Source: Ancylobacter moscoviensis (lineage in GTDB: Bacteria; Pseudomonadota; Alphaproteobacteria; Rhizobiales; Xanthobacteraceae). Taken from it: a DNA stretch of 64,000 nucleotides. Positions 1 through 64,000 of the stretch are shown here, piece after piece (within the stretch, counting starts at the first letter, position 1; each line of letters begins with the position of its first letter). The notes under the pieces are model-generated. The model was not told the DNA's origin. It was given only the letters and a program-made list of their open reading frames with translations, and made no database searches. The DNA is taken from positions 497,406 through 561,405 of the forward strand of contig NZ_VMBP01000001.1 in NCBI RefSeq assembly GCF_007559435.1, written 5' to 3'. Both the position numbers and the translations under genes were made by a program.

Positions 1-1332
1 GAGCGTCATGGTGCCGGAACGCATGGCCAGAAGATCGGCCGTGGCGTCTTTCAGCGGATCGACCGCCTCGAAACGCGGTGGCGACCATTCGACCACAATG
101 TCAGGGCGCGGCAGCTTGCCGGCGGCCCAGGCTGCCTCGCAGAACCAGATCCAAAGCGGCTGGCACAGGCCGGGAATGACGATTTGCCACTGGATCGCGT
201 CGATCAGCCGGCGAAACTCGACGAGCCCCGCCCGGATCGAGGAATAATTGACCTGAGAGAGATCCCCGGTCAGCAGCTCATAGGGCATGCGGAAGCCAGC
301 CGCGATGATGTGCAATTGGCTGCGCAGCCATTCCCCGGTTCCGGCCGTCGTCGCCGGCTGATTGAAGCGGATGTCCTTGCCGCCGCGCGCGTAGGCGATC
401 AGCCCTGGTTCGAACTGCTCGACTCGCTGGCCGTCGGCGTCGACGACTGCCGGCGCAATGCCCTGGTCGGCTTCATCCGCGCCGAGCACGATGCCGACGA
501 CGCAGGCTTCGGTTTTCTTTCGGACGAGCTCGGCTTGCGTCCAATCGTCGAGATCGCGCAAAGCCCGCATGACCGGCGTCCCCCACGGAACGCCGCGCAC
601 CTGCGTGCGCTGCTTCTCGTAAAGATGCAGGACATCGCGCGCTGGCACTGCGGCACTGTCGAAACGGTGGCGCATCGAGACGATCGCGTCGCCGGGATGC
701 TGGGCGTAAAGCCAATAGGCGCGACGGCGACCGATCGCATCGAACTCGATGCCCTGCAACTGCCGACCGCCGTCCGCGAGATCGCCGTTGCGGGTGGCGT
801 CGAGAAGATCGGCCTCGATCACCTGAACCTGCAACGGCAGCGGCAGCCCGTCCGCGGCGCGTCGGGGACGACGACGCAGCAGCACTTCGCCCGCTTCGAT
901 CATCTCGCGCACGGCAAGCGTCTGCACGCCAAGGATGTCAAGTTGCCCGTCGGCATCGGCGAGCGGCGACCAGGTCTCCCAAAGCCGATTAACGGTCTCG
1001 TCGAGCTTGGCGTCGCCAGTCGCAGCACGCGGAATGATGCCGCTGCCGACGATGTTGTTGACCAGCACGGACACGGCTTTCGCTGCGTGTGGATTGTTGC
1101 GCACGAGATCGCGCATCCGGTCTCGCAGCAGACCGCTGGCCGCGGAGATCTCCGCGTCGGCTGACGTGCCCGGCGCTTTCCAGCCGTCCGTGCGGCGCCC
1201 TCTGGCGGCGCCGTCATAGCCTCGCCGGCCGGTCGCCAGAGTCTCGAAACTGCGCCGGGCAATAGCGCGCCGGACGCCGGCCTCCGGAGAGGCCCATGCC
1301 ACGAGGCGATCGATCAGCGTCACGCCGCTCAT
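1..1332 (-). CDS. Phage portal protein, lambda type (3' end cut off by window)
   Basis: The frame is open from an ATG at 1332 to the window edge, 444 codons, so the C-terminus is missing. The translation begins MSGVTLIDRLVAWASPEAGV and contains DLVRNNPHAAKAVSVLVNNI and later ELLTGDLSQVNYSSIRAGL. Both are typical of lambda-family portal proteins, which form the dodecameric ring at one capsid vertex through which DNA is packed and ejected. The start overlaps the stop of the upstream gpW-like gene by an ATGA. It follows terminase small, terminase large and the joining protein in the usual lambda-like packaging order. The family is clear; capsid protease and scaffold genes should lie beyond the left edge. 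Confidence 0.9.
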   Translation of the reverse strand, partial: MSGVTLIDRLVAWASPEAGVRRAIARRSFETLATGRRGYDGAARGRRTDGWKAPGTSADAEISAASGLLRDRMRDLVRNNPHAAKAVSVLVNNIVGSGIIPRAATGDAKLDETVNRLWETWSPLADADGQLDILGVQTLAVREMIEAGEVLLRRRPRRAADGLPLPLQVQVIEADLLDATRNGDLADGGRQLQGIEFDAIGRRRAYWLYAQHPGDAIVSMRHRFDSAAVPARDVLHLYEKQRTQVRGVPWGTPVMRALRDLDDWTQAELVRKKTEACVVGIVLGADEADQGIAPAVVDADGQRVEQFEPGLIAYARGGKDIRFNQPATTAGTGEWLRSQLHIIAAGFRMPYELLTGDLSQVNYSSIRAGLVEFRRLIDAIQWQIVIPGLCQPLWIWFCEAAWAAGKLPRPDIVVEWSPPRFEAVDPLKDATADLLAMRSGTMTL

Positions 1333-1541
1333 CGATCGCCCCGACCGAACCCGGCAAAGCCCGCGATCGGGCGTGCCGGGCCGCCCGACGTTGCCGCGAT
1401 CTCGCTTTCGATGGTGCGGATCCGCTTCAGGAGATCGTCGGCCGAGCCATACTCGACGGTCTTGCCGTCATAGCTCACCCGCAGCGTGCCGCTGGCATAG
1501 GCGCGCTTCAGCGCGTCGAGTTCCGCTGTGGTCCACGCCAT
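1329..1541 (-). CDS. gpW-like phage head-tail joining protein
   Basis: A 70-aa protein beginning MAWTTAELDALKRAYASGTL, with a GKTVEYGSADDLLKRIRTIE core. Length and sequence match the small gpW-like joining proteins encoded between large terminase and portal in lambda-like phages, which help close the packaged head and connect the tail. It starts 12 bp after the terminase large subunit stop, and its stop overlaps the portal start. The assignment rests on both the motif and the position. Confidence 0.85.
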   Translation of the reverse strand: MAWTTAELDALKRAYASGTLRVSYDGKTVEYGSADDLLKRIRTIESEIAATSGGPARPIAGFAGFGRGDR

Positions 1542-1553
1542 GTCCGTTTGCCT

Positions 1554-3560
1554 TCAAAGCCATTTCTTGCGGGGGCCGAGCCAGTCGCTCGACCGCTTCG
1601 CCGCAGGTGCGGACGGCCGCGCGAGAAGCCCGGCCTCATGGTCAACCTCGGCGGCGTCATCGCCCTGCGAAGGCCCGATCTGGTCCTCGAGGTCGCGCCA
1701 TTTCTCTTCCGTCCAGCGATCGGCGCCGACGATCCAGGCCGCAGCCCGCGCATAGACACGGCAGTCGAGCGCCTCGTTGCGCTCGCGCATCTTCTGCCAT
1801 TCGAGTTTCTGAAAGCCGCGCTTGGTCGTGACGGTGACGAGATGCTCGGCGACGAGCTGCTTCACCCATTCGGCGTCGACGCCGTGCGGCAGATGGATGG
1901 CGCCCGGTGGATCGACCACGCCTTCGGCGCGCTCTTCGTCCGTCGGTCGTGCCAGCCGCAGGAAGCGATAGGTTTCCGATTTGAAGGTCGAGACCGCGAC
2001 GGTCCAGAGTCGAGCGCCACGACGGATCTTGCGTCCGCCTTCCGTCGCATCGACGAAGGTAGGGCCAATGACCGGGCTCACGCGGTTGAAGCCGTCGACA
2101 CCCTTGATCGCCGCGACCTGCGCAGCGCCTTGGGCGCGTGCCCAGGCATACACCGCCGCGGTCTCGAAGCCGGTGTCGACCGCAAGCCTCACGATCCCGA
2201 GCCTCGGCCCGTACGCATGGGGCCAGGTGCGGCCGAGAAGTTCGGTGACCGTAGCCCAGGCATCGGCAGAGTCCGGGCCGCCGGGGATCACAACGTGATC
2301 GACCAGCCAGCTCGTCAAACCGCGCCCCCAGGCCCAGACCGAGACTTCGATGCGATCCTTCTGCAGGTCGGCGCCGGCAGTCAGGAACAGCCCGCCGCTC
2401 GGGACGATGCCGAAGCGATGTGCGCCGCGCCGCTCGTAGAGCCGCTGCCAATCGGGCGCCTCGCCGGTCTCGATCCAGGTTTCGCCGAGAACGCCATTCT
2501 TGAAGCTGCGCTTTGCTTCGTCGCTCGCCTGCGCGGCTTCCCACATGCGGGCGATGTCGGCCCAGGACAACCATCCGACCGGGGAATAGAGCCCCGACAG
2601 GTGATAGCCCATGGTGCCGCTCGTGCTCACCGGCCGCGTCGGGCGCCATTCGCCGCCCTCCATCATAGCCGTCTTGTGGTGCTCAGCGATCGCGCCGTCG
2701 CAGGCTTCGCAGACGTAGTGCGCCGTGTTCGGCTCGCCCTTGTCCCAGCGCAGACGTTCGAACCTCAGCCATTGTCGATGCCCGCAATGTGGACAGGCGA
2801 CGAAGAAGCGGCGCTGATCGCTCGCTTCGAATTCGCGCTCGATCCGCGAGACGCCGTGGATCGTCGGCGTCGAGGTCAGAAAGACCTTGGAGCGCCAGGA
2901 AAAGGTCCGCGTGCGTGCTTCCGCCAGCGCGACGGGATCGCCTTCATCGTCGGCCGAGGGCGGATAGGCGTCGACCTCGTCGAGAAACAGGTAACGCGCC
3001 GGCATGGAACGCAAGCCGACGGCGCTGTTGGCGCCGGTGATGACCAGAAGCCCCGCAGGGAATTCCTTCGAGAGCATCGTGTTGCCGGCGTCGCGCGAAC
3101 GCTGCGGCTTCACGCGCTCACGCAAGGCCGGACTCTCGGCGATGAGGGGATCGATGCGCTGGCGCGAAAATCGCTTGGCCAGCTCGACGGTCGGCTGGAC
3201 CGCGAGCATCGGACCCGGCGCGTGATGGATCACATAGCCGATCCAGTTGTTGCCGGCCTCGGTCGCCCCGACCTGCGCCGCCTTCATGAACACGATCCGC
3301 CGCGTCGCATTTGTCGGCGACAACGCATCCATGATGGCGCGCATGTAAGGCGTGCGATCGGTTCGATACCGACCGGGTTCGGCCGAGGCGCGCGGGCTCA
3401 GGAACCGTTCGCGATCAGCCCATTCCGAGACCGTGAGTGCGGGATCGGGCGTGATCCCCGAGCCCCAGGCGTCGAGGATCGTCTCCGCACCGTCGAACGC
3501 GGCGATCTCACCGGAAATCCGGGGCGACCTCGGCGAGTTCTGCGAGGTGCGCGCGGACAT
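1554..3560 (-). CDS. Phage terminase large subunit, lambda GpA family
   Basis: A 668-aa DNA-packaging motor subunit. The ATPase site shows a GpA-type Walker A (KAAQVGAT, residues 93-100) and a Walker B (LFLDEVDAYP, 191-200). A zinc-ribbon-like pair follows (CPHCGH 256-261 and CEAC 284-287), as in GpA proteins, and the C-terminal half carries the nuclease domain. It hydrolyses ATP to pump phage DNA into the prohead and cuts the concatemer. Its 5' end overlaps the small terminase gene by 53 bp, and the order terS, terL, joining protein, portal is canonical. It looks full length, so packaging genes in this prophage appear intact. Confidence 0.95.
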   Translation of the reverse strand: MSARTSQNSPRSPRISGEIAAFDGAETILDAWGSGITPDPALTVSEWADRERFLSPRASAEPGRYRTDRTPYMRAIMDALSPTNATRRIVFMKAAQVGATEAGNNWIGYVIHHAPGPMLAVQPTVELAKRFSRQRIDPLIAESPALRERVKPQRSRDAGNTMLSKEFPAGLLVITGANSAVGLRSMPARYLFLDEVDAYPPSADDEGDPVALAEARTRTFSWRSKVFLTSTPTIHGVSRIEREFEASDQRRFFVACPHCGHRQWLRFERLRWDKGEPNTAHYVCEACDGAIAEHHKTAMMEGGEWRPTRPVSTSGTMGYHLSGLYSPVGWLSWADIARMWEAAQASDEAKRSFKNGVLGETWIETGEAPDWQRLYERRGAHRFGIVPSGGLFLTAGADLQKDRIEVSVWAWGRGLTSWLVDHVVIPGGPDSADAWATVTELLGRTWPHAYGPRLGIVRLAVDTGFETAAVYAWARAQGAAQVAAIKGVDGFNRVSPVIGPTFVDATEGGRKIRRGARLWTVAVSTFKSETYRFLRLARPTDEERAEGVVDPPGAIHLPHGVDAEWVKQLVAEHLVTVTTKRGFQKLEWQKMRERNEALDCRVYARAAAWIVGADRWTEEKWRDLEDQIGPSQGDDAAEVDHEAGLLARPSAPAAKRSSDWLGPRKKWL

Positions 3561-4065
3561 ATGTTTCGAGAACCTTCTGCATGGTGTGCGCGTCCTGACC
3601 GAGTTCAGCCGCCATCAGCGCGGCGACGCGGGCTGGCCAAACCGACCAGGCGTCGCGCTCTTCCCGCGCCAGGCGAAAGACGAGCGCGGTCGTGCGCGCG
3701 CGGTCGACGAGTTCGCCTTTCATGCGCTGCAGCCGAAGGCGTGCGAGATGGGCCTTGGCGATCTCGTGCGCGGTCCGCGCCTGCACGAAGGTAACGTTGC
3801 CGCTGGCGGGGAGCCCCTGTTCCTTGAGCGTCTCGCGGACGGAACCGAGCGCCGCTTCCGGCACGGGCTTCATCGCTTCCGGCGCGGGCCTGGCGGTTCC
3901 CTTCGCCTTGCCGGGTTCGGTGGAACGTTCCCAGGCCGCGTCCGCCTTTTCCGGGTCAATGCTGCCGTCGGCTTCGAGCGGGATCCGACCCGATTTCGCA
4001 GCTTTCAGAACGGCTACGTGGGAGACGCCACGGCTTCGCGCATAAGCGCGGATCGACACGCCCAT
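3508..4065 (-). CDS. Phage terminase small subunit (Nu1-like)
   Basis: A 185-aa protein that opens with a winged-helix/MerR-like DNA-binding segment (MGVSIRAYARSRGVSHVAVL, then KAAKSGRIPLEADG). A Pro/Ala-rich linker and a helical C-terminal region follow, with YVRAHLAELAEVAP at the end. This matches the lambda Nu1-type small terminase, which recognises the packaging site and recruits the large subunit. The gene overlaps the large terminase start. It is the first gene of the leftward packaging operon; the divergent small gene at 4170 lies about 100 bp upstream. Confidence 0.85.
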   Translation of the reverse strand: MGVSIRAYARSRGVSHVAVLKAAKSGRIPLEADGSIDPEKADAAWERSTEPGKAKGTARPAPEAMKPVPEAALGSVRETLKEQGLPASGNVTFVQARTAHEIAKAHLARLRLQRMKGELVDRARTTALVFRLAREERDAWSVWPARVAALMAAELGQDAHTMQKVLETYVRAHLAELAEVAPDFR

Positions 4066-4169
4066 GGCTCGCCCTCACAGTCAAAAAATCTAATCGGATG
4101 AGGCGCTTATTCGCTTGGCTCGTCTCCGAAGCAGCGCCTGTATGTCGTCATCAGAAGCCGGAGACGACC

Positions 4170-4391
4170 ATGCCCCGCCGCCAGACCAACGACCAAGCCC
4201 TCAACGCTTTCATCAAGCGCAAGGCCGAGATCGACGCCGCGCTCGCCCGCCTTCAGGCCCTCAGCGGCGATCATTTCGATGTCCATCCCGACGAGGTCCA
4301 TTGGGGCCATGTCGGGACATTGGCGCACTACGCCGAACTTCTGACGCGCATCACCGACAGCGCCTTCCGCGAGGGCGAACACGCGGAATGA
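4170..4391 (+). CDS. Small phage protein, unknown function (73 aa)
   Basis: It starts at MPRRQTNDQALNAFIKRKAE; an upstream in-frame ATG at 4098 is less likely because GGAGACGACC just before 4170 supplies a ribosome-binding site. The protein is helical and charged, with ALARLQALSGDHFDVHPDEV in the middle and no membrane segment or metal motif. It resembles small proteins found beside DUF3489 genes in rhizobial phages. No function is recognised. It reads divergently from the terminase operon. Confidence 0.7.
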   Translation: MPRRQTNDQALNAFIKRKAEIDAALARLQALSGDHFDVHPDEVHWGHVGTLAHYAELLTRITDSAFREGEHAE

Positions 4392-4420
4392 GACGCGCCT
4401 GAACCTCCTGCAACAGCAGA

Positions 4421-4448
4421 CCCCGCGTCGCGATCGCCGCGACCGGGG
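4421..4448 (+). other. GC-rich hairpin upstream of DUF3489 gene
   Basis: CCCCG and GTCGCG pair with CGCGAC and CGGGG around a short ATCGC loop with one bulged base, about 55 bp before the DUF3489 start. No T-run follows, so a simple terminator is unlikely. It may be a leader structure or operator for the downstream gene. The structure is seen; the role is inferred. Confidence 0.35.
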
Positions 4449-4503
4449 CTCGGGGTCGTGAGAGGGCTGCGATGGTGCTGGCCCCTCGAAGGAGACCCCT
4501 ACC

Positions 4504-5091
4504 ATGACCAAGCTCACCGACACCCAACTCGTCATCATCGCCGCTGCCTGCCAGCGTGCCGGCCGCGTGATCCTGCCGCTGCCCGAGAACCTCAAAGGCG
4601 GCGCCGTTGCCAAGGTCATCGACAGCCTCGCCGCCAAGGGCATGATCGAGGAAGCGGACGCCAAACCGGGCGAGCCAGTCTGGCGCGAAACCGGCGACCG
4701 ACACCGCGTCACCCTGATCGCGACCGACGCCGCGCTTGAAGCCCTCGGCATCACCGAGGACCCGCCGATTGAAACCGCGTCCGAGGCCGGCGAACGGGAG
4801 CCCGCCCCCGTCGCCGACTTTTCTGACGCTTCGTATCCGCTTGCCGACGAGGGCATGGAGGCGTCGCTTACGCCGAAGCACCGGGCGCGTGACGACAGCA
4901 AGCAGGCCAAGCTGATCGAGATGCTGCGGCGGCCGGATGGCGCGACAATCGAAGAGATCGTCGGCGCCTTCGGCTGGCAGCCTCACACAGTCCGGGGCGC
5001 GATTGCCGGGGCGCTGAAGAAGAAGCTTGGGCTCGACGTGACCTCGGAGAAGATCGAGAAGCGCGGGCGGGTGTATCGAATCGCCGGCTGA
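4504..5091 (+). CDS. DUF3489 domain-containing phage protein
   Basis: A 195-aa protein. The N-terminus (MTKLTDTQLVIIAAACQRAG, then LKGGAVAKVIDSLAAKGMIE) and the C-terminal helix-turn-helix-like block (KQAKLIEMLRRPDGATIEEI, GWQPHTVRGAIAGALKKKLG, KIEKRGRVYRIAG) are diagnostic of DUF3489 proteins. These are common in alphaproteobacterial prophages and plasmids. The C-terminal fold suggests DNA binding, but no role is established. An acidic linker (roughly 90-125) separates the two parts. GGAGACCCCTACC precedes the ATG. Confidence 0.85.
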   Translation: MTKLTDTQLVIIAAACQRAGRVILPLPENLKGGAVAKVIDSLAAKGMIEEADAKPGEPVWRETGDRHRVTLIATDAALEALGITEDPPIETASEAGEREPAPVADFSDASYPLADEGMEASLTPKHRARDDSKQAKLIEMLRRPDGATIEEIVGAFGWQPHTVRGAIAGALKKKLGLDVTSEKIEKRGRVYRIAG

Positions 5092-5123
5092 AACCGCCTC
5101 CGCGACAGGACGTCGTCGACCAA

Positions 5124-5153
5124 ATGGCCCGGCACTTCCAAGCGCCGGGCCAT
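5124..5153 (+). terminator. Strong hairpin after DUF3489 gene, possible terminator
   Basis: ATGGCCCGGC (5124-5133) is perfectly complementary to GCCGGGCCAT (5144-5153), a 10-bp stem with a 10-base loop, 33 bp after the DUF3489 stop. No U-tract follows, so it is either a weak or factor-assisted terminator or an mRNA-stabilising hairpin. Confidence 0.45.
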
Positions 5154-5270
5154 CGTGATATCAGCGTGGCGCGAAAACGACCCTGCCTCCGATCGACATC
5201 GTCTAAGTTTTATTCGTGGCCCTCCGGCCGCGCGCCTCTTCGCGCGCTATTTCAACCGGAGAACCACCCC

Positions 5271-5480
5271 ATGCACCACAAGCGAAAGAAGCCCCGGACC
5301 AAGAGCCGGAGTGTCGGCGCGTTTCCGAACGGAACACCGTCGCACTGGAACATCCTGTTTCACAATCGACCGCGCCGCCGACGCGAGCACGTCCGTCTCC
5401 TGGCAATCCTGCGCGGCAAAGATCCCGAGACCTTGGTCTGGGATCTCGGCAATTCTCGGCCGCACAAATATTATTGGTGA
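5271..5480 (+). CDS. Small basic phage protein, unknown (69 aa)
   Basis: The translation starts MHHKRKKPRTKSRSVGAFPN and ends NSRPHKYYW. It is strongly basic (many Lys, Arg and His), has no hydrophobic segment, and an ACCGGAGAACC ribosome-binding site sits about 8 bp before the ATG. The next small gene starts 5 bp after its stop, which supports a two-gene transcript. No family is recognised; nucleic-acid binding is only a guess from charge. Confidence 0.5.
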   Translation: MHHKRKKPRTKSRSVGAFPNGTPSHWNILFHNRPRRRREHVRLLAILRGKDPETLVWDLGNSRPHKYYW

Positions 5481-5484
5481 TGTG

Positions 5485-5706
5485 ATGACCCCTGCCTCGA
5501 CGGACCACGGCAGCATTCTGCCATCGGATGCCTCCGCGCTCATTGTCTCCGCTGACGGCGAGCTTTCGTTCATGCTCGCCGATTACCCCGAGGATCAAGC
5601 TCTGCCGCGCATGGTGCAATTGCTCGCTGCAGTCGTGCTGCGCTCGACAGATGCAGACTGGGTGGACGAGATGATCGCTATCTTCGACGAGACGCCGCGA
5701 TCGTGA
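5485..5706 (+). CDS. Small acidic phage protein, unknown (73 aa)
   Basis: The translation starts MTPASTDHGSILPSDASALI and continues VSADGELSFMLADYPEDQAL with an acidic helical C-terminus (DADWVDEMIAIFDETPRS). It lies 5 bp after a small basic gene on the same strand, and its 3' end overlaps the convergent DUF7220-like gene by 29 bp. No family is recognised. The regular beta/alpha pattern and codon use suggest a real gene. Confidence 0.6.
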   Translation: MTPASTDHGSILPSDASALIVSADGELSFMLADYPEDQALPRMVQLLAAVVLRSTDADWVDEMIAIFDETPRS

Positions 5707-5926
5707 GGCGGCCCATGCCCGTGAGCCGTTCGAACAGCCGCCGGAGGCAATAGGACCGTGCGATCGAAACGAGCGTAAAGATCAGTCCGATCGCGAGTGT
5801 ATCGCCGAGCGTGGCGTGCAGCCCGAACCACGGAAAGACCAGAATCTGCGTCGTGACGGCGACGCCATAACCGACGAATACGTTGACGATGGCTTCCACC
5901 AGAGACATGGCGCGCGTTTGGCGCAT
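5678..5926 (-). CDS. DUF7220-like small membrane protein
   Basis: An 82-aa protein, MRQTRAMSLVEAIVNVFVGY then GVAVTTQILVFPWFGLHATL, with two probable transmembrane helices (about residues 10-35 and 40-58) and a basic tail (YCLRRLFERLTGMGRLTIAA). The pattern SLVEA-x-N-x-x-x-GYGVA matches small phage-borne membrane proteins currently grouped as DUF7220; their function is unknown. An internal ATG at MSLVEA is a possible alternative start. Its 3' end overlaps the convergent small acidic gene. Confidence 0.7.
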   Translation of the reverse strand: MRQTRAMSLVEAIVNVFVGYGVAVTTQILVFPWFGLHATLGDTLAIGLIFTLVSIARSYCLRRLFERLTGMGRLTIAASRRR

Positions 5927-5944
5927 CGCGCGAGTTCTTTCTTG

Positions 5945-6712
5945 CTAGAAAAGAGCGCCCTGTTCGATGTCCGGGAGTCGAACGATCCCGTTTATCAGCC
6001 AGGTGTCGGGGTACTGCGAGTGCGTGCCCATCGCCAGCAACATGCCTTTGCGTGGATATTCCTCGCCAAAGACCTTGCGAACCTCATCGGCCGCCTGAGC
6101 CTCGCCGTATTGCCGAGACCAATTGAAGAACGCCGCTTCTGTTTCCCAGTCCTGGCATGTGCCAAAGCGCTCTCCATCATCGGTCCGATATCGATACCGG
6201 AAGCGATAAGGACAGGGTTGGTAGGGCGTCGTCTGTTTGGCGAACAGGTCGGTTTGGGCACGCAGAGCTTCAAATCGAGCGGTCTCTTCCGCGATCTCAG
6301 ACGCTTCCTTCTTCTCGACGACAAACTCCAGGATCTCGGGCCTGAGAAGCGCCAACGATCTGCCCGCACCGCGCTCGCGCTGCAGGCTGGTGACGATCGA
6401 TTTGGCCAGGAACCGCTCGCGTTCAGCCTTCTTCAGCTCGCCGACTATGTCGATTGAATCCTGATCCACCCGGCGGCTTTCTGGCCTGGTATCGTCGTTC
6501 GGGAGGCGCCACTTGAATTGAATCCGGTCCCACCGCCCGAACTTCTTGCGGTCTTCGAGAAGTCGAAACGAAACCGGGTAGAGACGCAGCCAATTACCGT
6601 AGAGGTCGATCCCGGCGCAACAAACGGTTTCGCCGTGCCGCTGACCAACCTGCGGCGCCGCTTTGATGATGACGACGGCTTCGGTGCTACCCGATGTGGA
6701 GGGCGGCTGCAT
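5945..6712 (-). CDS. Unknown protein paired with DUF488 gene (255 aa)
   Basis: It starts MQPPSTSGSTEAVVIIKAAP and overlaps the end of the DUF488 gene by 26 bp, so the two are almost certainly translated together. Visible features are a beta-rich N-terminal domain (CCAGIDLYGNWLRLYPVSFR, FGRWDRIQFKWRLPND), a helical middle (about 90-160) and a C-terminal block (YRYRYRTDDGERFGTCQDWE, GMLLAMGTHSQYPDTWLING). No known catalytic motif is evident. Similar proteins occur next to DUF488 genes in other bacteria, which suggests a functional pair. The role is unknown; an accessory (moron) function on the prophage is inferred. Confidence 0.75.
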   Translation of the reverse strand: MQPPSTSGSTEAVVIIKAAPQVGQRHGETVCCAGIDLYGNWLRLYPVSFRLLEDRKKFGRWDRIQFKWRLPNDDTRPESRRVDQDSIDIVGELKKAERERFLAKSIVTSLQRERGAGRSLALLRPEILEFVVEKKEASEIAEETARFEALRAQTDLFAKQTTPYQPCPYRFRYRYRTDDGERFGTCQDWETEAAFFNWSRQYGEAQAADEVRKVFGEEYPRKGMLLAMGTHSQYPDTWLINGIVRLPDIEQGALF

Positions 6713-7205
6713 GGTGCGTGCGCGCGCTCCCTATCTTGGGCCACGGCTTGCCGGCCTGGTTCACCCCCAGATGAACCAGACGAAACCCACCACGTCGCGC
6801 CATCTCCTCGCCAACGATGCACCGATGACAATGCTTGTGATCGCGCTCAAAGCAGAGCAAGCACGCGAAACGATCCTTGGCGGCTTCGATGCCGCGCACC
6901 AAATCCGCTTGCGCAGTTTCCGAACGCAGATGGGCGTCGAAGATGCGTCGGAAATCCTCGAAACGCCCCTCGCGCGCTGCGACGCGGCCAGGCTTGGGGT
7001 CCCCCAAGCCCTTCAAGTGAAGATAATCGACGCCTTGCGCGCGAAGTTGTTGAGCAAGTCCGTTTTTGGAAAAGCCCTTCTTTCGCGAGATCGGAACATC
7101 GCGCACGTCGATAAGCAAATCGATGCCAACGTGCGTCAACGTCGCCAGGAAATCTTCTATCGAACTACCTTCATAGCCGATGGTATGCAGCGCCGCAGTC
7201 GGCAT
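6687..7205 (-). CDS. DUF488 family protein
   Basis: A 172-aa protein with the DUF488 hallmarks: MPTAALHTIGYEGSSIEDFL, LLIDVRDVPISRKKGFSKNG, LKGLGDP and the Cys/His block LLCFERDHKHCHRCIVGEEM. DUF488 proteins have no well-established activity; the conserved CFE-x5-CHR segment suggests a metal- or thiol-dependent site. It is first in a two-gene minus-strand unit with the 255-aa partner. The unit sits between packaging genes and the methyltransferases, a typical place for prophage accessory cargo. Confidence 0.85.
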   Translation of the reverse strand: MPTAALHTIGYEGSSIEDFLATLTHVGIDLLIDVRDVPISRKKGFSKNGLAQQLRAQGVDYLHLKGLGDPKPGRVAAREGRFEDFRRIFDAHLRSETAQADLVRGIEAAKDRFACLLCFERDHKHCHRCIVGEEMARRGGFRLVHLGVNQAGKPWPKIGSARTHHAAALHIG

Positions 7206-7279
7206 ATCACTCCGATTCTCCGCCTATTTTATCGTTAATCATCAAGGTGACATGGTTAAGGCGCGGTTAAGGGCCGACG

Positions 7280-8503
7280 TCAAGATGTCTGGGCGGGCGT
7301 CCTTTCGGCTTGTCGGCCACAGAACGTCTGCCACCGTTCGACAATCACATCGCAATAGCTGGGATCGATCTCGATCGCGAGACAGGCGCGATCGGTGGTC
7401 TCGGCGGCGATGATCGTCGTGCCGCTGCCCGCAAAGGGCTCGTAGACCAGCTCGCCCTTGGCCGAATTATTCAGAATTGGGCGGCGCATGCACTCGACCG
7501 GCTTCTGCGTGCCGTGAACGGTCGCCTCGTCCTCGTTGCCACTCACGCCGATCGCCCAGAGAGTTGACTGATCGCGAGCGCCTTGCCAATGTCCCGTCGC
7601 CTGGCGACGGACGGCGTAGAGGCAGGGCTCATGCTGCCAATGATAGTCGCCCCGGCCGAGCACGAAACGCGACTTCGACCAGATGATCTGTGAGCGGATC
7701 GCGAAATCCGCGGCCTCCAGGCTTTCGATCACGGTCCTGGTGTGGATGCCGGCATGCCAGACATAGGCGACATCGCCGGGGAAGAGGCGCCATGCGTCGC
7801 GCCAGTCGGCGCGATCGTCATTCCGCACCTTTCCGGTCCGCGTCGTTGCCGAGACGCCGGCGTCGTTGCGCCAGTTCGGGTCGTATTCGACGCCATAGGG
7901 CGGATCGGAGACCATGAGATGTGGCTTTGCCCCATCGAGCAGCCGCGTCACGTCGGAAGCCGACGTCGCGTCCCCGCACAGGAGCCGGTGAGAACCGAGA
8001 ATCCAGAGGTCTCCGGGCCGTGTGACGGCCTCTTTCGGCGGATCCGGGATGCTGTCTTCATCGCTTTCGGGCCTGTCGGCGTCGACATCAGCACCAGACA
8101 GGAGCCGATCGAGTTCATCCTCCTCGAAACCGAGCAGATCGAGGTCGAGACCGTCCTCCTTCAGCCGCGCAAGCTCGGCCGCAAGCGTCGCCTCATCCCA
8201 GCCGGCGTTGAGCGCGATCTGATTGTCGGCGATGCGATAGGCACGCGCCTGCGCATCGGTGAGATGGGCGAGCCGAATAATGGGAACGTCACGCAAGCCG
8301 AGCCGTTTGGCCGCCAGAAGCCGTCCATGCCCGGCAATGAGAATGCCGCGCTCGTCGATCAGACAGGGCGCGTTGAAGCCGAATTCGGCGATGGAAGCCG
8401 CGATCTGCGCGATTTGGTCGTCAGAATGCGTCCTCGCATTGGCTGCGTAGGGCAGAAGCGCTTCGACCGGGACGCGCTCGATCGTCGAGGCGTCACGCCG
8501 CAC
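7280..8503 (-). CDS. ParB-domain DNA methyltransferase, DPPY type (probable N6-adenine)
   Basis: The chosen start is the GTG at 8503 (VRRDASTIERVPVEALLPYA), which overlaps the upstream methyltransferase stop by 11 bp; an earlier ATG at 8650 would give a 158-bp overlap and a low-quality N-terminus. Residues 1-110 form a ParB/Srx nuclease-like domain (AGHGR 57-61, IADNQIALNAGWD). A beta-type methyltransferase follows, with motif IV SDPPYG (199-204) and SAM-binding motif I EPFAGSGTT (355-363). The DPPY motif points to adenine-N6 methylation, inferred from the family. No cognate nuclease is adjacent, so it is probably an orphan phage enzyme protecting DNA or affecting gene expression. Confidence 0.9.
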   Translation of the reverse strand: MRRDASTIERVPVEALLPYAANARTHSDDQIAQIAASIAEFGFNAPCLIDERGILIAGHGRLLAAKRLGLRDVPIIRLAHLTDAQARAYRIADNQIALNAGWDEATLAAELARLKEDGLDLDLLGFEEDELDRLLSGADVDADRPESDEDSIPDPPKEAVTRPGDLWILGSHRLLCGDATSASDVTRLLDGAKPHLMVSDPPYGVEYDPNWRNDAGVSATTRTGKVRNDDRADWRDAWRLFPGDVAYVWHAGIHTRTVIESLEAADFAIRSQIIWSKSRFVLGRGDYHWQHEPCLYAVRRQATGHWQGARDQSTLWAIGVSGNEDEATVHGTQKPVECMRRPILNNSAKGELVYEPFAGSGTTIIAAETTDRACLAIEIDPSYCDVIVERWQTFCGRQAERTPAQTS

Positions 8504-9887
8504 GGCTCTTCTCTCCCTTGCCGCGGGCTGCGGCGATGTCCTCGAAGGTTCGCTCTTCGCCGTCGAGCATGACGGGCACAGTCGGATGAAGCTTTCGCCA
8601 GCGCGCGATCGCGAGATCGACGTATTCGGACGCAAGTTCAATGGCCGCAACGCGCCGACCGCAACGTTCAGCGGCGAGGATGCAGGTCCCAGAACCGGCG
8701 AAAGGCTCGAAGACCAGATCCCCCTCGGCCGAAAAGGCCTGCATCACGAATTCCGGCAACGCGATCGGAAACACAGCCGGATGCTCGGTTTCGATGCCGC
8801 GAGCCTTGTGGCGCGTGATGCGCACCACGCTGTCGGGAATCCGCATCTCCTGAACGCCTTGGCCGGCATGCGACCAGGCGCCGACGGTACCGTCCTGCGC
8901 GCGCATTCCGCCGTGGCTGTCATTGACGTGTCCAGCCCATTTGCAGGGCACGATCTTGTTCGGCTTGCGCGCCTTGCGATTGAAGTGGAACAGAAACTCG
9001 AAGGCTGGCGACAATCGCCCGTTCCAATCGCCGGGGAGGCCCGGCCCTTGGTCCCACACGTAGAGGCCGAAGCGACGCCAGCCGTCGCTGCGCATCCAGT
9101 CGAGCCAATCCGCCCAATAGGGCTGCCATTCGTTGTCGCGATGGACGAGGCCGAGATTGACGAGCAGCTGGCCGTCCTCGGACAGCACCGCCCCTGCGTG
9201 GCGGAAGACGCCCTGCATGAGAGCGTCCCAGTCGCCGATCCCGCCCGTATAGGTACGCTGCTGCGCGTAGGGCGGCGACGTGAACAGAAGCGTCGCCTTG
9301 GCGCCATCGACAACGCGCGCAACGACGGCTGCGTCGGTGCTATCGCCGCACAGAAGACGATGATTGCCAAGGCGCCAAAGATCGCCCGGCAGGGTGACCG
9401 GATCGGTGGGCAGCGCCGACGTCTCGTCGATGTCATCGGCAGCGGCGTCGGTGTCCGCCTCGTTCTCGTCGATCGGCGCCAGTAGGTCGTCGAGTTCGTC
9501 CTCGCTGAATCCGGTGAGCGTAAGATCGAAGCCCTCGCTGTTGAGGGCATGAAGTTCGCCAGCGAGGAGCGCATCGTCCCAGCTCGCGTTGAGGGCGAGC
9601 TTGTTGTCCGCGATGACGTAAGCCCGCCGCTGCGCAGGGGTCAGATGATCGAGGATCACCACCGGCACGGTATCGAGCCCGAGTCGCCTGGCGGCCTCCA
9701 GTCGACCATGGCCTGCGATGACGTCGCCATCGACGGAGATGAGCACGGGGTTGGTCCAGCCGAACTCGACGATACTGGCCGCGATCTGGGCGACCTGGGC
9801 GTCGTCATGGGTTCGCGGATTACGCGCATAGGACTGCAGCCGATCGATCGACCAATGTTCGATCGCGTCAGGCAAGCGGGGCGACAT
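8493..9887 (-). CDS. ParB-domain DNA methyltransferase, TSPPY type (probable N4-cytosine)
   Basis: A 464-aa paralogue of the next gene. It has an N-terminal ParB-like domain (AGHGRLEAARRLG near 58-70, VIADNKLALNASWDD 91-105) followed by a methyltransferase with motif IV TSPPY (203-207) and motif I EPFAGSGT (394-401). TSPPY is the form usual in N4-cytosine enzymes, so the tandem pair may modify two different bases. The central target-recognition region differs strongly from its neighbour. It is the first gene of a two-gene minus-strand unit; the 470 bp upstream hold several GGTNACC sites. Specificity cannot be read from sequence. Confidence 0.9.
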   Translation of the reverse strand: MSPRLPDAIEHWSIDRLQSYARNPRTHDDAQVAQIAASIVEFGWTNPVLISVDGDVIAGHGRLEAARRLGLDTVPVVILDHLTPAQRRAYVIADNKLALNASWDDALLAGELHALNSEGFDLTLTGFSEDELDDLLAPIDENEADTDAAADDIDETSALPTDPVTLPGDLWRLGNHRLLCGDSTDAAVVARVVDGAKATLLFTSPPYAQQRTYTGGIGDWDALMQGVFRHAGAVLSEDGQLLVNLGLVHRDNEWQPYWADWLDWMRSDGWRRFGLYVWDQGPGLPGDWNGRLSPAFEFLFHFNRKARKPNKIVPCKWAGHVNDSHGGMRAQDGTVGAWSHAGQGVQEMRIPDSVVRITRHKARGIETEHPAVFPIALPEFVMQAFSAEGDLVFEPFAGSGTCILAAERCGRRVAAIELASEYVDLAIARWRKLHPTVPVMLDGEERTFEDIAAARGKGEKSRAA

Positions 9888-10297
9888 GGCGGGCGAGGTT
9901 CATCCGGTAACCGACGCGCGCTGGTTACCACTTGCGATGCCAACGGAGGCGCGCGGAACTGTGAAATAATTCAGAAGGTTCGCGAGAGAGCCGGTAACCA
10001 GCCCTTGTCGGCTGGTAACTCAGGTTTCCGGGGTGGCACTAGCGAAGTTCTGCGCTGCTGCCCTCCGCATAGCGCAAGGGCCGGGAAGGACCCGGGCCTT
10101 TCGACCGGCCGGGGCGCTGCGCTCGCGCCTCCTGCGAGGATGCCCCGAAACCTAGCCTCATTCGGGCTTTTCGTCTCAGCGAAAAGTGTCCGCCGGACAT
10201 CTTCCGCAGGGCTTCGCGCGGATACCCTCAATCGCCGCGCACAGCTCAGGGGCTGGGGACCACAGGCTGCCTGTCGCCGTTCGGCTACAGTTTGTCT
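9888..10297. promoter_or_regulatory. Gene-free regulatory stretch with GGTNACC motifs
   Basis: No convincing gene is seen between the divergent methyltransferase and hipB genes. GGTAACC occurs at 9906-9912 and 9993-9999, GGTTACC at 9923-9929 and a partial GGTAAC at 10014-10019. ACCAGCC and GGCTGGT around 9996-10017 form a perfect 7-bp inverted repeat. The cluster just upstream of the TSPPY-type methyltransferase could be operators or methylation targets; that role is inference. Confidence 0.4.
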
Positions 10298-10342
10298 TGT
10301 CGTCGAGCGACGACATTGCTATATTGTTGCCGTTCGACGACA
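10297..10342 (+). promoter_or_regulatory. hipBA promoter with overlapping HipB-type operator
   Basis: A -35 box TTGTCG (10297-10302) and a -10 box TATATT (10320-10325) are separated by 17 bp. A perfect 8-2-8 palindrome, TGTCGTCG-AG-CGACGACA (10298-10315), fills the spacer, and a second half-site CGACGACA lies at 10335-10342 beyond the -10. This is the layout expected for autorepression by the HipB antitoxin encoded 16 bp downstream. The motif is seen; HipB binding is inferred. Confidence 0.75.
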
Positions 10343-10357
10343 CGAAGGCCTCGCGCC

Positions 10358-10654
10358 ATGCACATCCGCACCCCTCTGGATCTCGGCCTCATCATTCGCG
10401 ACAGACGGCGCAGGCTTGGTCTCAGCCAAGGCGAGCTTGCCTCAAAGGCTGGTGTTGGCCGGCAATGGCTCGTGGCGATCGAGCAGGGCAAGGCCCGCGC
10501 CGAGATCGGCCTGGTCCTGCGCACGCTGTCAACGCTCGGGCTCACGCTTTCTGTCGACGAAGAGGCTTCCAATCGCAGGGCCGGCAACCATGACGAGATC
10601 GCGCCCGTCGACATTGACGCCGTCGTCTCATCCCTGAAGGGGGATGCCCGATGA
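10358..10654 (+). CDS. hipB: HipB-like antitoxin, XRE-family repressor
   Basis: A 98-aa protein starting MHIRTPLDLGLIIRDRRRRL. A helix-turn-helix (LSQGELASKAGVGRQWLVAI then EQGKARAEIGLVLRTLSTLG) spans about residues 20-65 and is followed by a flexible acidic tail. HipB binds the operator upstream and neutralises HipA. The stop overlaps the hipA start by ATGA, which is usual for this operon. An upstream in-frame start at 10292 would run through the promoter and operator, so the ATG at 10358 is preferred. Confidence 0.88.
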   Translation: MHIRTPLDLGLIIRDRRRRLGLSQGELASKAGVGRQWLVAIEQGKARAEIGLVLRTLSTLGLTLSVDEEASNRRAGNHDEIAPVDIDAVVSSLKGDAR

Positions 10655-11928
10655 CCGACCGGCTCGTCGTCCTCGCCGATGGCCACATCATGGGCGAAGT
10701 CCGCCGCTCGCGTTCGGGGCGTCTGGCCTTCGTCTACCACGACGGCTGGCGGAGGAGCAGCAATGCCTATCCGCTTTCCCTCTCCATGCCGCTCGTGGTC
10801 GCCGAGCATGAGCATGGACGGATCGAGCCGTGGCTTTGGGGGCTCCTGCCGGACAATGAGGCGATACTCGCCCGTTGGGGACAGAGGTTTCAGGTTTCGC
10901 CACGCAACGCCTTCGCCCTTCTGGGCGCCGTCGGTGAGGATTGTGCGGGCGCCATCCAGTTGGCCCCCTCCGAGCGTGTGCCAACGCTCATGGAAGCCGA
11001 TCAGGGCTTCGTGGCTTGGCTCTCGTCAAGCGACATAGCTGAGCGCCTTGCCCTTCTGCGCAAGGACCAGTCGGCTTGGCGTGTGGCGCGGGACGCCGGT
11101 CAGTTCAGCCTGGCCGGAGCCCAACCGAAGACCGCACTTCTCTTCGATGGTGAACGCTGGGGAATACCGTCCGGTCGCATGGCCACGACGCACATCTTGA
11201 AACCGCCGATCGACGCCTTTGACGGTCACGCTGAAAACGAGCATCTGTGCCTCGCGCTGTCGCGCGCGCTCGGATTTCCCGCCGCCCGGTCGCGCGTCAT
11301 GCGCTTCGATGACGAGATGGCGATCGTCGTCGAACGCTATGATCGCCAACGCACCGCAGCCGGCATTCGACGCCTGCATCAGGAGGACGTCTGCCAAGCG
11401 CTCGGCTTGCCGCCCACCAAAAAGTATCAGAACGAGGGTGGCCCTGCGCTAGGCGAAATGCTGGAAGTCATTCGCGCCTATTCGGGAGTTCCCCAGGAAG
11501 ACGAGTGGACATTCGCTCGCGCCCTGATTTTCAACTGGCTGATCGGCGGCACGGACGCGCATGCGAAGAACTTTTCCATGCTGATCGGCGCTGGTGGACG
11601 AGCCCGTCTCGCCCCCCTCTATGACGTTGCCAGCACGCTGGTCTACGATTTCGATCCGCGCAAGCTGAAGCTCGCTAACAGGATCGGCGGCGCATATCTC
11701 ATCGAAGACATCGGTCCGCGGCAGTGGGAGCAGTTTGCGGTCGAGACACGCCTTCCGAAGCAGGATGTCCTTAATGCCGCCCGCGCCATGGCGAGCGCCT
11801 TGCCCGCGGCCATTCATGCGGTTGCGGATCAGGCGCGCAGCGAAGGCCTCGATCATCCGGTCATTCCAAGAATGGTCGATATCTTGAGCGCGCGCGCCGA
11901 ACGATGCGCCCGGCTCTTCCCGGATTGA
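10651..11928 (+). CDS. hipA: HipA-like serine/threonine kinase toxin
   Basis: A 425-aa full-length HipA kinase. Motifs in order are FSLAGAQPK (152-160, the P-loop/autophosphorylation segment), HILKPP (181-186), ERYDR (228-232), HQEDVCQALG (243-252), the catalytic GTDAHAKNFS (300-309) and LAPLYDVAS (320-328), which carries the metal-binding Asp. HipA enzymes phosphorylate glutamyl-tRNA synthetase or related targets, halting translation and causing dormancy. Paired with hipB on a prophage, it may stabilise the element or act in phage exclusion. All key residues are present, so the toxin is probably active. Confidence 0.92.
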   Translation: MTDRLVVLADGHIMGEVRRSRSGRLAFVYHDGWRRSSNAYPLSLSMPLVVAEHEHGRIEPWLWGLLPDNEAILARWGQRFQVSPRNAFALLGAVGEDCAGAIQLAPSERVPTLMEADQGFVAWLSSSDIAERLALLRKDQSAWRVARDAGQFSLAGAQPKTALLFDGERWGIPSGRMATTHILKPPIDAFDGHAENEHLCLALSRALGFPAARSRVMRFDDEMAIVVERYDRQRTAAGIRRLHQEDVCQALGLPPTKKYQNEGGPALGEMLEVIRAYSGVPQEDEWTFARALIFNWLIGGTDAHAKNFSMLIGAGGRARLAPLYDVASTLVYDFDPRKLKLANRIGGAYLIEDIGPRQWEQFAVETRLPKQDVLNAARAMASALPAAIHAVADQARSEGLDHPVIPRMVDILSARAERCARLFPD

Positions 11929-12012
11929 CAGGGGCACCGCATTGCAATGACGGCAGCGGGCCGCATTCGGCGGAAATGGGTGCAATTGGGTGTGCATTCG
12001 GGCGTGGCCCCG

Positions 12013-12468
12013 CTATTCCTGGGGCAGCTCCAAAGGCTCGCAAGCCCGCTTCACCATTTCGATGACATAGCGTCTGGACCGGAGCTTTGGCACGGGACGG
12101 TGGTTCAAGCGCCAGGCGATGACGCAGAGGGCGTAGAGCCAATGTTCATTGGCGGCGGAGCGTTGCAGCCCGACGGTCCAGCAAATGGTCTTCCAACGCT
12201 CGCCGTGGGCGCGCAGCCAAATGATCTTGCCGTCGACCGGATCGAGACCGGTCGTCCAGCTCAGCGTCTCCTCCATTCGGCTGATGGCGGCCGGAGACGG
12301 CGGGACGCGCATCGGCCTTGGTTCCTGGCCGACCAGATCGCTGAACTCATAGAAAATCTTCGGCCAGGTGCTGAAATACCCCTGGACCCTCGCCGAAGGC
12401 AGACGCTTCAGGACATAGGCTGCTTCGGCAAGGCGGGCTTCGACGAGGCTCGGCGTCCATTCGCTCAT
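12013..12468 (-). CDS. DUF6362 family phage protein
   Basis: A 151-aa protein beginning MSEWTPSLVEARLAEAAYVL then KRLPSARVQGYFSTWPKIFY, with AISRMEETLSWTTGLDPVDG and WKTICWTVGLQRSAANEHWL. This sequence layout is that of DUF6362 proteins, where the last segment resembles a sigma-like helix-turn-helix. They sit at the end of rhizobial prophage early operons, where a DNA-binding control role is plausible but unproven. The start overlaps the RuvC-like gene stop by 4 bp. It is the last gene of the leftward replication operon. Confidence 0.8.
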   Translation of the reverse strand: MSEWTPSLVEARLAEAAYVLKRLPSARVQGYFSTWPKIFYEFSDLVGQEPRPMRVPPSPAAISRMEETLSWTTGLDPVDGKIIWLRAHGERWKTICWTVGLQRSAANEHWLYALCVIAWRLNHRPVPKLRSRRYVIEMVKRACEPLELPQE

Positions 12469-12923
12469 CGCACGCCTCCCTGAGTTTCGATGGCCCAGAG
12501 GAGCAGCGCGATGGCGTCGGCCTCGTTGTCGTCCTTCGGGTTGAAGCCTCGCGCGGTGACGGCCGCGATCACAGCGTCTTTGCCTGCGTTACCCTTGGCC
12601 GTCGCATGACGCTTGATCGTGCCGACGGGAACGCCCTGATAGGCAATGCCCCGATGTTCGCACCATGCCGTCAGCGTCGCCAGAAAGCCGCCATAGAGAT
12701 GGGCGGCATCGATACCGAGGTGGCGGCGGACCTCTTCGAAGTAGATGGCGGCGAGCCCGGCAGCATCGTCGGCCATCGAGTCGAGCCAGCCTGCAAAGCG
12801 GACATACCGCATGCCGCCACCGTCGAAGCGGCTGGGCCGGAACGAGACCGAGCCCGAGAGGATATGGCCAGTCGCGAGCCGCATGGCCCAGCCGGTCGTC
12901 GTGCCGAGATCGAGAGCAAGCAT
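12465..12923 (-). CDS. RuvC-like phage Holliday-junction nuclease
   Basis: A 152-aa protein starting at MLALDLGTTTGWAMRLATGH. The frame stays open upstream to 13316, but that part is a TTGCCA-repeat region and is not domain-like, so the ATG at 12923 is chosen. RNase H-fold acidic residues are visible: D5 in LALDLGTTTGW, E63/E64 in YFEEVRRHLG, and the cluster DDNEADAIALL (131-141). KGNAGKDAVIAAV precedes the last cluster, as in RuvC-like resolvases. It should resolve recombination intermediates during phage replication, in line with the neighbouring primase-helicase, Cas4-like nuclease and Sak4-like ATPase. Confidence 0.8.
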   Translation of the reverse strand: MLALDLGTTTGWAMRLATGHILSGSVSFRPSRFDGGGMRYVRFAGWLDSMADDAAGLAAIYFEEVRRHLGIDAAHLYGGFLATLTAWCEHRGIAYQGVPVGTIKRHATAKGNAGKDAVIAAVTARGFNPKDDNEADAIALLLWAIETQGGVR

Positions 12924-13100
12924 GGCGCCCGAGCCATTCTGGCCGTGGCCCGGACTGACCAGCAAGGCGCCCGGCTCATTGCCGGTCACGAGGACGGGCT
13001 GGAACGAGGTCGCCAACACTGCTGCCGATGACCCAAGTCGCGACGGACGAGCGCGCCTGACAGGAGCTCGCTCGTCTCTCCCGTAGGGAGAGCGGAAATT

Positions 13101-13295
13101 CCGGCAATCTGGCAGCTTCCCCAAGCTGTTGAAATCGCCACTCTTTTTGGAGTTGCCAAATTGCCAAAAGGAAGTTGCCAGATTGCCGGCCCGCAACTCC
13201 GCCGCCGGCGTAACACATTGAACTGAAAAGGATTTCTGTGTCGGCAAGTTGCCAGTTGCCGAAGTTGTCAGTTGCCAGAACCGTCGCTTTGGCAA
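13101..13295. repeat. Cluster of TTGCCA-type repeats
   Basis: Within the gene-free stretch 12924-13312, TTGCCA occurs at 13153, 13161, 13175, 13249 and 13272. Variants TTGCCG (13183, 13256) and TTGTCA (13265) are interspersed, and inverted copies occur at 13290-13295 (TGGCAA) and near 13101 (CCGGCAATC). Spacing is irregular but short. They lie between the primase-helicase stop and the RuvC-like start, so they could be origin iterons, recombination sites or protein-binding sites. An open frame crosses the region but has repeat-driven composition. Confidence 0.6.
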
Positions 13296-13312
13296 CTTCT
13301 CGACGGGCGTGA

Positions 13313-15604
13313 TCATGGGGTCTCTCCTTCGGGATAGACCCAGACGAGCGGATTCTCGACGTCGAGGACCGCGCCGGTCTGAGCCGACTTGTAGTGGGTT
13401 GGAAGAACGGGGATGAAGGACGGCGTGATCTCCCCCGTGTCGGGATCGATCGTCTCACCGGCGGGGAAGTGCATGCCCTCGATCACGAGGTAGCCGAGCT
13501 TTGAGCGGGCATTGGGCAGGCCGTAGGGGCGGCCGTCGCGGGTGAACTTCACATAGCCCTTGGTGGTGAGAACGCTGACGCGCTCGCGGATCGTGGTCCG
13601 GCCGCCAAGCCCGGCCTGGTTTTCGAAGGCCTCGGCGAACTGCAAAGCGGTGTAGAGGTGCCCGGCTCGCGCCTGGTCGTCGAGGATTTGCAGGATCACG
13701 TCGCGCTTGCGCGCGCGCTCGGCATCGAGGCGTTCGCCGAGGTCCTTGCGCACGATCCGTTCGGATTTCGGATCGATGATGACCCAGCGCCCCTGACGCT
13801 TGTCGATCAGGATCGGATCGAGCGCGGGTCCGTTGCGCAGCTCGAACTCGAGGCGACGCTCGGGACGATCCTCGTCGGGCCGATGCATCAGAATGCCGGC
13901 GCTGTAGAAGCCTCTAAGCGCACTTGCGCCGGCGAGCGCCAGAAAGGGGTCTTCCGCGATCTGCCGCTTCTGCGCTTTTCGGGTGTGGTGGCTGAGAATG
14001 AGCCCCGCTTCCGGCGCGGCGGCATTGCGCAATGCTTCCACGCGCGCCTGCAGGAAGAACAACATGGCGTCGTTGTCGTTCTCGCCGCCGCCATCCGGTC
14101 CACCGTCGAACAGATTGCGGATCGGGTCGATGCACAGGATGTCGGGGCGCTCGCCATCGAAGGCGCCCAGCATCGCTGCCTCGACCAGCGCAAGACCGCG
14201 ACCGTCCAGAATGAGCCGCAGCTTCGGCGTCACGACGAGATTGTCGCGCGCAGTTGCGAGCACGGATTTCGGGAGGTTCAAGCCCTGCAAGCGCTCGCGC
14301 AAATAGTGGTAGTCGATCTCCGCCTGGAGATAGAAGACCCGCAGAGGACGCGGCGGTTTGAAGCAGAGAAAAGCCGACCCCGCCGCCATGTGGGTGAGAA
14401 GGCTGATCAGGAAGTCGCTCTTGCCCACCTTCGGCGCGCCGCCGAGCACCAGCATACCGCCCGGCGTGAGCACGCGCGGCGCGATGATGTCGGCTGGCAT
14501 GGGGCTCTGGTCATCGAGCAGCGCGCCGAGACTAAAGGCCGGAATGGCGGCGATCGGCGGAGCGGTGAGTGTGAGACCCGGCCCGTTGCGGGCCACATGC
14601 CTTCGCCACAGCCGGTCGAATTCGGCGCCGACGCGCTCGGCCGGCCAAGGCGGATCGAGGCATGCCTGATTGAACTGCTGGATCGCTTGGCGGGCCTCTT
14701 CCTCGGTTTCGCGTCCTTCATGGACGAGACGGACGTGGTGACCGATCACCATGCTCGCTGCTTCAAAGCGGGTGATGGGATCGATCCCGCCGGCGCGCGT
14801 GCGCCGCTTCAGGACGTCGTCGAGGGTGGCCTTTGGGTGGTGCGATGTCTCCGCCATCGGCGGCGTGATGCCCTGCAGCACTGGCATCATGTCCACGGAA
14901 TCCGCGAATTCCCGCAGGTCAACCTCGCTCGAAGAAATCTCGCGGATTGCGACAAGGCGCGTTGCCCCGCCTTTGAAATAGAGCGTGCCGGCGACACGGA
15001 TGGGCTGGTGGGCGGAACGGAAATGCGGATCGCCGCCGACCTTGTCGGCGATCATCCCGCGCAGCGCGCAGACGAGATCGATGTCCGCTCCTTCCGCCGG
15101 CTCGTTGAGCCGCCACCAGACATGGAGCTTCGGCGCGCCGGTCTCGGTGCGTCCGCCGCTCTCGACCACCATCACGGGCGGCGGCAGATACCGCCTGAAA
15201 TGTGCGAGCTTGACCTCGACATCGTCGGTATCGAGATCGGCGACGATCGTCTGGATCTGCTGGATGTCATCCGCTCTGGCCTGCCCCTGTTCGGCGACCG
15301 TGCCGGGCACGACATAGAGCGCCGCGCCCTCACGAGCGGCCCACACCGCCGTGGTGTGAACGTGCGCCGCAGCCCCAGAATCGACCGGAAGCCAGGACGT
15401 GTGCGGCCGGCCGGAGCTTCCCTTCTCGGGCAGGCCGCGGACCGGGATCAGCCCGTCGCAATAGCCAAAGACGCGGTCGATGAAGAGCGCGATCGTCTCG
15501 GCGTCCGGCGCGAGCATGGGATCGGCGGTCGGGGCTGCATCGTTGAAGTCCCGCCAGGCATCGATGCGCACGACGTTGCCGGTCGAGGCGTCGTCCCCGC
15601 TCAT
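13313..15604 (-). CDS. Phage primase-helicase (RepA-like AAA ATPase with N-terminal primase-like domain)
   Basis: A 763-aa protein whose ATG overlaps the upstream Cas4-like gene stop by ATGA. Residues about 90-220 look like an archaeo-eukaryotic primase/RepB-type domain (VADLDTDD 121-128, APKLHVWWRLNEP, SAHQPIRVAGTLYFKGG). The C-terminal half is a RecA-fold helicase with Walker A GGAPKVGKS (388-396) and Walker B-like PDILCIDPIRNLF (487-499), plus LILSHHTRK. A winged-helix-like tail follows. This is the usual replication initiator/helicase of these prophages. Domain boundaries are approximate; the ATPase is certain and the primase domain likely. Confidence 0.85.
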   Translation of the reverse strand: MSGDDASTGNVVRIDAWRDFNDAAPTADPMLAPDAETIALFIDRVFGYCDGLIPVRGLPEKGSSGRPHTSWLPVDSGAAAHVHTTAVWAAREGAALYVVPGTVAEQGQARADDIQQIQTIVADLDTDDVEVKLAHFRRYLPPPVMVVESGGRTETGAPKLHVWWRLNEPAEGADIDLVCALRGMIADKVGGDPHFRSAHQPIRVAGTLYFKGGATRLVAIREISSSEVDLREFADSVDMMPVLQGITPPMAETSHHPKATLDDVLKRRTRAGGIDPITRFEAASMVIGHHVRLVHEGRETEEEARQAIQQFNQACLDPPWPAERVGAEFDRLWRRHVARNGPGLTLTAPPIAAIPAFSLGALLDDQSPMPADIIAPRVLTPGGMLVLGGAPKVGKSDFLISLLTHMAAGSAFLCFKPPRPLRVFYLQAEIDYHYLRERLQGLNLPKSVLATARDNLVVTPKLRLILDGRGLALVEAAMLGAFDGERPDILCIDPIRNLFDGGPDGGGENDNDAMLFFLQARVEALRNAAAPEAGLILSHHTRKAQKRQIAEDPFLALAGASALRGFYSAGILMHRPDEDRPERRLEFELRNGPALDPILIDKRQGRWVIIDPKSERIVRKDLGERLDAERARKRDVILQILDDQARAGHLYTALQFAEAFENQAGLGGRTTIRERVSVLTTKGYVKFTRDGRPYGLPNARSKLGYLVIEGMHFPAGETIDPDTGEITPSFIPVLPTHYKSAQTGAVLDVENPLVWVYPEGETP

Positions 15605-16359
15605 CCTGGCAACCTCCAGCAGCGTTCGGCCCAAGGGCAGAAGCGGCATTCGTGATGGGCGGGATCATGCGCGACACGCGGCAACAGCTCGTGGACGTCG
15701 GTGGCGCGCAGGATGCGCACGGCACGATCGCTCGCGGCTTGCGCGCGAGCAGCGTCGAAGGGCACGAGTTCATGGTGAAGCTCGGCCGTGTCTTTGTTGA
15801 TCGCAGTGAAGAGCGCCGGATGCTCCGAGACGCCCGGCAGCGCCGGTTCCATATAGGCTTGGTAGAGCGCGATCTGGACGGCATAGATCGGCTTCGCCAG
15901 GACGACGCCCTTGGCGACGGTCTCCCGCCACGCCTTGGCGTTCATGGTCTTGCATTCCCAGATCGCCGGGGCCTGAAGAGCCGGGAAGCCCGGTGCGCCG
16001 AAAACGACGCCGTCGACGTGACCGCGGATTCGGCCGCTCGCCACCGAAAAACCGATCTGCCCGCCGTCCTTCGTGCGGGTGACGAGATCGAGACCGGCCG
16101 CGTGCAGCCAACGGATCGCCACATCTTCGAGCACATGACCGATCTCGAAGATCCTGAGCGTCCGACCATCGAGGTCCGCCCCCGCATCGCGCGGCGTGTC
16201 CGTGAATTCGAACTGCAGCGCGCGATCGCAGGGGACGCCGAGACGGGAAGCGCCGAGATAGGTGCGCGCCGATGTCGCCCCGCGCTCGGCTGCGAGCGCG
16301 GCATCGATGCGCTGGTTCAGGTGATCGGCGATGCTGGCGCGATGGTTGAAGTTGAGCAT
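15601..16359 (-). CDS. PD-(D/E)XK nuclease, Cas4/RecB-like with four cysteines
   Basis: A 252-aa nuclease. The core shows GHVLE (74-78), GHVDG (113-117) and WECKT (134-138), the H-D-ExK signature. Cys44 together with C238, C241 and C247 in CRFCPWAERC gives the one-plus-three cysteine pattern that binds a 4Fe-4S cluster in Cas4 and AddB-like enzymes. It probably acts as an exonuclease processing DNA ends for recombination with the Sak4-like ATPase in this operon. There is no CRISPR array or cas gene in the window, so a role in adaptation is unlikely. Confidence 0.88.
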   Translation of the reverse strand: MLNFNHRASIADHLNQRIDAALAAERGATSARTYLGASRLGVPCDRALQFEFTDTPRDAGADLDGRTLRIFEIGHVLEDVAIRWLHAAGLDLVTRTKDGGQIGFSVASGRIRGHVDGVVFGAPGFPALQAPAIWECKTMNAKAWRETVAKGVVLAKPIYAVQIALYQAYMEPALPGVSEHPALFTAINKDTAELHHELVPFDAARAQAASDRAVRILRATDVHELLPRVAHDPAHHECRFCPWAERCWRLPG

Positions 16360-16757
16360 CAGAACGGAATCTCCGTGCTCGCACGCGCAGCGCTCGCCGC
16401 CATCGCTTCCTGGAAGGCGCCGACGGCCGCTTCGATCAGCGTGAGCACCTGCGCTTCCGATAGGCCGGCGAGTGGCGTCGCCCAGCCGATCTCCTCCATG
16501 AGTTCGGCGACGGGTTTCAGCGCCGCGCGCATGGCCGCGCGTTCCTGTTCGGTGAGGTCAACCACGGAACGCCTCCGTGCCGACGAGGACCAGAAGGCCT
16601 GACAGGTGATCGAGCAGAACCAGCGATCCGGGCGCGGCCGACTGGAACGGAAGGGCTCGCGCCAGCCAAAGCCACGCGCCGGTCGCCAGCAGACGGCGCA
16701 GGGGATCCCGCGCGGGTGCCAGAGCCGCTCGCGGGTCGAGGGGAGCGTCGACGTCAT
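16359..16757 (-). CDS. DUF6511 domain phage protein with zinc knuckle
   Basis: A 132-aa protein. Residues about 19-55 contain IPCAVCWRPARGFGW and RWFCSITCQAFW, a CxxC...CxxxC zinc-knuckle pair characteristic of DUF6511. A helical tail follows (RAAMRAALKPVAELMEEIGW, LSEAQVLTLIEAAVGAFQEA). The last base of the stop overlaps the Cas4-like gene start. Function is unknown; its constant place beside helicase and nuclease genes suggests a replication or recombination accessory. A competing leucine-rich frame at 16558-16776 is out of phase with the domain. Confidence 0.75.
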   Translation of the reverse strand: MTSTLPSTRERLWHPRGIPCAVCWRPARGFGWREPFRSSRPRPDRWFCSITCQAFWSSSARRRSVVDLTEQERAAMRAALKPVAELMEEIGWATPLAGLSEAQVLTLIEAAVGAFQEAMAASAARASTEIPF

Positions 16758-16772
16758 GGAGCTGGTCCGCCA

Positions 16773-18455
16773 TCACGCGGCCCTCGCCAGAGCGTTGCGG
16801 TCGGCGCCGAACACGAGCCTGCGGATTGCAGCCTTGTTGAACTGGAAGGCGATCAGCGCCGAGGCCTGGTAGCGGGTGAGCCCGAAATCCTGCCGATACT
16901 CCGCCGGCAGAAGCGCGAGCTGCCTGTCGGTAGGCGGCTGCGAAAGCCAGCGGCGGGTCTTGTGCGCGCTCTCGTCGCTCTCGTGCTCGTTGAGCCAGTC
17001 ATCGGCCGCCGCGAGGCACACCATGCGCTCGCCCGCGCCGACGAGCGTGGTCGGCTGTCCTTGCCGACCGCCAACCGCATACCAGCGCCCGTTGAGGAAG
17101 AAGACGCCTGCCCAGGCGGTGAAGCCGGTGGCGACCAGAGCAGCGTCGTCCCCGAAGAGATCACACCACTTGAAGCTCGACCGTTTGAGCAGATCGATCT
17201 CGCTCATCACGAAATCGCCGAGGGGCTGCGGCTCATCACCCCCGTCGTCGCAGGCGAAGGCGTGACCGCAAAGCGGGCATTCCCGCGACGAGAGGGGAAT
17301 GATCGCCTCGCAGGACGGGCAGGTTTTGGTTGGCGCGTCCCCGGACAGCTCGCGCCCGTCGAGATCGACGTCCTGCTCCAGCGAGCCGTGCAGGAGCGTC
17401 GAGGTCCCGAAATCCAACACGATGCAGTCGGTCTTGAGGATGTCCGGATGCTCCTGCGGGTTCGCCGTCCTGAGACCCCGGCCAACCATCTGGACCATGG
17501 TCGAGCGATAGGAGCTGGGGCGCAGCAGCACGACGCAGGAGGTCGGCGGGTGGTCCCAGCCCTCGGTGAGCACGGCCACGTTGACGACGACGCGCGCCCG
17601 GCCGTCCGCAAAATCGGCGAGCGCGGCCTTGCGTGCGGCATCCGGCATTTCGCCGGTCACGAGCACCGTCGGCACGTCGGCCTGGCGGAAGGCCTGCGCC
17701 ACCGCGGTCGCATGGGCGACATCGGCGCAGAAGACCACCGTCTGCCGGTCGCCGGCCCTGTCGCGCCAGTGCTGGATCACCGCCTCGGTCACCGGCGTGC
17801 GGTTCATCACCTTGGCGACCTCGGTCATGTCGAAGTCGTCGGCGGTCTTGCGCACCTTGCCGAGGTCGGACTGCACGCCGACGTCGATCACGAAGGTCCG
17901 CGGCGGCACGAGATGTCCTGAGGCGATCAACTCGCCGATGCGAATCTGATCGGCGACGTTCGAAAAGACCGGGCGCAGCCCCTTGCGATCGCCCCGGTTC
18001 GGCGTCGCGGTGACGCCGTAGATGAATGCCTTCGGATTGCGCTCGCGGACCCGGTCGATGATGCGACGATAGCTGTCGGCTGCGGCGTGATGCGCCTCGT
18101 CGATGACGAGGAGGTCGAGCGCCGGGATCTGGCCGAGATTGGTTTCCCGCGCGAGCGTTGGCGCCATGGCGAAGGTCGCTCGCCCGCTCCAGGACTTTTC
18201 CTTCGCATCGACCACTGAGGTTGAGATTTCCGGATTGACGCGGGCGAATTTGGCGCGGTTCTGCGCGGTCAGCTCGTCGCGATGGGCAAGCATGCAGGCC
18301 TTGGCGTCACTGTCCTTCAGGATCTCGCCGGCGACGCCGGAGAGCATGATCGTCTTGCCGGCGCCCGTGGGCGCCACGCCGATCGTGTTGCCATGGAACC
18401 GGAGCGCCGAGATGCTGCGGTCCACGAAGAGTTTCTGACGGGGGCGAAGCAGCAT
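16773..18455 (-). CDS. Phage SF2 DEAD/DEAH-box helicase with zinc ribbon
   Basis: A 560-aa helicase. Motif I is APTGAGKT (28-35), motif II VIDEAHH (117-123), motif III TATPNR (149-154) and motif VI QMVGRGLR (about 330). A zinc ribbon follows (CPSCEAIIPLSSRECPLCGH). Such Ssl2/UvsW-like helicases remodel replication and recombination intermediates in phages. The gene ends 16 bp before the DUF6511 gene and begins 10 bp after the 198-aa gene, in one compact operon. It looks full length. Confidence 0.92.
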   Translation of the reverse strand: MLLRPRQKLFVDRSISALRFHGNTIGVAPTGAGKTIMLSGVAGEILKDSDAKACMLAHRDELTAQNRAKFARVNPEISTSVVDAKEKSWSGRATFAMAPTLARETNLGQIPALDLLVIDEAHHAAADSYRRIIDRVRERNPKAFIYGVTATPNRGDRKGLRPVFSNVADQIRIGELIASGHLVPPRTFVIDVGVQSDLGKVRKTADDFDMTEVAKVMNRTPVTEAVIQHWRDRAGDRQTVVFCADVAHATAVAQAFRQADVPTVLVTGEMPDAARKAALADFADGRARVVVNVAVLTEGWDHPPTSCVVLLRPSSYRSTMVQMVGRGLRTANPQEHPDILKTDCIVLDFGTSTLLHGSLEQDVDLDGRELSGDAPTKTCPSCEAIIPLSSRECPLCGHAFACDDGGDEPQPLGDFVMSEIDLLKRSSFKWCDLFGDDAALVATGFTAWAGVFFLNGRWYAVGGRQGQPTTLVGAGERMVCLAAADDWLNEHESDESAHKTRRWLSQPPTDRQLALLPAEYRQDFGLTRYQASALIAFQFNKAAIRRLVFGADRNALARAA

Positions 18456-18464
18456 GGCATCGCC

Positions 18465-19061
18465 TCACTGTGCCCAGGAGGGACGCATGCCGGCGGCCGG
18501 AGCAGCGGCAGGCTGAGCCGGCGCCTGCGCGCCAGCCGAGCCCTGGAAGCCGAACGACTGGGTCACCGGCCCCATCGCCGCGGCATATTCCTTGTGGTCG
18601 GGCGTGACGGCGGTGCGGATTTCGTTCTTCGGATCGCCGTTGGTGTCCGTGCCGATGTCGATCTTAGCGACGAACTCGATGCCATCGAGATCGGCGAAGC
18701 CACGGATGCGCCGGGCAGCTTGCGCCTGCGGCGAGACATCCTTGTCGGAGATGCCGCGCGCGGAATTGAGGATCGCGCGGATCAGCGCCCGGCCCATATT
18801 GCCCCAGTCGGGACCCTTCGGGCTGTAAAGACCGATCAGCGAGAAGATCTTGCGCCGCGCATACGGGCCTTCAAGGACCGTGAACTCGGCGTTGAGATAG
18901 ACCGCGCCGGTCGAGCCGCGCGTCGCATATCCGCCGGTCCAGCCCTGGCCGGGATCGTCATAACCGCCGGGGCGGATCGAGAGGCGCACCTTGGCGATGG
19001 CGCCTTTCGGGATGACGTTCGTCGGCGTCTTGGCGTCGTTGAAATCGCTCCAATTGGACAT
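18465..19061 (-). CDS. Phage protein of unknown function, possible ssDNA-binding role (198 aa)
   Basis: It starts MSNWSDFNDAKTPTNVIPKG. The first 150 residues are beta-rich and soluble (IAKVRLSIRPGGYDDPGQGW, AVYLNAEFTVLEGPYARRKI), and the C-terminal 40 residues are Ala/Pro/Gln-rich and end in an aromatic-containing tip (GMRPSWAQ). A beta-barrel followed by a flexible tail, next to a Sak4-like ATPase and helicase, recalls single-strand-binding proteins, but no OB-fold signature can be confirmed by eye. Conserved in related prophages by my recollection; function inferred only. Confidence 0.65.
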   Translation of the reverse strand: MSNWSDFNDAKTPTNVIPKGAIAKVRLSIRPGGYDDPGQGWTGGYATRGSTGAVYLNAEFTVLEGPYARRKIFSLIGLYSPKGPDWGNMGRALIRAILNSARGISDKDVSPQAQAARRIRGFADLDGIEFVAKIDIGTDTNGDPKNEIRTAVTPDHKEYAAAMGPVTQSFGFQGSAGAQAPAQPAAAPAAGMRPSWAQ

Positions 19062-19067
19062 GGGGGA

Positions 19068-19943
19068 TCACTCCGTGGTCGTGTCGTTCGAAGAGGTGTC
19101 GGGATGGGGGTGGCCCGGCAGGCGGCCGGAGAAGTCGAGGGGCTGGCGTGCAGGCCCGCGGATTTTCGCCATCAGGCGGCCGAGATGCGGTTCCTCGATC
19201 ATGTCGAGCCGGCCGCTACGGTCCTTTGCCGGGAAGCCGAACGGGTTCAGCGTCTGGCAGATGAAGGCGCGCCGTTTGGTGCCGTCTTCAGCCTTCACCT
19301 CCGCCATCGTCAGGACCTCGTCGACGATGCCGGGCAGTTCGAGGCCGGTCTTCGAGCCATCGATCTGGGGCGAGAAGACGCGACGATTGAAGTCGTCGAG
19401 ACGCTCGTCGAGGATCCCGACGAACCAGACGTTCTTTGCCCGGGCGTGCTGAAGCTGGGTGAGCCAGGCGATCATCTCGCGGCCATGCAGGCCGTAGGCG
19501 CCGCGCACGTCGGGCTTGCCGGTCTTCTCCGAAATGGCCTCGGGCTGGCCGCGACACCACTGGAAGCAGAGCCGGCCGGCGACTGTGATCGAGTCGACGA
19601 AGATCGTCTCGTAGCGATCGAGGGCGCTCGGCGGGCCGAAGCGTTCAGCCACAGCAGCGAAATGCGCCTCGCCATAGGCTTGGTCCGCGCGCAATGCCGG
19701 ATTCGGCCCGCCGATGAACACGGCGAGATCGCGGCATTCAGCCCAGGTGCGCGGCCGGAGCGCATCGCCAGTCCAGCCTTCGATGGCGAGATCGCCCGCC
19801 TCGAGGTCGATGAAGAGCGTCGTCTGCGGATCGAGGCTCCAGAGCAGCGAGGTCTTGCCGATGCCGGACTTGCCGAAAATGCAGCCCTTGACGCCACGCG
19901 CCTCGGCGAGCCGCTGATCCGCGGTGATGATGGGGAGCGCCAT
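19068..19943 (-). CDS. Sak4-like RecA-fold ATPase (phage recombination)
   Basis: A 291-aa protein starting MALPIITADQRLAEARGVKG. Walker A is GKSGIGKTS (24-32), a strand with LFIDLE (43-48) follows, and the Walker B-like ETIFVDSITVAG lies near 120. The family matches single-domain phage AAA/RecA-like ATPases (Sak4 type), which promote strand annealing or exchange. The open frame continues upstream without a good start, so the ATG at 19943 is preferred. It lies 2 bp after the 107-aa gene and 6 bp before the 198-aa gene. Confidence 0.8.
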   Translation of the reverse strand: MALPIITADQRLAEARGVKGCIFGKSGIGKTSLLWSLDPQTTLFIDLEAGDLAIEGWTGDALRPRTWAECRDLAVFIGGPNPALRADQAYGEAHFAAVAERFGPPSALDRYETIFVDSITVAGRLCFQWCRGQPEAISEKTGKPDVRGAYGLHGREMIAWLTQLQHARAKNVWFVGILDERLDDFNRRVFSPQIDGSKTGLELPGIVDEVLTMAEVKAEDGTKRRAFICQTLNPFGFPAKDRSGRLDMIEEPHLGRLMAKIRGPARQPLDFSGRLPGHPHPDTSSNDTTTE

Positions 19944-19945
19944 GA

Positions 19946-20269
19946 TCAGCGCTCCTTCGTCGCACGGGTCGCGACATCGACGGCGCGATCTGCCCCGAGA
20001 CCGCCGGCATCCCGCGCGATCTGGCTGAGCTTGCGCAGCGCGTACATCTGATCGATGAGCGCGTTGGACGCAGCCTCCAGCCCACGCAGGGCGAAAGCGA
20101 TGTCGTCGAGGGTCACCTCGGTGATCGGCTTGGCGTCGATCGCATCCTGGCCCGGCACCGCCGGGACACGGATGGCATCGGGAAGCGTGGCGAGTCCGCA
20201 ATGCGCATCGCGCAGCGTTTCGAGCGCGGACAGAGATTCTTCGGGCTTGGTCTTGCCGAACGAAAACAT
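19946..20269 (-). CDS. Small phage operon protein, unknown (107 aa)
   Basis: The translation starts MFSFGKTKPEESLSALETLR and is mainly helical, with LDDIAFALRGLEAASNALID and YALRKLSQIARDAGGLGADR suggesting a coiled-coil-like C-terminal half. It has no membrane segment or metal motif. It sits 12 bp after the 156-aa gene and 2 bp before the ATPase gene, so it belongs to the replication operon. No family is recognised. Confidence 0.7.
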   Translation of the reverse strand: MFSFGKTKPEESLSALETLRDAHCGLATLPDAIRVPAVPGQDAIDAKPITEVTLDDIAFALRGLEAASNALIDQMYALRKLSQIARDAGGLGADRAVDVATRATKER

Positions 20270-20281
20270 CGATTGGTCCTT

Positions 20282-20752
20282 TCAGTCGCGGAGAAGTCGG
20301 AAGGTCGGTTTGCCGGTCTTGAGCGTTCGAGCCGGCTCGAAGGCGCGACGGATCGCGTCCGGCCAGGCGCCGTAGGCGCGCTCGGAAACTTCGAGCCTGA
20401 TCTCGATGTATTGGGTGGGATCTTCGCCGGAGGCGCGGATCGTCTCGACGAGGGCGGCGAGCCGGCCCTGGTCCCACTCGACCTTCTTCGGCAGGTCGGC
20501 CACGATGATGACCGCGCCGTCGCTGAAGCGGACAGTGCCGGTGTCCTTGCCCAGCGTGGCGCGCGCCTGGCGAGCACGCTCGCCGAACTTCAGGGCAATG
20601 GCGCCGTCGAGCCAGTCCTTGAGCGTTTTCGCGTTTTTCAGCGCGGCGTCGGCATCCTGCTGCAGGATGGCGAGGACATCGGCCGGCAGAACGGCGATCT
20701 CGCCGACCGGCATGGTGCGGATCGCGTCGAGCGTGATGGTGCTGGAAATCAT
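20282..20752 (-). CDS. Phage operon protein, unknown (156 aa)
   Basis: The translation starts MISSTITLDAIRTMPVGEIA and contains LPADVLAILQQDADAALKNA and VIIVADLPKKVEWDQGRLAA. The ATG at 20752 overlaps the preceding HTH gene stop by 4 bp, which decides the start over longer in-frame options. Similar short proteins occur in the early operons of alphaproteobacterial prophages without an assigned role. It ends in a basic segment (TLKTGKPTFRLLRD). Confidence 0.7.
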   Translation of the reverse strand: MISSTITLDAIRTMPVGEIAVLPADVLAILQQDADAALKNAKTLKDWLDGAIALKFGERARQARATLGKDTGTVRFSDGAVIIVADLPKKVEWDQGRLAALVETIRASGEDPTQYIEIRLEVSERAYGAWPDAIRRAFEPARTLKTGKPTFRLLRD

Positions 20753-20976
20753 GGCCAGCGCGCCCCCGCCGCCATTTTCGCGGCCGGCTTGTTGGCCGTG
20801 CTCGCGCGGATCTGTTCCTTCTCGTATTCCTCGACGTCTTCGAGCCGATAAACGACCCGGCCGCCGATCTTGATGTAGCGGGGTCCTTCCCCCGACCACC
20901 GCCACCGTTCGAGGGTGCGGTGGCTGATGTTCCAGCGAGCGGCGAGCTCGATCTGGTTCAAATGCCTGACCGACAT
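20749..20976 (-). CDS. AlpA/excisionase-like helix-turn-helix protein
   Basis: A 75-aa protein starting at MSVRHLNQIELAARWNISHR, with GGAG 8 bp upstream. It shows a MerR/AlpA-type helix-turn-helix: LARWNISHRTLERWRW-like helices, then GPRYIKIGGRVVYRLEDVEE and YEKEQIRAST. It is the first gene of the leftward replication operon and may serve as a transcription factor or excision factor. An ATG 21 bp upstream is possible but lacks a better ribosome-binding site. Confidence 0.8.
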   Translation of the reverse strand: MSVRHLNQIELAARWNISHRTLERWRWSGEGPRYIKIGGRVVYRLEDVEEYEKEQIRASTANKPAAKMAAGARWP

Positions 20977-21094
20977 CTGCGTCTCCTTCGGTTTCAATCG
21001 AAAACCTGCGGAGAGGATGGCGCGGGCGTGGGGAGGAGCCGGGGAGGAGAAAGGAGGGAGCCAGCGGAGGAATCGCAGCTCCGCGGGCTGAAAT

Positions 21095-21117
21095 GAAAAA
21101 ACCGCCCGAAGGCGGTT
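21095..21117 (-). terminator. Rho-independent terminator of the DUF2188 operon
   Basis: AACCGCC (21100-21106), loop CGAA and GGCGGTT (21111-21117) form a perfect 7-bp stem. The adjacent A-run on the plus strand gives a U-run on the minus-strand transcript. It lies 22 bp after the stop of the 315-aa gene and separates that operon from the replication operon downstream. Confidence 0.88.
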
Positions 21118-21138
21118 TGGACGTGGATCAGGTGGGTA

Positions 21139-22086
21139 TCAAAGATCGATCCGGCACCGTCCGCGCTCTTCCTTGATGAATTCGCGCCAATCGGTGCGTC
21201 CCTTGAACGCCTTTCCGAGCGTTCGAACCTGGTCGCCGGAGTCCGCGGCCTCCAGGACGGCAGCGGTCAGACATTCGGGCTCGCCTCGCTGCCATGCCTC
21301 GAAGAGGTATCGAATGATCGCGCGCTGTTTCGTGCCGGTGAACGCGTAGGTCTTGCCCCTGACGGTGATCGAACCGCCGTCCGCAGCCATGGACACCGGT
21401 TGGCCGTCATCTCGCCGGTGCGACAGGCGCGCAGCCAGGATCTGCGGATCGATGCGGAGCTCTTGGCTTGCGTCGATGACCGATTGCACGGCGATGATCT
21501 CGTGCCCACTCACATAATCTTTGGGCAACTTCGCTTCGGGCGTCAGCGACAATACGAGTCGCACGCCCGGAGCCGGTCGCTGCCTAGTCTGTTCAAGAAA
21601 AGAAGCCCAGGCCGTCGGCTCCGACAGCCGACGTCCGACCCAAACGGGCACGCGAGCTGCGCGCCCCGGCAGACGCGCGGCGCCGACTTCCCAGATCAAT
21701 CCGGGCACCAGAGACACAGGGCGTGAGGCGAGAGCACAATCGAGCCCTTCTAGCAGCTTTGGCAGGAGAGCTTCGAAGTCCAGAGCAAAGACAGTCTGTT
21801 CGCCGGGTGCCGCCGTCACCCAGCCTGCCTGCGGGCTGAAATAGCCGAACGAACGACCGTCAGGTGATCGCACGAGCGAAATCGGCGAATCGTCATGGTC
21901 AGCCATGGACGTCACCGCCGCCTCGTCTCCCACCCGGGTCAGCACACCGAGCGCCTGAAGCTGCGCTCCGACTGCCGGATAATGATTCGTCAGGGCAGCA
22001 GCGGTGATGCGCGCATCACGGGTCTGAGCAATCGCGCAGACGAGGGCCAGCGCTTCCTGATCAGAGCTTCGAGGCGATCGCATCAT
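21139..22086 (-). CDS. Unknown protein, third gene of DUF2188 operon (315 aa)
   Basis: The translation begins MMRSPRSSDQEALALVCAIA. The first 60 residues look like a winged helix (ITAAALTNHYPAVGAQLQAL), a central beta-rich region follows (LVPGLIWEVGAARLPGRAAR, VPVWVGRRLSEPTAW), and the C-terminus looks like a second winged helix (VRGKTYAFTGTKQRAIIRYL, FIKEERGRCRIDL). It overlaps the end of the 395-aa gene by 26 bp, implying coupled translation. I do not recognise the family. DNA binding is plausible from the terminal domains; the operon context suggests it works with the 395-aa protein. Confidence 0.8.
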   Translation of the reverse strand: MMRSPRSSDQEALALVCAIAQTRDARITAAALTNHYPAVGAQLQALGVLTRVGDEAAVTSMADHDDSPISLVRSPDGRSFGYFSPQAGWVTAAPGEQTVFALDFEALLPKLLEGLDCALASRPVSLVPGLIWEVGAARLPGRAARVPVWVGRRLSEPTAWASFLEQTRQRPAPGVRLVLSLTPEAKLPKDYVSGHEIIAVQSVIDASQELRIDPQILAARLSHRRDDGQPVSMAADGGSITVRGKTYAFTGTKQRAIIRYLFEAWQRGEPECLTAAVLEAADSGDQVRTLGKAFKGRTDWREFIKEERGRCRIDL

Positions 22087-23248
22087 CGGCGAGGATCCCC
22101 CAGCGGCGGAGATATTTTTCGCCGATCAGTTGCTCTTCCTCGGTCTGGTCCTTGAGATTGCAGCCGTGCGGCATGGTGATCGTCAGAGGGAGAGTCCGGC
22201 CGCGTCTCGCGTCGCCCTTCGGATGGAACTTGATGGTCAGCTTGGCCTGTGTGGCAACCCACCCGCCGTCGATCGGATTGCCCGGCCCGAGCCTCTCCTC
22301 CGCCATGCTCCAGATCGTGCGGCCCGCTTTGGCCATGCACTCCAGCGTGACGCGCTCGCCAACAGCGTCGAGCGGCATCAGCCGCAACAGGCGGACGTCT
22401 ACCCGTTCGATGCCATCATCAAGGTCGGTCGGAAAATCGAATGGCGACAGCAGCACGTCGAGATCGTAGCGACGAACCGGGACCTTCTCGTTCTGGAAAT
22501 CGACGCCGAGGAGATCGCGCGCCAGGAACAGCGCCATTTCGGCGCGGCTCTCCCGGTCACTCGCGACGACCTCGATGACTCCAGACGCCGGCTCATAGGT
22601 CATTGCCGCCTCGAACACCGGACGATAGGCGCGCCGGATAAGTATGCCGCCGTCATCGAAGGCAAGCTGGTCATCCGGCAGGCCTTCCCGGTAGACGGTG
22701 ATCTGCACAAGGTCGCAGTCTTCTCCCTCAAATGTGGGGCGCACGCGCTCAAAAATATCGACATGGACGTTCGCAGACGCAAAGCGCGTGCGGAGCGACG
22801 CCTTGAAAGCCTCGATGGAAATCGGATCGCGACGAACTGTCCCGCCAGCCTCGATGATGAAGCCATCCCAGCTCCGACCACGCCGCTTCTCGTCCGTGAA
22901 CCGGACTTCCTCGGCGTGACGGAACAGCACCGGGTGATTCAGAAACAGCCAGAGTGAACGAGCATGGCCATTCGCGAGAACGTCGAGGAGCGCTCGATCA
23001 TCAATCACGCTGTAGAGCGCGGTCTGGCCGGCATCGTCCGCGAGCGCGCCGACGCGCTCGGCATCGTTGATGACGCGGGCGCGGGCCTGCTCATCCATTT
23101 CGTCGACCGCCTTGAGCGCGCCGCGAACCACTTCAGGTTCTGCCGCGGACCAGTCGATCGACACGGAACCCAGGATCCCGACCTGAGAAAAATAGGCCTG
23201 CAGCGACGAAGCAGGCGTGTTGCGAATGAAGCTCGTCACTGAGGCCAT
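22061..23248 (-). CDS. Unknown protein, second gene of DUF2188 operon (395 aa)
   Basis: The translation begins MASVTSFIRNTPASSLQAYF. Visible blocks are an N-terminal helical part (about 1-120), SWDGFIIEAGGTVRRDPISI, DLVQITVYREGLPDDQLAFD, a positively charged VVASDRESRAEMALFLARDL, YDLDVLLSPFDFPTDLDDGI, and a C-terminal IDGGWVATQAKLTIKFHPKG. No Walker, nuclease or methyltransferase motif is evident, and no membrane helix is seen. It starts 11 bp after the DUF2188 gene. Function is unknown; the size and coupling to the 315-aa gene suggest a multi-protein complex carried as prophage cargo. Confidence 0.8.
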   Translation of the reverse strand: MASVTSFIRNTPASSLQAYFSQVGILGSVSIDWSAAEPEVVRGALKAVDEMDEQARARVINDAERVGALADDAGQTALYSVIDDRALLDVLANGHARSLWLFLNHPVLFRHAEEVRFTDEKRRGRSWDGFIIEAGGTVRRDPISIEAFKASLRTRFASANVHVDIFERVRPTFEGEDCDLVQITVYREGLPDDQLAFDDGGILIRRAYRPVFEAAMTYEPASGVIEVVASDRESRAEMALFLARDLLGVDFQNEKVPVRRYDLDVLLSPFDFPTDLDDGIERVDVRLLRLMPLDAVGERVTLECMAKAGRTIWSMAEERLGPGNPIDGGWVATQAKLTIKFHPKGDARRGRTLPLTITMPHGCNLKDQTEEEQLIGEKYLRRWGILADDAIASKL

Positions 23249-23259
23249 GCCCTATCTCC

Positions 23260-23499
23260 TTAACCCTTGATGTTGCGCGGGTCGTTCCCGTGCGAATCGG
23301 ACTGGCCGATGCGGCCGTCGCGGTTGTGGATCTTGAATTCCGTGCCGGCGTTGCGGCTGATCTCGCGGCCGCGGTCGACCGCCTCCTGCTTGGCGTCGAA
23401 GTGCCCGCTGGCGCGATCAGCACCGCCGCGGCGGACGTCCCAGCCTCCACCCGAGTTCGGAACAACGTGATGGGTCCCAGACCCCTTACCCTTGGCCAT
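23260..23499 (-). CDS. DUF2188 domain protein
   Basis: A 79-aa protein, MAKGKGSGTHHVVPNSGGGW then DVRRGGADRASGHFDAKQEA, with FKIHNRDGRIGQSDSHGNDP. It has the HHVVP...GGWDVR and DGRI...DS signature of DUF2188, a small beta-alpha-beta domain often found on phages and plasmids. CAGGAGACC gives a good ribosome-binding site. It is the first gene of a three-gene minus-strand operon, read divergently from the XRE/ImmA pair and therefore probably controlled by the operator at 23534-23553. Confidence 0.85.
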   Translation of the reverse strand: MAKGKGSGTHHVVPNSGGGWDVRRGGADRASGHFDAKQEAVDRGREISRNAGTEFKIHNRDGRIGQSDSHGNDPRNIKG

Positions 23500-23533
23500 G
23501 TTGGTCTCCTGTGTTTCGCAATTGCGAGAAGTT

Positions 23534-23553
23534 AAGTTCGTTATCACGAACTT
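23534..23553. promoter_or_regulatory. Perfect palindromic operator between divergent operons
   Basis: AAGTTCGT (23534-23541), spacer TATC and ACGAACTT (23546-23553) form a perfect 8-4-8 palindrome. It is located between the DUF2188 operon start (23499) and the XRE gene start (23640). The likely ligand is the XRE repressor encoded next to it. The same site could control both directions. Confidence 0.75.
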
Positions 23554-23639
23554 CTGCGCAAGATAGGTGTTGCGAGTATGGCGTGTCAAGGACTAGGGGT
23601 ATCGCGAAAACGAACCACGCACAGGCAGGAGAATGTTCA

Positions 23640-23960
23640 ATGCCAACCCCCTTGGGTGAACGAGTTCGAGAGCAACGGCGCAAACGTGGCCTTACACTCG
23701 AGGCGCTGGCCGAAAAGGTCGGGTCCAGCAAAAGCTACATGTGGGAGATAGAGAACAAAGAGGTTGCGCGCCCTTCGGCGGAGAAGCTCGCACAAATAGC
23801 TGCGGCGCTGGAAACCACGGTTGAGTATCTGCTGGAAGGCGACGGCGCCAACGAAGCGGAGGACGCTACAGACATCGCCTTCTACCGCAAGTATAAGAAG
23901 CTCGATGCACCCGTGAAGGAACGGCTGCGCAAGATGCTCGATATCTTGGATGACGATTGA
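23640..23960 (+). CDS. XRE-family repressor
   Basis: A 106-aa protein, MPTPLGERVREQRRKRGLTL then EALAEKVGSSKSYMWEIENK, with a classic helix-turn-helix at about residues 17-60 and an acidic helical C-terminus. AGGAG 8 bp upstream supports the ATG. The stop overlaps the ImmA/IrrE-like gene start. In ICEBs1-type switches such a repressor is cleaved by the adjacent metalloprotease to induce the element; here it probably binds the palindrome 87 bp upstream. Confidence 0.88.
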   Translation: MPTPLGERVREQRRKRGLTLEALAEKVGSSKSYMWEIENKEVARPSAEKLAQIAAALETTVEYLLEGDGANEAEDATDIAFYRKYKKLDAPVKERLRKMLDILDDD

Positions 23961-24889
23961 TGGTCGAAGGGGCTGCGAAGTCACCAAGGAAAGAAGCCAT
24001 CCGGCTTTCCAAGCTGCTGGAGATCAGCCTCGGAGCCGACCGCTTTCCCGTCGACGTCGCCAGCCTCGCAAGAGAAATTTCGCGCAACTACGGCGATCCT
24101 ATCGACAAGATTGTCGGCGATGAACTGCCAGGGTTCGAGGGCATGCTTCGGCCGCACAAGAAGCGCCCAGCCTGGCACATCGTCTATTCGACCAATCCGC
24201 AATATCGCGGGCGCGAGCGTTTCACGATCGCGCATGAGTTCGGGCATTATATGCTCCACCGGCCCGAACTGTCGGCGGCGGATTATCGGGACGGCTTGCT
24301 GACGAAGGAATGCGGCTTCGAGTGCTTGCCACTGCAGTCGAACGAGTGGAAGCAGGCCGAACGGGAGCGCGAGGAAGAAGCCGACACATTCGCCTCATAT
24401 CTTCTGATGCCGATCGACGACTATCGTGTGCAGGTCGGCCGGAATGAAATGTCGCGCGAGCTTCTCGCACACATCACGCGCAGATATGGCGTTTCTCTCT
24501 TGGCCGCGGTCCGGAAGTGGATCGAATTCACCGACACGCGCGCCGCCATGGTGGTGGCCTACGACGGCTACGCCCGTTGGGGGCGCGCGAGCGACACCGC
24601 GCTCAAGACCGGGATCTTCATTCCGTCGGGCATGCCGATTCCGGAGGCCTCCGTCGCGGGAATGGGACCGTCGGCATTGAAAGACCAGGATCGAGCAGTG
24701 CAGTTGCCCGCGGGCATCTGGACATTTCGCCGGGGTTCAGAGCCGGTGCGGGAACTCACGATTTTTTCCGAGCGCCTGGGACTGTCCGTCACACTGCTGA
24801 TGTTTGATCGGGCCCCTTTTGGCGTTTCGCTCGCCGAAGAGCATATTCCGGACACCTACGACCAGTTTGTCCAGAGCGGACAGGTGTGA
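23960..24889 (+). CDS. ImmA/IrrE-type zinc metalloprotease
   Basis: A 309-aa protein with the zincin motif HEFGH (92-96) followed by a downstream EEEADTFASYLLMP segment carrying the third ligand Glu. The N-terminal 200 residues form the ImmA/IrrE domain; the C-terminal 110 residues (IFIPSGMPIPEASVAGMG, GLSVTLLMFDRAPFGV) are beta-rich and could be a sensor domain. It overlaps the repressor gene (TGATG). By family analogy it cleaves the partner XRE repressor in response to a signal such as DNA damage, derepressing neighbouring genes. Confidence 0.9.
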   Translation: MVEGAAKSPRKEAIRLSKLLEISLGADRFPVDVASLAREISRNYGDPIDKIVGDELPGFEGMLRPHKKRPAWHIVYSTNPQYRGRERFTIAHEFGHYMLHRPELSAADYRDGLLTKECGFECLPLQSNEWKQAEREREEEADTFASYLLMPIDDYRVQVGRNEMSRELLAHITRRYGVSLLAAVRKWIEFTDTRAAMVVAYDGYARWGRASDTALKTGIFIPSGMPIPEASVAGMGPSALKDQDRAVQLPAGIWTFRRGSEPVRELTIFSERLGLSVTLLMFDRAPFGVSLAEEHIPDTYDQFVQSGQV

Positions 24890-25057
24890 TTCGTCTCCGC
24901 ATTGGGTGAGCGATTCGCTCGCGTGGTGGTTTCCAAACGGATTGAAGCCGAGACTACGCCTCTCCGGCCTTTCGAATGTTTTTGATCGGGCACGCAGAAA
25001 CTTGATAACAATCTGATTTTGCTTGTTTTATTTGGATGCTTGCCTAGCGTTTCCTTC

Positions 25058-25303
25058 ATGCGAAACGCTTTCGATCTTGGTCCCCTGGGGGCTGGCCCCA
25101 ACGCCCTGCGCCCCGACCTGATGAGCGATGCCGAGCGGCTTCAGGAGGCCGGTGAGATCCTCGCGCGCGGCGTGGTCCGGCTTCGGCGGCGATGCGAGGG
25201 ACGCCCCACACCTTTATCTCGCGAGCCCGGAGAGAGTTGGCTGGACTTGTCCGCCAGCCAACGCGGTCATGCCGAAGACGAAGTCGACGGAGACCGACAA
25301 TGA
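25058..25303 (+). CDS. Small protein upstream of DUF2924-recombinase module (81 aa)
   Basis: The translation starts MRNAFDLGPLGAGPNALRPD and contains LMSDAERLQEAGEILARGVV then RLRRRC, a pattern seen in small proteins preceding DUF2924 genes. The stop overlaps the DUF2924 start by ATGA. Function is unknown; it may be a regulator of the recombinase module. The roughly 170 bp before it hold AT-rich sequence that may be the module promoter. Confidence 0.65.
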   Translation: MRNAFDLGPLGAGPNALRPDLMSDAERLQEAGEILARGVVRLRRRCEGRPTPLSREPGESWLDLSASQRGHAEDEVDGDRQ

Positions 25304-25746
25304 ATGATCCCGTGCTGGCGCGAGTCGCCGCTATCAAAACCATGCCGACGCCCGCCCTGAAAGCGATGTGGCGCGATCTCTATGGAACGGAAGCGCCGCC
25401 CTACAATCGGCGCTTCCTTGAAAGCCGGTTGGCCTATCGCGTCCAGGAACTCGCCTATGGTGGGCTGAAGCCAGAAACCGTGAAGCGGCTCGACGCGCTC
25501 GCCCGCGGCGTCGAGGATATCAACCCGAAGACCCGCCGCATTCGCACCGATCGGAAGCCAATCGCAGGGACGCGGCTGCTGCGCGAATTCAACGGCGTCG
25601 AACACGTCGTGACGGTCACCCTCGAGGGGTACGAGTATCAGGGCAGGCCCTACAAATCACTCTCGGCGATCGCGCGCGCCATCACCGGCGTCAAATGGAA
25701 CGGCTGGGTCTTCTTCGGACTGAAAAGCCCGAGGAGCGGCGCATGA
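25300..25746 (+). CDS. DUF2924 domain protein
   Basis: A 148-aa protein, MNDPVLARVAAIKTMPTPAL then KAMWRDLYGTEAPPYNRRFL, with GTRLLREFNGVEHVVTVTLE and YEYQGRPYKSLSAIARAITG. These are diagnostic for DUF2924, which almost always precedes a serine recombinase in rhizobial phages and islands. The C-terminal part resembles DNA-binding or accessory folds used in site-specific recombination. It overlaps both neighbours by ATGA, so the three genes are translationally coupled. Confidence 0.88.
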   Translation: MNDPVLARVAAIKTMPTPALKAMWRDLYGTEAPPYNRRFLESRLAYRVQELAYGGLKPETVKRLDALARGVEDINPKTRRIRTDRKPIAGTRLLREFNGVEHVVTVTLEGYEYQGRPYKSLSAIARAITGVKWNGWVFFGLKSPRSGA

Positions 25747-27086
25747 CCCGTACAACGCCCGCCATCAAACATCCCGCGACAAAGGTCACGCCGAAAATCC
25801 GGTGCGCGATCTACACGCGCAAATCGTCGGAGGAAGGGCTCGACATGGAGTTCAACAGCCTCGACGCCCAGCGCGAGGCATGCGCCGCCTACATCATGAG
25901 CCAGAAGCCGGAGGGCTGGGTTCTGGTGCCCGATCACTATGATGACGGCGGGATCTCGGGTGGAACGCTGGAGCGCCCGGCGCTGAAGCGCCTCATCGCC
26001 GACATCGAATTCGGCAAGGTCGACGTCGTGGTCGTCTACAAGATCGACCGTCTGTCCCGCTCATTGATGGATTTCGCCAAGCTCGTCGAGGTGTTCGAGC
26101 GTCACAGCGTCACCTTCGTCAGCGTCACGCAGTCGTTCAACACGACAACGTCGATGGGGCGGCTGACACTCAACATCCTGCTCTCCTTTGCCCAGTTCGA
26201 GCGTGAGGTGATCGGCGAGCGCATCCGCGACAAGGTCGCGGCCTCGCGCAAGAAGGGCATGTGGATGGGCGGCTATGTGCCCCTCGGCTATCGGGTCGAG
26301 AACCGCAAGCTTGTGATCAGCGGGGAGGAGGCGGTCACCGTTCGCCGCATCTTCGAGGGCTTCGTGAAGCTCGGATCGATCAAGCTGCTCATGCGGGAAC
26401 TCGAGGAAGCCGATATCCGTAGCCGGCGTGGCAACCCGCTCGACAAGGGCGCGCTCTACAAGCTGCTGAACAATCGGGTCTATATCGGCGATGCGGTCCA
26501 CAAGGGTGTTGCCTATCCCGGCGAGCACGAGGCCATCATCGACATCGCTCTCTGGAACCGCGCTCACGGCATTATGGGCGAAAGCCCGCGCACACGCGCC
26601 AATAAAACTCGTCTGTCCGGGCCGGCGCTTCTGCGCGGCCTGATCTTCTCCCCAAATGGGGACGCCATGTCGCCGAGTCACACCCGAAAAGGGGATCGGC
26701 TCTACCGTTACTACGTCACCCAGTCTGTGTTGAAGCGCGGGCCGGAAACCTGCCCGGTCCGGCGTGTTCCTGCCGCCGAGATCGAGGCGACGGTGGTCGA
26801 GCAGCTTCGTGGAATTCTGCGCGCGCCGGAACTGATCGTCCGGACATGGATGACAGCAACGGTACATGACGACCGCATCACAGAATCGGAGGTGCGCGAG
26901 GCCTTCGAGCGGCTCGATCCCGTATGGGACGAGCTGTTCCCTGCCGAGCAGGCGCGTCTCGTCCAGCTTTTGATCGAGCGGGTCGATATAAAACTCGACG
27001 GCATTGCAATCCAGCTCCGCATCGGAGGTCTCACTGCACTGCTCGCCGAGCTTCAATCGATCACCGGACGGCAGGAGGCAGCCTGA
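25743..27086 (+). CDS. Large serine recombinase (site-specific integrase)
   Basis: A 447-aa protein. The resolvase domain opens with RCAIYTRKSSEEG (S28 is the likely nucleophile), followed by SLDAQREAC, VYKIDRLSRSLMDFAKLVEV and LTLNILLSFAQFEREVIGER. A recombinase domain (AASRKKGMWMGGYVPLGYRV) and a zinc-ribbon-like region (GLIFSPNGDAMSPSHTRKG) follow. It would integrate or excise the element at short att sites. It overlaps the DUF2924 and 144-aa genes. No tyrosine integrase is present, so this is the best candidate for mobility of the prophage and perhaps of the defence operon beside it. Confidence 0.92.
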   Translation: MTRTTPAIKHPATKVTPKIRCAIYTRKSSEEGLDMEFNSLDAQREACAAYIMSQKPEGWVLVPDHYDDGGISGGTLERPALKRLIADIEFGKVDVVVVYKIDRLSRSLMDFAKLVEVFERHSVTFVSVTQSFNTTTSMGRLTLNILLSFAQFEREVIGERIRDKVAASRKKGMWMGGYVPLGYRVENRKLVISGEEAVTVRRIFEGFVKLGSIKLLMRELEEADIRSRRGNPLDKGALYKLLNNRVYIGDAVHKGVAYPGEHEAIIDIALWNRAHGIMGESPRTRANKTRLSGPALLRGLIFSPNGDAMSPSHTRKGDRLYRYYVTQSVLKRGPETCPVRRVPAAEIEATVVEQLRGILRAPELIVRTWMTATVHDDRITESEVREAFERLDPVWDELFPAEQARLVQLLIERVDIKLDGIAIQLRIGGLTALLAELQSITGRQEAA

Positions 27087-27520
27087 TGGCGAAAGGCACG
27101 ATCCTTCACGACACGGACACGCTTACCGTCACCGTGCCGATGACCTTCAAGAAGCGTGGTGGGCGAAAGCTCGTCATCGCTCCAAACGGCGCCGATGCCT
27201 GGGCGCCGCCGCGGGCACGCATCGACAATACGATGGTGAAGGCGCTCGCTCGCGCCCATCGATGGAAGAAGCTGCTTGACACCGGCGACTATCCGACTGT
27301 CCAGGACCTCGCCGGGGCCGAGAAGATCAACCCGTCCTATATCGCCCGCATCCTGCGTCTGACCCTGCTCGCTCCCGACATCGTCGAGGCCATCCTCAAC
27401 GGGCGGCAGCCGGCGGGGCTTCAGTTGGACGACCTGCTCGCGCCGTTCCCAGTGGAGTGGGAGAGGCAGAAAGAGCGTTTCATGCGCCTCGACACCCACA
27501 AAGGTCGTGGAGGACGCTAG
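27086..27520 (+). CDS. Recombinase-associated protein with HTH-like motif (144 aa)
   Basis: The translation starts MAKGTILHDTDTLTVTVPMT and contains YPTVQDLAGAEKINPSYIAR then ILRLTLLAPDIVEAILNGRQ, a helix-turn-helix-like pattern also seen in ParB- and resolvase-associated proteins. Its ATG overlaps the recombinase stop by one base. It is a regular third member of the DUF2924-recombinase cassette in rhizobia, probably a directionality or DNA-binding accessory factor. Role inferred from context. Confidence 0.8.
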   Translation: MAKGTILHDTDTLTVTVPMTFKKRGGRKLVIAPNGADAWAPPRARIDNTMVKALARAHRWKKLLDTGDYPTVQDLAGAEKINPSYIARILRLTLLAPDIVEAILNGRQPAGLQLDDLLAPFPVEWERQKERFMRLDTHKGRGGR

Positions 27521-27575
27521 CCTTCTCAGGCGCATTCTGGCATCCTTTACCAACCCTTGACCTGAGGCTTGGCGG

Positions 27576-27833
27576 ATGCCCGATGAAATTCTGACATTGC
27601 CGGAAGTGGCTGTCCTGCTGAAGGTCGCGGAGAAGACCGTCTACACGATGGCTCAACGCGCCGAAATTCCGGCGTTCAAGGTGAGAGGGCAGTGGAGGTT
27701 CAAGCGGGTGGATCTCGATAGCTGGATCGAGGCGCAGAAGGCCTCACTAAATCCAGCAACGGCTCAGAATGAGACGCCGCCTTCCGATGCGGCGGCGACG
27801 GAGCGTGGTGGCGGGAGGCAGGATGATCACTGA
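27576..27833 (+). CDS. Excisionase/MerR-type HTH protein heading defence operon
   Basis: An 85-aa protein, MPDEILTLPEVAVLLKVAEK then TVYTMAQRAEIPAFKVRGQW, an HTH_17 domain, ending in a disordered Ser/Ala/Glu tail. The stop overlaps the SNF2 helicase gene by 11 bp. Small HTH_17 proteins commonly head restriction or BREX-like operons, probably as regulators. It starts 55 bp after the recombinase module, with TTGACC (27557-27562) as a possible -35 box. Confidence 0.85.
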   Translation: MPDEILTLPEVAVLLKVAEKTVYTMAQRAEIPAFKVRGQWRFKRVDLDSWIEAQKASLNPATAQNETPPSDAAATERGGGRQDDH

Positions 27834-30684
27834 CTTCCACGCAAAGTATATTGCCCACGAACTCACTAAACGATGTGCTCCTGATAGTTCCGAGCGTTTG
27901 GCGGGCGCGGTCGCTGGCGCCCAGGTCGATTTGAATCCGCATCAGGTTGATGCGGCTCTGTTTGCCTTCGCGTCGCCCCTTTCAAAGGGTGCGCTGCTTG
28001 CCGATGAAGTCGGCCTTGGAAAGACGATCGAAGCCGGGCTTGTCATCTCCCAACGATGGGCGGAGCGGAAGCGCCGTATTCTGGTGATCGCGCCATCGAA
28101 TTTGCGCAAGCAATGGCATCAGGAGTTGAACGAAAAGTTCCTGCTTCCTTGTATTATACTGGAATCGAAATCCTACAACCAATCCATCCGCGAGGGGAGC
28201 TTCCAGCCATTCGACGTCAAGGATGCGATCGTAATTTGCTCATATCAGTTCGCTCGGTCGAAAGCATCGGACGTCCATAGGGTCCCCTGGGACTTGGTCG
28301 TCATCGACGAGGCTCACAGACTTAGAAATGTGTACAAGCCATCGAATGTGATTGCGAATACACTAAAAAATGCACTCGCCCAGAAAAATAAACTGCTCCT
28401 GACCGCAACTCCGCTCCAGAACTCACTCTTGGAGCTGTATGGCCTCGTCAGTTTCATTGATGAGCACGCTTTCGGCGATGTCAAAAGTTTCCGCGAGCAA
28501 TTCGCAAACCCGGGTGACAAACGCAATTTCGAGGCGCTGAAGGAGCGTCTGAAGCCCATTTGCCACCGCACCCTTAGGCGCCAGGTAACCGCATACATCC
28601 CCTACACACGCCGTCTTCCCCTGGTCGAGGAATTCACACCGGCCGACGGTGAGGACCGCCTCTATCAGCTCGTCTCCGACTATCTGCAGCGTGACAATCT
28701 GCAGGCCTTGCCGTCCGGGCAACGCTCGCTGATGACGCTCGTTTTGCGGAAGCTCCTGGCATCCTCGACATTTGCGATCGCCGGCGCCTTGAACTCGATT
28801 TCGCAACGGCTGAAGGCGAAGTTGGACGCTCATCCGGTTGCGACACCTTTGGAGGATGAGCTTTCCGAGGATTTCGAGGCTCTCGAAACGACAGCGGAGG
28901 AATGGCCCGAGGATGCGGATGACGAACCGCTGACCGATGCCGACCGGAAAGCCATCGAAGCGGAAATTGCTGATCTCGAATCCTTCGCCAAATTGGCGAC
29001 TTCGATCGAGCACAACGCCAAAGGCAAGGCTCTGTTGAAGGCGCTGGATGTGGCGTTTGCAAAGGCGCGCGAACTCGGTGGCGCCGAGAAGGCAATCATC
29101 TTCACCGAGTCGCGGAAAACACAGGAATACCTTCAGCGGGTTCTCGCCAGCAGCCCCTATGCGGGCGGCATCGTCTTGTTCAACGGCACGAACACCGATC
29201 CCCTATCCCGCGAAATCTATGCGCGCTGGGTCGAGAAGCATGCCGGATCGGACCGGGTCACGGGGTCGAGAACCGCAGACATGAGGTCTGCGCTGGTCGA
29301 CTATTTCCGCGACGAGGGCCAGATCATGATCGCGACGGAGGCCGGCGCCGAGGGCATCAACCTCCAATTCTGCTCGCTCGTCGTGAACTACGACCTGCCG
29401 TGGAATCCACAGCGCGTGGAGCAGCGCATCGGCCGCTGCCATCGCTACGGCCAGAAGCACGACGTGGTCGTCGTCAACTTCATCAATCGGAAAAACGAGG
29501 CGGATCAGCGCGTCTATCAACTCCTGTCCGAGAAATTTCGTCTCTTCGAAGGGGTGTTCGGCGCCAGCGACGAGGTCTTGGGCGCGATAGAGTCCGGCGT
29601 CGATTTCGAGAAGAGAATTGCCGGCATCTACCAGGAGTGCCGTCAACCCGAACAAATCCGGGCGGCCTTCGACCAGTTGCAATTGGAGCTAAGCCTCGAA
29701 ATCGATGAGGCGATGAGCCAGACGCGGCAGAAGCTTCTCGAAAAATTCGATGATGAGGTCCGGGAGAAACTCCGGATTCGAGACGAGGACGCGAAGGTTC
29801 ATCTCGATCGTCATGAGCAGTGGTTGATGCGTCTGACGCGCCACGAACTCGACGGGCTGGCGGTGTTTCACAACAGTTCGTCGTTTACCTTGCCCACACG
29901 GCCTCAATGGGCGAATGGCACCGCCATTCCGCTCGGGCTTTATGAGCTGCCGCGACGGTCCGGCGAGGCGCACACCTATCGGCTCAATCACCCCCTCGGT
30001 GAAGCCGTTGTCGCGCGCGCGAAGGAACGCCCGCTCACCCCGGCAGAGGTGCATTTCGACTACGCCAATCATTCTGGCAAGATCAGCATTCTGGAGCCGC
30101 TCATTGGCAAGGCCGGCTGGCTGGTCGCCTCGCTGATGACGGCCGAAGCTCTCGACGAGGCGGAGGACCACATCCTCCTGGCAGGGATCATGGACGAAGG
30201 GGAGCTGCTGACCCGCGAAGTTTGCGATCGACTCCTGACGATTCATGGCGCGTGTGGACGGGAGGTCACCCCCGATCCCGGCGCCATGACGCGTCTCGAA
30301 AAGTCCTTGAGCGAAAGCCAAGCGCTGGTCCGGAGGGCCGTATCGGAGCGAAACGCACGGTTCTTCGAAGCCGAAGCCGATAAGCTCGATGGCTGGGCGG
30401 ACGACCTGAAGGTTGGGCTGGAGCGCGAGATCAAGGAAATCGACAGGCTCATCAAGGAAGCTCGCCGCGCTGCCACAACCGCGTTGACCCTCGAAGAAAA
30501 GCTCGCGGGGCAGAAACAGATCAAAACACTCGAAGCGACGCGCAATCAGAAGCGCCGAACGCTCTTCGACGCGCAAGACCAGATCGACCGGCAGCGGGCA
30601 GAACTGATCGCCCAGATCGAATCCAAGCTCGAACAGAAGGTCGAGGTCTCGCCCCTTTTCACCATCCGTTGGACATTGGGTTGA
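27823..30684 (+). CDS. SNF2-family helicase of defence operon
   Basis: A 953-aa protein from the ATG at 27823 (MITDFHAKYIAHELTKRC), preceded by GGGAGGCAGG. Motif I/Ia is GALLADEVGLGKTIE (56-70), motif II IDEAHRLRN (161-169), motif III LLLTATPLQN (191-200) and motif VI RVEQRIGRCHRYGQ (531-544). The C-terminal third is charged and coiled-coil-rich (about 850-940). The overall type resembles the SNF2-like helicases of DISARM and related defence systems, but no DrmA, DrmB or DrmC is nearby. It probably translocates on or scans invading DNA for the modification genes downstream. Confidence 0.92.
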   Translation: MITDFHAKYIAHELTKRCAPDSSERLAGAVAGAQVDLNPHQVDAALFAFASPLSKGALLADEVGLGKTIEAGLVISQRWAERKRRILVIAPSNLRKQWHQELNEKFLLPCIILESKSYNQSIREGSFQPFDVKDAIVICSYQFARSKASDVHRVPWDLVVIDEAHRLRNVYKPSNVIANTLKNALAQKNKLLLTATPLQNSLLELYGLVSFIDEHAFGDVKSFREQFANPGDKRNFEALKERLKPICHRTLRRQVTAYIPYTRRLPLVEEFTPADGEDRLYQLVSDYLQRDNLQALPSGQRSLMTLVLRKLLASSTFAIAGALNSISQRLKAKLDAHPVATPLEDELSEDFEALETTAEEWPEDADDEPLTDADRKAIEAEIADLESFAKLATSIEHNAKGKALLKALDVAFAKARELGGAEKAIIFTESRKTQEYLQRVLASSPYAGGIVLFNGTNTDPLSREIYARWVEKHAGSDRVTGSRTADMRSALVDYFRDEGQIMIATEAGAEGINLQFCSLVVNYDLPWNPQRVEQRIGRCHRYGQKHDVVVVNFINRKNEADQRVYQLLSEKFRLFEGVFGASDEVLGAIESGVDFEKRIAGIYQECRQPEQIRAAFDQLQLELSLEIDEAMSQTRQKLLEKFDDEVREKLRIRDEDAKVHLDRHEQWLMRLTRHELDGLAVFHNSSSFTLPTRPQWANGTAIPLGLYELPRRSGEAHTYRLNHPLGEAVVARAKERPLTPAEVHFDYANHSGKISILEPLIGKAGWLVASLMTAEALDEAEDHILLAGIMDEGELLTREVCDRLLTIHGACGREVTPDPGAMTRLEKSLSESQALVRRAVSERNARFFEAEADKLDGWADDLKVGLEREIKEIDRLIKEARRAATTALTLEEKLAGQKQIKTLEATRNQKRRTLFDAQDQIDRQRAELIAQIESKLEQKVEVSPLFTIRWTLG

Positions 30685-30687
30685 GCC

Positions 30688-32502
30688 ATGCCCAGCGCCG
30701 CGGAGAAAATCGCTCACATCGAAGCTGCGCTCCGGCGCCGGTTCTTCCCGTTGGTGCCAGAGCGCGCCCAGCGTTGGACAGCGGAGCAACACGATGTTGA
30801 TCGTTGCTCGCGTTCGCTAGCTGCCTATTCGCTCTGCGGGGCATGCGGGATATCTGATGCCGTTGCCGCAGGTGCACTGGTCGACGGAGGAGATGATGGC
30901 GGTATAGACGCTCTCCATTTCGATCGGGCAGGCCAGCGGCTGCTTGTGGTTCAATCCAAGTACAAACGGCCGAACAACGCCGAGAACCCTCAAGGCACAG
31001 GGCCCAATCAGGCGGAGACGCTCAAATTCATCAATGGCACGAAAGCGCTCATCGAACGGCGCTTCGACGGGTTCAATGCTGCACTCAGGAATCGGCTGGA
31101 CGAGATCGAGGAAGCGCTGGACACGCCGGGCGTGAAGATCTGCCTTGTTCTTCCATTCCTTGGCGAAGCGCTGGACGTCCATGCGAAGGCGGACCTCGAC
31201 GCCTTCGTCACCCAGTGCAACAGCCTTTCGGACTGCATGAGTGCCACCGTTGTCGGCATCACGCAGACCTATGACTGGATGGTTGCAGAGCAGGCAAACC
31301 AAGCCGTTGACGTCCGTCTTACGTTGGAAAAATGGTCGAGCGTGTCCGCGCCGCGTAAAGCGGTCTATGGACTGGTGAAGGGCCAGGACCTTGCGGCTCT
31401 TGTCACCGAGCATGGAACCGCGCTTTTTGAGCGCAACATCCGGCACTATCTTGGTTCGGTCGGCGTGAATGTCGCGATCGAGGAAACCGTGCGGCGTCGG
31501 CCGGAGGAGTTCTTCTACCTGAACAACGGCATCACGGCTGTCACGTCTGCCATAACGCAGGCGCCGGGCTCACCTGATCGCTGTGTGTTCGGGTTGACAG
31601 CTTTCTCCATCGTCAATGGCGCCCAGACCGCTGGCTCCATCACGACGGCGTCGCTCGCAGCAGCAATCTCTGAAAACGCGAAGCTACACATCACGATCAT
31701 CGAGGTTCCGGATCCGGCTGATGATTTCGCCGTGCGCGTGACGCGAGCACGAAACTACCAAAATCAAGTGCGGGGGGTCGACTTCGCAGCACTCGATCCC
31801 AATCAGGAGCGTATTCGGCAGGAACTCGCTGCCGTCGGCATTCGCTACCACTATCGGCCGTCTGCAGAATCTCGGATCAGGCAGGACGATGCATTCACGC
31901 TTGAAGAGGCGGCGCTCGCGCTGGCCTGCCTCGCGTTCGTCGTTACGGACGGGCAGCGAAGGGGCCACAGGGGGGCGAACGCGGTCGACCTCGTCGTCAT
32001 CGCTAAGCGCGAGATCGGGCGCCTTTGGGAGCAGGAAGGCGCGATCTACTCCCAGCTCTTCCCGGCATCGATATCCGGCGTGCGGATTTGCCGGCTCGTT
32101 CGCATTTATCAGTTCATCGACCGCATTCTGGCCGGGAGTGAACGGGCGGAGACGGCTTACGACCGCCGGATGTTCTTCCGCCACGGCCGCTACTTCATCA
32201 TGGCGTTCGTCGCCCATCGCCTGCCGAGGCTCGTCGGCAAGGCTGCGCCCGTTCTCACCGCCGAGGAGGAAAGCGAGATATCGCAGGAGATCAATCACCT
32301 CTCGGAGGTGATTTTCGCGACCTCGAAGGCCATGCAGGTCGATCGCGGCTTTCTGGCCATCTTCCGAAATCTCACCGATGCGCTGCCGCTCGCAGAGAAG
32401 GTCCTCCTTCGTCTGGCCGAGCTGGATGCCGCTCAAAATACACCGGCACCTGCCAGCGCGGCCGCGCCGGCGATCGCCGCAGCCGTAACGGACCAACCAT
32501 GA
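30688..32502 (+). CDS. AIPR-family (abortive infection phage resistance) protein
   Basis: A 604-aa protein with the AIPR signature FERNIRHYLG (247-256), FFYLNNGIT (275-283) and FSIVNGAQT (306-314). The N-terminus has GGDDGGIDAL (67-76) and VVQSKYK (87-93), a D...QxK arrangement typical of a PD-(D/E)XK nuclease-like fold. The C-terminal 60 residues are Ala/Pro-rich. AIPR proteins are linked to abortive infection and to restriction systems, with mechanism unsettled. It starts 3 bp after the helicase stop and its own stop overlaps the methyltransferase start by 4 bp. Confidence 0.9.
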   Translation: MPSAAEKIAHIEAALRRRFFPLVPERAQRWTAEQHDVDRCSRSLAAYSLCGACGISDAVAAGALVDGGDDGGIDALHFDRAGQRLLVVQSKYKRPNNAENPQGTGPNQAETLKFINGTKALIERRFDGFNAALRNRLDEIEEALDTPGVKICLVLPFLGEALDVHAKADLDAFVTQCNSLSDCMSATVVGITQTYDWMVAEQANQAVDVRLTLEKWSSVSAPRKAVYGLVKGQDLAALVTEHGTALFERNIRHYLGSVGVNVAIEETVRRRPEEFFYLNNGITAVTSAITQAPGSPDRCVFGLTAFSIVNGAQTAGSITTASLAAAISENAKLHITIIEVPDPADDFAVRVTRARNYQNQVRGVDFAALDPNQERIRQELAAVGIRYHYRPSAESRIRQDDAFTLEEAALALACLAFVVTDGQRRGHRGANAVDLVVIAKREIGRLWEQEGAIYSQLFPASISGVRICRLVRIYQFIDRILAGSERAETAYDRRMFFRHGRYFIMAFVAHRLPRLVGKAAPVLTAEEESEISQEINHLSEVIFATSKAMQVDRGFLAIFRNLTDALPLAEKVLLRLAELDAAQNTPAPASAAAPAIAAAVTDQP

Positions 32503-34172
32503 CGAAAAAAAAGCAAAAACTCGAACTCACCTGGGTAGGCAAGGAGAACCGACCGCGGCTGGAGCCGCGCATTCTCCTGGAGGATCCGGAAAAATCCTAT
32601 CACGCCAAGCATCGCGTGAGCGACGAGGACATTTTCGACAATCGTCTGATCTTTGGCGACAACCTGCTCGCGCTGAAGGCGCTGGAGCAGGAGTTCGCCG
32701 GAATGGTGAAATGCGTCTTCATCGATCCGCCCTACAACACCGGAAGTGCCTTTGAGCACTATAATGACGGGGTAGAGCACTCGATCTGGCTTGAATTGAT
32801 GCGTGACCGTTTGGAGATCATTCGGCGTTTGCTGGCCGATGACGGCTCGCTTTGGATCACTATAGACGACAACGAAGCTCACTACCTCAAAGTAGTCCTT
32901 GACGAAATATTCGGAAGAAATTCATTCATCGCGAACATCGTTTGGCAGAAACGAACCTCAAGAGAGAATAGAGCCGCGATTGGCTCCGCTCACGATCATA
33001 TTCTTGTGTATTCTCCTCAAGGTCCTCAGAGGTGGAAGGATACGCGCAACCGTCTGGGCGATGAAGGAGGATACACTAATACTGACAACGACCCAAATGG
33101 GCCTTGGCGCTCTATTCCGTTTAGCGCTCAAGGTTATCGCGCCAATCAAATGTATGACATCGTGACGCCCTCCGGCGTTGTTGTTCAGCCGCCTACAGGA
33201 CGGTGTTGGGGAGCGACGGAGCCTGTTTTCCTTCGATATCTATCGGAAGGGCGAGTTTATTTTCCGAATAATGGTTCAGGCAGACCACGCATCAAACAAT
33301 ACAAAGGGGAAGAGGTAGGTTTAGCGCCATGGACATGGTGGGATGCTGCGCTTGCAGGGGATAATCAAGCGGCAAAGAAGGAAATCTTATCCTTATTCGG
33401 CGCAGATATATTCGACACGCCCAAGCCAGAGAAGCTCCTCCACGTCATTCTACACATCGCCACCAATCCCGGTGACCTGGTCCTCGACTCCTTCGCTGGC
33501 TCCGGCACCACCGGCGCGGTCGCCCACAAGATGGGACGTCGCTGGATCATGGTGGAGCTGGGCGAGCACGCCCACACCCACATCATCCCGCGCCTGACGA
33601 AGGTCATCGACGGCGAGGACAAGGGTGGCGTGACCGAAGTGACCGGCTGGCAGGGCGGCGGCGGTTTCCGTTATTTCAAGCTCGCGCCGTCCCTCCTGGA
33701 GGTGGACAAGTGGGGACGCGAGGTCATCAGCAAGGCCTATAATGCCGAAATGCTGGCGGAGGCGCTGTGCAAAATCGAGGGCTTCAACTACGCGCCGAGC
33801 GACACCGTCTATTGGCAGCAGGGCACTTCCACCGAGCGCGACTTCATCTATGTCACGACCCAGACGCTCTCTCCGGAGCAGCTTGATGCCTTGAGCGAAG
33901 AGGTAGGGCCGGACCGCACGCTGCTCGTGCTCTGCTCAGCCTTCCGCGGCAATGCGTCAGCTTGGCCCAATCTGACGGTCAAGAAGATTCCGAACCACAT
34001 TCGCGAGCGCTGCGAATGGGGGCATGACGACTACAGTCTCAATGTCGAGAACCTGCCCAAGGTGCCGCAGGCTGAAAGAATTTCGCCTACCGCGCCGAAG
34101 GCTGCCGACAAGGCATCGCCTCGTTCCGCCTCCCAGCCGGGCCTGTTCGATCTCGCGGGAGACGACCAATGA
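32499..34172 (+). CDS. Type III-like DNA adenine methyltransferase (Mod)
   Basis: A 557-aa enzyme. Motif IV is DPPYNTG (76-82), followed after the target-recognition domain by motif I DSFAGSGTTG (330-339), the order of beta-class type III Mod proteins. The DPPY form indicates N6-adenine methylation. Residues about 128-305, the recognition domain, are encoded by clearly AT-richer DNA than the rest: 24 of 60 bases are G or C at 32881-32940, versus 40 of 60 at 33541-33600. Start and stop both overlap neighbours by ATGA. It should protect host DNA and set specificity for the Res-like partner. Confidence 0.92.
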   Translation: MTKKKQKLELTWVGKENRPRLEPRILLEDPEKSYHAKHRVSDEDIFDNRLIFGDNLLALKALEQEFAGMVKCVFIDPPYNTGSAFEHYNDGVEHSIWLELMRDRLEIIRRLLADDGSLWITIDDNEAHYLKVVLDEIFGRNSFIANIVWQKRTSRENRAAIGSAHDHILVYSPQGPQRWKDTRNRLGDEGGYTNTDNDPNGPWRSIPFSAQGYRANQMYDIVTPSGVVVQPPTGRCWGATEPVFLRYLSEGRVYFPNNGSGRPRIKQYKGEEVGLAPWTWWDAALAGDNQAAKKEILSLFGADIFDTPKPEKLLHVILHIATNPGDLVLDSFAGSGTTGAVAHKMGRRWIMVELGEHAHTHIIPRLTKVIDGEDKGGVTEVTGWQGGGGFRYFKLAPSLLEVDKWGREVISKAYNAEMLAEALCKIEGFNYAPSDTVYWQQGTSTERDFIYVTTQTLSPEQLDALSEEVGPDRTLLVLCSAFRGNASAWPNLTVKKIPNHIRERCEWGHDDYSLNVENLPKVPQAERISPTAPKAADKASPRSASQPGLFDLAGDDQ

Positions 34173-36838
34173 ACCGTCACGTCAACGCCATCGCCGGCCG
34201 TCTCAGCCTTCGCGCTCCGCAGCGGCAATCGCTCGAAATCCTCGACCGCGTCACCGAACTCGTGCCGCCGCGCAAGGGCGCCGATCTCGAAGAGGCGCTT
34301 GCGGCGATCCGAACCGAATTCCCGAGCGTCACGGATTTCGAGCGCGACTTCCCGAGCCTGTGTTTCGCGCTCGCGACCGGCGTCGGCAAGACCCGGCTCA
34401 TGGGCGCTTTCATCGCCTATCTGCACCTCGCGCACGGCCTCAACAATTTCTTCGTGCTCGCGCCGAACCTGACGATCTACAACAAGCTGATCACCGACTT
34501 CACACCCAACACGCCGAAATATGTGCTGAAAGGCATCGCAGAGTTCGCGATCTCGCCGCCGGTCATCACCACCGGCGACAATTTCGAGCGGCAGATCGCC
34601 AGCGGCGGCAATCTGTTTCCGGTCACCATCAACATCTTCAACATCTCCAAGATCAATTCCGAAGTGCGCGGCGGCCGAAGCCCGCGCATCCGCAGCTTCA
34701 GGGAGGAGATCGGGGATAGCTATTTCGACTACCTCGCGGCGCAGAAGGACCTCGTCCTAATCATGGACGAATCCCATCGCTATCGTGCGACCGCCGGTGT
34801 CCGCGCCATCAACGAGCTGAAACCGGTGGTGGGATTGGAGCTGACGGCCACGCCGTTCGTCGAGACGACGCGCGGCCCGGTGCCCTTCCAGAACGTGATC
34901 TTCGACTATCCGCTTGGCCGCGCCATGGCCGACGGCTTCGTCAAGGAGCCGGCCGTCGTCACCCGCGAGAATTTCGTCTCCGCGGGCAAATCGCCGGAGC
35001 AGTTGCAGCAGATCAAGCTGGAGGACGGCGTTCGCCTGCATGAAAGCGTCAAGGTCGAACTGGAGACCTATGCGCGCCAGGTCGGCGAGCGAATCGTCAA
35101 GCCCTTCATGCTCGTGATCGCCCGCGATACCACGCATGCCGGGGAGCTGATGGCGCTGATCAAATCCAACGCCTTCTTCGAGGGGCGCTATGCGGACAAG
35201 GTCATCCAGGTCGATTCCAGCGTGAAGGAAGAGGAGACGGTCGAGAAGCTCTTGAAGGTCGAGAGCCCCGACGAGCCGACCGAGATCGTCATTCACGTCA
35301 ATATGCTGAAAGAGGGCTGGGACGTCACCAATCTCTACACCATCGTGCCGTTGCGCGCCGCCAACGCACGCACACTCATCGAGCAGTCGATCGGGCGCGG
35401 CTTGCGGCTTCCCTATGGCCGACGGACGGGTGTCACCGCCGTCGACCGGCTGAACATCGTGGCCCACGATCGCTTCCAGGAGATCGTCGATGAGGCACGT
35501 AAGCCGGACTCGGCGATTCGTCTGCAACAGGTCATCCTCACCGGGGGGCAGTTGCAGCAGAAGACCGTCACGGTCGAATCGCGGCCCCAGCTCGCCGCCA
35601 AGCTCGGTCTGCCTTCGGACGCGCCTGCCAATGGGACTTCCGGCTTCGAGGAAGCGCCGGCCGTGTTTACGCCGGAAGAGCAGCAGGTCGCCCGCATCGC
35701 CTATGATGTGATCCGGAAGCTGGAGACCGAGCCCTCGCGCTTACCCAGCGTCGCGCATCTGCAAAAGCCGGAGGTGCAGGCCGCCGTTCTACGGGAGGTC
35801 CAAAGCCAGTATCGCCCAGCCCAGTTGGAGTTGGACGGAATTGCCAAGCAGCCTGATCTCACGGCCATTGTCGCCAGGACGGTCGAGCTGGTTGTTCAGC
35901 AGACGATCGACATCCCCCGCATTCTTGTCATCCCGAAAGGCGAGGTGAAGTCCGGCTTCCGACCCTTCACGCTCGATCTGTCGGGAATGCGCTACGAGGT
36001 CCCCAACGAAACGCTGTGGGCCGCACACTTGCGAACGGGGCAAGTCGATCGGATCGGCCTTGGGGCGGGGAACATCGATGAGCAGCGATTGGAAGATTAT
36101 GTCGTCAGCGGCCTCATCGACTTTGATGACGTGGCCTACGACGAGCATGCCGACCTGCTTTACGACCTTGCGGCCCAGGTGACGGACCACCTCCTGGCGA
36201 CGCACCCGGAAGACGGCGTTCGGAAGATTCTGAGGCTGCATCAGAAGGAGATTGCTCGCTTTGTGCATGCACAGATGCAGAGCCACTTCTGGCAGGACAC
36301 TAAGGTCGAGTACGACGTCGTCGTCACGCGCGGCTTCACCGAGTTGCGGAAAAGCGCCTACACCGCGAATGCCGGCGAAGCGCCGCTCGATTTCCGTCAA
36401 TCACCGGCAGACAAGGCCAACATGGCGCGATATTTGTTCGGCGGTTTCCAGAAATGCTTGTATCCAAATCAGAAATTTCAGTCGGATGCGGAGCGCAAGC
36501 TCGCGGTTATTCTCGATCGAGAAGCGCAGAAATGGTTCAAGCCGGCACGCGGGCAGTTCCAGCTCTTCTATCGAAGCGGCGCCGATCTCCAAGAGTATCA
36601 GCCGGATTTCGTAGCCGAGACGGCGGACAGCATTTTGATGCTCGAACCCAAGGCCTCTAACCAGATGAACGATCCAGAGGTCTTGGCCAAACGCGATGCG
36701 GCTCTTGAGTGGTGCCGACACGCGACCGGCCATGCGTCAAGTTACGGCGGCAAGCCCTGGCGCTACGCTCTCATCCCCCACGACGCGATCGCCGAGAACA
36801 TGACGCTCGTCGGCCTTCTTCAGCAATTTGAGAGGTGA
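34169..36838 (+). CDS. Res-like helicase-endonuclease (type III restriction subunit family)
   Basis: An 889-aa protein. Walker A is ATGVGKTR (69-76), motif II MDESHR (199-204) and motif III ELTATPF (224-230); IEQSIGRGLRLPYG lies near 405. Near the C-terminus, PDF (D813) and EPK (826-828) form a PD-(D/E)XK nuclease signature. This is the layout of type III Res subunits, which translocate from a recognition site and cut. It overlaps the Mod gene by 4 bp. Length is close to that of EcoP-type Res proteins. It probably forms the restriction complex with the Mod protein. Confidence 0.9.
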   Translation: MNRHVNAIAGRLSLRAPQRQSLEILDRVTELVPPRKGADLEEALAAIRTEFPSVTDFERDFPSLCFALATGVGKTRLMGAFIAYLHLAHGLNNFFVLAPNLTIYNKLITDFTPNTPKYVLKGIAEFAISPPVITTGDNFERQIASGGNLFPVTINIFNISKINSEVRGGRSPRIRSFREEIGDSYFDYLAAQKDLVLIMDESHRYRATAGVRAINELKPVVGLELTATPFVETTRGPVPFQNVIFDYPLGRAMADGFVKEPAVVTRENFVSAGKSPEQLQQIKLEDGVRLHESVKVELETYARQVGERIVKPFMLVIARDTTHAGELMALIKSNAFFEGRYADKVIQVDSSVKEEETVEKLLKVESPDEPTEIVIHVNMLKEGWDVTNLYTIVPLRAANARTLIEQSIGRGLRLPYGRRTGVTAVDRLNIVAHDRFQEIVDEARKPDSAIRLQQVILTGGQLQQKTVTVESRPQLAAKLGLPSDAPANGTSGFEEAPAVFTPEEQQVARIAYDVIRKLETEPSRLPSVAHLQKPEVQAAVLREVQSQYRPAQLELDGIAKQPDLTAIVARTVELVVQQTIDIPRILVIPKGEVKSGFRPFTLDLSGMRYEVPNETLWAAHLRTGQVDRIGLGAGNIDEQRLEDYVVSGLIDFDDVAYDEHADLLYDLAAQVTDHLLATHPEDGVRKILRLHQKEIARFVHAQMQSHFWQDTKVEYDVVVTRGFTELRKSAYTANAGEAPLDFRQSPADKANMARYLFGGFQKCLYPNQKFQSDAERKLAVILDREAQKWFKPARGQFQLFYRSGADLQEYQPDFVAETADSILMLEPKASNQMNDPEVLAKRDAALEWCRHATGHASSYGGKPWRYALIPHDAIAENMTLVGLLQQFER

Positions 36839-36839
36839 G

Positions 36840-37754
36840 ATGAGCATCCCTGACTATCAGTCTCTGATGCTTCCGGTGCTGCAAGTCGCATCGAAGGGAG
36901 AGACATCGGTGCCGCTGGCGGAGGCCGATATCGCCGCGATGTTCGCTCTCTCCCAGGAAGAGCGCGAGCAGATGCTCCCGAGCGGAAAACAGCGCGTCCT
37001 TCACAACCGCATCCATTGGGCAAAATTCTACCTGACGAAGGCCGGGTATCTGGAATCGCCCAAACGCGGCCGATTTGTCATCACTCCGGCCGGAACGGCT
37101 CTGCTGGCCAACCCGCCCGCAAAGCTCGACACTCAATACCTCCTGTCCGTTCCAGCATTCCGGGAATTCTACCGTGCCAATCAGCCGGATGAGGCTGCCG
37201 GGACGGTAGCGCAGAATGCCGCTCCTGCAGCAACCCCAGAGGAAGTGATCGAGGCAGCGTTCAATGCCACGCAATCAGCGCTTCGGGCGGAACTTCTGGA
37301 GCGCATCTTGCAGAATGGCCCGGGCTTTTTCGAGGGCTTGATTGTCGATCTGTTGGTTGCAATGGGCTACGGAGGCTCTCATCGAAACGCTGCCGCCCAG
37401 CTCGGACGAACTGGTGACGGTGGCGTCGATGGCGTCATCAATGAGGACGTTCTGGGCCTGGATCGCGTTTATGTGCAGGCCAAACGCTATGGTCCCGGTT
37501 CATCCGTTGGTCGACCGGACGTCCAGGCGTTTACCGGTAGCCTCGTAGGGCTTGGTGCAACGAAAGGCGTGTTCGTCACCACTTCGACATTCTCGCCGCA
37601 GGCAGTCGAATTTGCCGCCCGGATTCCGCAACGTGTGATCCTGATCGACGGAAAGAGGCTCACCGAACTCATGATCGAGCATGGCGTCGGCGTCCGGCCG
37701 AGTCGCATATTGGAGTTCAATCGTATCGACGAGGATTTTTTTGTCGAGGAATGA
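36840..37754 (+). CDS. Mrr-like restriction endonuclease
   Basis: A 304-aa protein from the ATG at 36840 (MSIPDYQSLMLPVLQVASKG), one base after the Res-like stop. The N-terminal domain (1-100) is the Mrr winged helix, with RIHWAKFYLTKAGYLESPKR. The C-terminal Mrr catalytic domain shows E165, DGGVDG (193-198) and QAKRY (213-217), the D...QxK form of PD-(D/E)XK. Mrr proteins cut methylated DNA. In this operon it may target foreign-methylated phage DNA, or use the operon's own methylation as a signal under stress. It is the last gene before the tRNA-Ser border. Confidence 0.9.
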   Translation: MSIPDYQSLMLPVLQVASKGETSVPLAEADIAAMFALSQEEREQMLPSGKQRVLHNRIHWAKFYLTKAGYLESPKRGRFVITPAGTALLANPPAKLDTQYLLSVPAFREFYRANQPDEAAGTVAQNAAPAATPEEVIEAAFNATQSALRAELLERILQNGPGFFEGLIVDLLVAMGYGGSHRNAAAQLGRTGDGGVDGVINEDVLGLDRVYVQAKRYGPGSSVGRPDVQAFTGSLVGLGATKGVFVTTSTFSPQAVEFAARIPQRVILIDGKRLTELMIEHGVGVRPSRILEFNRIDEDFFVEE

Positions 37755-37995
37755 CCGGCATTGTTCGCATGAACGAATAAGGTATCAGGGCGACTGAAAT
37801 TTGTGCCTTTTCAAGGCTTTGAGCCTCGTATCCCAGCGCCAGAAGTCCACAGGTGCGGAGAAAAACCGGTCGTATGGAGAACGCAGTCCTCCGACGTGCC
37901 GCCAGGCAGTGCATAGGTGCAACACTCAAGGTCTTGGAACTGTTTGAGAAATTCCGCCCAATCTCGTCACTGAGAGACACTTCGTCTGGCGGTAA

Positions 37996-38085
<90 letters not shown>

Positions 38086-38309
38086 GCGCACGAGGCGCGG
38101 AAGTCCGTCCGCGCCGTGGAGCGGGGGCTCAATAGCCGAGGTCCGCCGCCCGCACAAGTACCGAGCCGCGCGCCCGGCCACATTCTCCCCGCCCGTACCG
38201 CCCGGCCCGCCGGAAGCGCGCGGCAGGGGCGACGGGGAGGAAAGCGACCCGACGCCACGGGGCCGGGCGGCGGGAACCCGCCGGAAATCACGCTTTGCCA
38301 GGCTTTTTC

Positions 38310-38338
38310 TTGACACCGACCCCACCGGCCGCTATGAG
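38310..38338 (+). promoter_or_regulatory. rplU promoter
   Basis: TTGACA (38310-38315) and TATGAG (38333-38338) are separated by 17 bp, a sigma-70-type promoter 128 bp upstream of rplU. The leader between them and the gene has no coding frame and could hold an L21 autoregulatory structure. The remaining sequence from 38086 to 38309 holds nothing recognised. Confidence 0.75.
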
Positions 38339-38466
38339 CCGGGCGCTGCGTGATGGGTGCCCTGCCTCCGTCGCGCGGCGATCAAACCCAACCGACCGAA
38401 AGAAGCCGGTCCGAGCCGAGCGCATGGCGCGAGGCCAGAGACCGGGCTCGAACGAAAGGACAGAAC

Positions 38467-38775
38467 ATGTTCGCGGTCATCAAGACGGGTGGCAAGCAGT
38501 ATCGCGTTGCTCCCGATCAAGTCGTCACCGTCGGCAAGATCGAGGCCGAGGCCGGGTCGTCCGTGACCCTCCCGGTGCTCATGCTGGGCGGCGACAACCC
38601 GAAGGTCGGCGCCCCGCTCGTGGACGGCGCCTCCGTCACCGTCGAGGTGGTCAAGCACACCCGCGGCGACAAGGTCATCGCGTTCAAGAAGCGCCGTCGT
38701 CAGAATTCGCGTCGCAAGATCGGTCACCGCCAGGACTTCACCGTCGTCCGCGTGACCTCGATCGCCGGCGCCTGA
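38467..38775 (+). CDS. rplU: 50S ribosomal protein L21
   Basis: A 102-aa protein, [20 protein letters not shown], with [20 protein letters not shown] and a short [11 protein letters not shown] end. It is full length for the short alphaproteobacterial L21. It binds 23S rRNA in the large subunit. AAAGGACAG precedes the ATG. It is followed 31 bp later by rpmA, the normal pair. A longer in-frame upstream start at 38350 is rejected because the conserved N-terminus begins at MFAVIKTGG. Confidence 0.97.
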
Positions 38776-38806
38776 GACCGCCAGCAGGTAAGAACAGGAG
38801 AGCACC

Positions 38807-39076
38807 ATGGCTCACAAGAAAGCAGGCGGTTCCTCCCGCAACGGTCGCGACTCGGACGGCCGTCGTCTGGGCGTGAAGAAGTTCGGCAGCGAGAAGGTCG
38901 TGGCCGGCAACATTATCGTTCGTCAGCGCGGGACGCAGTGGCATCCCGGCGTCAATGTCGGCATGGGCAAGGACCATACCCTCTTTGCGCTTACCGACGG
39001 CCGAGTCGAGTTCCGCACGAAAGCCAACTCCCGAACCTACGTATCCGTCGTCCCGGCCGCCGAGGCCGCCGAATAA
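38807..39076 (+). CDS. rpmA: 50S ribosomal protein L27
   Basis: An 89-aa protein, [20 protein letters not shown] then [20 protein letters not shown], the conserved L27 N-terminus. L27 reaches toward the peptidyl-transferase centre. It lies 31 bp after rplU, with AGGAGAGCACC as ribosome-binding site. It is followed by a hairpin terminator-like structure and a GNAT gene, then obgE, as in related Rhizobiales. Confidence 0.97.
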
Positions 39077-39163
39077 GCCGGTGAGATTTCTTGAAATCCC
39101 GCCGGTCTCGCCCGACCGGTAGGATTTCTGGAATGCCCATGAGGGCGTCCCGGGTACCCGACA

Positions 39164-39188
39164 GGGGAGGCGAGGAAACCGCCTCCCC
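39164..39188 (+). terminator. Terminator-like hairpin after rpmA
   Basis: GGGGAGGCG (39164-39172) pairs perfectly with CGCCTCCCC (39180-39188) across a 7-base loop, followed by a T-rich TTCGTCGTTC. It is a 9-bp GC stem 87 bp after the rpmA stop. The U-tract is weak, so read-through into the GNAT and obgE genes is possible. Confidence 0.6.
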
Positions 39189-39218
39189 TTCGTCGTTCAG
39201 GCCCCCAGGAGACCCTCC

Positions 39219-39890
39219 ATGACCATCGTCGAAGCGCCCCCCGGGTCCGCTCTTGCCGAGAGCAGTATCGCCGTCCTCGAAACCGGCCGCCTCATCCTGC
39301 GCGTGCCGCGGATCGAGGACATGACGTGGATCGCCGAGCTCGCCGACAACCGCAAGGTTGCCGAGATGACGGCGAACATTCCCCATCCCTACGGCATGGC
39401 GGACGCGGCGGCCTTCGTCGCCAACCTGCCGGGCGGCCCGCAGGCGGCGACCTTCGCCATCTTCCTCAAGAACGACGCCACGCTGCGCGGCGAGGGGGAA
39501 TCGAGCTTCGGCCCGCCCATTCCCGTCGGCATGTGCGGCTTCGTGCGCCGCGACGAGGATGCGCCGGAGATCGGCTACTGGCTCGGCGAGCCCTACTGGG
39601 ACCACGGCATCGCCACCGAGGCGACGCGGGCGCTGGTCGACCACGCCTTCGGCGACCGCAAGCTCGAGGCGCTCATCGCCTCTGCCCGCGTCGTCAATCC
39701 GGCCTCGCGCCGGGTGCTGGAGAAGTGCGGCTTCCAGTGGACCGGCGTCGGGCTCGCCCGGGTCCGGGCCATCGGCGCCTCGGTGCCGGTCGACCGCTTC
39801 CGGCTGGAGCGCCGCCTGTGGACCTCGCTGCGGGCCTGGGGCGCCACCCAGCCGCCGCGCCGGCACGACATCGACACCACCCGGCACTGA
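39219..39890 (+). CDS. GNAT-family N-acetyltransferase
   Basis: A 223-aa protein with the RimJ/RimL-type GNAT fold: TGRLILRVPRIEDMTWIAEL, then IGYWLGEPYWDHGIATEATR carrying the acetyl-CoA-binding loop, and ASARVVNPASRRVLEKCGFQ. The substrate is unknown; related enzymes acetylate protein N-termini or small molecules. It sits between rpmA and obgE, a conserved location in Rhizobiales. A tail of about 30 residues extends past the usual domain end. Confidence 0.88.
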   Translation: MTIVEAPPGSALAESSIAVLETGRLILRVPRIEDMTWIAELADNRKVAEMTANIPHPYGMADAAAFVANLPGGPQAATFAIFLKNDATLRGEGESSFGPPIPVGMCGFVRRDEDAPEIGYWLGEPYWDHGIATEATRALVDHAFGDRKLEALIASARVVNPASRRVLEKCGFQWTGVGLARVRAIGASVPVDRFRLERRLWTSLRAWGATQPPRRHDIDTTRH

Positions 39891-39926
39891 TCGGTGATCT
39901 TGTGCCGGTGATTTTTGCTATCCTGA

Positions 39927-41006
<1,080 letters not shown>

Positions 41007-41079
41007 GGTCGCGTCGCAAGGGAGCCTGTTCTTCCCGGCGCCGAACGGTGGACGCCCCGGCGGGGATAGCGGCCGCCTG

Positions 41080-41118
41080 CTCCCTCTCCCCGTGGGGGGA
41101 GAGGGTCGGGGTGAGGGG
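41080..41118. repeat. REP-like CTCCCTCTCCCC palindrome
   Basis: CCCTCTCCCC (41082-41091) is inverted to GGGGAGAGGG (41096-41105), followed by TCGGGGTGAGGGG. This sequence type is a frequent interspersed repeat in many proteobacteria and lies in the gene-free stretch between obgE and proB (41007-41377). Confidence 0.75.
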
Positions 41119-41155
41119 ACTGGCTGAACGGCTCCCGGCACAGGCGAAGGCGTGG

Positions 41156-41178
41156 ATGCCCGGGCCGGGCCCGGGCAT
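41156..41178. repeat. REP-like GGATGCCCGGG palindrome
   Basis: ATGCCCGGGC (41156-41165) and GCCCGGGCAT (41169-41178) form a perfect 10-bp stem with a 3-base loop, flanked by GTGG and GACGGGG. Such CCCGGGCATGACG elements are a known interspersed repeat style in Rhizobiales genomes. It lies 38 bp after the other repeat, in the same gap. Confidence 0.7.
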
Positions 41179-41377
41179 GACGGGGCTTTGCTTCACATCC
41201 CAGCCGCGACGCGCGCCCGCATCCACGGCCTTGCGCCGGGCGCATCGCCCAAAGGCGGCACGATGCTCCGCCAGCTCTGCTGCGTGAAATTCCCGCGCGC
41301 GCGGCGGCAAATCGGCGTATGAAGCGCGCCAGCGCCCCATGGCCCTCTCCCCTTCCGCAACCCGAAGCCGCCGCCCG

Positions 41378-42568
41378 ATGAACCGCCCCGCCTCGCCGCT
41401 CGAAGCCGCCCTGCACGCCGCCGCCGATGCCGCCGGCGCGCCGGCGCCGCAGCTTTCCTCCTTCCGCCGCATCGTGGTGAAGGTCGGCTCGGCGCTGCTG
41501 GTGGATTCCACGCGCGGGGCGCTGCGCCATGCGTGGCTGGCGGCGCTGGCCGAGGACGTGGCGAACCTGCACCGCGAGGGCAAGCAGGTGCTGGTGGTCT
41601 CCTCCGGCGCCATCGCGCTGGGGCGCAACGTGCTGAAGCTGCCGAAGCGGCCGCTGAAGCTGGAGGAAAGCCAGGCCGCCGCCGCCGTGGGGCAGATCGC
41701 CCTCGGCCGCGCCTGGTCGGAGGCGCTGGCGCATGAGGGCGTCACCGCCGGGCAGATCCTCATCACGCTCGGCGACACCGAGGAGCGCCGGCGCTATCTC
41801 AACGCCCGCTCCACCATCGCCAAGCTGCTGGAGCTGAAGGTCGTTCCCGTCATCAACGAGAACGACACGGTGGCGACCTCGGAGATCCGCTACGGCGACA
41901 ATGACCGGCTCGCCGCCCGCGTCGCCGGCATGACCAGCGCGGACCTGCTCGTGCTGCTCTCCGACATTGACGGGCTCTACACCGCCCCGCCGAACGACGA
42001 CCCCTCGGCCGACTTCATCCCCGTGGTGCCGCGCATCTCGGCGGAGATCGAGGCGATGGCCGGCGGCGCCGGCACGGAGCTGTCGCGCGGCGGCATGAAG
42101 ACCAAGATCGAGGCGGCCAAGATCGCCACCACGGCGGGCGCGCACATGGTGATCGCCTCCGGCAAGGTGAAGAACCCGATCCGCGCCGTCGAGACGGGAG
42201 CCCGCTGCACCTGGTTCCTCGCCCCGGCCAACCCGGTGGCCTCGCGCAAGCGGTGGATCGCCGGGGCGCTGGAGCCGCGCGGCGTGCTGCACCTCGACGC
42301 CGGCGCGGTCGCCGCGCTGCGCCGTGGCTCCTCGCTGCTGCCGGCGGGGGTGAAGCGGGTGGAAGGCGATTTCCAGCGCGGCGACGCCGTGGTGCTGCGC
42401 GGCCCCGACGGCGCCGAGATCGGCCGCGGGCTCGTGGCCTACGACCACGACTACGCGGAGAAGATCAAGGGCCGCTCATCCGACGAGATCGCCGAACTGA
42501 TCGGCTTCGAGGGACGGACGGCGATGGTGCACCGGGACGATCTGGTGATCGCGGGTGGGGGTGGCTAG
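41378..42568 (+). CDS. proB: Glutamate 5-kinase
   Basis: An amino-acid kinase starting the proline pathway: L-glutamate plus ATP gives glutamyl-5-phosphate. The kinase domain shows [34 protein letters not shown] and [20 protein letters not shown], and the C-terminal PUA domain ends [20 protein letters not shown]. The first ATG at 41339 adds 13 low-complexity residues; [17 protein letters not shown] at 41378 is preferred, though neither has a clear ribosome-binding site. About 24 residues precede the usual family start. It follows obgE, as commonly found. Confidence 0.94.
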
Positions 42569-42642
42569 TCGCGCCCGCACCGATTAGCTTACGTATAAAC
42601 CGGTCGCGGGCTATACGGCAAGGATGGCAATCGCTCGCTTAT

Positions 42643-42843
42643 GATAAAAAGAAAGCCCCGCCGTCTCACTGGACGGCAGGGTCGAATTAGTTGAGAATTC
42701 TGTGAGTTGGTGGGTGACTACAACAACCGGGTCGCCTGCCACACGACGCACCTCCTTATCTCCATCGGGCTAAACGATGGATTCGAGAGAGACGGCGCCG
42801 GTTAGGGGTCGCTGTCCTGCGAGCAAAGCTAAGCAGCGACCCC
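42643..42843 (-). ncRNA. Candidate minus-strand small RNA with terminator and mini-ORF
   Basis: A strong minus-strand intrinsic terminator is seen: GCCGTC/GACGGC stem (42660-42665 with 42672-42677) plus CCC/GGG, followed on that strand by CTTTCTTTTTATC. No protein gene on that strand feeds it. Upstream are a perfect 10-bp hairpin GGGGTCGCTG/CAGCGACCCC (42805-42814 with 42834-42843), a 6-bp CCATCG hairpin and a mini-ORF with an AGGAGG motif. A TAAGAT box at 42853-42848 would place the start at the hairpin. A roughly 200-nt RNA is inferred. Confidence 0.55.
42718..42765 (-). CDS. Possible 15-aa leader peptide in small RNA
   Basis: ATG at 42765 to TAG at 42718 encodes MEIRRCVVWQATRLL. AAGGAGGTGCGTCGTG lies inside it, so a shorter peptide starting at the in-frame GTG is equally possible. 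It precedes the minus-strand terminator by about 40 bp, the layout of a leader peptide or a dual-function RNA, but no downstream gene exists on that strand. Coding is uncertain. Confidence 0.3.
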   Translation of the reverse strand: MEIRRCVVWQATRLL

Positions 42844-43082
42844 GACTATCTTAGTCTGGCTCAGCACGCCGTCCGGCGGAGCATGTGAGCCCTTTCCATC
42901 CAAGATCATGCGACTCTCCAAGCGGCGCGCGAATGCCGCCGAGGGGTACCATGGATGAGCGCCTCGACTTGGTCAAGCCTAGTCTGCCGAGCGGCGTTAA
43001 AATTTAACGTGCCTGACGTCTAATATGGTGATATTTATACGAATGTCTTCCGTACCAGGCGCGCGGGGCGAAGAGAGCTCAA

Positions 43083-43877
43083 ATGGAACAACGTGTTAGA
43101 AGCCCGAGGTATCCGTCCATCAGTCTCGACTCGGCTGAGTCGCTGATTCAGAAGCTATTTAACGGCGACGGCATGAACACCGTGGACCGTGAGGTTGCAG
43201 TGGAGCATATGGGGTATAAGAGCCTCAATGGCGCATCAGCTCAGATTCTTGGATCTCTTGCTCAATACGGACTTCTGGAGAATATGGGTAAGGGGCAGGT
43301 GAGGCTTACCTCCCTTGCTCTAGATATAATTTTACCAGAGAACAGCGACAAAAGGGCGGAGGCGCTACGCCAAGCGGCGTTTACTCCTAAGCTTTTCGCG
43401 GAGCTTGCTGAGCGGTTCGCGACTTCGACTCCTTCGGAATCCAATCTGCGAGCATATCTGGTTAGGCAACAGTTCCAGCCGTCAGCGCTCAAAGCCGTAA
43501 CCTCTGCCTATCTGCAGACATGCGACTACCTAGAACATGAGTCGCTGTCGTCCGCGCGCGCGACTGGAACCGCTCTTGCTGTTTCTGCCGCGAACTCGCG
43601 AACGGCTGAGCCAACTGATGAAGGGCAGATGCCGCGCCCTGTTAGCAAAGCCTCACCTGTAGGAATAGGGGAGCCAATGGGGGAGGGCCGACGAGAGGTT
43701 TTCGGTCTTGAGGAAGGAGAAGTTGTGATGACGCTTCCGGCTAGACTTTCTCTAGACAGCATCGATGAAATTGAGGCCTGGCTATCAATCGTTACGAAGA
43801 AGCTTAGGCGCATTGCGATGTCAGCAAGTTCCGCCAAACCAGGTAGCTCTCATTCAAGCGGCGACATCTTCAGCTAA
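43083..43877 (+). CDS. Unknown protein with winged-helix-like N-terminus (264 aa)
   Basis: The translation starts MEQRVRSPRYPSISLDSAES. Residues about 10-85 (SLIQKLFNGDGMNTVDREVA, GYKSLNGASAQILGSLAQYG, QVRLTSLALDIILP) look like a winged helix akin to DUF5343. The middle is helical, the region 150-210 is disordered, and MTLPARLSLDSIDEIEAWLS near the C-terminus could be a small domain. The codons are AT-richer than those of the flanking chromosomal genes, which suggests horizontal transfer. It is a single gene with AT-rich promoter-like DNA before it (GTTAAAATTTAAC near 42995). No function is recognised. Confidence 0.7.
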   Translation: MEQRVRSPRYPSISLDSAESLIQKLFNGDGMNTVDREVAVEHMGYKSLNGASAQILGSLAQYGLLENMGKGQVRLTSLALDIILPENSDKRAEALRQAAFTPKLFAELAERFATSTPSESNLRAYLVRQQFQPSALKAVTSAYLQTCDYLEHESLSSARATGTALAVSAANSRTAEPTDEGQMPRPVSKASPVGIGEPMGEGRREVFGLEEGEVVMTLPARLSLDSIDEIEAWLSIVTKKLRRIAMSASSAKPGSSHSSGDIFS

Positions 43878-43938
43878 GGCCAAGCCCTTCCCACCATCGT
43901 GACCCCACCTCTCGCCGTCCTTCCCTATCCTCCCCTGC

Positions 43939-45000
43939 ATGCACCGCCGTTCCCTGCTTGCCGCTCCGCTCCTGCTGCTGACCCCGCGCCTCGGCTTCAC
44001 GCAAGGTGCGGCGGCTGAGAACCCCTCCGCGACCGCTCCGCCCGCCGGAGCGCCTGAAGCCCAAGCTGCCCCGGCGGATGCCCTCGCCCCCATCCTCGAC
44101 CGCGCCGCCGCGCTCGAACCGCTGCGCACCGTGCTCGTCATCAAGGACGGGCGCCGGCTCATCGCGCGGGGCTATCGCGGGGCCTCGGTGGAACGCCCGG
44201 CCAACATCAAGTCGGCCTCCAAGAGCATCCTCGCCATGCTGGTCGGCATCGCCATCGACAGGGGCGTGCTGGAGGGGACGGACCAGAAGATCGCCCCGCT
44301 GCTGAAGGCCGACCTGCCGGATAATCCCGATCCGCGCCTCCACGCGATCACGCTCGGCAACCTGCTCTCCATGCAGGCGGGGCTGGAGCGGACCTCCGGG
44401 CCCTATTACGGCCAGTGGATCGCCTCGCGGAACTGGGTGCGGGCGGCGCTGGCGCGGCCTTTCGTCGACGAGCCGGGCGGGCAGATGCTCTATTCCACCG
44501 GCTCGACGCATCTCGTCTCGGCCATCCTCACCCGCGCGACGAAGCGCTCGACGCTGGCTCTGGCGCGCGACTGGCTCGGTCCCATCGAGGGATTTTCCAT
44601 CGCGAGCTGGGAGCGCGACCCGCAGGGCCTCTATTTCGGCGGCAACCAGATGGCGATGACGCCCGCCTCGCTGCTCGCCTTCGCCGAATGCACCCGCAAT
44701 GGCGGGCGCAACCGCGCCGGCCGCCAGGTGATCCCGCAAGAGTGGATCGCGCAATGCTGGCAGGTGCGCACCCGCTCGCGCTTCACCGGCGACGGCTACG
44801 GCTATGGCTGGTTCACCCGCGACATCGCCGGGGTGACGACGCATTACGGCTGGGGCTATGGCGGGCAGATGCTGTATGTGGTGCCGGCGCGGGGGATGTC
44901 GCTGGTCATGACCTCCGACGCCGGCGCGCCCGCCGGCCGCACCGGCCACCGCGACGAGCTGCACCGCCTCGCCGGGGAGATCGTCGCCGCGCTCGGCTGA
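43939..45000 (+). CDS. Serine hydrolase, beta-lactamase/class C family (exported)
   Basis: A 353-aa protein with a signal peptide (MHRRSLLAAPLLLLTPRLGF, then TQG) and a Pro/Ala-rich linker. The SxxK motif SASK (92-95, nucleophile S92) is followed by a YST motif (185-187) and a late GWGYGGQM segment at the place of the KTG box. Members include D-aminopeptidases, esterases and EstB-like beta-lactamase relatives; the substrate cannot be told. It acts in the periplasm. A start without a clear ribosome-binding site makes the N-terminus a little uncertain. Confidence 0.85.
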   Translation: MHRRSLLAAPLLLLTPRLGFTQGAAAENPSATAPPAGAPEAQAAPADALAPILDRAAALEPLRTVLVIKDGRRLIARGYRGASVERPANIKSASKSILAMLVGIAIDRGVLEGTDQKIAPLLKADLPDNPDPRLHAITLGNLLSMQAGLERTSGPYYGQWIASRNWVRAALARPFVDEPGGQMLYSTGSTHLVSAILTRATKRSTLALARDWLGPIEGFSIASWERDPQGLYFGGNQMAMTPASLLAFAECTRNGGRNRAGRQVIPQEWIAQCWQVRTRSRFTGDGYGYGWFTRDIAGVTTHYGWGYGGQMLYVVPARGMSLVMTSDAGAPAGRTGHRDELHRLAGEIVAALG

Positions 45001-45304
45001 GCAGGGGCGGCGGGGGCTGCCGAGGCGCGAATGAAAGCCGGCGGCTTTCGTGGGAGAGCGAACCGCGCCCGATCCGCGTGCATCGCGGCGATGCAGCGTG
45101 ATCAAAACGGCGCCAGAGGACGGCGCGCGAACCCTTTCCGCGCCTGGAGCCGGGCCGCCCTGTCGCCTCGGTCCAAGCGATCCGTCGCCTTTGTGCAACG
45201 CAGCAGCGCGGCGGCGGCGCTGGCATGCTTCCTGCTCGATTTCCCCCCGATCCGACCGCCCGCAGATCCCAAGCCACCGGGGCGGCATTCACGAGGGGAC
45301 AGCC

Positions 45305-46480
45305 GTGACGAAGAAGCCAGACGCTCCGAACTCGTCGATCGAAACCCTGCTCGCCGCCCGCAGCTTCACGCGCCGCGTGCTGTTCAAGGGCGCCCTCGCC
45401 GCGGGCACCATGGCCGCCGCCGGCCCCTATCTGGTGCGCGACGCCTTCTCCTCCTCGGGCGAACTGAACATCCTCAACTGGGCGGACGAGCTGCCCGAGC
45501 CGGTGATCCCCGAATTCACCAAGAAGACCGGCATCAAGGTCAATTCCACCCCGTTCTCGCAGAACGAGGAGCAGATCAACAAGCTGCAGGCGACCGAGGG
45601 CGAGGGCTTCGACCTGTGCGCCCCCACCCGCGACCGCGCCCCGCAATTCCAGGAGCTCGGCGTGCTCGCGCCCTACGACACGGCGAAGCTGAAGCTCGAC
45701 AACGTGCTGCCGGCGATGCTCGAGGGTTCCACCAGCGTGTGGACCTGGGACGGCGGGCTCTACCACGTGCCGCATTGCTGGGGCTCGGAGGCCATCGCCT
45801 GGCGCACCGACCTCGCGCCCGGCCTGACCTACGACAAGCTCTCCTACGGCACGCTGTGGGCGCCGGAGTTCAAGGGCAAGATGCAGGGCCGCCCGCACTC
45901 GCTGCTGCTCGGCATCGGCCTGTGGTGGGACAAGACCGGCAAGCTGCCCTCCAACCGTATGCTCGACGCCTTCAAGGACGAGGCGACGATGAAGAAGATC
46001 TACGACCCGATCCTCGAATTCGCCATCGCCAACAAGGGACAGGTCAAGCAGTTCTGGGATTCGGCTGATAACACCAAGTCCGGCTTCATGGAGAATGGCT
46101 GCGTCATCGGCCAGACCTGGGACGGCCCGCCGCTGTCGCTGAAGAAGGACGGCAAGCCCGTCGCCTACATGGCACCGCAGGAAGGCGCGGTGGCCTGGAT
46201 CGACGGCTGGTCGCTGCTCAAGGCGGCGAAGAACACGGCGCAGGCCTACGAGTTCATCAACTTCATCCACACGCCGGAAATCTCGGCGATGGTCGCCAAC
46301 GGCTCGGGCTACAACCCGGTGGTGAAGGGCGCGGACGCCTTCCTCTCCGAGGTCGCCAAGAAGAACTTCGCCGAAGCCTATCCCGGCAACGCGCTCGACA
46401 ACCTCTGGAACCGCCCGCCGGAGCCGTCGTGGTACGCCGAGCTGCGCACCCAGTACGCCGAGAAGTTCAAGGCGGCGTGA
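45305..46480 (+). CDS. ABC importer periplasmic binding protein, spermidine/putrescine type
   Basis: The GTG at 45305 (VTKKPDAPNSSIETLLAARS) has GAGGGGA upstream. The leader RSFTRRVLFKGALAAGTMAA is twin-arginine-like. The mature part starts ELNILNWADELPEPVIPEFT, the PotD/PotF-type beginning, with a WVGSE-like HCWGSEAIAWRTD and a WDGPPLSLKKDGKPV block. It should bind a polyamine or related cation in the periplasm and deliver it to the two permeases downstream. 391 aa is slightly longer than PotD. The 300 bp before it hold no gene and probably the operon promoter. Confidence 0.9.
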   Translation: MTKKPDAPNSSIETLLAARSFTRRVLFKGALAAGTMAAAGPYLVRDAFSSSGELNILNWADELPEPVIPEFTKKTGIKVNSTPFSQNEEQINKLQATEGEGFDLCAPTRDRAPQFQELGVLAPYDTAKLKLDNVLPAMLEGSTSVWTWDGGLYHVPHCWGSEAIAWRTDLAPGLTYDKLSYGTLWAPEFKGKMQGRPHSLLLGIGLWWDKTGKLPSNRMLDAFKDEATMKKIYDPILEFAIANKGQVKQFWDSADNTKSGFMENGCVIGQTWDGPPLSLKKDGKPVAYMAPQEGAVAWIDGWSLLKAAKNTAQAYEFINFIHTPEISAMVANGSGYNPVVKGADAFLSEVAKKNFAEAYPGNALDNLWNRPPEPSWYAELRTQYAEKFKAA

Positions 46481-46560
46481 TATTTTGCCGGCTTAATATG
46501 CGACCATCGAGCGGACGGCACGCCGCCCGCTCGCCTGTTCCCCGGTATTGAGGAAACCGC

Positions 46561-47640
46561 ATGGCCGCTGCCGTCGAGCTTGAGGGCGTCAACATCACCT
46601 TCGGCGAGTTCGTCGCGGTGAAGGACGCCAACCTCACCATCGAACCGGGCGAGTTCTTCTCCTTCCTCGGGCCGTCCGGCTGCGGCAAGACCACGCTCCT
46701 GCGCACCATCTCCGGCTTCATCGAGCCCACGCGCGGGCGGGTGAAGATCGCCGGGCAGGACATGAAGGGCATCGGCCCCAACAAGCGACCCACCGCCCTG
46801 ATCTTCCAGAACCTCGCGCTGTTCCCGATGATGACGGTGGCCGAGAACATCGGCTACGGGCTGCGGGTGCGCGGCGTGGCCCGGCACGAGCGCGACGAGA
46901 AGGTGAAGAACCTGCTCATCCAGGTCGCGCTCGCCGAGCACGGGCACAAGAAGGTCTCCGAACTCTCCGGCGGCCAGAAGCAGCGCGTCGCCATCGCCCG
47001 CGCGCTGGCCGTGGAGCCGTCGGTATTGCTTCTGGACGAGCCGCTCTCGGCGCTCGACCTCAAGCTGCGCCAGCACATGCGCACCGAGCTGCGCGCCATC
47101 CAGAAGCGGGTCGGCATTACCTTCATCTACATCACCCACGACCAGGGCGAAGCGCTCACCATGTCCGACCGCATCGCGGTGATGAATGCCGGGGTGATCG
47201 AACAGGTGGGCGACGGGCGGGCCGTCTATGCCGAGCCGCGCACGCCGTTCGTCGCCTCCTTCGTGGGCGAGAACAACCGGATCCGCGGGCGCATCACCGC
47301 CGCGGAGGAGGGGCTGGCGACGCTGGACACGCCGCTCGGCACGCTCAGGGGCCGCAATCCCGTCGGCCTCGCGGTCGGCGAGGAAGCGCTGCTGTTCGTC
47401 CGCCCGGAAGCGCTGACGCTGCACGACAACGGTTCCACGATCGGCTTCGAGGGTGAGACGCTGGACGTCGCCTATGAAGGCAGCGTCACCCACGTCACGC
47501 TCCGGGCACGGACCGGCCAGAAGATGACGGCGAGCATCGGCGCCAGCACCGGCGTCGCGCTGCCGGTGGCGGGCGAGAGGCTGAATGTCGGCTTCCGGCC
47601 CGAGGACGGGCTGCTGCTCGCGCATCCCGGGAGGCACTGA
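46561..47640 (+). CDS. ABC importer ATPase, PotA type
   Basis: A 359-aa ATPase: Walker A GPSGCGKT (37-44), signature LSGGQ (135-139), Walker B LLLDEP (156-161) and H-loop ITHDQGEALTMSDR. The C-terminal 120 residues form a TOBE regulatory domain (FVGENNRIRGRITAAEEGLA). It energises polyamine-type import with the binding protein and two permeases. It starts 80 bp after the binding-protein gene and the next gene starts one base after its stop. Confidence 0.93.
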   Translation: MAAAVELEGVNITFGEFVAVKDANLTIEPGEFFSFLGPSGCGKTTLLRTISGFIEPTRGRVKIAGQDMKGIGPNKRPTALIFQNLALFPMMTVAENIGYGLRVRGVARHERDEKVKNLLIQVALAEHGHKKVSELSGGQKQRVAIARALAVEPSVLLLDEPLSALDLKLRQHMRTELRAIQKRVGITFIYITHDQGEALTMSDRIAVMNAGVIEQVGDGRAVYAEPRTPFVASFVGENNRIRGRITAAEEGLATLDTPLGTLRGRNPVGLAVGEEALLFVRPEALTLHDNGSTIGFEGETLDVAYEGSVTHVTLRARTGQKMTASIGASTGVALPVAGERLNVGFRPEDGLLLAHPGRH

Positions 47641-47641
47641 G

Positions 47642-48652
47642 ATGAGCGGCAGCCTCGCCTTCGTCCTCGGCCTGCCCCTCGCCGTCGCGCTCGCCTTCTT
47701 CGCGCTCGCCGCCCATGAGCGGCGCACCGGCACCGCCACCGGGCCGGGCTTCTTCCAGCGCAACGGGCTCGGCGTCGGCCTCTACCTCATCATCGCGGTC
47801 GGCTTCTGGGCCTTCTTCATCATCCTGCTGCCGCAGCTCGCCATGGTGGACATGTCGTTCCGCCCGAAGCTGCCGCCGGCGCAGATGGGCGGGCCGAAGG
47901 ACGTCTACACGCTGGAGAACTACCGCTATTTCCTGTTCGGCTCGACCACCTCGACCGACGCGTGGAACTGGCTGCACATCAAGGCCTTCCTGCTCACCAT
48001 CGGGGTGAGCATCGCCATCACCGTGCTCAATTTCGCCATCTGCTACCCGCTCGCCTTCCACATGGCGCAGTCGGCCACGGCGGCACGGCTGCGCATCCTG
48101 CTGCTGTTGCTCATCCTGCCCTACTGGGTGAACGAGATCCTGCGCGCCTTCGCCTTCCGCGTGCTGCTCTCCTCGGGCGGCATCATCAACCAGATGCTGA
48201 TGGGGCTGGGGCTGACGAGCGAGCCGGTCGATTTCCTCGGCGCCGATATCGGCCTCTATATGGGCCTCAGCTACGCCTACCTGCTGATGATGATCTTCCC
48301 GCTCTACAACGCCATCGAAAGCCTCGACAAGAATCAGGTCGAGGCGGCGCGGGACCTCGGGGCGCCGTGGTGGCACATCCACGCCTTCATCGTCATGCCG
48401 CACGCCAAGCCGGGCATCGCCTCGGGCTGCACGCTGGTGTTCATGCTCACCGCCGGCGCGCTGGCCGCGCCGCTGGTGCTGGGCGGGCCGCGCACGCTGT
48501 GGTTCACGCCCATCGTCTATGACCGCTTCTACCAGGCCTTCAACTGGCCGCAGGGCGCGGCCTACGCCTTCATCCTGCTCGTCACCTGCATCGTCTTCGT
48601 GCTGCTGGTGCTCAAGGCGTTCCGTCTCAGCCTCGGAGAGATCACGCGATGA
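47642..48652 (+). CDS. ABC importer permease, PotB type
   Basis: A 336-aa membrane protein starting MSGSLAFVLGLPLAVALAFF. About six to seven transmembrane helices are visible, with the EAA-type loop EAARDLGAPWWHIHAFIVMP, which contacts the ATPase. An N-terminal helix before the usual PotB start is an extra feature. ATG follows the ATPase stop by one base. The 3' end lies in a threefold 15-bp repeat that continues to the start of the second permease. Confidence 0.93.
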   Translation: MSGSLAFVLGLPLAVALAFFALAAHERRTGTATGPGFFQRNGLGVGLYLIIAVGFWAFFIILLPQLAMVDMSFRPKLPPAQMGGPKDVYTLENYRYFLFGSTTSTDAWNWLHIKAFLLTIGVSIAITVLNFAICYPLAFHMAQSATAARLRILLLLLILPYWVNEILRAFAFRVLLSSGGIINQMLMGLGLTSEPVDFLGADIGLYMGLSYAYLLMMIFPLYNAIESLDKNQVEAARDLGAPWWHIHAFIVMPHAKPGIASGCTLVFMLTAGALAAPLVLGGPRTLWFTPIVYDRFYQAFNWPQGAAYAFILLVTCIVFVLLVLKAFRLSLGEITR

Positions 48653-48686
48653 TGGAAATGACGCGATGACGGAGATCACGCGATGA
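48638..48686. repeat. Triplicated 15-bp unit at permease gene junction
   Basis: GAGATCACGCGATGA at 48638-48652, GAAATGACGCGATGA at 48655-48669 and GAGATCACGCGATGA at 48672-48686 repeat with a period of 17 bp. The first copy ends at the PotB-type stop and the last contains the PotC-type start. Copies carry an ATGA, so the duplication separated a former stop/start overlap. Confidence 0.85.
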
Positions 48687-49570
48687 AAGCCGACCCGTTC
48701 CAGCGCGTCCTGTTCACGGTCTATATCGTGGTCTTCTTCCTGTACCTGCTCGGCCCGCTGGCGGTGATGGGCGTCTCCGCCTTCAACACCCCGCAATACC
48801 CGCAGGTCTGGCCGATCGAGGGTGTGACGCTGGACTGGTTCGCCATGCTGTTCGCCGACCAGGACATGATGACCGGCCTGCGCATGAGTATCTGGATCGG
48901 CCTGCTGGTGGTCGCCATCTCCGTGCCCATCGGGCTCGCCGGCGCCATCGTGATGACGCAGATCCAGGCGCGGGTGCGCTCGGCCTATTATCTCGTCGTG
49001 GTCTCGCCGGTGCTCACGCCGGGCATCATCATCGGCATCTCCACCGTGGTGTTCTGGCGCCAGTTCACCGGGCAAACCGGCACGCGCTTCCTCTATGACG
49101 GCGTGGTGCTCACCGTCCTGGGACAGGCGAGCTTCATCTCCGCCTATTGCATGCTGATCATCCTCGCCCGCCTGCAGCGCTTCGACCGCGCGCAGGAGGA
49201 GGCGGCGCTCGATCTCGGCGCCACCTACCCGCAGGTGTTCCGGCACATCTTGCTGCCGTTCCTGAAACCTGCGCTGGCCTCGGCGGCGGTGCTGGCGTTC
49301 CTGTCCTCCTTCGAGAACTACAACACCACCACCTTCTCCATCCTCTCGGACAAGACGCTGACGACGGTGCTGGCCGGGCGCGTGCGGCAGGGCTCGACGC
49401 CGGCGATCTCGGCGCTCGCCGTCATCATCGTCGCCGCGACGATCCTCGGCGCCATCGCCTACGAGGTCTACAAGCGGCGGGCCGACGCGGCGGCCGCGCG
49501 CCGCCAGCGCGCGGCGCTGGCGGAGGAGGAGGCCGAGCTTTCCGGCACGCCGGCGCCGGCCATGGGCTGA
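48683..49570 (+). CDS. ABC importer permease, PotC type
   Basis: A 295-aa membrane protein, MKADPFQRVLFTVYIVVFFL then YLLGPLAVMGVSAFNTPQYP, with six transmembrane helices and the EAA loop EEAALDLGATYPQVFRHILL. It is the second half of the permease heterodimer. It ends in a charged Ala/Glu-rich tail of about 25 residues. The start lies in the third copy of a 15-bp repeat, so its ribosome-binding site (GGAG in the unit) is itself duplicated. Confidence 0.93.
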   Translation: MKADPFQRVLFTVYIVVFFLYLLGPLAVMGVSAFNTPQYPQVWPIEGVTLDWFAMLFADQDMMTGLRMSIWIGLLVVAISVPIGLAGAIVMTQIQARVRSAYYLVVVSPVLTPGIIIGISTVVFWRQFTGQTGTRFLYDGVVLTVLGQASFISAYCMLIILARLQRFDRAQEEAALDLGATYPQVFRHILLPFLKPALASAAVLAFLSSFENYNTTTFSILSDKTLTTVLAGRVRQGSTPAISALAVIIVAATILGAIAYEVYKRRADAAAARRQRAALAEEEAELSGTPAPAMG

Positions 49571-49610
49571 GACGGGAAATCGTCCGCCCCAGCCCGTTCC
49601 CCGTTCCCCG

Positions 49611-50705
<1,095 letters not shown>

Positions 50706-50717
50706 TCAAACCGGCGT

Positions 50718-52094
50718 TCAGGCCCCGCTCTCGGCGCGGATGAGGTCGGTCAGGTCCGCCACCCGCCGCTCGATCGCGCCGTCCTGCGAACGGGCCTCGA
50801 CGTTCAGGCGCAGCAGCGGCTCGGTGTTCGACTTGCGCAGGTTCAGCCGCCAGTCGGTGAAGGCCAGCGACAGGCCGTCGGTCTCGTCGCGGGCGGGGTT
50901 CTGGCCGGAGAGCGCGGCCTCGACCCGCGCGATGGCGGCCTCGGGATTGGCGATGCGGAAGTTGATCTCGCCGGAGGACGGGAAGGCCGCCATGCGGTCC
51001 GACACCAGCTCCGACAGGCTCTTGCCGGTGCGTCCCATGAGCTCGGCCACCAGCAGCCACGGGATCATGCCGGAATCGCAGGCCATGAAGTCGCGGAAAT
51101 AATGGTGCGCCGACATCTCGCCGCCATAGATGGCGCCGGTGTCGCGCAGCGCCTGCTTGAGGAAGGCGTGGCCGGTACGGGCCTGCACGGCGTGCCCGCC
51201 GGCGCGCGCCACCACGTGCTGCGTGTTCCACACGACGCGCGGATCGTGAACGATGGTCGCGCCGGGTTCCTTGGTGAGGAAGACCTCGGCCAGCAGCCCC
51301 ACAATGTACTCGCCGGGAATGAAGCGGCCATTGTGGTCGAACAGGAAGCAGCGGTCGAAATCGCCGTCCCAGGCGACGCCCATGTCGGCGCCCGCCTCGA
51401 CCACCGCCCGCCCGGTGACCGGCTGGTTCTCCGGCAGGAGCGGATTGGGAATGCCGTTCGGGAAGCTGCCGTCCGGCTCGTGATGCAGGCGCAGGAAGGT
51501 CAGCGGCGCCCCGCGCTCGGCGAGTGCCGCGGCGATGGCGTCGAAGGTCGGCCCGGCCGCGCCGTTGCCGGCATTGACCAGGATGGTCAGCGGGCGGAGC
51601 TGCGTCTGGTCGACGAAGGACAGCACCCGCTCGACATAGGCCGCGCGCGCGCCCTCGGCCGGCACCACCGTTCCGCCGGGCACCGACGCCAGCTCCGGCC
51701 CTTCCGCCAGCGCGCGGATCGCCGCCAGCCCGGTCGCGGTGTCGAGCGGGGCGGAACCCTTCCGCACCAGCTTCATGCCGTTATAGTCCATGGGGTTGTG
51801 GGAGGCCGTCACCTCGATGCCGCCATCGGCGCCGAAATGCGTCACGGCGAAATACATTTCCTCGGTGCCGCACAGGCCGAGGTCGAGCACCTCGACGCCG
51901 CCGGCGGTGAGGCCCTCGATGCAGGCCGCCGCCAGCGATTCGGAGGAGGCGCGGCAGTCGCGGCCGATGACGACCCGCCGGGCCGACAGCGCCTCGACGA
52001 AGGCGCGCCCGATCCTGCGGGCGATGTCCTCGTTCAGTTCTTCTCCAAGACGACCGCGAATGTCGTAGGCCTTGAAGCAGGTAAGCATAGGCAT
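50718..52094 (-). CDS. manB: Phosphomannomutase/phosphoglucomutase
   Basis: A 458-aa alpha-D-phosphohexomutase beginning MPMLTCFKAYDIRGRLGEEL. The catalytic serine lies in TASHNP (96-101), the metal loop is WDGDFDRCFLFD and the sugar loop GGEMSAHHYFRD. The C-terminal phosphate-binding segment is LRKSNTEPLLRLN. It interconverts mannose-6-P and mannose-1-P. GGAG 4 bp before 52094 supports this start; frames further upstream are in the divergent promoter region. It is divergent from manC. Confidence 0.92.
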   Translation of the reverse strand: MPMLTCFKAYDIRGRLGEELNEDIARRIGRAFVEALSARRVVIGRDCRASSESLAAACIEGLTAGGVEVLDLGLCGTEEMYFAVTHFGADGGIEVTASHNPMDYNGMKLVRKGSAPLDTATGLAAIRALAEGPELASVPGGTVVPAEGARAAYVERVLSFVDQTQLRPLTILVNAGNGAAGPTFDAIAAALAERGAPLTFLRLHHEPDGSFPNGIPNPLLPENQPVTGRAVVEAGADMGVAWDGDFDRCFLFDHNGRFIPGEYIVGLLAEVFLTKEPGATIVHDPRVVWNTQHVVARAGGHAVQARTGHAFLKQALRDTGAIYGGEMSAHHYFRDFMACDSGMIPWLLVAELMGRTGKSLSELVSDRMAAFPSSGEINFRIANPEAAIARVEAALSGQNPARDETDGLSLAFTDWRLNLRKSNTEPLLRLNVEARSQDGAIERRVADLTDLIRAESGA

Positions 52095-52160
52095 CGCACT
52101 CCATCGAGCCAGTGGTGTGATCTGGATTTTTTGCAGTGCACCCTGTCGTTTGATTGTGGT

Positions 52161-52181
52161 CAAGCCATGATGTTTGGCTTG
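52161..52181. promoter_or_regulatory. Inverted repeat in manB-manC intergenic region
   Basis: CAAGCC (52161-52166) and GGCTTG (52176-52181) flank ATGATGTTT. They lie in an AT-rich 154-bp gap between two divergent GDP-mannose genes, the expected place for shared promoters and an operator. No promoter box is convincing by eye. Confidence 0.4.
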
Positions 52182-52248
52182 CCTTTATTCATAACGACAT
52201 TAGAGATAAATTCGACTTATCGCAGCGGTAGCAAATCACCGGCGCATC

Positions 52249-53691
52249 ATGCCCCATCTCTATCCCGTTCTTCTGTGCGGCGGCTCCGGCACGCGGCTCT
52301 GGCCGCTTTCCCGCAAGAGCTACCCGAAGCAGTTCGTCAAGCTCGGGGACGGCGAGACGCTGTTCCAGGCCGCCGCGCAGCGGATCGCCGGGCCGGACGT
52401 GATGGCGCCCGTCATCATCACCAATTCGGATTTCCGCTTCATCGTCACCGAGCAGCTGGCGGAAGCGGGCATCGATCCCGGCGCAATCCTCATCGAGCCG
52501 AGCCCGCGCAACACGGCACCCGCCATTCTCGCGGCGGTGCAGTTCCTGGCGGCGCGTGACCCCGAAGCCCTCCTGCTGGTGATGCCCTCCGATCAGGTCA
52601 TGCCCGACCGCGCGGCCTTCTCCGCCGCCGTGCGCGCCGGCCTTCCCGCCGCGGCCGACGGCCAGATCGTCACCTTCGGCATCCGCCCGACGCGGCCGGA
52701 GACCGGCTATGGCTGGCTGGAGCTGGCCCATCCGCCGGAAGAGGCCCGGCCGGCCGCCATTCCGCTCCGGCGCTTCGTCGAGAAGCCGGCGGCCGAGCGC
52801 GCCGCCACCATGCTGGCGGACGGGCGCTACCTGTGGAACGCCGGCATCGTCCTGATGTCGGTGAGGACGGCGCTCGCCGCCTTCGAGGCGCATGCCCCGC
52901 AGATGGTCACGCCGGTGCGCCGCGCGGTCGAGGAGGCCCGCACCGATCTCGGCTTCCTGCGGCTGGCGGAAGAGCCGTGGCGGCTGGCGGAGGAGATCTC
53001 CGTCGACTACGCGATCATGGAGCGCTCCTCCAACCTGCAGGTCGTGCCGTTCGGCGGCGACTGGTCGGACCTCGGCGACTGGGCCTCGGTGCTGCGCGAG
53101 GGCGAGCCGGACGCGCGCGGCGTGGCGACGCATGGCCCCGTGACCGCCATCGACTGCGAGGACACGCTGCTGCGCTCGGAAGCCGACAATCTGGAACTCG
53201 TCGGCATCGGCCTGAAGGAGCTGATCGTCGTCGCCATGCCGGACGCCGTGCTGGTGGCGGACCGCGACCGGGCGCAGGACGTCAAACAGGCGGTGACGGC
53301 GCTCAAGGCGAAGGGCGTGCGGCAGGCCGAGAATTTTCCGCGCGACCACCGGCCCTGGGGCTGGTTCGAGACGCTGGTCCTCGGCGAGCGCTTCCAGGTG
53401 AAGCGCATCGTCGTGCATCCCGGCGCCGCGCTGTCGCTGCAGAGCCATTTCCACCGCTCCGAGCACTGGATCGTGGTCTCCGGCACCGCGCAGGTCACGG
53501 TGGACGGCGAGGTGCGGCTGCTGACCGAGAACCAGTCCGTCTATGTTCCCCTCGGCGCGATCCACCGGATGGAGAATCCCGGCAAGGTTCCCATGGTGTT
53601 GATCGAGGTCCAAACCGGCACCTATCTGGGCGACGACGACATCATCCGCTATGAAGACGTGTACGCGCGGGGCCAGGGGGCAAAAGGCTGA
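52249..53691 (+). CDS. manC: Mannose-1-phosphate guanylyltransferase/mannose-6-phosphate isomerase
   Basis: A 480-aa bifunctional enzyme. The N-terminal nucleotidyltransferase has GGSGTRLWPLSRKSYPKQF and MPSDQVM, with FVEKPA further on. The C-terminal cupin isomerase has HPGAALSLQSHFHRSEHW and RMENPGKVPMVLIEVQTG. It makes GDP-mannose from mannose-1-P and GTP and may also supply mannose-6-P. With manB and gmd it forms a sugar-nucleotide supply for surface polysaccharide. ManC is divergent from manB; a glycosyltransferase follows. Confidence 0.95.
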   Translation: MPHLYPVLLCGGSGTRLWPLSRKSYPKQFVKLGDGETLFQAAAQRIAGPDVMAPVIITNSDFRFIVTEQLAEAGIDPGAILIEPSPRNTAPAILAAVQFLAARDPEALLLVMPSDQVMPDRAAFSAAVRAGLPAAADGQIVTFGIRPTRPETGYGWLELAHPPEEARPAAIPLRRFVEKPAAERAATMLADGRYLWNAGIVLMSVRTALAAFEAHAPQMVTPVRRAVEEARTDLGFLRLAEEPWRLAEEISVDYAIMERSSNLQVVPFGGDWSDLGDWASVLREGEPDARGVATHGPVTAIDCEDTLLRSEADNLELVGIGLKELIVVAMPDAVLVADRDRAQDVKQAVTALKAKGVRQAENFPRDHRPWGWFETLVLGERFQVKRIVVHPGAALSLQSHFHRSEHWIVVSGTAQVTVDGEVRLLTENQSVYVPLGAIHRMENPGKVPMVLIEVQTGTYLGDDDIIRYEDVYARGQGAKG

Positions 53692-53754
53692 CCGACTGCG
53701 AAGACGGGCCATCGCCCGTATCGTGTCTGCATGCCGGACTGACCGGGTAACAGA

Positions 53755-54948
53755 ATGACGGACGGTGCAGTTTCCGATGTCGTCGCCGGCCGCCAGCAGG
53801 ATGATTCACCGCCCCATGAGCCCGACGCCGTGCGTCAGGCGTCCGCCTCGGACGCTTTGCCGGGAGCCGGCAAGGGTGCGCCGGGCTTCGGTTTCGACGT
53901 CGTCGGCTATCTTCTCTCCGAAATAGGGCTCGGCGAAGCCACGCGACTGCTCGTCGCCGCGCTCGACGCCGCGGACATACCCACCGCCCTCATCAATGCG
54001 CCGCTGCCCGGACGGGAGAGCGACGAAAGGCTGCTCGACCGCCTGACGGATGCCGGACGGCACGACATCGCGCTGTCGGTCTTCGGCCTGCTCGACGTCG
54101 GCATCTTCGCGGCGCGCTCGTCCCGAAACCGCATCAGGATCGGCTACCCGTTCTGGGAACTGCCGACCGCGCCGGCCTCGATACGCCCGGACATCGAACG
54201 TTTCGACGCCTATTGGGCGCCGAGCACCTTCATCCGCGACATGCTGGCGCGCGAGCAGAACCGGCCGGTGCATCTCGTCCGCCAGCCCGTCCGCCTTCCG
54301 CCGCCGCCGCCGGCCGCGCCGGTCTTCGAAGGCCCCCTCCGGATCCTGAGCTTCTTCGACTACGACTCGGTCATGGCGCGGAAGAATCCGCTCGGGGCCG
54401 TGCGCGCCTTCCTCTCCGCCTTTCCCGCGGGAAGCGAGGACGTGCAGCTCGTCATCAAGGCCCGTGGTGCTCCGCAACCGGAGGCCGCGCAGCAGCTCCG
54501 GGCGCTCACGGCGGGGGACCGCCGCATCACGATCATCGACGAGACGATCTCACGCACGCGAATGGACGGGCTGATCGCCGGCTGCCACGTGTTCCTGTCG
54601 CTGCACCGCTCGGAAGGATTCGGTCTCGGCTGTGCGGAGGCGCTGGCGAGCGGCAAGATCGTGGTCGCCACCGATTTCGGCGGCACCCGCGATTTCATCA
54701 CGCCGATCACCGGTTATCCCGTGGCCTATCATCGGGTCCGGCTGTCCGCCGGCGACTATCCGGATGCGGCGGGAAGCTATTGGGCGGAGCCGGATGTCTC
54801 GCACGCGGCGCTGATCCTGCGCAGCATCTATGACCGGCCCGACGACGCGGCGGCCCGGATCGGCGCCGGCCATGCCCATCTCAAGGCCCATCATTCCTTC
54901 GAGGCGGTGGGAGCAAGGCTCCGCGAGCTCCGGCAGGAGATGTGCTAG
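53755..54948 (+). CDS. GT4-type glycosyltransferase
   Basis: A 397-aa protein. The N-terminal 45 residues are disordered, then a GT-B fold follows with GFDVVGYLLSEIGLGEATRL, IGYPFWELPTAPASIRPDIE and the nucleotide-sugar site SLHRSEGFGLGCAEALASGK (with VVATDFGGTRDF next). The donor is probably GDP-mannose or another nucleotide sugar, judging from the adjacent manC, manB and gmd genes. Acceptor is unknown; O-antigen or exopolysaccharide synthesis is plausible. It starts 63 bp after manC, likely in the same transcript. Confidence 0.88.
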   Translation: MTDGAVSDVVAGRQQDDSPPHEPDAVRQASASDALPGAGKGAPGFGFDVVGYLLSEIGLGEATRLLVAALDAADIPTALINAPLPGRESDERLLDRLTDAGRHDIALSVFGLLDVGIFAARSSRNRIRIGYPFWELPTAPASIRPDIERFDAYWAPSTFIRDMLAREQNRPVHLVRQPVRLPPPPPAAPVFEGPLRILSFFDYDSVMARKNPLGAVRAFLSAFPAGSEDVQLVIKARGAPQPEAAQQLRALTAGDRRITIIDETISRTRMDGLIAGCHVFLSLHRSEGFGLGCAEALASGKIVVATDFGGTRDFITPITGYPVAYHRVRLSAGDYPDAAGSYWAEPDVSHAALILRSIYDRPDDAAARIGAGHAHLKAHHSFEAVGARLRELRQEMC

Positions 54949-55016
54949 GAGCGCTGGCTAATACGCCGGGAGCCATGGATCTTCGGGGTCAGAAGGAAAA
55001 GCCACGGCCTCGGCCA

Positions 55017-55103
55017 TGGTGCGGGTGGTCGGACTCGAACCGACACTCTGTCACCAGAAACGGATTTTGAGTCCGTCGCGTCTACCAGTTCCGCCACACC
55101 CGC
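55017..55103 (-). tRNA. tRNA-Leu(CAA)
   Basis: The minus strand folds as a class II tRNA. Acceptor GCGGGTG pairs with CACCCGC, discriminator A, encoded CCA at 55017-55019. The anticodon loop CTCAAAA gives CAA, which reads UUG, and a long variable arm is present. It stands alone between the glycosyltransferase and a small secreted protein gene. Confidence 0.95.
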
Positions 55104-55262
55104 GCCGCCGGTCCGGTCCTTCCGGTGGCGCGCTGCTGGCGCGCCGGCGAAGCGCGCGGACTATAGCGGCCCGCGCGCCATGGGCAAGTCCGACCCGGCC
55201 TTCACGGGGCGATGCACGACGCGGCCGAGGCCCCGCCGGTCGCCCCGCTCGGCAGGCGCCGC

Positions 55263-55727
55263 TCAGGGCGCCGGCTTGCAGGTGCCGAAGGCGCTCAGCA
55301 CCTTGCCGCCGGCAAGGGTGGTCAGCGTCACTTCCGACTTGGAGCGCGAAAGCTGGATGGCCCAGGCCGACAGATGATCGTTGCCGTCGACGATGATCGT
55401 GTCGCCCTCGCCGATGATGCTCTGGATCGGGCTGATATGCGGCAGGTCGTCATCGGAGACGCTGGCGATGACCTGCTCGCCATAATGCACGAGGAAGCGG
55501 GCCGGCAGATCGATGGTGCCGAGCTCCTTGGACGGCGCGCAACCGCCGGAAGCGTCGCAGACGAACACCTTGTCGAAGGTGCAGTCGGCGTTCGGCGGCA
55601 GGGCCTCGGCGGCGCCCGGCGCGGCCGCCTGCGCCGCATCGGCGGCGGGAGCCGGCGCGGCGTCCTGCGCCTGTGCGGTGGCAACGCCCAGCATCAGGCA
55701 AAGGGCGGTAGCTGTCGTCTTGAACAT
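55263..55727 (-). CDS. Small exported protein, unknown (154 aa)
   Basis: A signal peptide (MFKTTATALCLMLGVATAQA, cleavage after AQA) is followed by an Ala/Pro-rich linker and a cysteine-containing domain (DCTFDKVFVCDASGGCAPSK, DLPARFLVHYGEQVIASVSD). Several Cys residues suggest periplasmic disulphides. It resembles small secreted proteins of Rhizobiales; no enzyme motif is seen. Function unknown. Confidence 0.75.
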   Translation of the reverse strand: MFKTTATALCLMLGVATAQAQDAAPAPAADAAQAAAPGAAEALPPNADCTFDKVFVCDASGGCAPSKELGTIDLPARFLVHYGEQVIASVSDDDLPHISPIQSIIGEGDTIIVDGNDHLSAWAIQLSRSKSEVTLTTLAGGKVLSAFGTCKPAP

Positions 55728-55769
55728 CGGATGACCCTGGCACGTGACCGAAGGATGGAAGGGCAGGTC

Positions 55770-56069
55770 TCAGTAGACCGGCGTGCGGCACGGCGGATAG
55801 GGCGGCGCGCCGCAATAGCCGGGGCCGTAAGCCGGCACCGGACGCGCCGGCACATAATAGGCCGGGGGCGGCGGCGGGGGCGCGTAGTAGTAGGTCCGGG
55901 GCGGCTGCGTCGCGGCGGTGGCGACCGAGCCGATCAGCGCGCCGGCGACCAGGCCGCCGATCAGCGCACCCGTCGAGTTGTGGGCATAGACCGGCTGGCT
56001 CACCGCCAACGCCGGCAGGACAACGGCGAGGACCAGCCCCGCACGCATCGTCGTCGCGAATTTGCTCAT
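55770..56069 (-). CDS. Small exported glycine-zipper protein (99 aa)
   Basis: ATG at 56069 gives MSKFATTMRAGLVLAVVLPA with a signal peptide, then GALIGGLVAGALIGSVATAA, a glycine zipper, and a C-terminus rich in Pro and Tyr (YYYAPPPPPPAYYVPARPVP). Such proteins are common envelope or outer-membrane-associated proteins in Rhizobiales. Function is unknown. An upstream in-frame extension to 56132 is not supported by a signal peptide. Confidence 0.75.
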   Translation of the reverse strand: MSKFATTMRAGLVLAVVLPALAVSQPVYAHNSTGALIGGLVAGALIGSVATAATQPPRTYYYAPPPPPPAYYVPARPVPAYGPGYCGAPPYPPCRTPVY

Positions 56070-56388
56070 ATCCGACCTCTTGCGAATCGTCGCCCGACTA
56101 TTGCCCGTCGACCTGCCGGGGACAAGCCGCACCTTGTCCCTTTACCGCCGCGGCATGGTGCCTGGACACCGAACGCCGGAATAGAAGGGTGCGATAATGA
56201 TACCCGCCATTTTCCCGCGAACGGCCCGCCGGCGAGCGTCGGCGGTGCCCAATTCCGGCACGATGGTGCCCCATCATGGCCGCGATTGCGCGCCAGCGTG
56301 GCAGGTGGTCGGCAAACCAAACCGCACGCGACGCGTTGTCGTGGCGGGCCCGGCTCCTTTCCGGAGCGGGACGATAGTGGAGGTTGAA

Positions 56389-56703
56389 GTGGACAGACGT
56401 GGCTTTCTGCTCGGTCTTGCCGGCGCTCTCGGTGCCGGCGTTGCCGCCGGGGCTATGCTTTCGCCGGCCCAGGCCACCGTCCTTGGCCAGCTCAAGGACC
56501 TGACGCCGGAAGATGGGCTCGGCGACGCCGCCGTCGAGGCGGCCGGTACGACCCCCGACGGCACGCCCGTCGAGACGACCCAGTATTGGGGCCCTCCCGG
56601 CGCCTATCGGCGTCAGCGCCGTCGCCGGCGGCGGCGCGTGTGCGGCTGGCGCCGTGACCGCTGGGGCCGCCCGGTGCGTCGCTGCTGGTACGTCTGGCGC
56701 TGA
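56389..56703 (+). CDS. Small exported protein with twin-arginine-like leader and Arg-rich tail
   Basis: The GTG at 56389 (VDRRGFLLGLAGALGAGVAA, then GAMLSPAQA) has GGAGG 8 bp upstream. The leader fits a twin-arginine signal (RRGFLL). The mature protein is about 75 residues: an acidic half (LKDLTPEDGLGDAAVEAAGT) and an extremely basic half (YRRQRRRRRRRVCGWRRDRW) with two Cys. The charge split suggests binding to acidic envelope polymers or DNA; this is a guess. A terminator-like hairpin follows. Confidence 0.7.
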   Translation: MDRRGFLLGLAGALGAGVAAGAMLSPAQATVLGQLKDLTPEDGLGDAAVEAAGTTPDGTPVETTQYWGPPGAYRRQRRRRRRRVCGWRRDRWGRPVRRCWYVWR

Positions 56704-56730
56704 CGCGGCGCGAGCCATCCGGATCGAAGA

Positions 56731-56753
56731 GGGCGCGGACCGGTTCCGCGCCC
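56731..56753 (+). terminator. Terminator between small Tat-like gene and LysR gene
   Basis: GGGCGCGGA (56731-56739) pairs perfectly with TCCGCGCCC (56745-56753), followed by TTGTCTTA on the plus strand. It lies 27 bp after the stop of the small exported protein and 5 bp before the end of the convergent LysR gene. Confidence 0.75.
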
Positions 56754-56758
56754 TTGTC

Positions 56759-57646
56759 TTACGTATGGCCATCCGAAGCCAAGTCGAGGAAGGCCTGCGT
56801 CGCCTTGGTGGCGTAGCGCTCGCGGTGGCGCAGGGCCAGGAAGCGGCGCGAGGGAACGGGAAACTCGATCAGCGCCATCGTCCCGGCGCGAATCGATCCC
56901 TCGACCACGCGATGCGAGATGACGGTGACGCCGCTGCCGGCTTCCACCGCCGCCCGCACCGCCTCGTTGGACGGATATTCCAGCACCACGCGCAGGGCCT
57001 GCGGCGCCACGCCGAGGCCCTGCAGATGCGCCTCGAAGATCGCCCGCGTGCCCGAGCCCGGCTCGCGCAGCACCCACGGCCCTTCCGCCAGCTGCCCGGC
57101 ATCGCGCGGCGCGCGCCATGCCCAGGGATGGGTGACCGGCGCCACCAGCACCATCTCGTCCTCCGCCACCGCCGTCGCGGTGAGCACCGGCGCGTCCACC
57201 TCGCCTTCGACGAAGCCGAGATCGGCCGCCCCGTCGCGCACGCAGGCGGCGACGAAATCGGTGTTGCCAATCACCAGGCTGGTCGCGATGCCGGGATAGC
57301 GCGCGCGGAAACGCTCGATCAGCGGCGGCAGCCAGTAGTTGGCGACGGTCTGGCTGCCCGCGAGCGCCAGCGTGCCGTGCGCGAGGCCGGCGAGATCGGC
57401 GAGAACCTTCTCCGCCGCCGCGGCGCGGGCGAGCACGGCGCGGGCCTCGTCGAGGAACAGCCGGCCCGCCTGCGTCAGCACGATGCCGCGGCCCACGCGG
57501 TCGAACAGTCGGGTGGCGTGGCGCGCCTCCAGTGCCGCCACCGCCGCACTGGTCGCCGACTGGGTCAGGTTGAGATCGCGCGCCGCCAGGGTGACGTGCT
57601 CGCGCTCGGCGACGGCGACGAAGATACGCAACTGCTCGAGCGTCAT
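56759..57646 (-). CDS. LysR-family transcriptional regulator
   Basis: A 295-aa regulator. The winged HTH is MTLEQLRIFVAVAEREHVTL then AARDLNLTQSATSAAVAALE, and the effector-binding domain follows, with GSQTVANYWLPPLIERFRAR. It is downstream of yeiH on the same strand, 19 bp away. The pair recalls the enteric yeiE-yeiH neighbourhood, in which the LysR protein controls the transporter, but orthology to YeiE is not proven here. It acts in the cytoplasm as a DNA-binding activator or repressor. Confidence 0.9.
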   Translation of the reverse strand: MTLEQLRIFVAVAEREHVTLAARDLNLTQSATSAAVAALEARHATRLFDRVGRGIVLTQAGRLFLDEARAVLARAAAAEKVLADLAGLAHGTLALAGSQTVANYWLPPLIERFRARYPGIATSLVIGNTDFVAACVRDGAADLGFVEGEVDAPVLTATAVAEDEMVLVAPVTHPWAWRAPRDAGQLAEGPWVLREPGSGTRAIFEAHLQGLGVAPQALRVVLEYPSNEAVRAAVEAGSGVTVISHRVVEGSIRAGTMALIEFPVPSRRFLALRHRERYATKATQAFLDLASDGHT

Positions 57647-57665
57647 GGGTCTCCCGGCCGGTCGT

Positions 57666-58718
57666 TCATGCGGTCATCTTCACCAGCATCAGGCTGAAGG
57701 CGGCGATGAAGAGGAAGGCGGCGAAGCCGAGCAGGAAGGGCCTCATACCCTTGGCGCGCAGCTTGCCGATATCCGTCTCCAGCCCCATCGCCGCCAGCGC
57801 CATGGAAAGCAGGAAGGTGGTGACGAGCACGATGACGGACTTCAGCTCCGCCGGCATCGTCATCACGCTGTTGACCGCGACCATGCCGAGGAAGCCGAGC
57901 ACGAACCACGGCATGGGCGGACGGGCGCGGCCCGCGCCATGGCCGCGCCGCGCCGCGCGCCGGGTCGCCATCAGTCCGAGCACGATGACCACCGGCGCCA
58001 GCAGCATGACGCGCGAGAGCTTGGCGACGGTGCCGAAATCGCCGGCCGCCGGGCCGTCCTGATAGGCGGCGGCGACCACCTGCGCGATCTCGTGGATCGA
58101 GGCGCCGGCCCAGAGCCCGTAAGCATGCGGGGCGAGGTCCAGCACCTGCGGCAGCAGCGGATAGAGGAACATCGCCACCGAGCCGAAGACGGTGACGCAG
58201 GCCACCGCATAGGCGACATCCTCGTCCGGCGCCCGCGTCACCGTGTTGGTGGCGATCACCGCCGAGGCGCCGCAGATCGAGGTGCCCGCCGCGATCAGCT
58301 CGGCGAGGCCGCGCTCGACGCCCATCAGCCGGCCGAGCCAGGTGGTGAACAGGAAGGTGGCCGCAAGGGTGAGCGCGATGACGGCGAGGCCGCTCGCCCC
58401 GACCTCCGCCACCTGCGCCGCCGTGAGCTGGAGCCCCAGCAGCACGATGGCCGCCCGCAGCACCCGCCGCATCGCAAAGACCACGCCCTCGCGGGCCCGG
58501 ACCGGGGTGCCGATGAGATTGTGGAAACCGATGCCGATCATGATCGCCAGGATCATCGGGCTGAGGACGCCGACGAACGGAATCTGCCGCAGGCCGTAGG
58601 CCGCGCCGGCGATCGCCGCCGTGAGGGCGATGCCGGGCCAGATGCCGTAATGACGGGGCTTGGAAGCCTTGCGAGCATCGGCGAAATCCGCATCCGCAAC
58701 ATCGACATGGGCGACCAT
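57666..58718 (-). CDS. yeiH: YeiH-family putative sulfate/anion exporter
   Basis: A 350-aa membrane protein starting [20 protein letters not shown]. Roughly ten hydrophobic helices are visible, with the family hallmarks [20 protein letters not shown] and [15 protein letters not shown] and [13 protein letters not shown]. The UPF0324/YeiH family is suggested to export sulfite-related or other anions (for example after taurine metabolism), without firm biochemistry. It is followed by a LysR regulator on the same strand. An internal hydrophilic Arg-rich loop ([16 protein letters not shown]) is unusual but not frame-breaking. Confidence 0.9.
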
Positions 58719-58923
58719 GACCGTCCCTCCTGGGTGACGGTCCTTGATCGCAAGCGCCGATCATTCGATCCAACGGATAATATCGCACAAATCGTTCGGT
58801 AAAAACGAATGGTTTGTGCGTGCCTTCGCTCGCGGACGGAACGGAAACGCCGGACGTCGTGACGATGGGGGAGAGGAATTCAGGGGAAGGAGCCGGGGCC
58901 CGTGGCCGCGCCGGAACGGTGGA

Positions 58924-58999
58924 TGGTGCCGCTTGTCAGACTCGAACTGACGACCTCCGCATTACGAATGCGATGCTCTACCAACTGAGCTAAAGCGGC
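58924..58999 (-). tRNA. tRNA-Thr(CGT)
   Basis: The minus strand gives a 76-nt class I tRNA. Acceptor GCCGCTT pairs with AAGCGGC, discriminator A, encoded CCA at 58924-58926. The anticodon loop TTCGTAA gives CGT, reading ACG. It lies between yeiH and htpX. Confidence 0.95.
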
Positions 59000-59087
59000 A
59001 CGCGCGGCTCTGATAGCCGCGACGCCCCTTTTTTTCAAGCGTCGCCTGATGCGGGGCGGTCTTTGCCCGGCGCCTTCCCGGAATCCG

Positions 59088-60083
59088 TCAGCCCCACGGG
59101 CCGCGCCGGCCACCGTCCCCGGCGCCGCGCCCCCAGGGATCCGACGACCGATCCGACGACCGATCCGCCGCCGGTCGGGGAGCCTGCGGCGCGCCGCCGG
59201 CCCACGCGCCGGAAGAGCCCGGCTGGGAAAAGCCGCCGCCCATCTCCTGCGCCAGCGCTTCCAGCGCCGCGATGCGGTTCTCGGTGTTGGGATGGGTGGA
59301 GAACAGGCTGTCCATCCGCTCGCCCGACAGCGGGTTGATGATGAACATATGCGCCGTCGCCGGATTGTGCTCGGCCGGCATGTTGGGGATGCGGTGGGCG
59401 GCATTGGCGATCTTGCCCAGCGCCGAGGCGAGCCACAGCGGCTGGCCGCAGATCTGCGCGCCGAGCCGGTCGGCCACATATTCGCGCGAACGCGAGACCG
59501 CCATCTGCACCACCATGGCGGCGAGCGGGGCGAGGATCATCATCGCGATGGTGCCGATGACGCCGAAGGGATTGTTGTTGTTGCGGTTGCCGCCGAAGAA
59601 CATGGCGAAGTTGGCGAGCATGGAGATGGCACCCGCCAGCGTGGCGGTGATCGTCATGGTCAGCGTGTCGTAGTTCTTCACATGCGCCAGCTCGTGCGCC
59701 ATCACGCCGGCCACCTCCTCCCGCGAGAGCGCGTTGAGCAGGCCGGTGGTGGCGGCCACGGCGGCGTTCTGCGGGTTGCGGCCGGTGGCGAAGGCGTTGG
59801 GCTGGGGATTGTCGATGAGATAGACGCGCGGCATGGGCAGGCCCGCCCGCGCCGCCAGCGCCTCCACCATGTTGTAGAAGTCCGGCGCGCTGGAGCGGTC
59901 GACCTCGCGGGCACCGTACATCGACAGCACCATACGGTCGGAATTCCAGTAGCTGAACAGGTTCGTGCCGGCGGCGAAGAGCAGCGCGATCATCATGCCG
60001 CCGCGCCCGCCCAGCATGTAGCCGACGGCCATGAACAGCGCGGTCATGCCCGCGAGCAGGATCGCCGTACGGAAATAGTTCAT
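59088..60083 (-). CDS. htpX: Membrane zinc metalloprotease HtpX
   Basis: A 331-aa protein. Two N-terminal helices ([20 protein letters not shown], then [18 protein letters not shown]) are followed by the catalytic HELAH (130-134), two further helices (about 150-200) and the third zinc ligand in [14 protein letters not shown]. It degrades misfolded membrane proteins. The C-terminal 50 residues are Gly/Pro/Arg-rich with repeats of [14 protein letters not shown], an extension often seen in alphaproteobacterial HtpX. Upstream plus-strand DUF1674 gene is divergent. Confidence 0.96.
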
Positions 60084-60230
60084 CGGACCCTCTTAACCGT
60101 GCCGCCGTCTCCTCTGTCGGCCGGCGGCTGCCGTAGGGATAGAATGGGAGGCGCCGCCGATGCCCGCAAGATCGTTCGGGAAGGACGGCACGCTTGACGC
60201 GGTGCGCCCGCCGGTGGTTCCAATGTCGCC

Positions 60231-60452
60231 ATGACCCGTCCCGATCCCGCTTCCGGCGACACGCCGGCCGCTCCGTCGCAGCCGGCCGCCCGCCCGCTTA
60301 CGCCCGCCGCCGAGCGGGCGCTGGCCGAGGCCGCCGCCCGGCGCGCCGCCGCGCAGCCTTTCACCGGCCCGAAGGAAATCGACGGCCGCGACGGCCCCGA
60401 GCCCGTGCGCTATGGCGACTGGGAAGTGAAGGGCATCGCCTCGGATTTCTGA
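60231..60452 (+). CDS. DUF1674 protein (SDHAF4-like succinate dehydrogenase assembly factor)
   Basis: A 73-aa protein ending EIDGRDGPEPVRYGDWEVKG then IASDF, the DUF1674/SDHAF4 signature at the C-terminus. The N-terminal 45 residues are Ala/Pro-rich and disordered. In mitochondria the homologue helps insert FAD-loaded SdhA; the bacterial role is inferred. It starts at the ATG at 60231 and is convergent with arfB. Confidence 0.85.
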   Translation: MTRPDPASGDTPAAPSQPAARPLTPAAERALAEAAARRAAAQPFTGPKEIDGRDGPEPVRYGDWEVKGIASDF

Positions 60453-60474
60453 CGCCGACGGGCTTCGCCCCCGG

Positions 60475-60903
60475 TCAGTCGCCGCCCGTTCCCGGCTTGT
60501 CGCGCCGCATCGCCTTCACGCCGGCGCGCCGCGCCTTGCCCTCGAGCCGCCGCAGCTTCGAGCCGAGCGTCGGGCGTGTCAGGCGGCGCGTGACCGGCAC
60601 CACCGCCGCCTCGCGCACCATCTCGACCAGCCGGGCGACCGCGTCGGCGCGGTTCTGTTCCTGCGTGCGGTAGCGCTGCGCCACCAGCACAATCACCCCT
60701 TCCTTGGTGAGCCGCCGGCCGGCGAGGCGTTCCAGCCGCTCCTTCACCGCGTCGGGCAGCGTCTTCGAGCCGCGCACGTCGAAGCGCAGCTGCACCGCCG
60801 TCGAGACCTTGTTGACGTTCTGCCCGCCGGGACCGGAGGCACGCACGAAGCTCTCGACGATCTCGTCCTCGTCGAGCCAGACGCGCGGGGCGACGGGAAT
60901 CAT
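60475..60903 (-). CDS. arfB: Ribosome-rescue peptidyl-tRNA hydrolase ArfB
   Basis: A 142-aa protein with the catalytic GGQ (26-28) in ASGPGGQNVNKVSTAVQLRF and a basic tail (TRPTLGSKLRRLEGKARRAG, VKAMRRDKPGTGGD) that inserts into the empty mRNA channel. It frees stalled ribosomes independently of tmRNA. Sequence and length match the ArfB (YaeJ) type, not release factors 1 or 2. Confidence 0.94.
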   Translation of the reverse strand: MIPVAPRVWLDEDEIVESFVRASGPGGQNVNKVSTAVQLRFDVRGSKTLPDAVKERLERLAGRRLTKEGVIVLVAQRYRTQEQNRADAVARLVEMVREAAVVPVTRRLTRPTLGSKLRRLEGKARRAGVKAMRRDKPGTGGD

Positions 60904-60961
60904 GCGGGAATCGCGAACGGCGCGAAGGCCGGGACCGCATCAGCGATGTGCCGCCACCCGG

Positions 60962-61447
60962 TCATGGACGCGGCTCGCCGTCGATCGCCTCCAGCCGCTG
61001 GCGCACCTTGTCGAGCTCGGCCAGCGTGGTGCCGAGCTGCGCGCTGAGCTCGCGCGTCAGCCGCCGGGCGGCGTCGGGGTAGCCTTCCAGCGTGCGCAGG
61101 AACACCATGCGGGGGATGCGCATCACTTCCGCATCTTCCAGCGCCGTGGCGGTGGCGGGCCGCTTGGTGTCGGTGAGCAGGGCCATCTCGCCCAGAAGGG
61201 CGGTGGGACCCACCTGCACCGCCTGGCCGGGCCGGCGGGCCAGGGCGGGATCCGCGCGGGTGATGGCGAAACTGCCGCGATGCACGACATAGGCGCAATC
61301 GGCCGGATCGCCCTCGCGGAACAGCGCCTGTCCGCGCGCCACGGAATAGTGCTCCAGGCTGATGGCGATCACCCGCAGAGCCTCACGGCCGATCAGCGTC
61401 AGCGTCGGCACACGTTCCAGAAAGGCGATGTCGTCCTCGATGGACAT
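60962..61447 (-). CDS. Cyclic-nucleotide-binding domain protein
   Basis: A 161-aa protein with a single cNMP-binding beta-roll: FREGDPADCAYVVHRGSFAI and LLGEMALLTDTKRPATATAL. The phosphate cassette (GEMALLTDTKRPATA) has the Glu and Arg expected for nucleotide binding. No DNA-binding domain follows; a C-terminal helix (SAQLGTTLAELDKVRQRLEA) may dimerise. It lies 44 bp after the response-regulator gene on the same strand, perhaps in one signalling unit. Confidence 0.85.
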   Translation of the reverse strand: MSIEDDIAFLERVPTLTLIGREALRVIAISLEHYSVARGQALFREGDPADCAYVVHRGSFAITRADPALARRPGQAVQVGPTALLGEMALLTDTKRPATATALEDAEVMRIPRMVFLRTLEGYPDAARRLTRELSAQLGTTLAELDKVRQRLEAIDGEPRP

Positions 61448-61467
61448 TCGGCAGGCGAAACTCCACG

Positions 61468-61490
61468 GCGGGACGAATCAATCGTCCCGC
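61468..61490 (-). terminator. Hairpin after response-regulator gene, possible terminator
   Basis: GCGGGACGA (61468-61476) pairs perfectly with TCGTCCCGC (61482-61490), a 9-bp stem directly after the response-regulator stop. There is no U-tract on the minus strand, so termination is uncertain; it may partly separate this gene from the cyclic-nucleotide-binding gene. Confidence 0.45.
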
Positions 61491-62177
61491 TCAGGGCAGC
61501 AATTTGTAGCCTCCAGCCTCCGTGGCAAGGAGATTGGGGTGCGAGGGGTCCTTTTCGATCTTCTGGCGCAGGCGATAGATGTGGGTTTCCAGCGTGTGCG
61601 TGGTGACGCCGGAATTATAGCCCCACACTTCCTGCAGCAGGATTTCGCGCGCCACCGGCTTCTTTCCGGCCCGGTAGAGATAGCGCAGGATCGCCGTCTC
61701 CTTCTCGGTGAGCCGGATTTTCGAGTTGCGCTCGGTCACCAGCATCTTGGCGCCGGGACGGAACGTGTACGGGCCGATGGTGAAGATCGCGTCCTCGCTC
61801 GCCTCGTGCGAGCGCATCTGGGCGCGGATGCGGGCCAGCAGCACCGCGAAGCGGAACGGCTTGGCCACATAGTCGTTGGCGCCCGCTTCCAGCCCCATGA
61901 TGGTGTCGCTGTCGGTGTCGTGCCCGGTGAGCATGATCACCGGCGCCTTGAAGCCGCCCTCGCGCATCACGCGCACGGCCTCACGCCCGTCCTTGTCCGG
62001 CAGGCCGACATCCATCAGCACGAGATCGACGCGCTGCGCCTCGACCTCGTTGATGGCGGCCTGGGCGGTATCGACGGCGACCACCTCGAACTCGTCATAG
62101 AGCGAGAGCTGCTCGACCAGCGCCTCGCGCAGGTCCTTGTCGTCGTCGACCACCAAAACTCGTTGAGCGTTCGCCAT
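61491..62177 (-). CDS. OmpR-family response regulator
   Basis: A 228-aa protein starting MANAQRVLVVDDDKDLREAL. The receiver domain has acidic residues D11-D13 and phospho-acceptor D56 in VLMDVGLP, with K at position 105 region in YVAKPFR. A C-terminal winged helix (RLTEKETAILRYLYRAGKKP, GVTTHTLETHIYRLRQKIE) completes an OmpR/PhoB-type regulator. No cognate sensor is adjacent. The frame stays open upstream through two 15-bp tandem repeats; the ATG at 62177 is preferred because the receiver begins here. Confidence 0.93.
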   Translation of the reverse strand: MANAQRVLVVDDDKDLREALVEQLSLYDEFEVVAVDTAQAAINEVEAQRVDLVLMDVGLPDKDGREAVRVMREGGFKAPVIMLTGHDTDSDTIMGLEAGANDYVAKPFRFAVLLARIRAQMRSHEASEDAIFTIGPYTFRPGAKMLVTERNSKIRLTEKETAILRYLYRAGKKPVAREILLQEVWGYNSGVTTHTLETHIYRLRQKIEKDPSHPNLLATEAGGYKLLP

Positions 62178-62183
62178 GTCGCG

Positions 62184-62213
62184 TTCCCGAATGTCCGCTT
62201 TCCGAATATCCGC
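62184..62213. repeat. Tandem 15-bp repeat in the response-regulator leader
   Basis: TTCCCGAATGTCCGC (62184-62198) is followed directly by TTTCCGAATATCCGC (62199-62213), with a further partial TTTCCGC copy. It lies just upstream of the response-regulator start, in the intergenic region shared with the divergent L,D-transpeptidase-like gene. It could be two binding half-sites for the regulator itself. Confidence 0.6.
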
Positions 62214-62372
62214 GTTTCCGCAAGGCCGCCGACGGAAGCACTTGTTCGTGGCACGCCGCGCGTCCACTTTGCGCAGCGTCGGATGGATGCCCCACGTCCC
62301 GGAGTAGGCAGGCGGGGCGCGTTCGGCAAGAGTCGGCCGGCCCGCAGATCGACGTAGGAGCGGGTTCGTGAC

Positions 62373-62981
62373 GTGATCGTGAACGGAAAACGCGTGAAGA
62401 AGAAGCCCCTTCGCAAAGAAACCCGCAGGAATTTGCCGCTCGCGCGCTCCCGCGCCGCCCGTCTGCGGGTGGTCGCGCGTCCGGGGGCGGAGCCGCGGGA
62501 TCGCCAGCGGGGCTGGCTGTTTCTCGACGGCCGCGCCATTCCCGTCGCGCTCGGCCGTTCCGGCGTCCGCGCCGACAAGCGCGAGGGCGACGGCGCCACG
62601 CCGCGGGGCGTCTGGCATCCGCGCGAGGTGCGCTACCGCGCCGATCACGGCCCGCGCCCGGTCACCGGCCTGCCGGTCCGCCGTACCCGGCCCGACGACG
62701 GCTGGTGCGACGATCCCGGCGACGGGCGCTACAACCGCCCGATCCGCCGGCCGTTCAAGGCCTCGCATGAGGAGATGTGGCGGACCGACGGGCTCTACGA
62801 CCTGGTGATCGTCCTCGACCACAACGCCCGCCCGCGCCGGGCGCGGCGCGGCTCCGCCGTCTTCCTGCATCTGGCGCGCGGCGCCTTCGAGCCCACCGCC
62901 GGCTGCATCGCCTTCCGCCGCGCCGATCTCCGGCGCCTGCTCGCCCGCATGTCGCCGCGCACGGCGATCGAAGTGGTGTAG
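62373..62981 (+). CDS. L,D-transpeptidase-like (YkuD) protein
   Basis: A 202-aa protein with a basic N-terminus and a YkuD catalytic region: ALGRSGVRADKREGDGATPR then VWHPREVRYRADHGPR, DDPGDGRYNRPIRRPF, and HLARGAFEPTAGCIAFRRAD with the catalytic Cys in TAGC. The family crosslinks or trims peptidoglycan. There is no obvious signal peptide; the GTG start at 62373 and an in-frame GTG at 62379 both give a lysine-rich beginning. Export is therefore unclear. It is divergent from the OmpR-type regulator. Confidence 0.8.
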   Translation: MIVNGKRVKKKPLRKETRRNLPLARSRAARLRVVARPGAEPRDRQRGWLFLDGRAIPVALGRSGVRADKREGDGATPRGVWHPREVRYRADHGPRPVTGLPVRRTRPDDGWCDDPGDGRYNRPIRRPFKASHEEMWRTDGLYDLVIVLDHNARPRRARRGSAVFLHLARGAFEPTAGCIAFRRADLRRLLARMSPRTAIEVV

Positions 62982-62990
62982 AGGCGCGCC

Positions 62991-63674
62991 TCAGCGCCCG
63001 CCGAAGATGGCGCTGCCCACCCGCACATAGGTGGCGCCGAGCGCGATGGCGGTCTCATAGTCGCCGCTCATGCCCATGGAGAGCGTGGACAGGCCGTTGC
63101 GGCGGGCGATCTTGGCGAGCAGGGCGAAGTGCGGCGCGGCGGGCTCGTCCGCCGGAGGGATGCACATCAGCCCGTCGATCGCCAGCCCGTGGACGTCGCG
63201 GCATTCGGCGATGAAGGCGTCGGCCTCCTGCGGCACGACGCCCGCCTTCTGCGGCTCCTCGCCGGTGTTGACCTGCACCAGAAGGCGCGGCGCCGGGCGC
63301 CCGTCGAGCTTCGCGAACTCCTTGGCCAGCGCCGCCGCCAGCGAGGGACGGTCGAGCGTGTGGATGACGTCGAACAGGCCGAGCGCCTCGCGCACCTTGT
63401 TGGTCTGCAACGGGCCGATCAGATGCAGTTCCAGATCGGGGAAACGGGCCCGCAATTCCGGCCACTTGGCCTTGGATTCCTGCACCCGGTTCTCGCCGAA
63501 CAGGCGCTGGCCCGCCTCGAGGACCGGCAGGATATGCTCCGGACCGAAGGTCTTGGAAACCGCGACCAGATGGACCTGCGCCGGATCGCGGCCGGCATCG
63601 CGGCACGCCTGCGCGATCCGCTCCCGCACCTCGCCGAGCCGGCTCGACACTTCCATTGACAGATCGCCCGTCAT
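62991..63674 (-). CDS. YggS-family pyridoxal-phosphate homeostasis protein
   Basis: A 227-aa protein with VHLVAVSKTFGPEHILPVLE (Lys binds PLP), LFGENRVQESKAKWPELRAR, HLIGPLQTNKVREAL and STLSMGMSGDYETAIALGAT, the full YggS/PLPBP signature. It buffers free PLP and has wide effects on vitamin B6 and amino-acid metabolism. The ATG at 63674 has AGGTGG about 7 bp upstream; a GTG 9 bp earlier is possible. It is convergent with the L,D-transpeptidase-like gene. Confidence 0.95.
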   Translation of the reverse strand: MTGDLSMEVSSRLGEVRERIAQACRDAGRDPAQVHLVAVSKTFGPEHILPVLEAGQRLFGENRVQESKAKWPELRARFPDLELHLIGPLQTNKVREALGLFDVIHTLDRPSLAAALAKEFAKLDGRPAPRLLVQVNTGEEPQKAGVVPQEADAFIAECRDVHGLAIDGLMCIPPADEPAAPHFALLAKIARRNGLSTLSMGMSGDYETAIALGATYVRVGSAIFGGR

Positions 63675-63856
63675 CGCCACCACCTATCGTGGAGGGAGGC
63701 ATGGCCGGGCCGCACCGATGCTGTCAATAGAGGTGCCCGAAACAGGCGATCCGGAACAGATGTCCCGAGGCCCCGCAGCGGCTACCGCCTGCCCTTGCGG
63801 CAGCGACGGCTGGCCGATAACGTCCGCAGCCACATAAAGCACGCCGCGAGAACAAC

Positions 63857-64000
63857 TTGACCAGCGATCGGGGTCCGACCCCCGTTTCCGACCCTTCCGC
63901 TCCGCCGCCCCGGCTCGCTCCTCCGGCAGGGGGACAGAGGCCACGGCCGCGGACAGTGAGCCTGCGGATCCGGCTGGCGGTCTTCGCGCTGCTGGTCATG
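63857..64000 (+). CDS. Partial membrane protein, probable sensor kinase N-terminus
   Basis: A frame open from TTG at 63857 to the window edge (48 codons). The first 30 residues are Pro/Arg-rich and disordered, then SLRIRLAVFALLVM begins a transmembrane helix. This beginning is typical of Rhizobiales sensor histidine kinases, but nothing downstream is visible, so the family is a guess. An in-frame GTG at 63956 is an alternative start. Confidence 0.45.
   Translation, partial: MTSDRGPTPVSDPSAPPPRLAPPAGGQRPRPRTVSLRIRLAVFALLVM

Follow-up and report, generated by a model that had tools for sequence, protein, structure and literature searches.

The open reading frames place six tightly packed co-directional genes on the + strand of the window (the whole 64,000-nucleotide stretch of Ancylobacter moscoviensis DNA that was analyzed), flanked by the genes for a serine integrase and tRNA-Ser (Table 1). 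The first-pass annotation had described six co-directional genes with small overlaps or gaps and had read them as one operon. The ORF coordinates and the Pfam family of each product bear out this layout, and the operon reading is supported. The SNF2 and AIPR genes are separated by a 3-bp gap, and the AIPR/Mod and Mod/Res junctions are 4-bp overlaps. The 4-bp overlap is kept at 10 of 18 AIPR/Mod and 16 of 52 Mod/Res junctions. The SNF2 start at 27823 was set by family alignment and gives an 11-bp overlap with the HTH gene (the longest ORF begins at 27769). The mrr gene starts at TTG 36828 (11-bp overlap with res) or ATG 36840 (1-bp gap). Between the integrase and the tRNA gene there is no space for another large + strand gene. 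Promoter and terminator patterns in the window were not above those in shuffles.

Table 1. Features of the operon and its surroundings in the window.
Feature	Coordinates	Strand	Support
DUF2924 protein, part of integrase module	25192..25746	+	Pfam DUF2924, 170.5 bits; phrog_11806, unknown function
Large serine recombinase (integrase)	25695..27086	+	Pfam Resolvase, Recombinase, Zn_ribbon_recom; phrog_95 integrase, 362.8 bits
Small recombinase-associated protein	27062..27520	+	phrog_14161 "recombinase", 155.8 bits
HTH_17 small regulator, MAD1 family; accessory	27576..27833	+	Pfam HTH_17, 60 bits; NF047737 MAD1, 81 bits (cut-off 80)
RapA/DrmD-like SNF2 motor; core gene	27823..30684	+	Pfam SNF2-rel_dom, 134.6 bits
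Slot gene; AIPR protein, PD-(D/E)xK-like motif at N terminus	30688..32502	+	Pfam AIPR, 120.1 bits (cut-off 25)
Mod, beta-class DNA methyltransferase and specificity subunit	32499..34172	+	Pfam N6_N4_Mtase, 153.9 bits; PADLOC MTase_III PDLC03636, 673.1 bits
Res, SF2 helicase with C-terminal PD-(D/E)xK nuclease	34169..36838	+	Pfam ResIII, 72.3 bits; PADLOC REase_III PDLC03648, 662.5 bits
Mrr-type (type IV) nuclease; accessory	36828..37754	+	Pfam Mrr_cat, 115.9 bits, and Mrr_N, 94.8 bits; PADLOC mREase_IV PDLC03657, 331.1 bits
tRNA-Ser(cga)	37996..38085	-	ARAGORN; inserted DNA ends on the right at its 3' end

Homologues of the integrase adjoin the operon in three other loci (L085, 71%; L039, 60%; L083, 44%). 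The same three loci carry the DUF2924 gene next to the operon and also the small recombinase-associated gene, whose mechanical ORF in the window begins farther upstream, in frame, at 26924. The tRNA-Ser loci of five relatives mark the insertion's right edge: they are homologous to the window from 37994-37996 on. No exact repeat of the tRNA region of at least 15 nt was found in the 60 kb upstream or in the rest of the window, and the left edge was not located.

The Mod and Res proteins form a type III-like pair, as had been proposed from the letters of the DNA, and the family calls for the SNF2, AIPR and Mrr proteins hold as well. Mod has the motifs CVFIDPPYNTG and LDSFAGSGTT, and DPP and FxGSGT are conserved in 28 Mods (short rows and distant families left out). 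Res has conserved TGVGKT, DESH and PDF..EPK motifs (short rows left out), and SNF2 has GLGKT, DEAH and QRIGR, conserved in 29 sequences counted in the same way. The three predicted nuclease domains of the first-pass annotation are each matched by a motif: D74..QxK91 in AIPR, PD813..ExK828 in Res and D..QxK (DGGVDG..VQAK) in Mrr, which combines Mrr_N and Mrr_cat as a type IV enzyme does. Judged from sequence, the catalytic motifs of the enzymes are intact. Both Mod and Res have the motifs of their type III families, and Mod also has the varying recognition region. Across Mod residues 81-320, identity in L001 and L039 drops to 30-70%, whereas the flanks are 85-97% identical, with the exception of the last 37 residues (45 and 64%, respectively). 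The comparison indicates that the middle (target-recognition) region of Mod has been exchanged and that most of the remaining Mod, and Res, have not.

The SNF2 protein is RapA-like and is nearest to DrmD of DISARM. RapA is the first match to its AlphaFold model, along the length of the protein (approximately 1,040 alignment columns, E 5.7e-25), with modest TM-scores (0.33-0.49) and a large rmsd (14-19 Å) over the full length. The best curated match is DrmD, below the cut-off of both models (691.7 vs 950 bits for NF038318; 253.8 vs 610 bits for NF038317). Weak PADLOC matches, among those listed, are to a BrxH helicase model (236 bits), HmaA (178 bits) and one DrmA model (129 bits).

In the AIPR protein, residues D66, D70, G72, D74, Q89 and K91 are conserved in 95% or more of 17 sequences (short rows left out) and are invariant in 13. 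The predicted nuclease domain rests on this motif and on secondary structure. A HEPN domain, placed at the AIPR N terminus in the available text of PMC3506569, is unsupported by motif or predicted topology. A search of the PDB with the AIPR model gave no significant solved structure (best E 0.072), nor did a profile search return one. Against a viral library the model had three matches past 0.001, including one named AIPR; weaker matches were to ParB-like, GmrSD and DNA-sulfur-modification proteins.

The order SNF2-AIPR-Mod-Res is present in 9 of 11 AIPR-seeded loci (L001-L009, from Proteobacteria, Planctomycetes and Bacteroidetes), which came from a genome scan with peptide patterns that reaches close relatives only. 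L002-L005 and L008 contain inserts, and L009 has an additional AIPR gene. A Deinococcus plasmid (L102) has the same order with small genes between AIPR and Mod. Because the order recurs in this way, the clustering is more than chance, and we take the four genes to form a real unit. The earlier claim that the six genes are a single system is only partly right: SNF2, AIPR, Mod and Res belong together, and the inclusion of HTH and Mrr is not supported. Genes that occur mostly separately would have spoken against that claim; this is not what is observed for SNF2, Mod, Res and this AIPR subfamily.

Searches seeded with Res reach further. Of 32 loci that could be assessed, 28 have SNF2 upstream of Mod; a locus, sorted by hand, counted as assessable if it showed either SNF2 or 3.5 kb or more of DNA upstream of Mod. 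By sample, the counts are 10 of 12 for the phylum sample (22 fetched), 11 of 13 for IMG/VR (20 found) and 7 of 7 for plasmid representatives (25 records); contig ends or fragments made 10 of the 22 and 7 of the 20 unassessable. Res matches occur in 24 genomes, covering the window's own, 22 others that were examined, and G194, which was left out (a 103-residue piece with a stop). Seven of the 25 plasmid records were opened, with one of 15 Salmonella, one of two Roseomonas and one of two Aeromonas records representing the rest; the Gordonia and Thioclava records (partial hits) were left out. A Res search of 50,697 phage records gave nothing at E 1e-20. When SNF2 was the seed, a type III-like Mod followed in 16 of 17 assessable places (20 places besides the window's own). 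SNF2 and Res occur together in 14 of 398 genomes, where 1.2 would be expected; the count is of presence in a genome, not of adjacency, over related genomes that include the window's own. Across 14 loci, distances correlate at 0.953 for SNF2-AIPR, 0.955 for AIPR-Res, 0.923 for SNF2-Res and 0.61-0.67 for any pair with Mod. SNF2, Mod and Res form a recurrent core in these searches. SNF2 is not strictly required, because L042, L043, L095 and L097 lack it upstream of Mod-Res and L011 has AIPR-Mod-Res without it.

The position between SNF2 and Mod is variable. Across 43 SNF2-Mod loci it holds AIPR in 16 (ten of these being AIPR-seeded or the window), is empty in 13 and holds other genes in 14; part of the occupants were scanned with Pfam, and the rest were judged from annotation or by eye. 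In L085, SNF2 is 82% and the available part of Res 80% identical to the window, and AIPR only 33%. The gene or genes in this slot differ among related operons. Cargo parsimony on the tree gives 16 changes for 15 states (minimum 14) and 12 changes for three states (AIPR, none, other); as evidence for swapping this count is weak. Within the main AIPR clade of the SNF2 tree, AIPR is kept in 13 of 15 rows (ten rows being AIPR-seeded or the window) and there resembles a fixed component more than a loose cargo. The AIPR family as a whole is not tied to the SNF2-Mod-Res system. It has homologues in 53 plasmid records, all below 60% identity, and a Paracoccus record opened for AIPR alone has no SNF2, Mod or Res around the gene.

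The operon was compared with known systems. It is not DISARM, as had been stated, in the sense of membership: Pfam and NCBIfam find no DUF1998 (DrmB) or PLD (DrmC) family on the six proteins, and the sole DrmA match listed is the SNF2 helicase itself. The resemblance of this helicase to DrmD of class 1 DISARM had been missed. The statement that it is not BREX is upheld, and BREX-related (Hma) membership is likewise rejected, with no PglZ, BrxC or DUF499 ATPase among the six proteins (Pfam, NCBIfam). DUF499/Hma systems and type 3 BREX share with the operon a SNF2 helicase and an adenine methyltransferase, but the third enzyme here is a type III Res. The C-terminal fold of BrxHII, in which two long helices come ahead of the last strand according to the available text of PMC12839542, matches the predicted secondary structure of SNF2. 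The HTH gene is above the NCBI MAD1 cut-off in the window, L052, L085 and L103; however, the other five proteins match no MADS model in NCBIfam, and MADS membership was rejected. The architecture resembles that of type III restriction-modification, as in EcoP15I (Mod2Res1), with adjacent mod and res genes, a beta-class methyltransferase with a central recognition region, and a Res made of an SF2 helicase and a C-terminal PD-(D/E)xK nuclease. EcoP15I Res, EcoP15I Mod and another Mod (6k0w) are the PDB sequence relatives, although Res is distant from that of EcoP15I (29.6 bits), and the present operon has a SNF2 motor gene and a variable slot ahead of mod.

AIPR/AbiU1 proteins have been noted with restriction-modification genes, type III included (Makarova 2012, PMC3506569), and called common in such operons (Iyer 2008, PMC2292703). 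The SNF2-[slot]-Mod-Res arrangement is absent from the portions of these two texts that were covered, and the PD-(D/E)xK-like motif differs from the HEPN assignment. No description of the arrangement was found in the available portions of open PMC papers, nor the word "SNF2" in the accessible main text of a 2025 restriction-modification review (PMC12707154). A superoperon figure legend in PMC11090510 has SWI2/SNF2 and Mod/Res both among its abbreviations, and a SNF2/RAD54 helicase upstream of type IIG genes in Prevotella appears in the accessible part of PMC5608340.

Taken as a whole, the locus is probably a type III-like restriction-modification system on a serine-integrase integrative element, equipped with its own RapA/DrmD-like SNF2 motor and with a slot for cargo. 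The version in the window is best explained as one with AIPR as a putative second effector and Mrr directed against modified DNA.

We consider it unlikely that SNF2 and AIPR are instead a separate sensor-nuclease pair ahead of an ordinary type III system, in which SNF2 would restrain AIPR and free it on damaged or phage DNA. The close correlation of their distances, the short spacing of AIPR from SNF2 (approximately 120 bp or less at 14 of 16 loci) and the helicase-nuclease logic described for HamAB of Hachiman (HamB-HamA; available text of PMC12278908) would fit such a pair. However, 27 of the 43 loci have SNF2 and Mod without AIPR, 13 of them with an empty slot. SNF2 also joins two other type III Mod/Res families, in L056 and L063, and no assessable SNF2-AIPR without Mod-Res was found among the loci examined. 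Somewhat less probable still is a fortuitous stacking in a defense island, where an ordinary type III system has neighbors with no common mechanism. Defense genes are known to cluster (PMC3506569, as far as its text was available), and the slot and flanks are highly variable, with toxins and insertion sequences; against this, SNF2 regularly lies upstream of Mod, with genes often overlapping or nearly touching, and its divergence tracks that of Res. One integrated system that needs all six proteins, as first proposed, is very unlikely and was rejected: the genes overlap and three nuclease motifs are intact, but AIPR is one of many slot occupants, HTH homologues occur in five other loci (L001, L052, L085, L103 and weakly L083; one at 26% identity), an intact Mrr is seen only in the window, with a 35-residue remnant in L001 (all within the fetched stretches), and L002, L004-L007, L009 and L039 carry the core with DNA beyond res shown and no Mrr match there.

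In the restriction-modification system with motor and slot, family knowledge suggests the following division of labor. Mod would mark one strand at host sites, and Res, activated at unmarked sites, would slide and cut incoming DNA; type III cleavage requires two inverted sites. The SNF2 motor, which goes with Mod/Res and not with one particular cargo, may clear DNA-bound proteins or stalled polymerase ahead of Res; alternatively, it may let Res work at sites that type III enzymes ordinarily cannot cut. AIPR could be a second nuclease effector that is checked while restriction works and released if restriction is inhibited or overwhelmed. PrrC is restrained in this manner with EcoprrI. Mrr may cut phage DNA with foreign methylation invisible to Mod/Res, and the HTH protein presumably controls the operon.

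More tentatively, SNF2-[cargo]-Mod-Res could be a restriction class of its own, with a RapA-like motor as its regular third subunit linking restriction to a plug-in effector (AIPR, SIR2, Schlafen, AAA, Abi_2 or other), which is released when restriction is blocked. The system is widespread and little described, and it suggests how bacteria stack several phage defenses in one unit. If this is right, many "SNF2-related protein" and some "AIPR family protein" annotations would stand for components of a single modular restriction system. A testable role would also follow for DrmD-like motors; their contribution to DISARM is described as in need of study (accessible text of PMC9142583).

A scan of viral contigs with SNF2 gave a single locus, L101, whose available piece carries neither Mod nor Res. 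L070 has a SNF2 fragment with no Mod after it; the gene that follows is Bro-N-like, as judged by eye. Several slot proteins have no Pfam match at E 0.01: those in L090, L094 and L105, one of two in L091 and one of four in L087. The SNF2-Mod slot would, if our reading is right, be a place to seek new defense effectors.

ORF and family checks bore out the coordinates, overlaps and families of the six genes as listed in the first-pass annotation, which had read them as one defence system. The best start position of the SNF2 gene is 27823. The G+C content over the operon is 0.575-0.625, as against 0.68-0.72 immediately to its right (38-43 kb; 2-kb windows), and at the tRNA-Ser loci of five relatives similarity to the window begins only at the 3' end of the tRNA. 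The operon DNA is therefore an insertion at tRNA-Ser.

An AIPR pattern scan over a collection of 84,980 species genomes gave 11 loci (homologous loci are numbered with L). The order SNF2-AIPR-Mod-Res, with inserts in several, is present in L001-L009. L010 starts at a contig end close to AIPR, and L011 carries AIPR-Mod-Res without SNF2. To avoid the bias of the AIPR seed, Res and SNF2 searches were run on 398 genomes of the phylum. Res matched in 24 of the 398 (cut-off 1e-30) and SNF2 in 20 (cut-off 1e-100). Both are present in 14 genomes, against 1.2 expected (hypergeometric P 3e-15, uncorrected for relatedness). Besides the window, the phylum sample holds 22 Res loci; SNF2 lies upstream in 10 and not in 2 (L042, L043), and the other 10, being fragments or cut by contig ends, are not assessable. 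The 20 Res loci from IMG/VR comprise 11 with SNF2, 2 without (L095, L097) and 7 not assessable. All seven plasmid representatives with Res also have SNF2 upstream (hosts: Deinococcus, Salmonella, Roseomonas, Sphingopyxis, Aeromonas, Ketogulonicigenium and Paracoccus). The Res-seeded total, sorted by hand, is 28 of 32 assessable loci with SNF2 upstream. SNF2 also precedes Mod/Res pairs of other type III families, PDLC03646/PDLC03654 in L056 and PDLC03634/PDLC03647 in L063 (PADLOC), and thus accompanies Mod/Res more than any particular cargo. These PADLOC assignments cover L056 and L063; L064, L066 and L067 resemble them in appearance.

The position between SNF2 and Mod, here called the slot, is variable. 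Among 43 loci including the window it holds AIPR in 16, is empty in 13 and holds other genes in 14. The AIPR seed biases this AIPR count through ten loci, the window and nine others; once these are removed, AIPR occupies 6 of 33 slots.

Features of the operon in the window and genes at the variable positions of homologous loci
Feature	Locus	Position	Strand	Remark
HTH, SNF2, AIPR, Mod, Res, Mrr	window	between large serine recombinase and tRNA-Ser	+	
Large serine recombinase	window	25695-27086	+	left of operon
tRNA-Ser	window	37996-38085		right of operon
SIR2	L046	slot		Pfam
Schlafen AlbA_2	L059	slot		Pfam; L058 similar in length and sequence
PHP-AAA protein	L098	slot		Pfam, PHP under cut-off
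Abi_2	L103	slot		Pfam
NgoFVII/PLD-like	L104	slot		Pfam
RhuM alongside AIPR	L049	slot		Pfam
AAA ATPase	L106	slot		annotation
AAA ATPase	L061	slot		by eye
YhcG	L002	second slot, Mod-Res interval		Pfam
Fic	L043	second slot, Mod-Res interval		Pfam
Mrr	window	3' of Res		
GmrSD-type protein	L004	3' of Res		
AAA protein	L055	3' of Res		PADLOC candidate family PDC-S06

Slot proteins of 258-527 aa in L087, L090, L091, L094 and L105 gave zero Pfam matches at E 0.01 (in L087 and L091 the scan covered some slot ORFs and left out others) and are candidates for new effectors. Mrr and GmrSD are members of families that attack modified DNA. A remnant 3' of res in L001 (Bosea sp. 117; 14367-14471) matches Mrr residues 2-36, an apparent loss of the type IV gene from this locus.

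In a quick tree of 43 SNF2 proteins, the main AIPR clade has 15 rows (13 AIPR, one SIR2, one AAA), ten of which are AIPR-seeded or the window. A second AIPR-bearing clade has six rows, including L049, L051 and L052; in L103, the neighbour of L052, Abi_2 replaces AIPR. This placement indicates that AIPR has long been inherited together with the core and was at times replaced. Between L085 and the window, identity is 82% for SNF2 and 80% for the on-contig part of Res, but only 33% for AIPR; by sequence comparison, the slot gene is far more diverged than its neighbours. L009 carries both AIPR kinds in tandem. AIPR homologues are also found in 53 plasmid records, outside the SNF2-Mod-Res system. 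The sole plasmid opened for AIPR only (L109, Paracoccus sp. MC1862) has a lone AIPR gene with a recombinase gene beside it as well as a VapBC pair, and SNF2, Mod and Res are not annotated near it. The Salmonella conjugative plasmid of L103 carries HTH-SNF2-Abi_2-Mod-Res, in which an IS256 transposase gene separates SNF2 from Abi_2; resistance genes are annotated close to the operon. The same Res match occurs in 15 Salmonella records, one of which was opened.

Residues conserved in 95% or more of the aligned sequences are GLGKT, DEAH and QRIGR in SNF2 (n=29), D66, D70, G72, D74, Q89 and K91 in AIPR (n=17), DPP and FxGSGT in Mod (n=28), and GVGKT, DExH, PDF and ExK in Res (n=29). The predicted AIPR model has a mean pLDDT of 80.6 and a pTM of 0.44. 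In it the motif surroundings, helix-strand-strand-helix-strand, appear by eye as in PD-(D/E)xK folds. Relative to the window, L001 is 94% identical in SNF2, 93% in AIPR and 93% in Res, and L039 is 77%, 89% and 88% identical, respectively. Most blocks of Mod are 85-97% identical between the window and these two loci, but residues 81-320 are only 30-70% identical and the last 37 residues 45-64%. Such a pattern is typical of an altered target-recognition domain.

The SNF2 model (mean pLDDT 77.6) has RapA as its first match, along the whole length, with modest TM-scores and a large rmsd. Its C-terminus consists of four strands, two long helices and a final strand, an arrangement like that reported for RapA and the type 3 BREX protein BrxHII (PMC12839542). 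The best family models for this protein are those of DISARM DrmD, yet under cut-off. In the accessible parts of the published work, AIPR is already described beside restriction operons, type III among them (PMC3506569, PMC2292703), and an SNF2 helicase is paired with a methyltransferase in Hma/BREX-related systems (PMC12839542). A description of SNF2-slot-Mod-Res was not found in the accessible text of the open PMC literature, whose coverage excludes most subscription papers. HTH genes preceding SNF2-Mod-Res in the window (27576-27833), L052, L085 and L103 pass NF047737, the NCBI MAD1 equivalog model, which may therefore mislabel such genes as MADS.

All steps of the proposed mechanism rest on family knowledge and gene logic. 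Restriction is most safely assigned to Mod and Res. The SNF2 motor probably serves them, either by clearing proteins or polymerase or by making further sites cleavable. For AIPR and the remaining slot genes a role as second-line effectors is probable, and Mrr would deal with modified phages.

The DUF2924, recombinase and small recombinase-associated genes of the window also adjoin the operon elsewhere, 5' in L085 and L083 and 3' in L039; this integrase module thus recurs alongside it. The tRNA-Ser site may be a hotspot for serine-recombinase elements. In a relative (L075), the same tRNA-Ser (9386-9548) has a distant serine recombinase (24%) next to it. Tailed prophage genes on the minus strand, among them terminase large and small subunits, a primase/helicase and a helicase, occupy window positions 1-21000 and DNA upstream, to the left of the integrase module. 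On the same contig, a prophage tape measure gene lies ~6-9 kb upstream of the window start and a second recombinase-like ORF, recognized by eye, ~21-22 kb upstream. Inside the prophage, at 7280-9887, two adjoining genes resemble ParB-methyltransferase fusions by eye.
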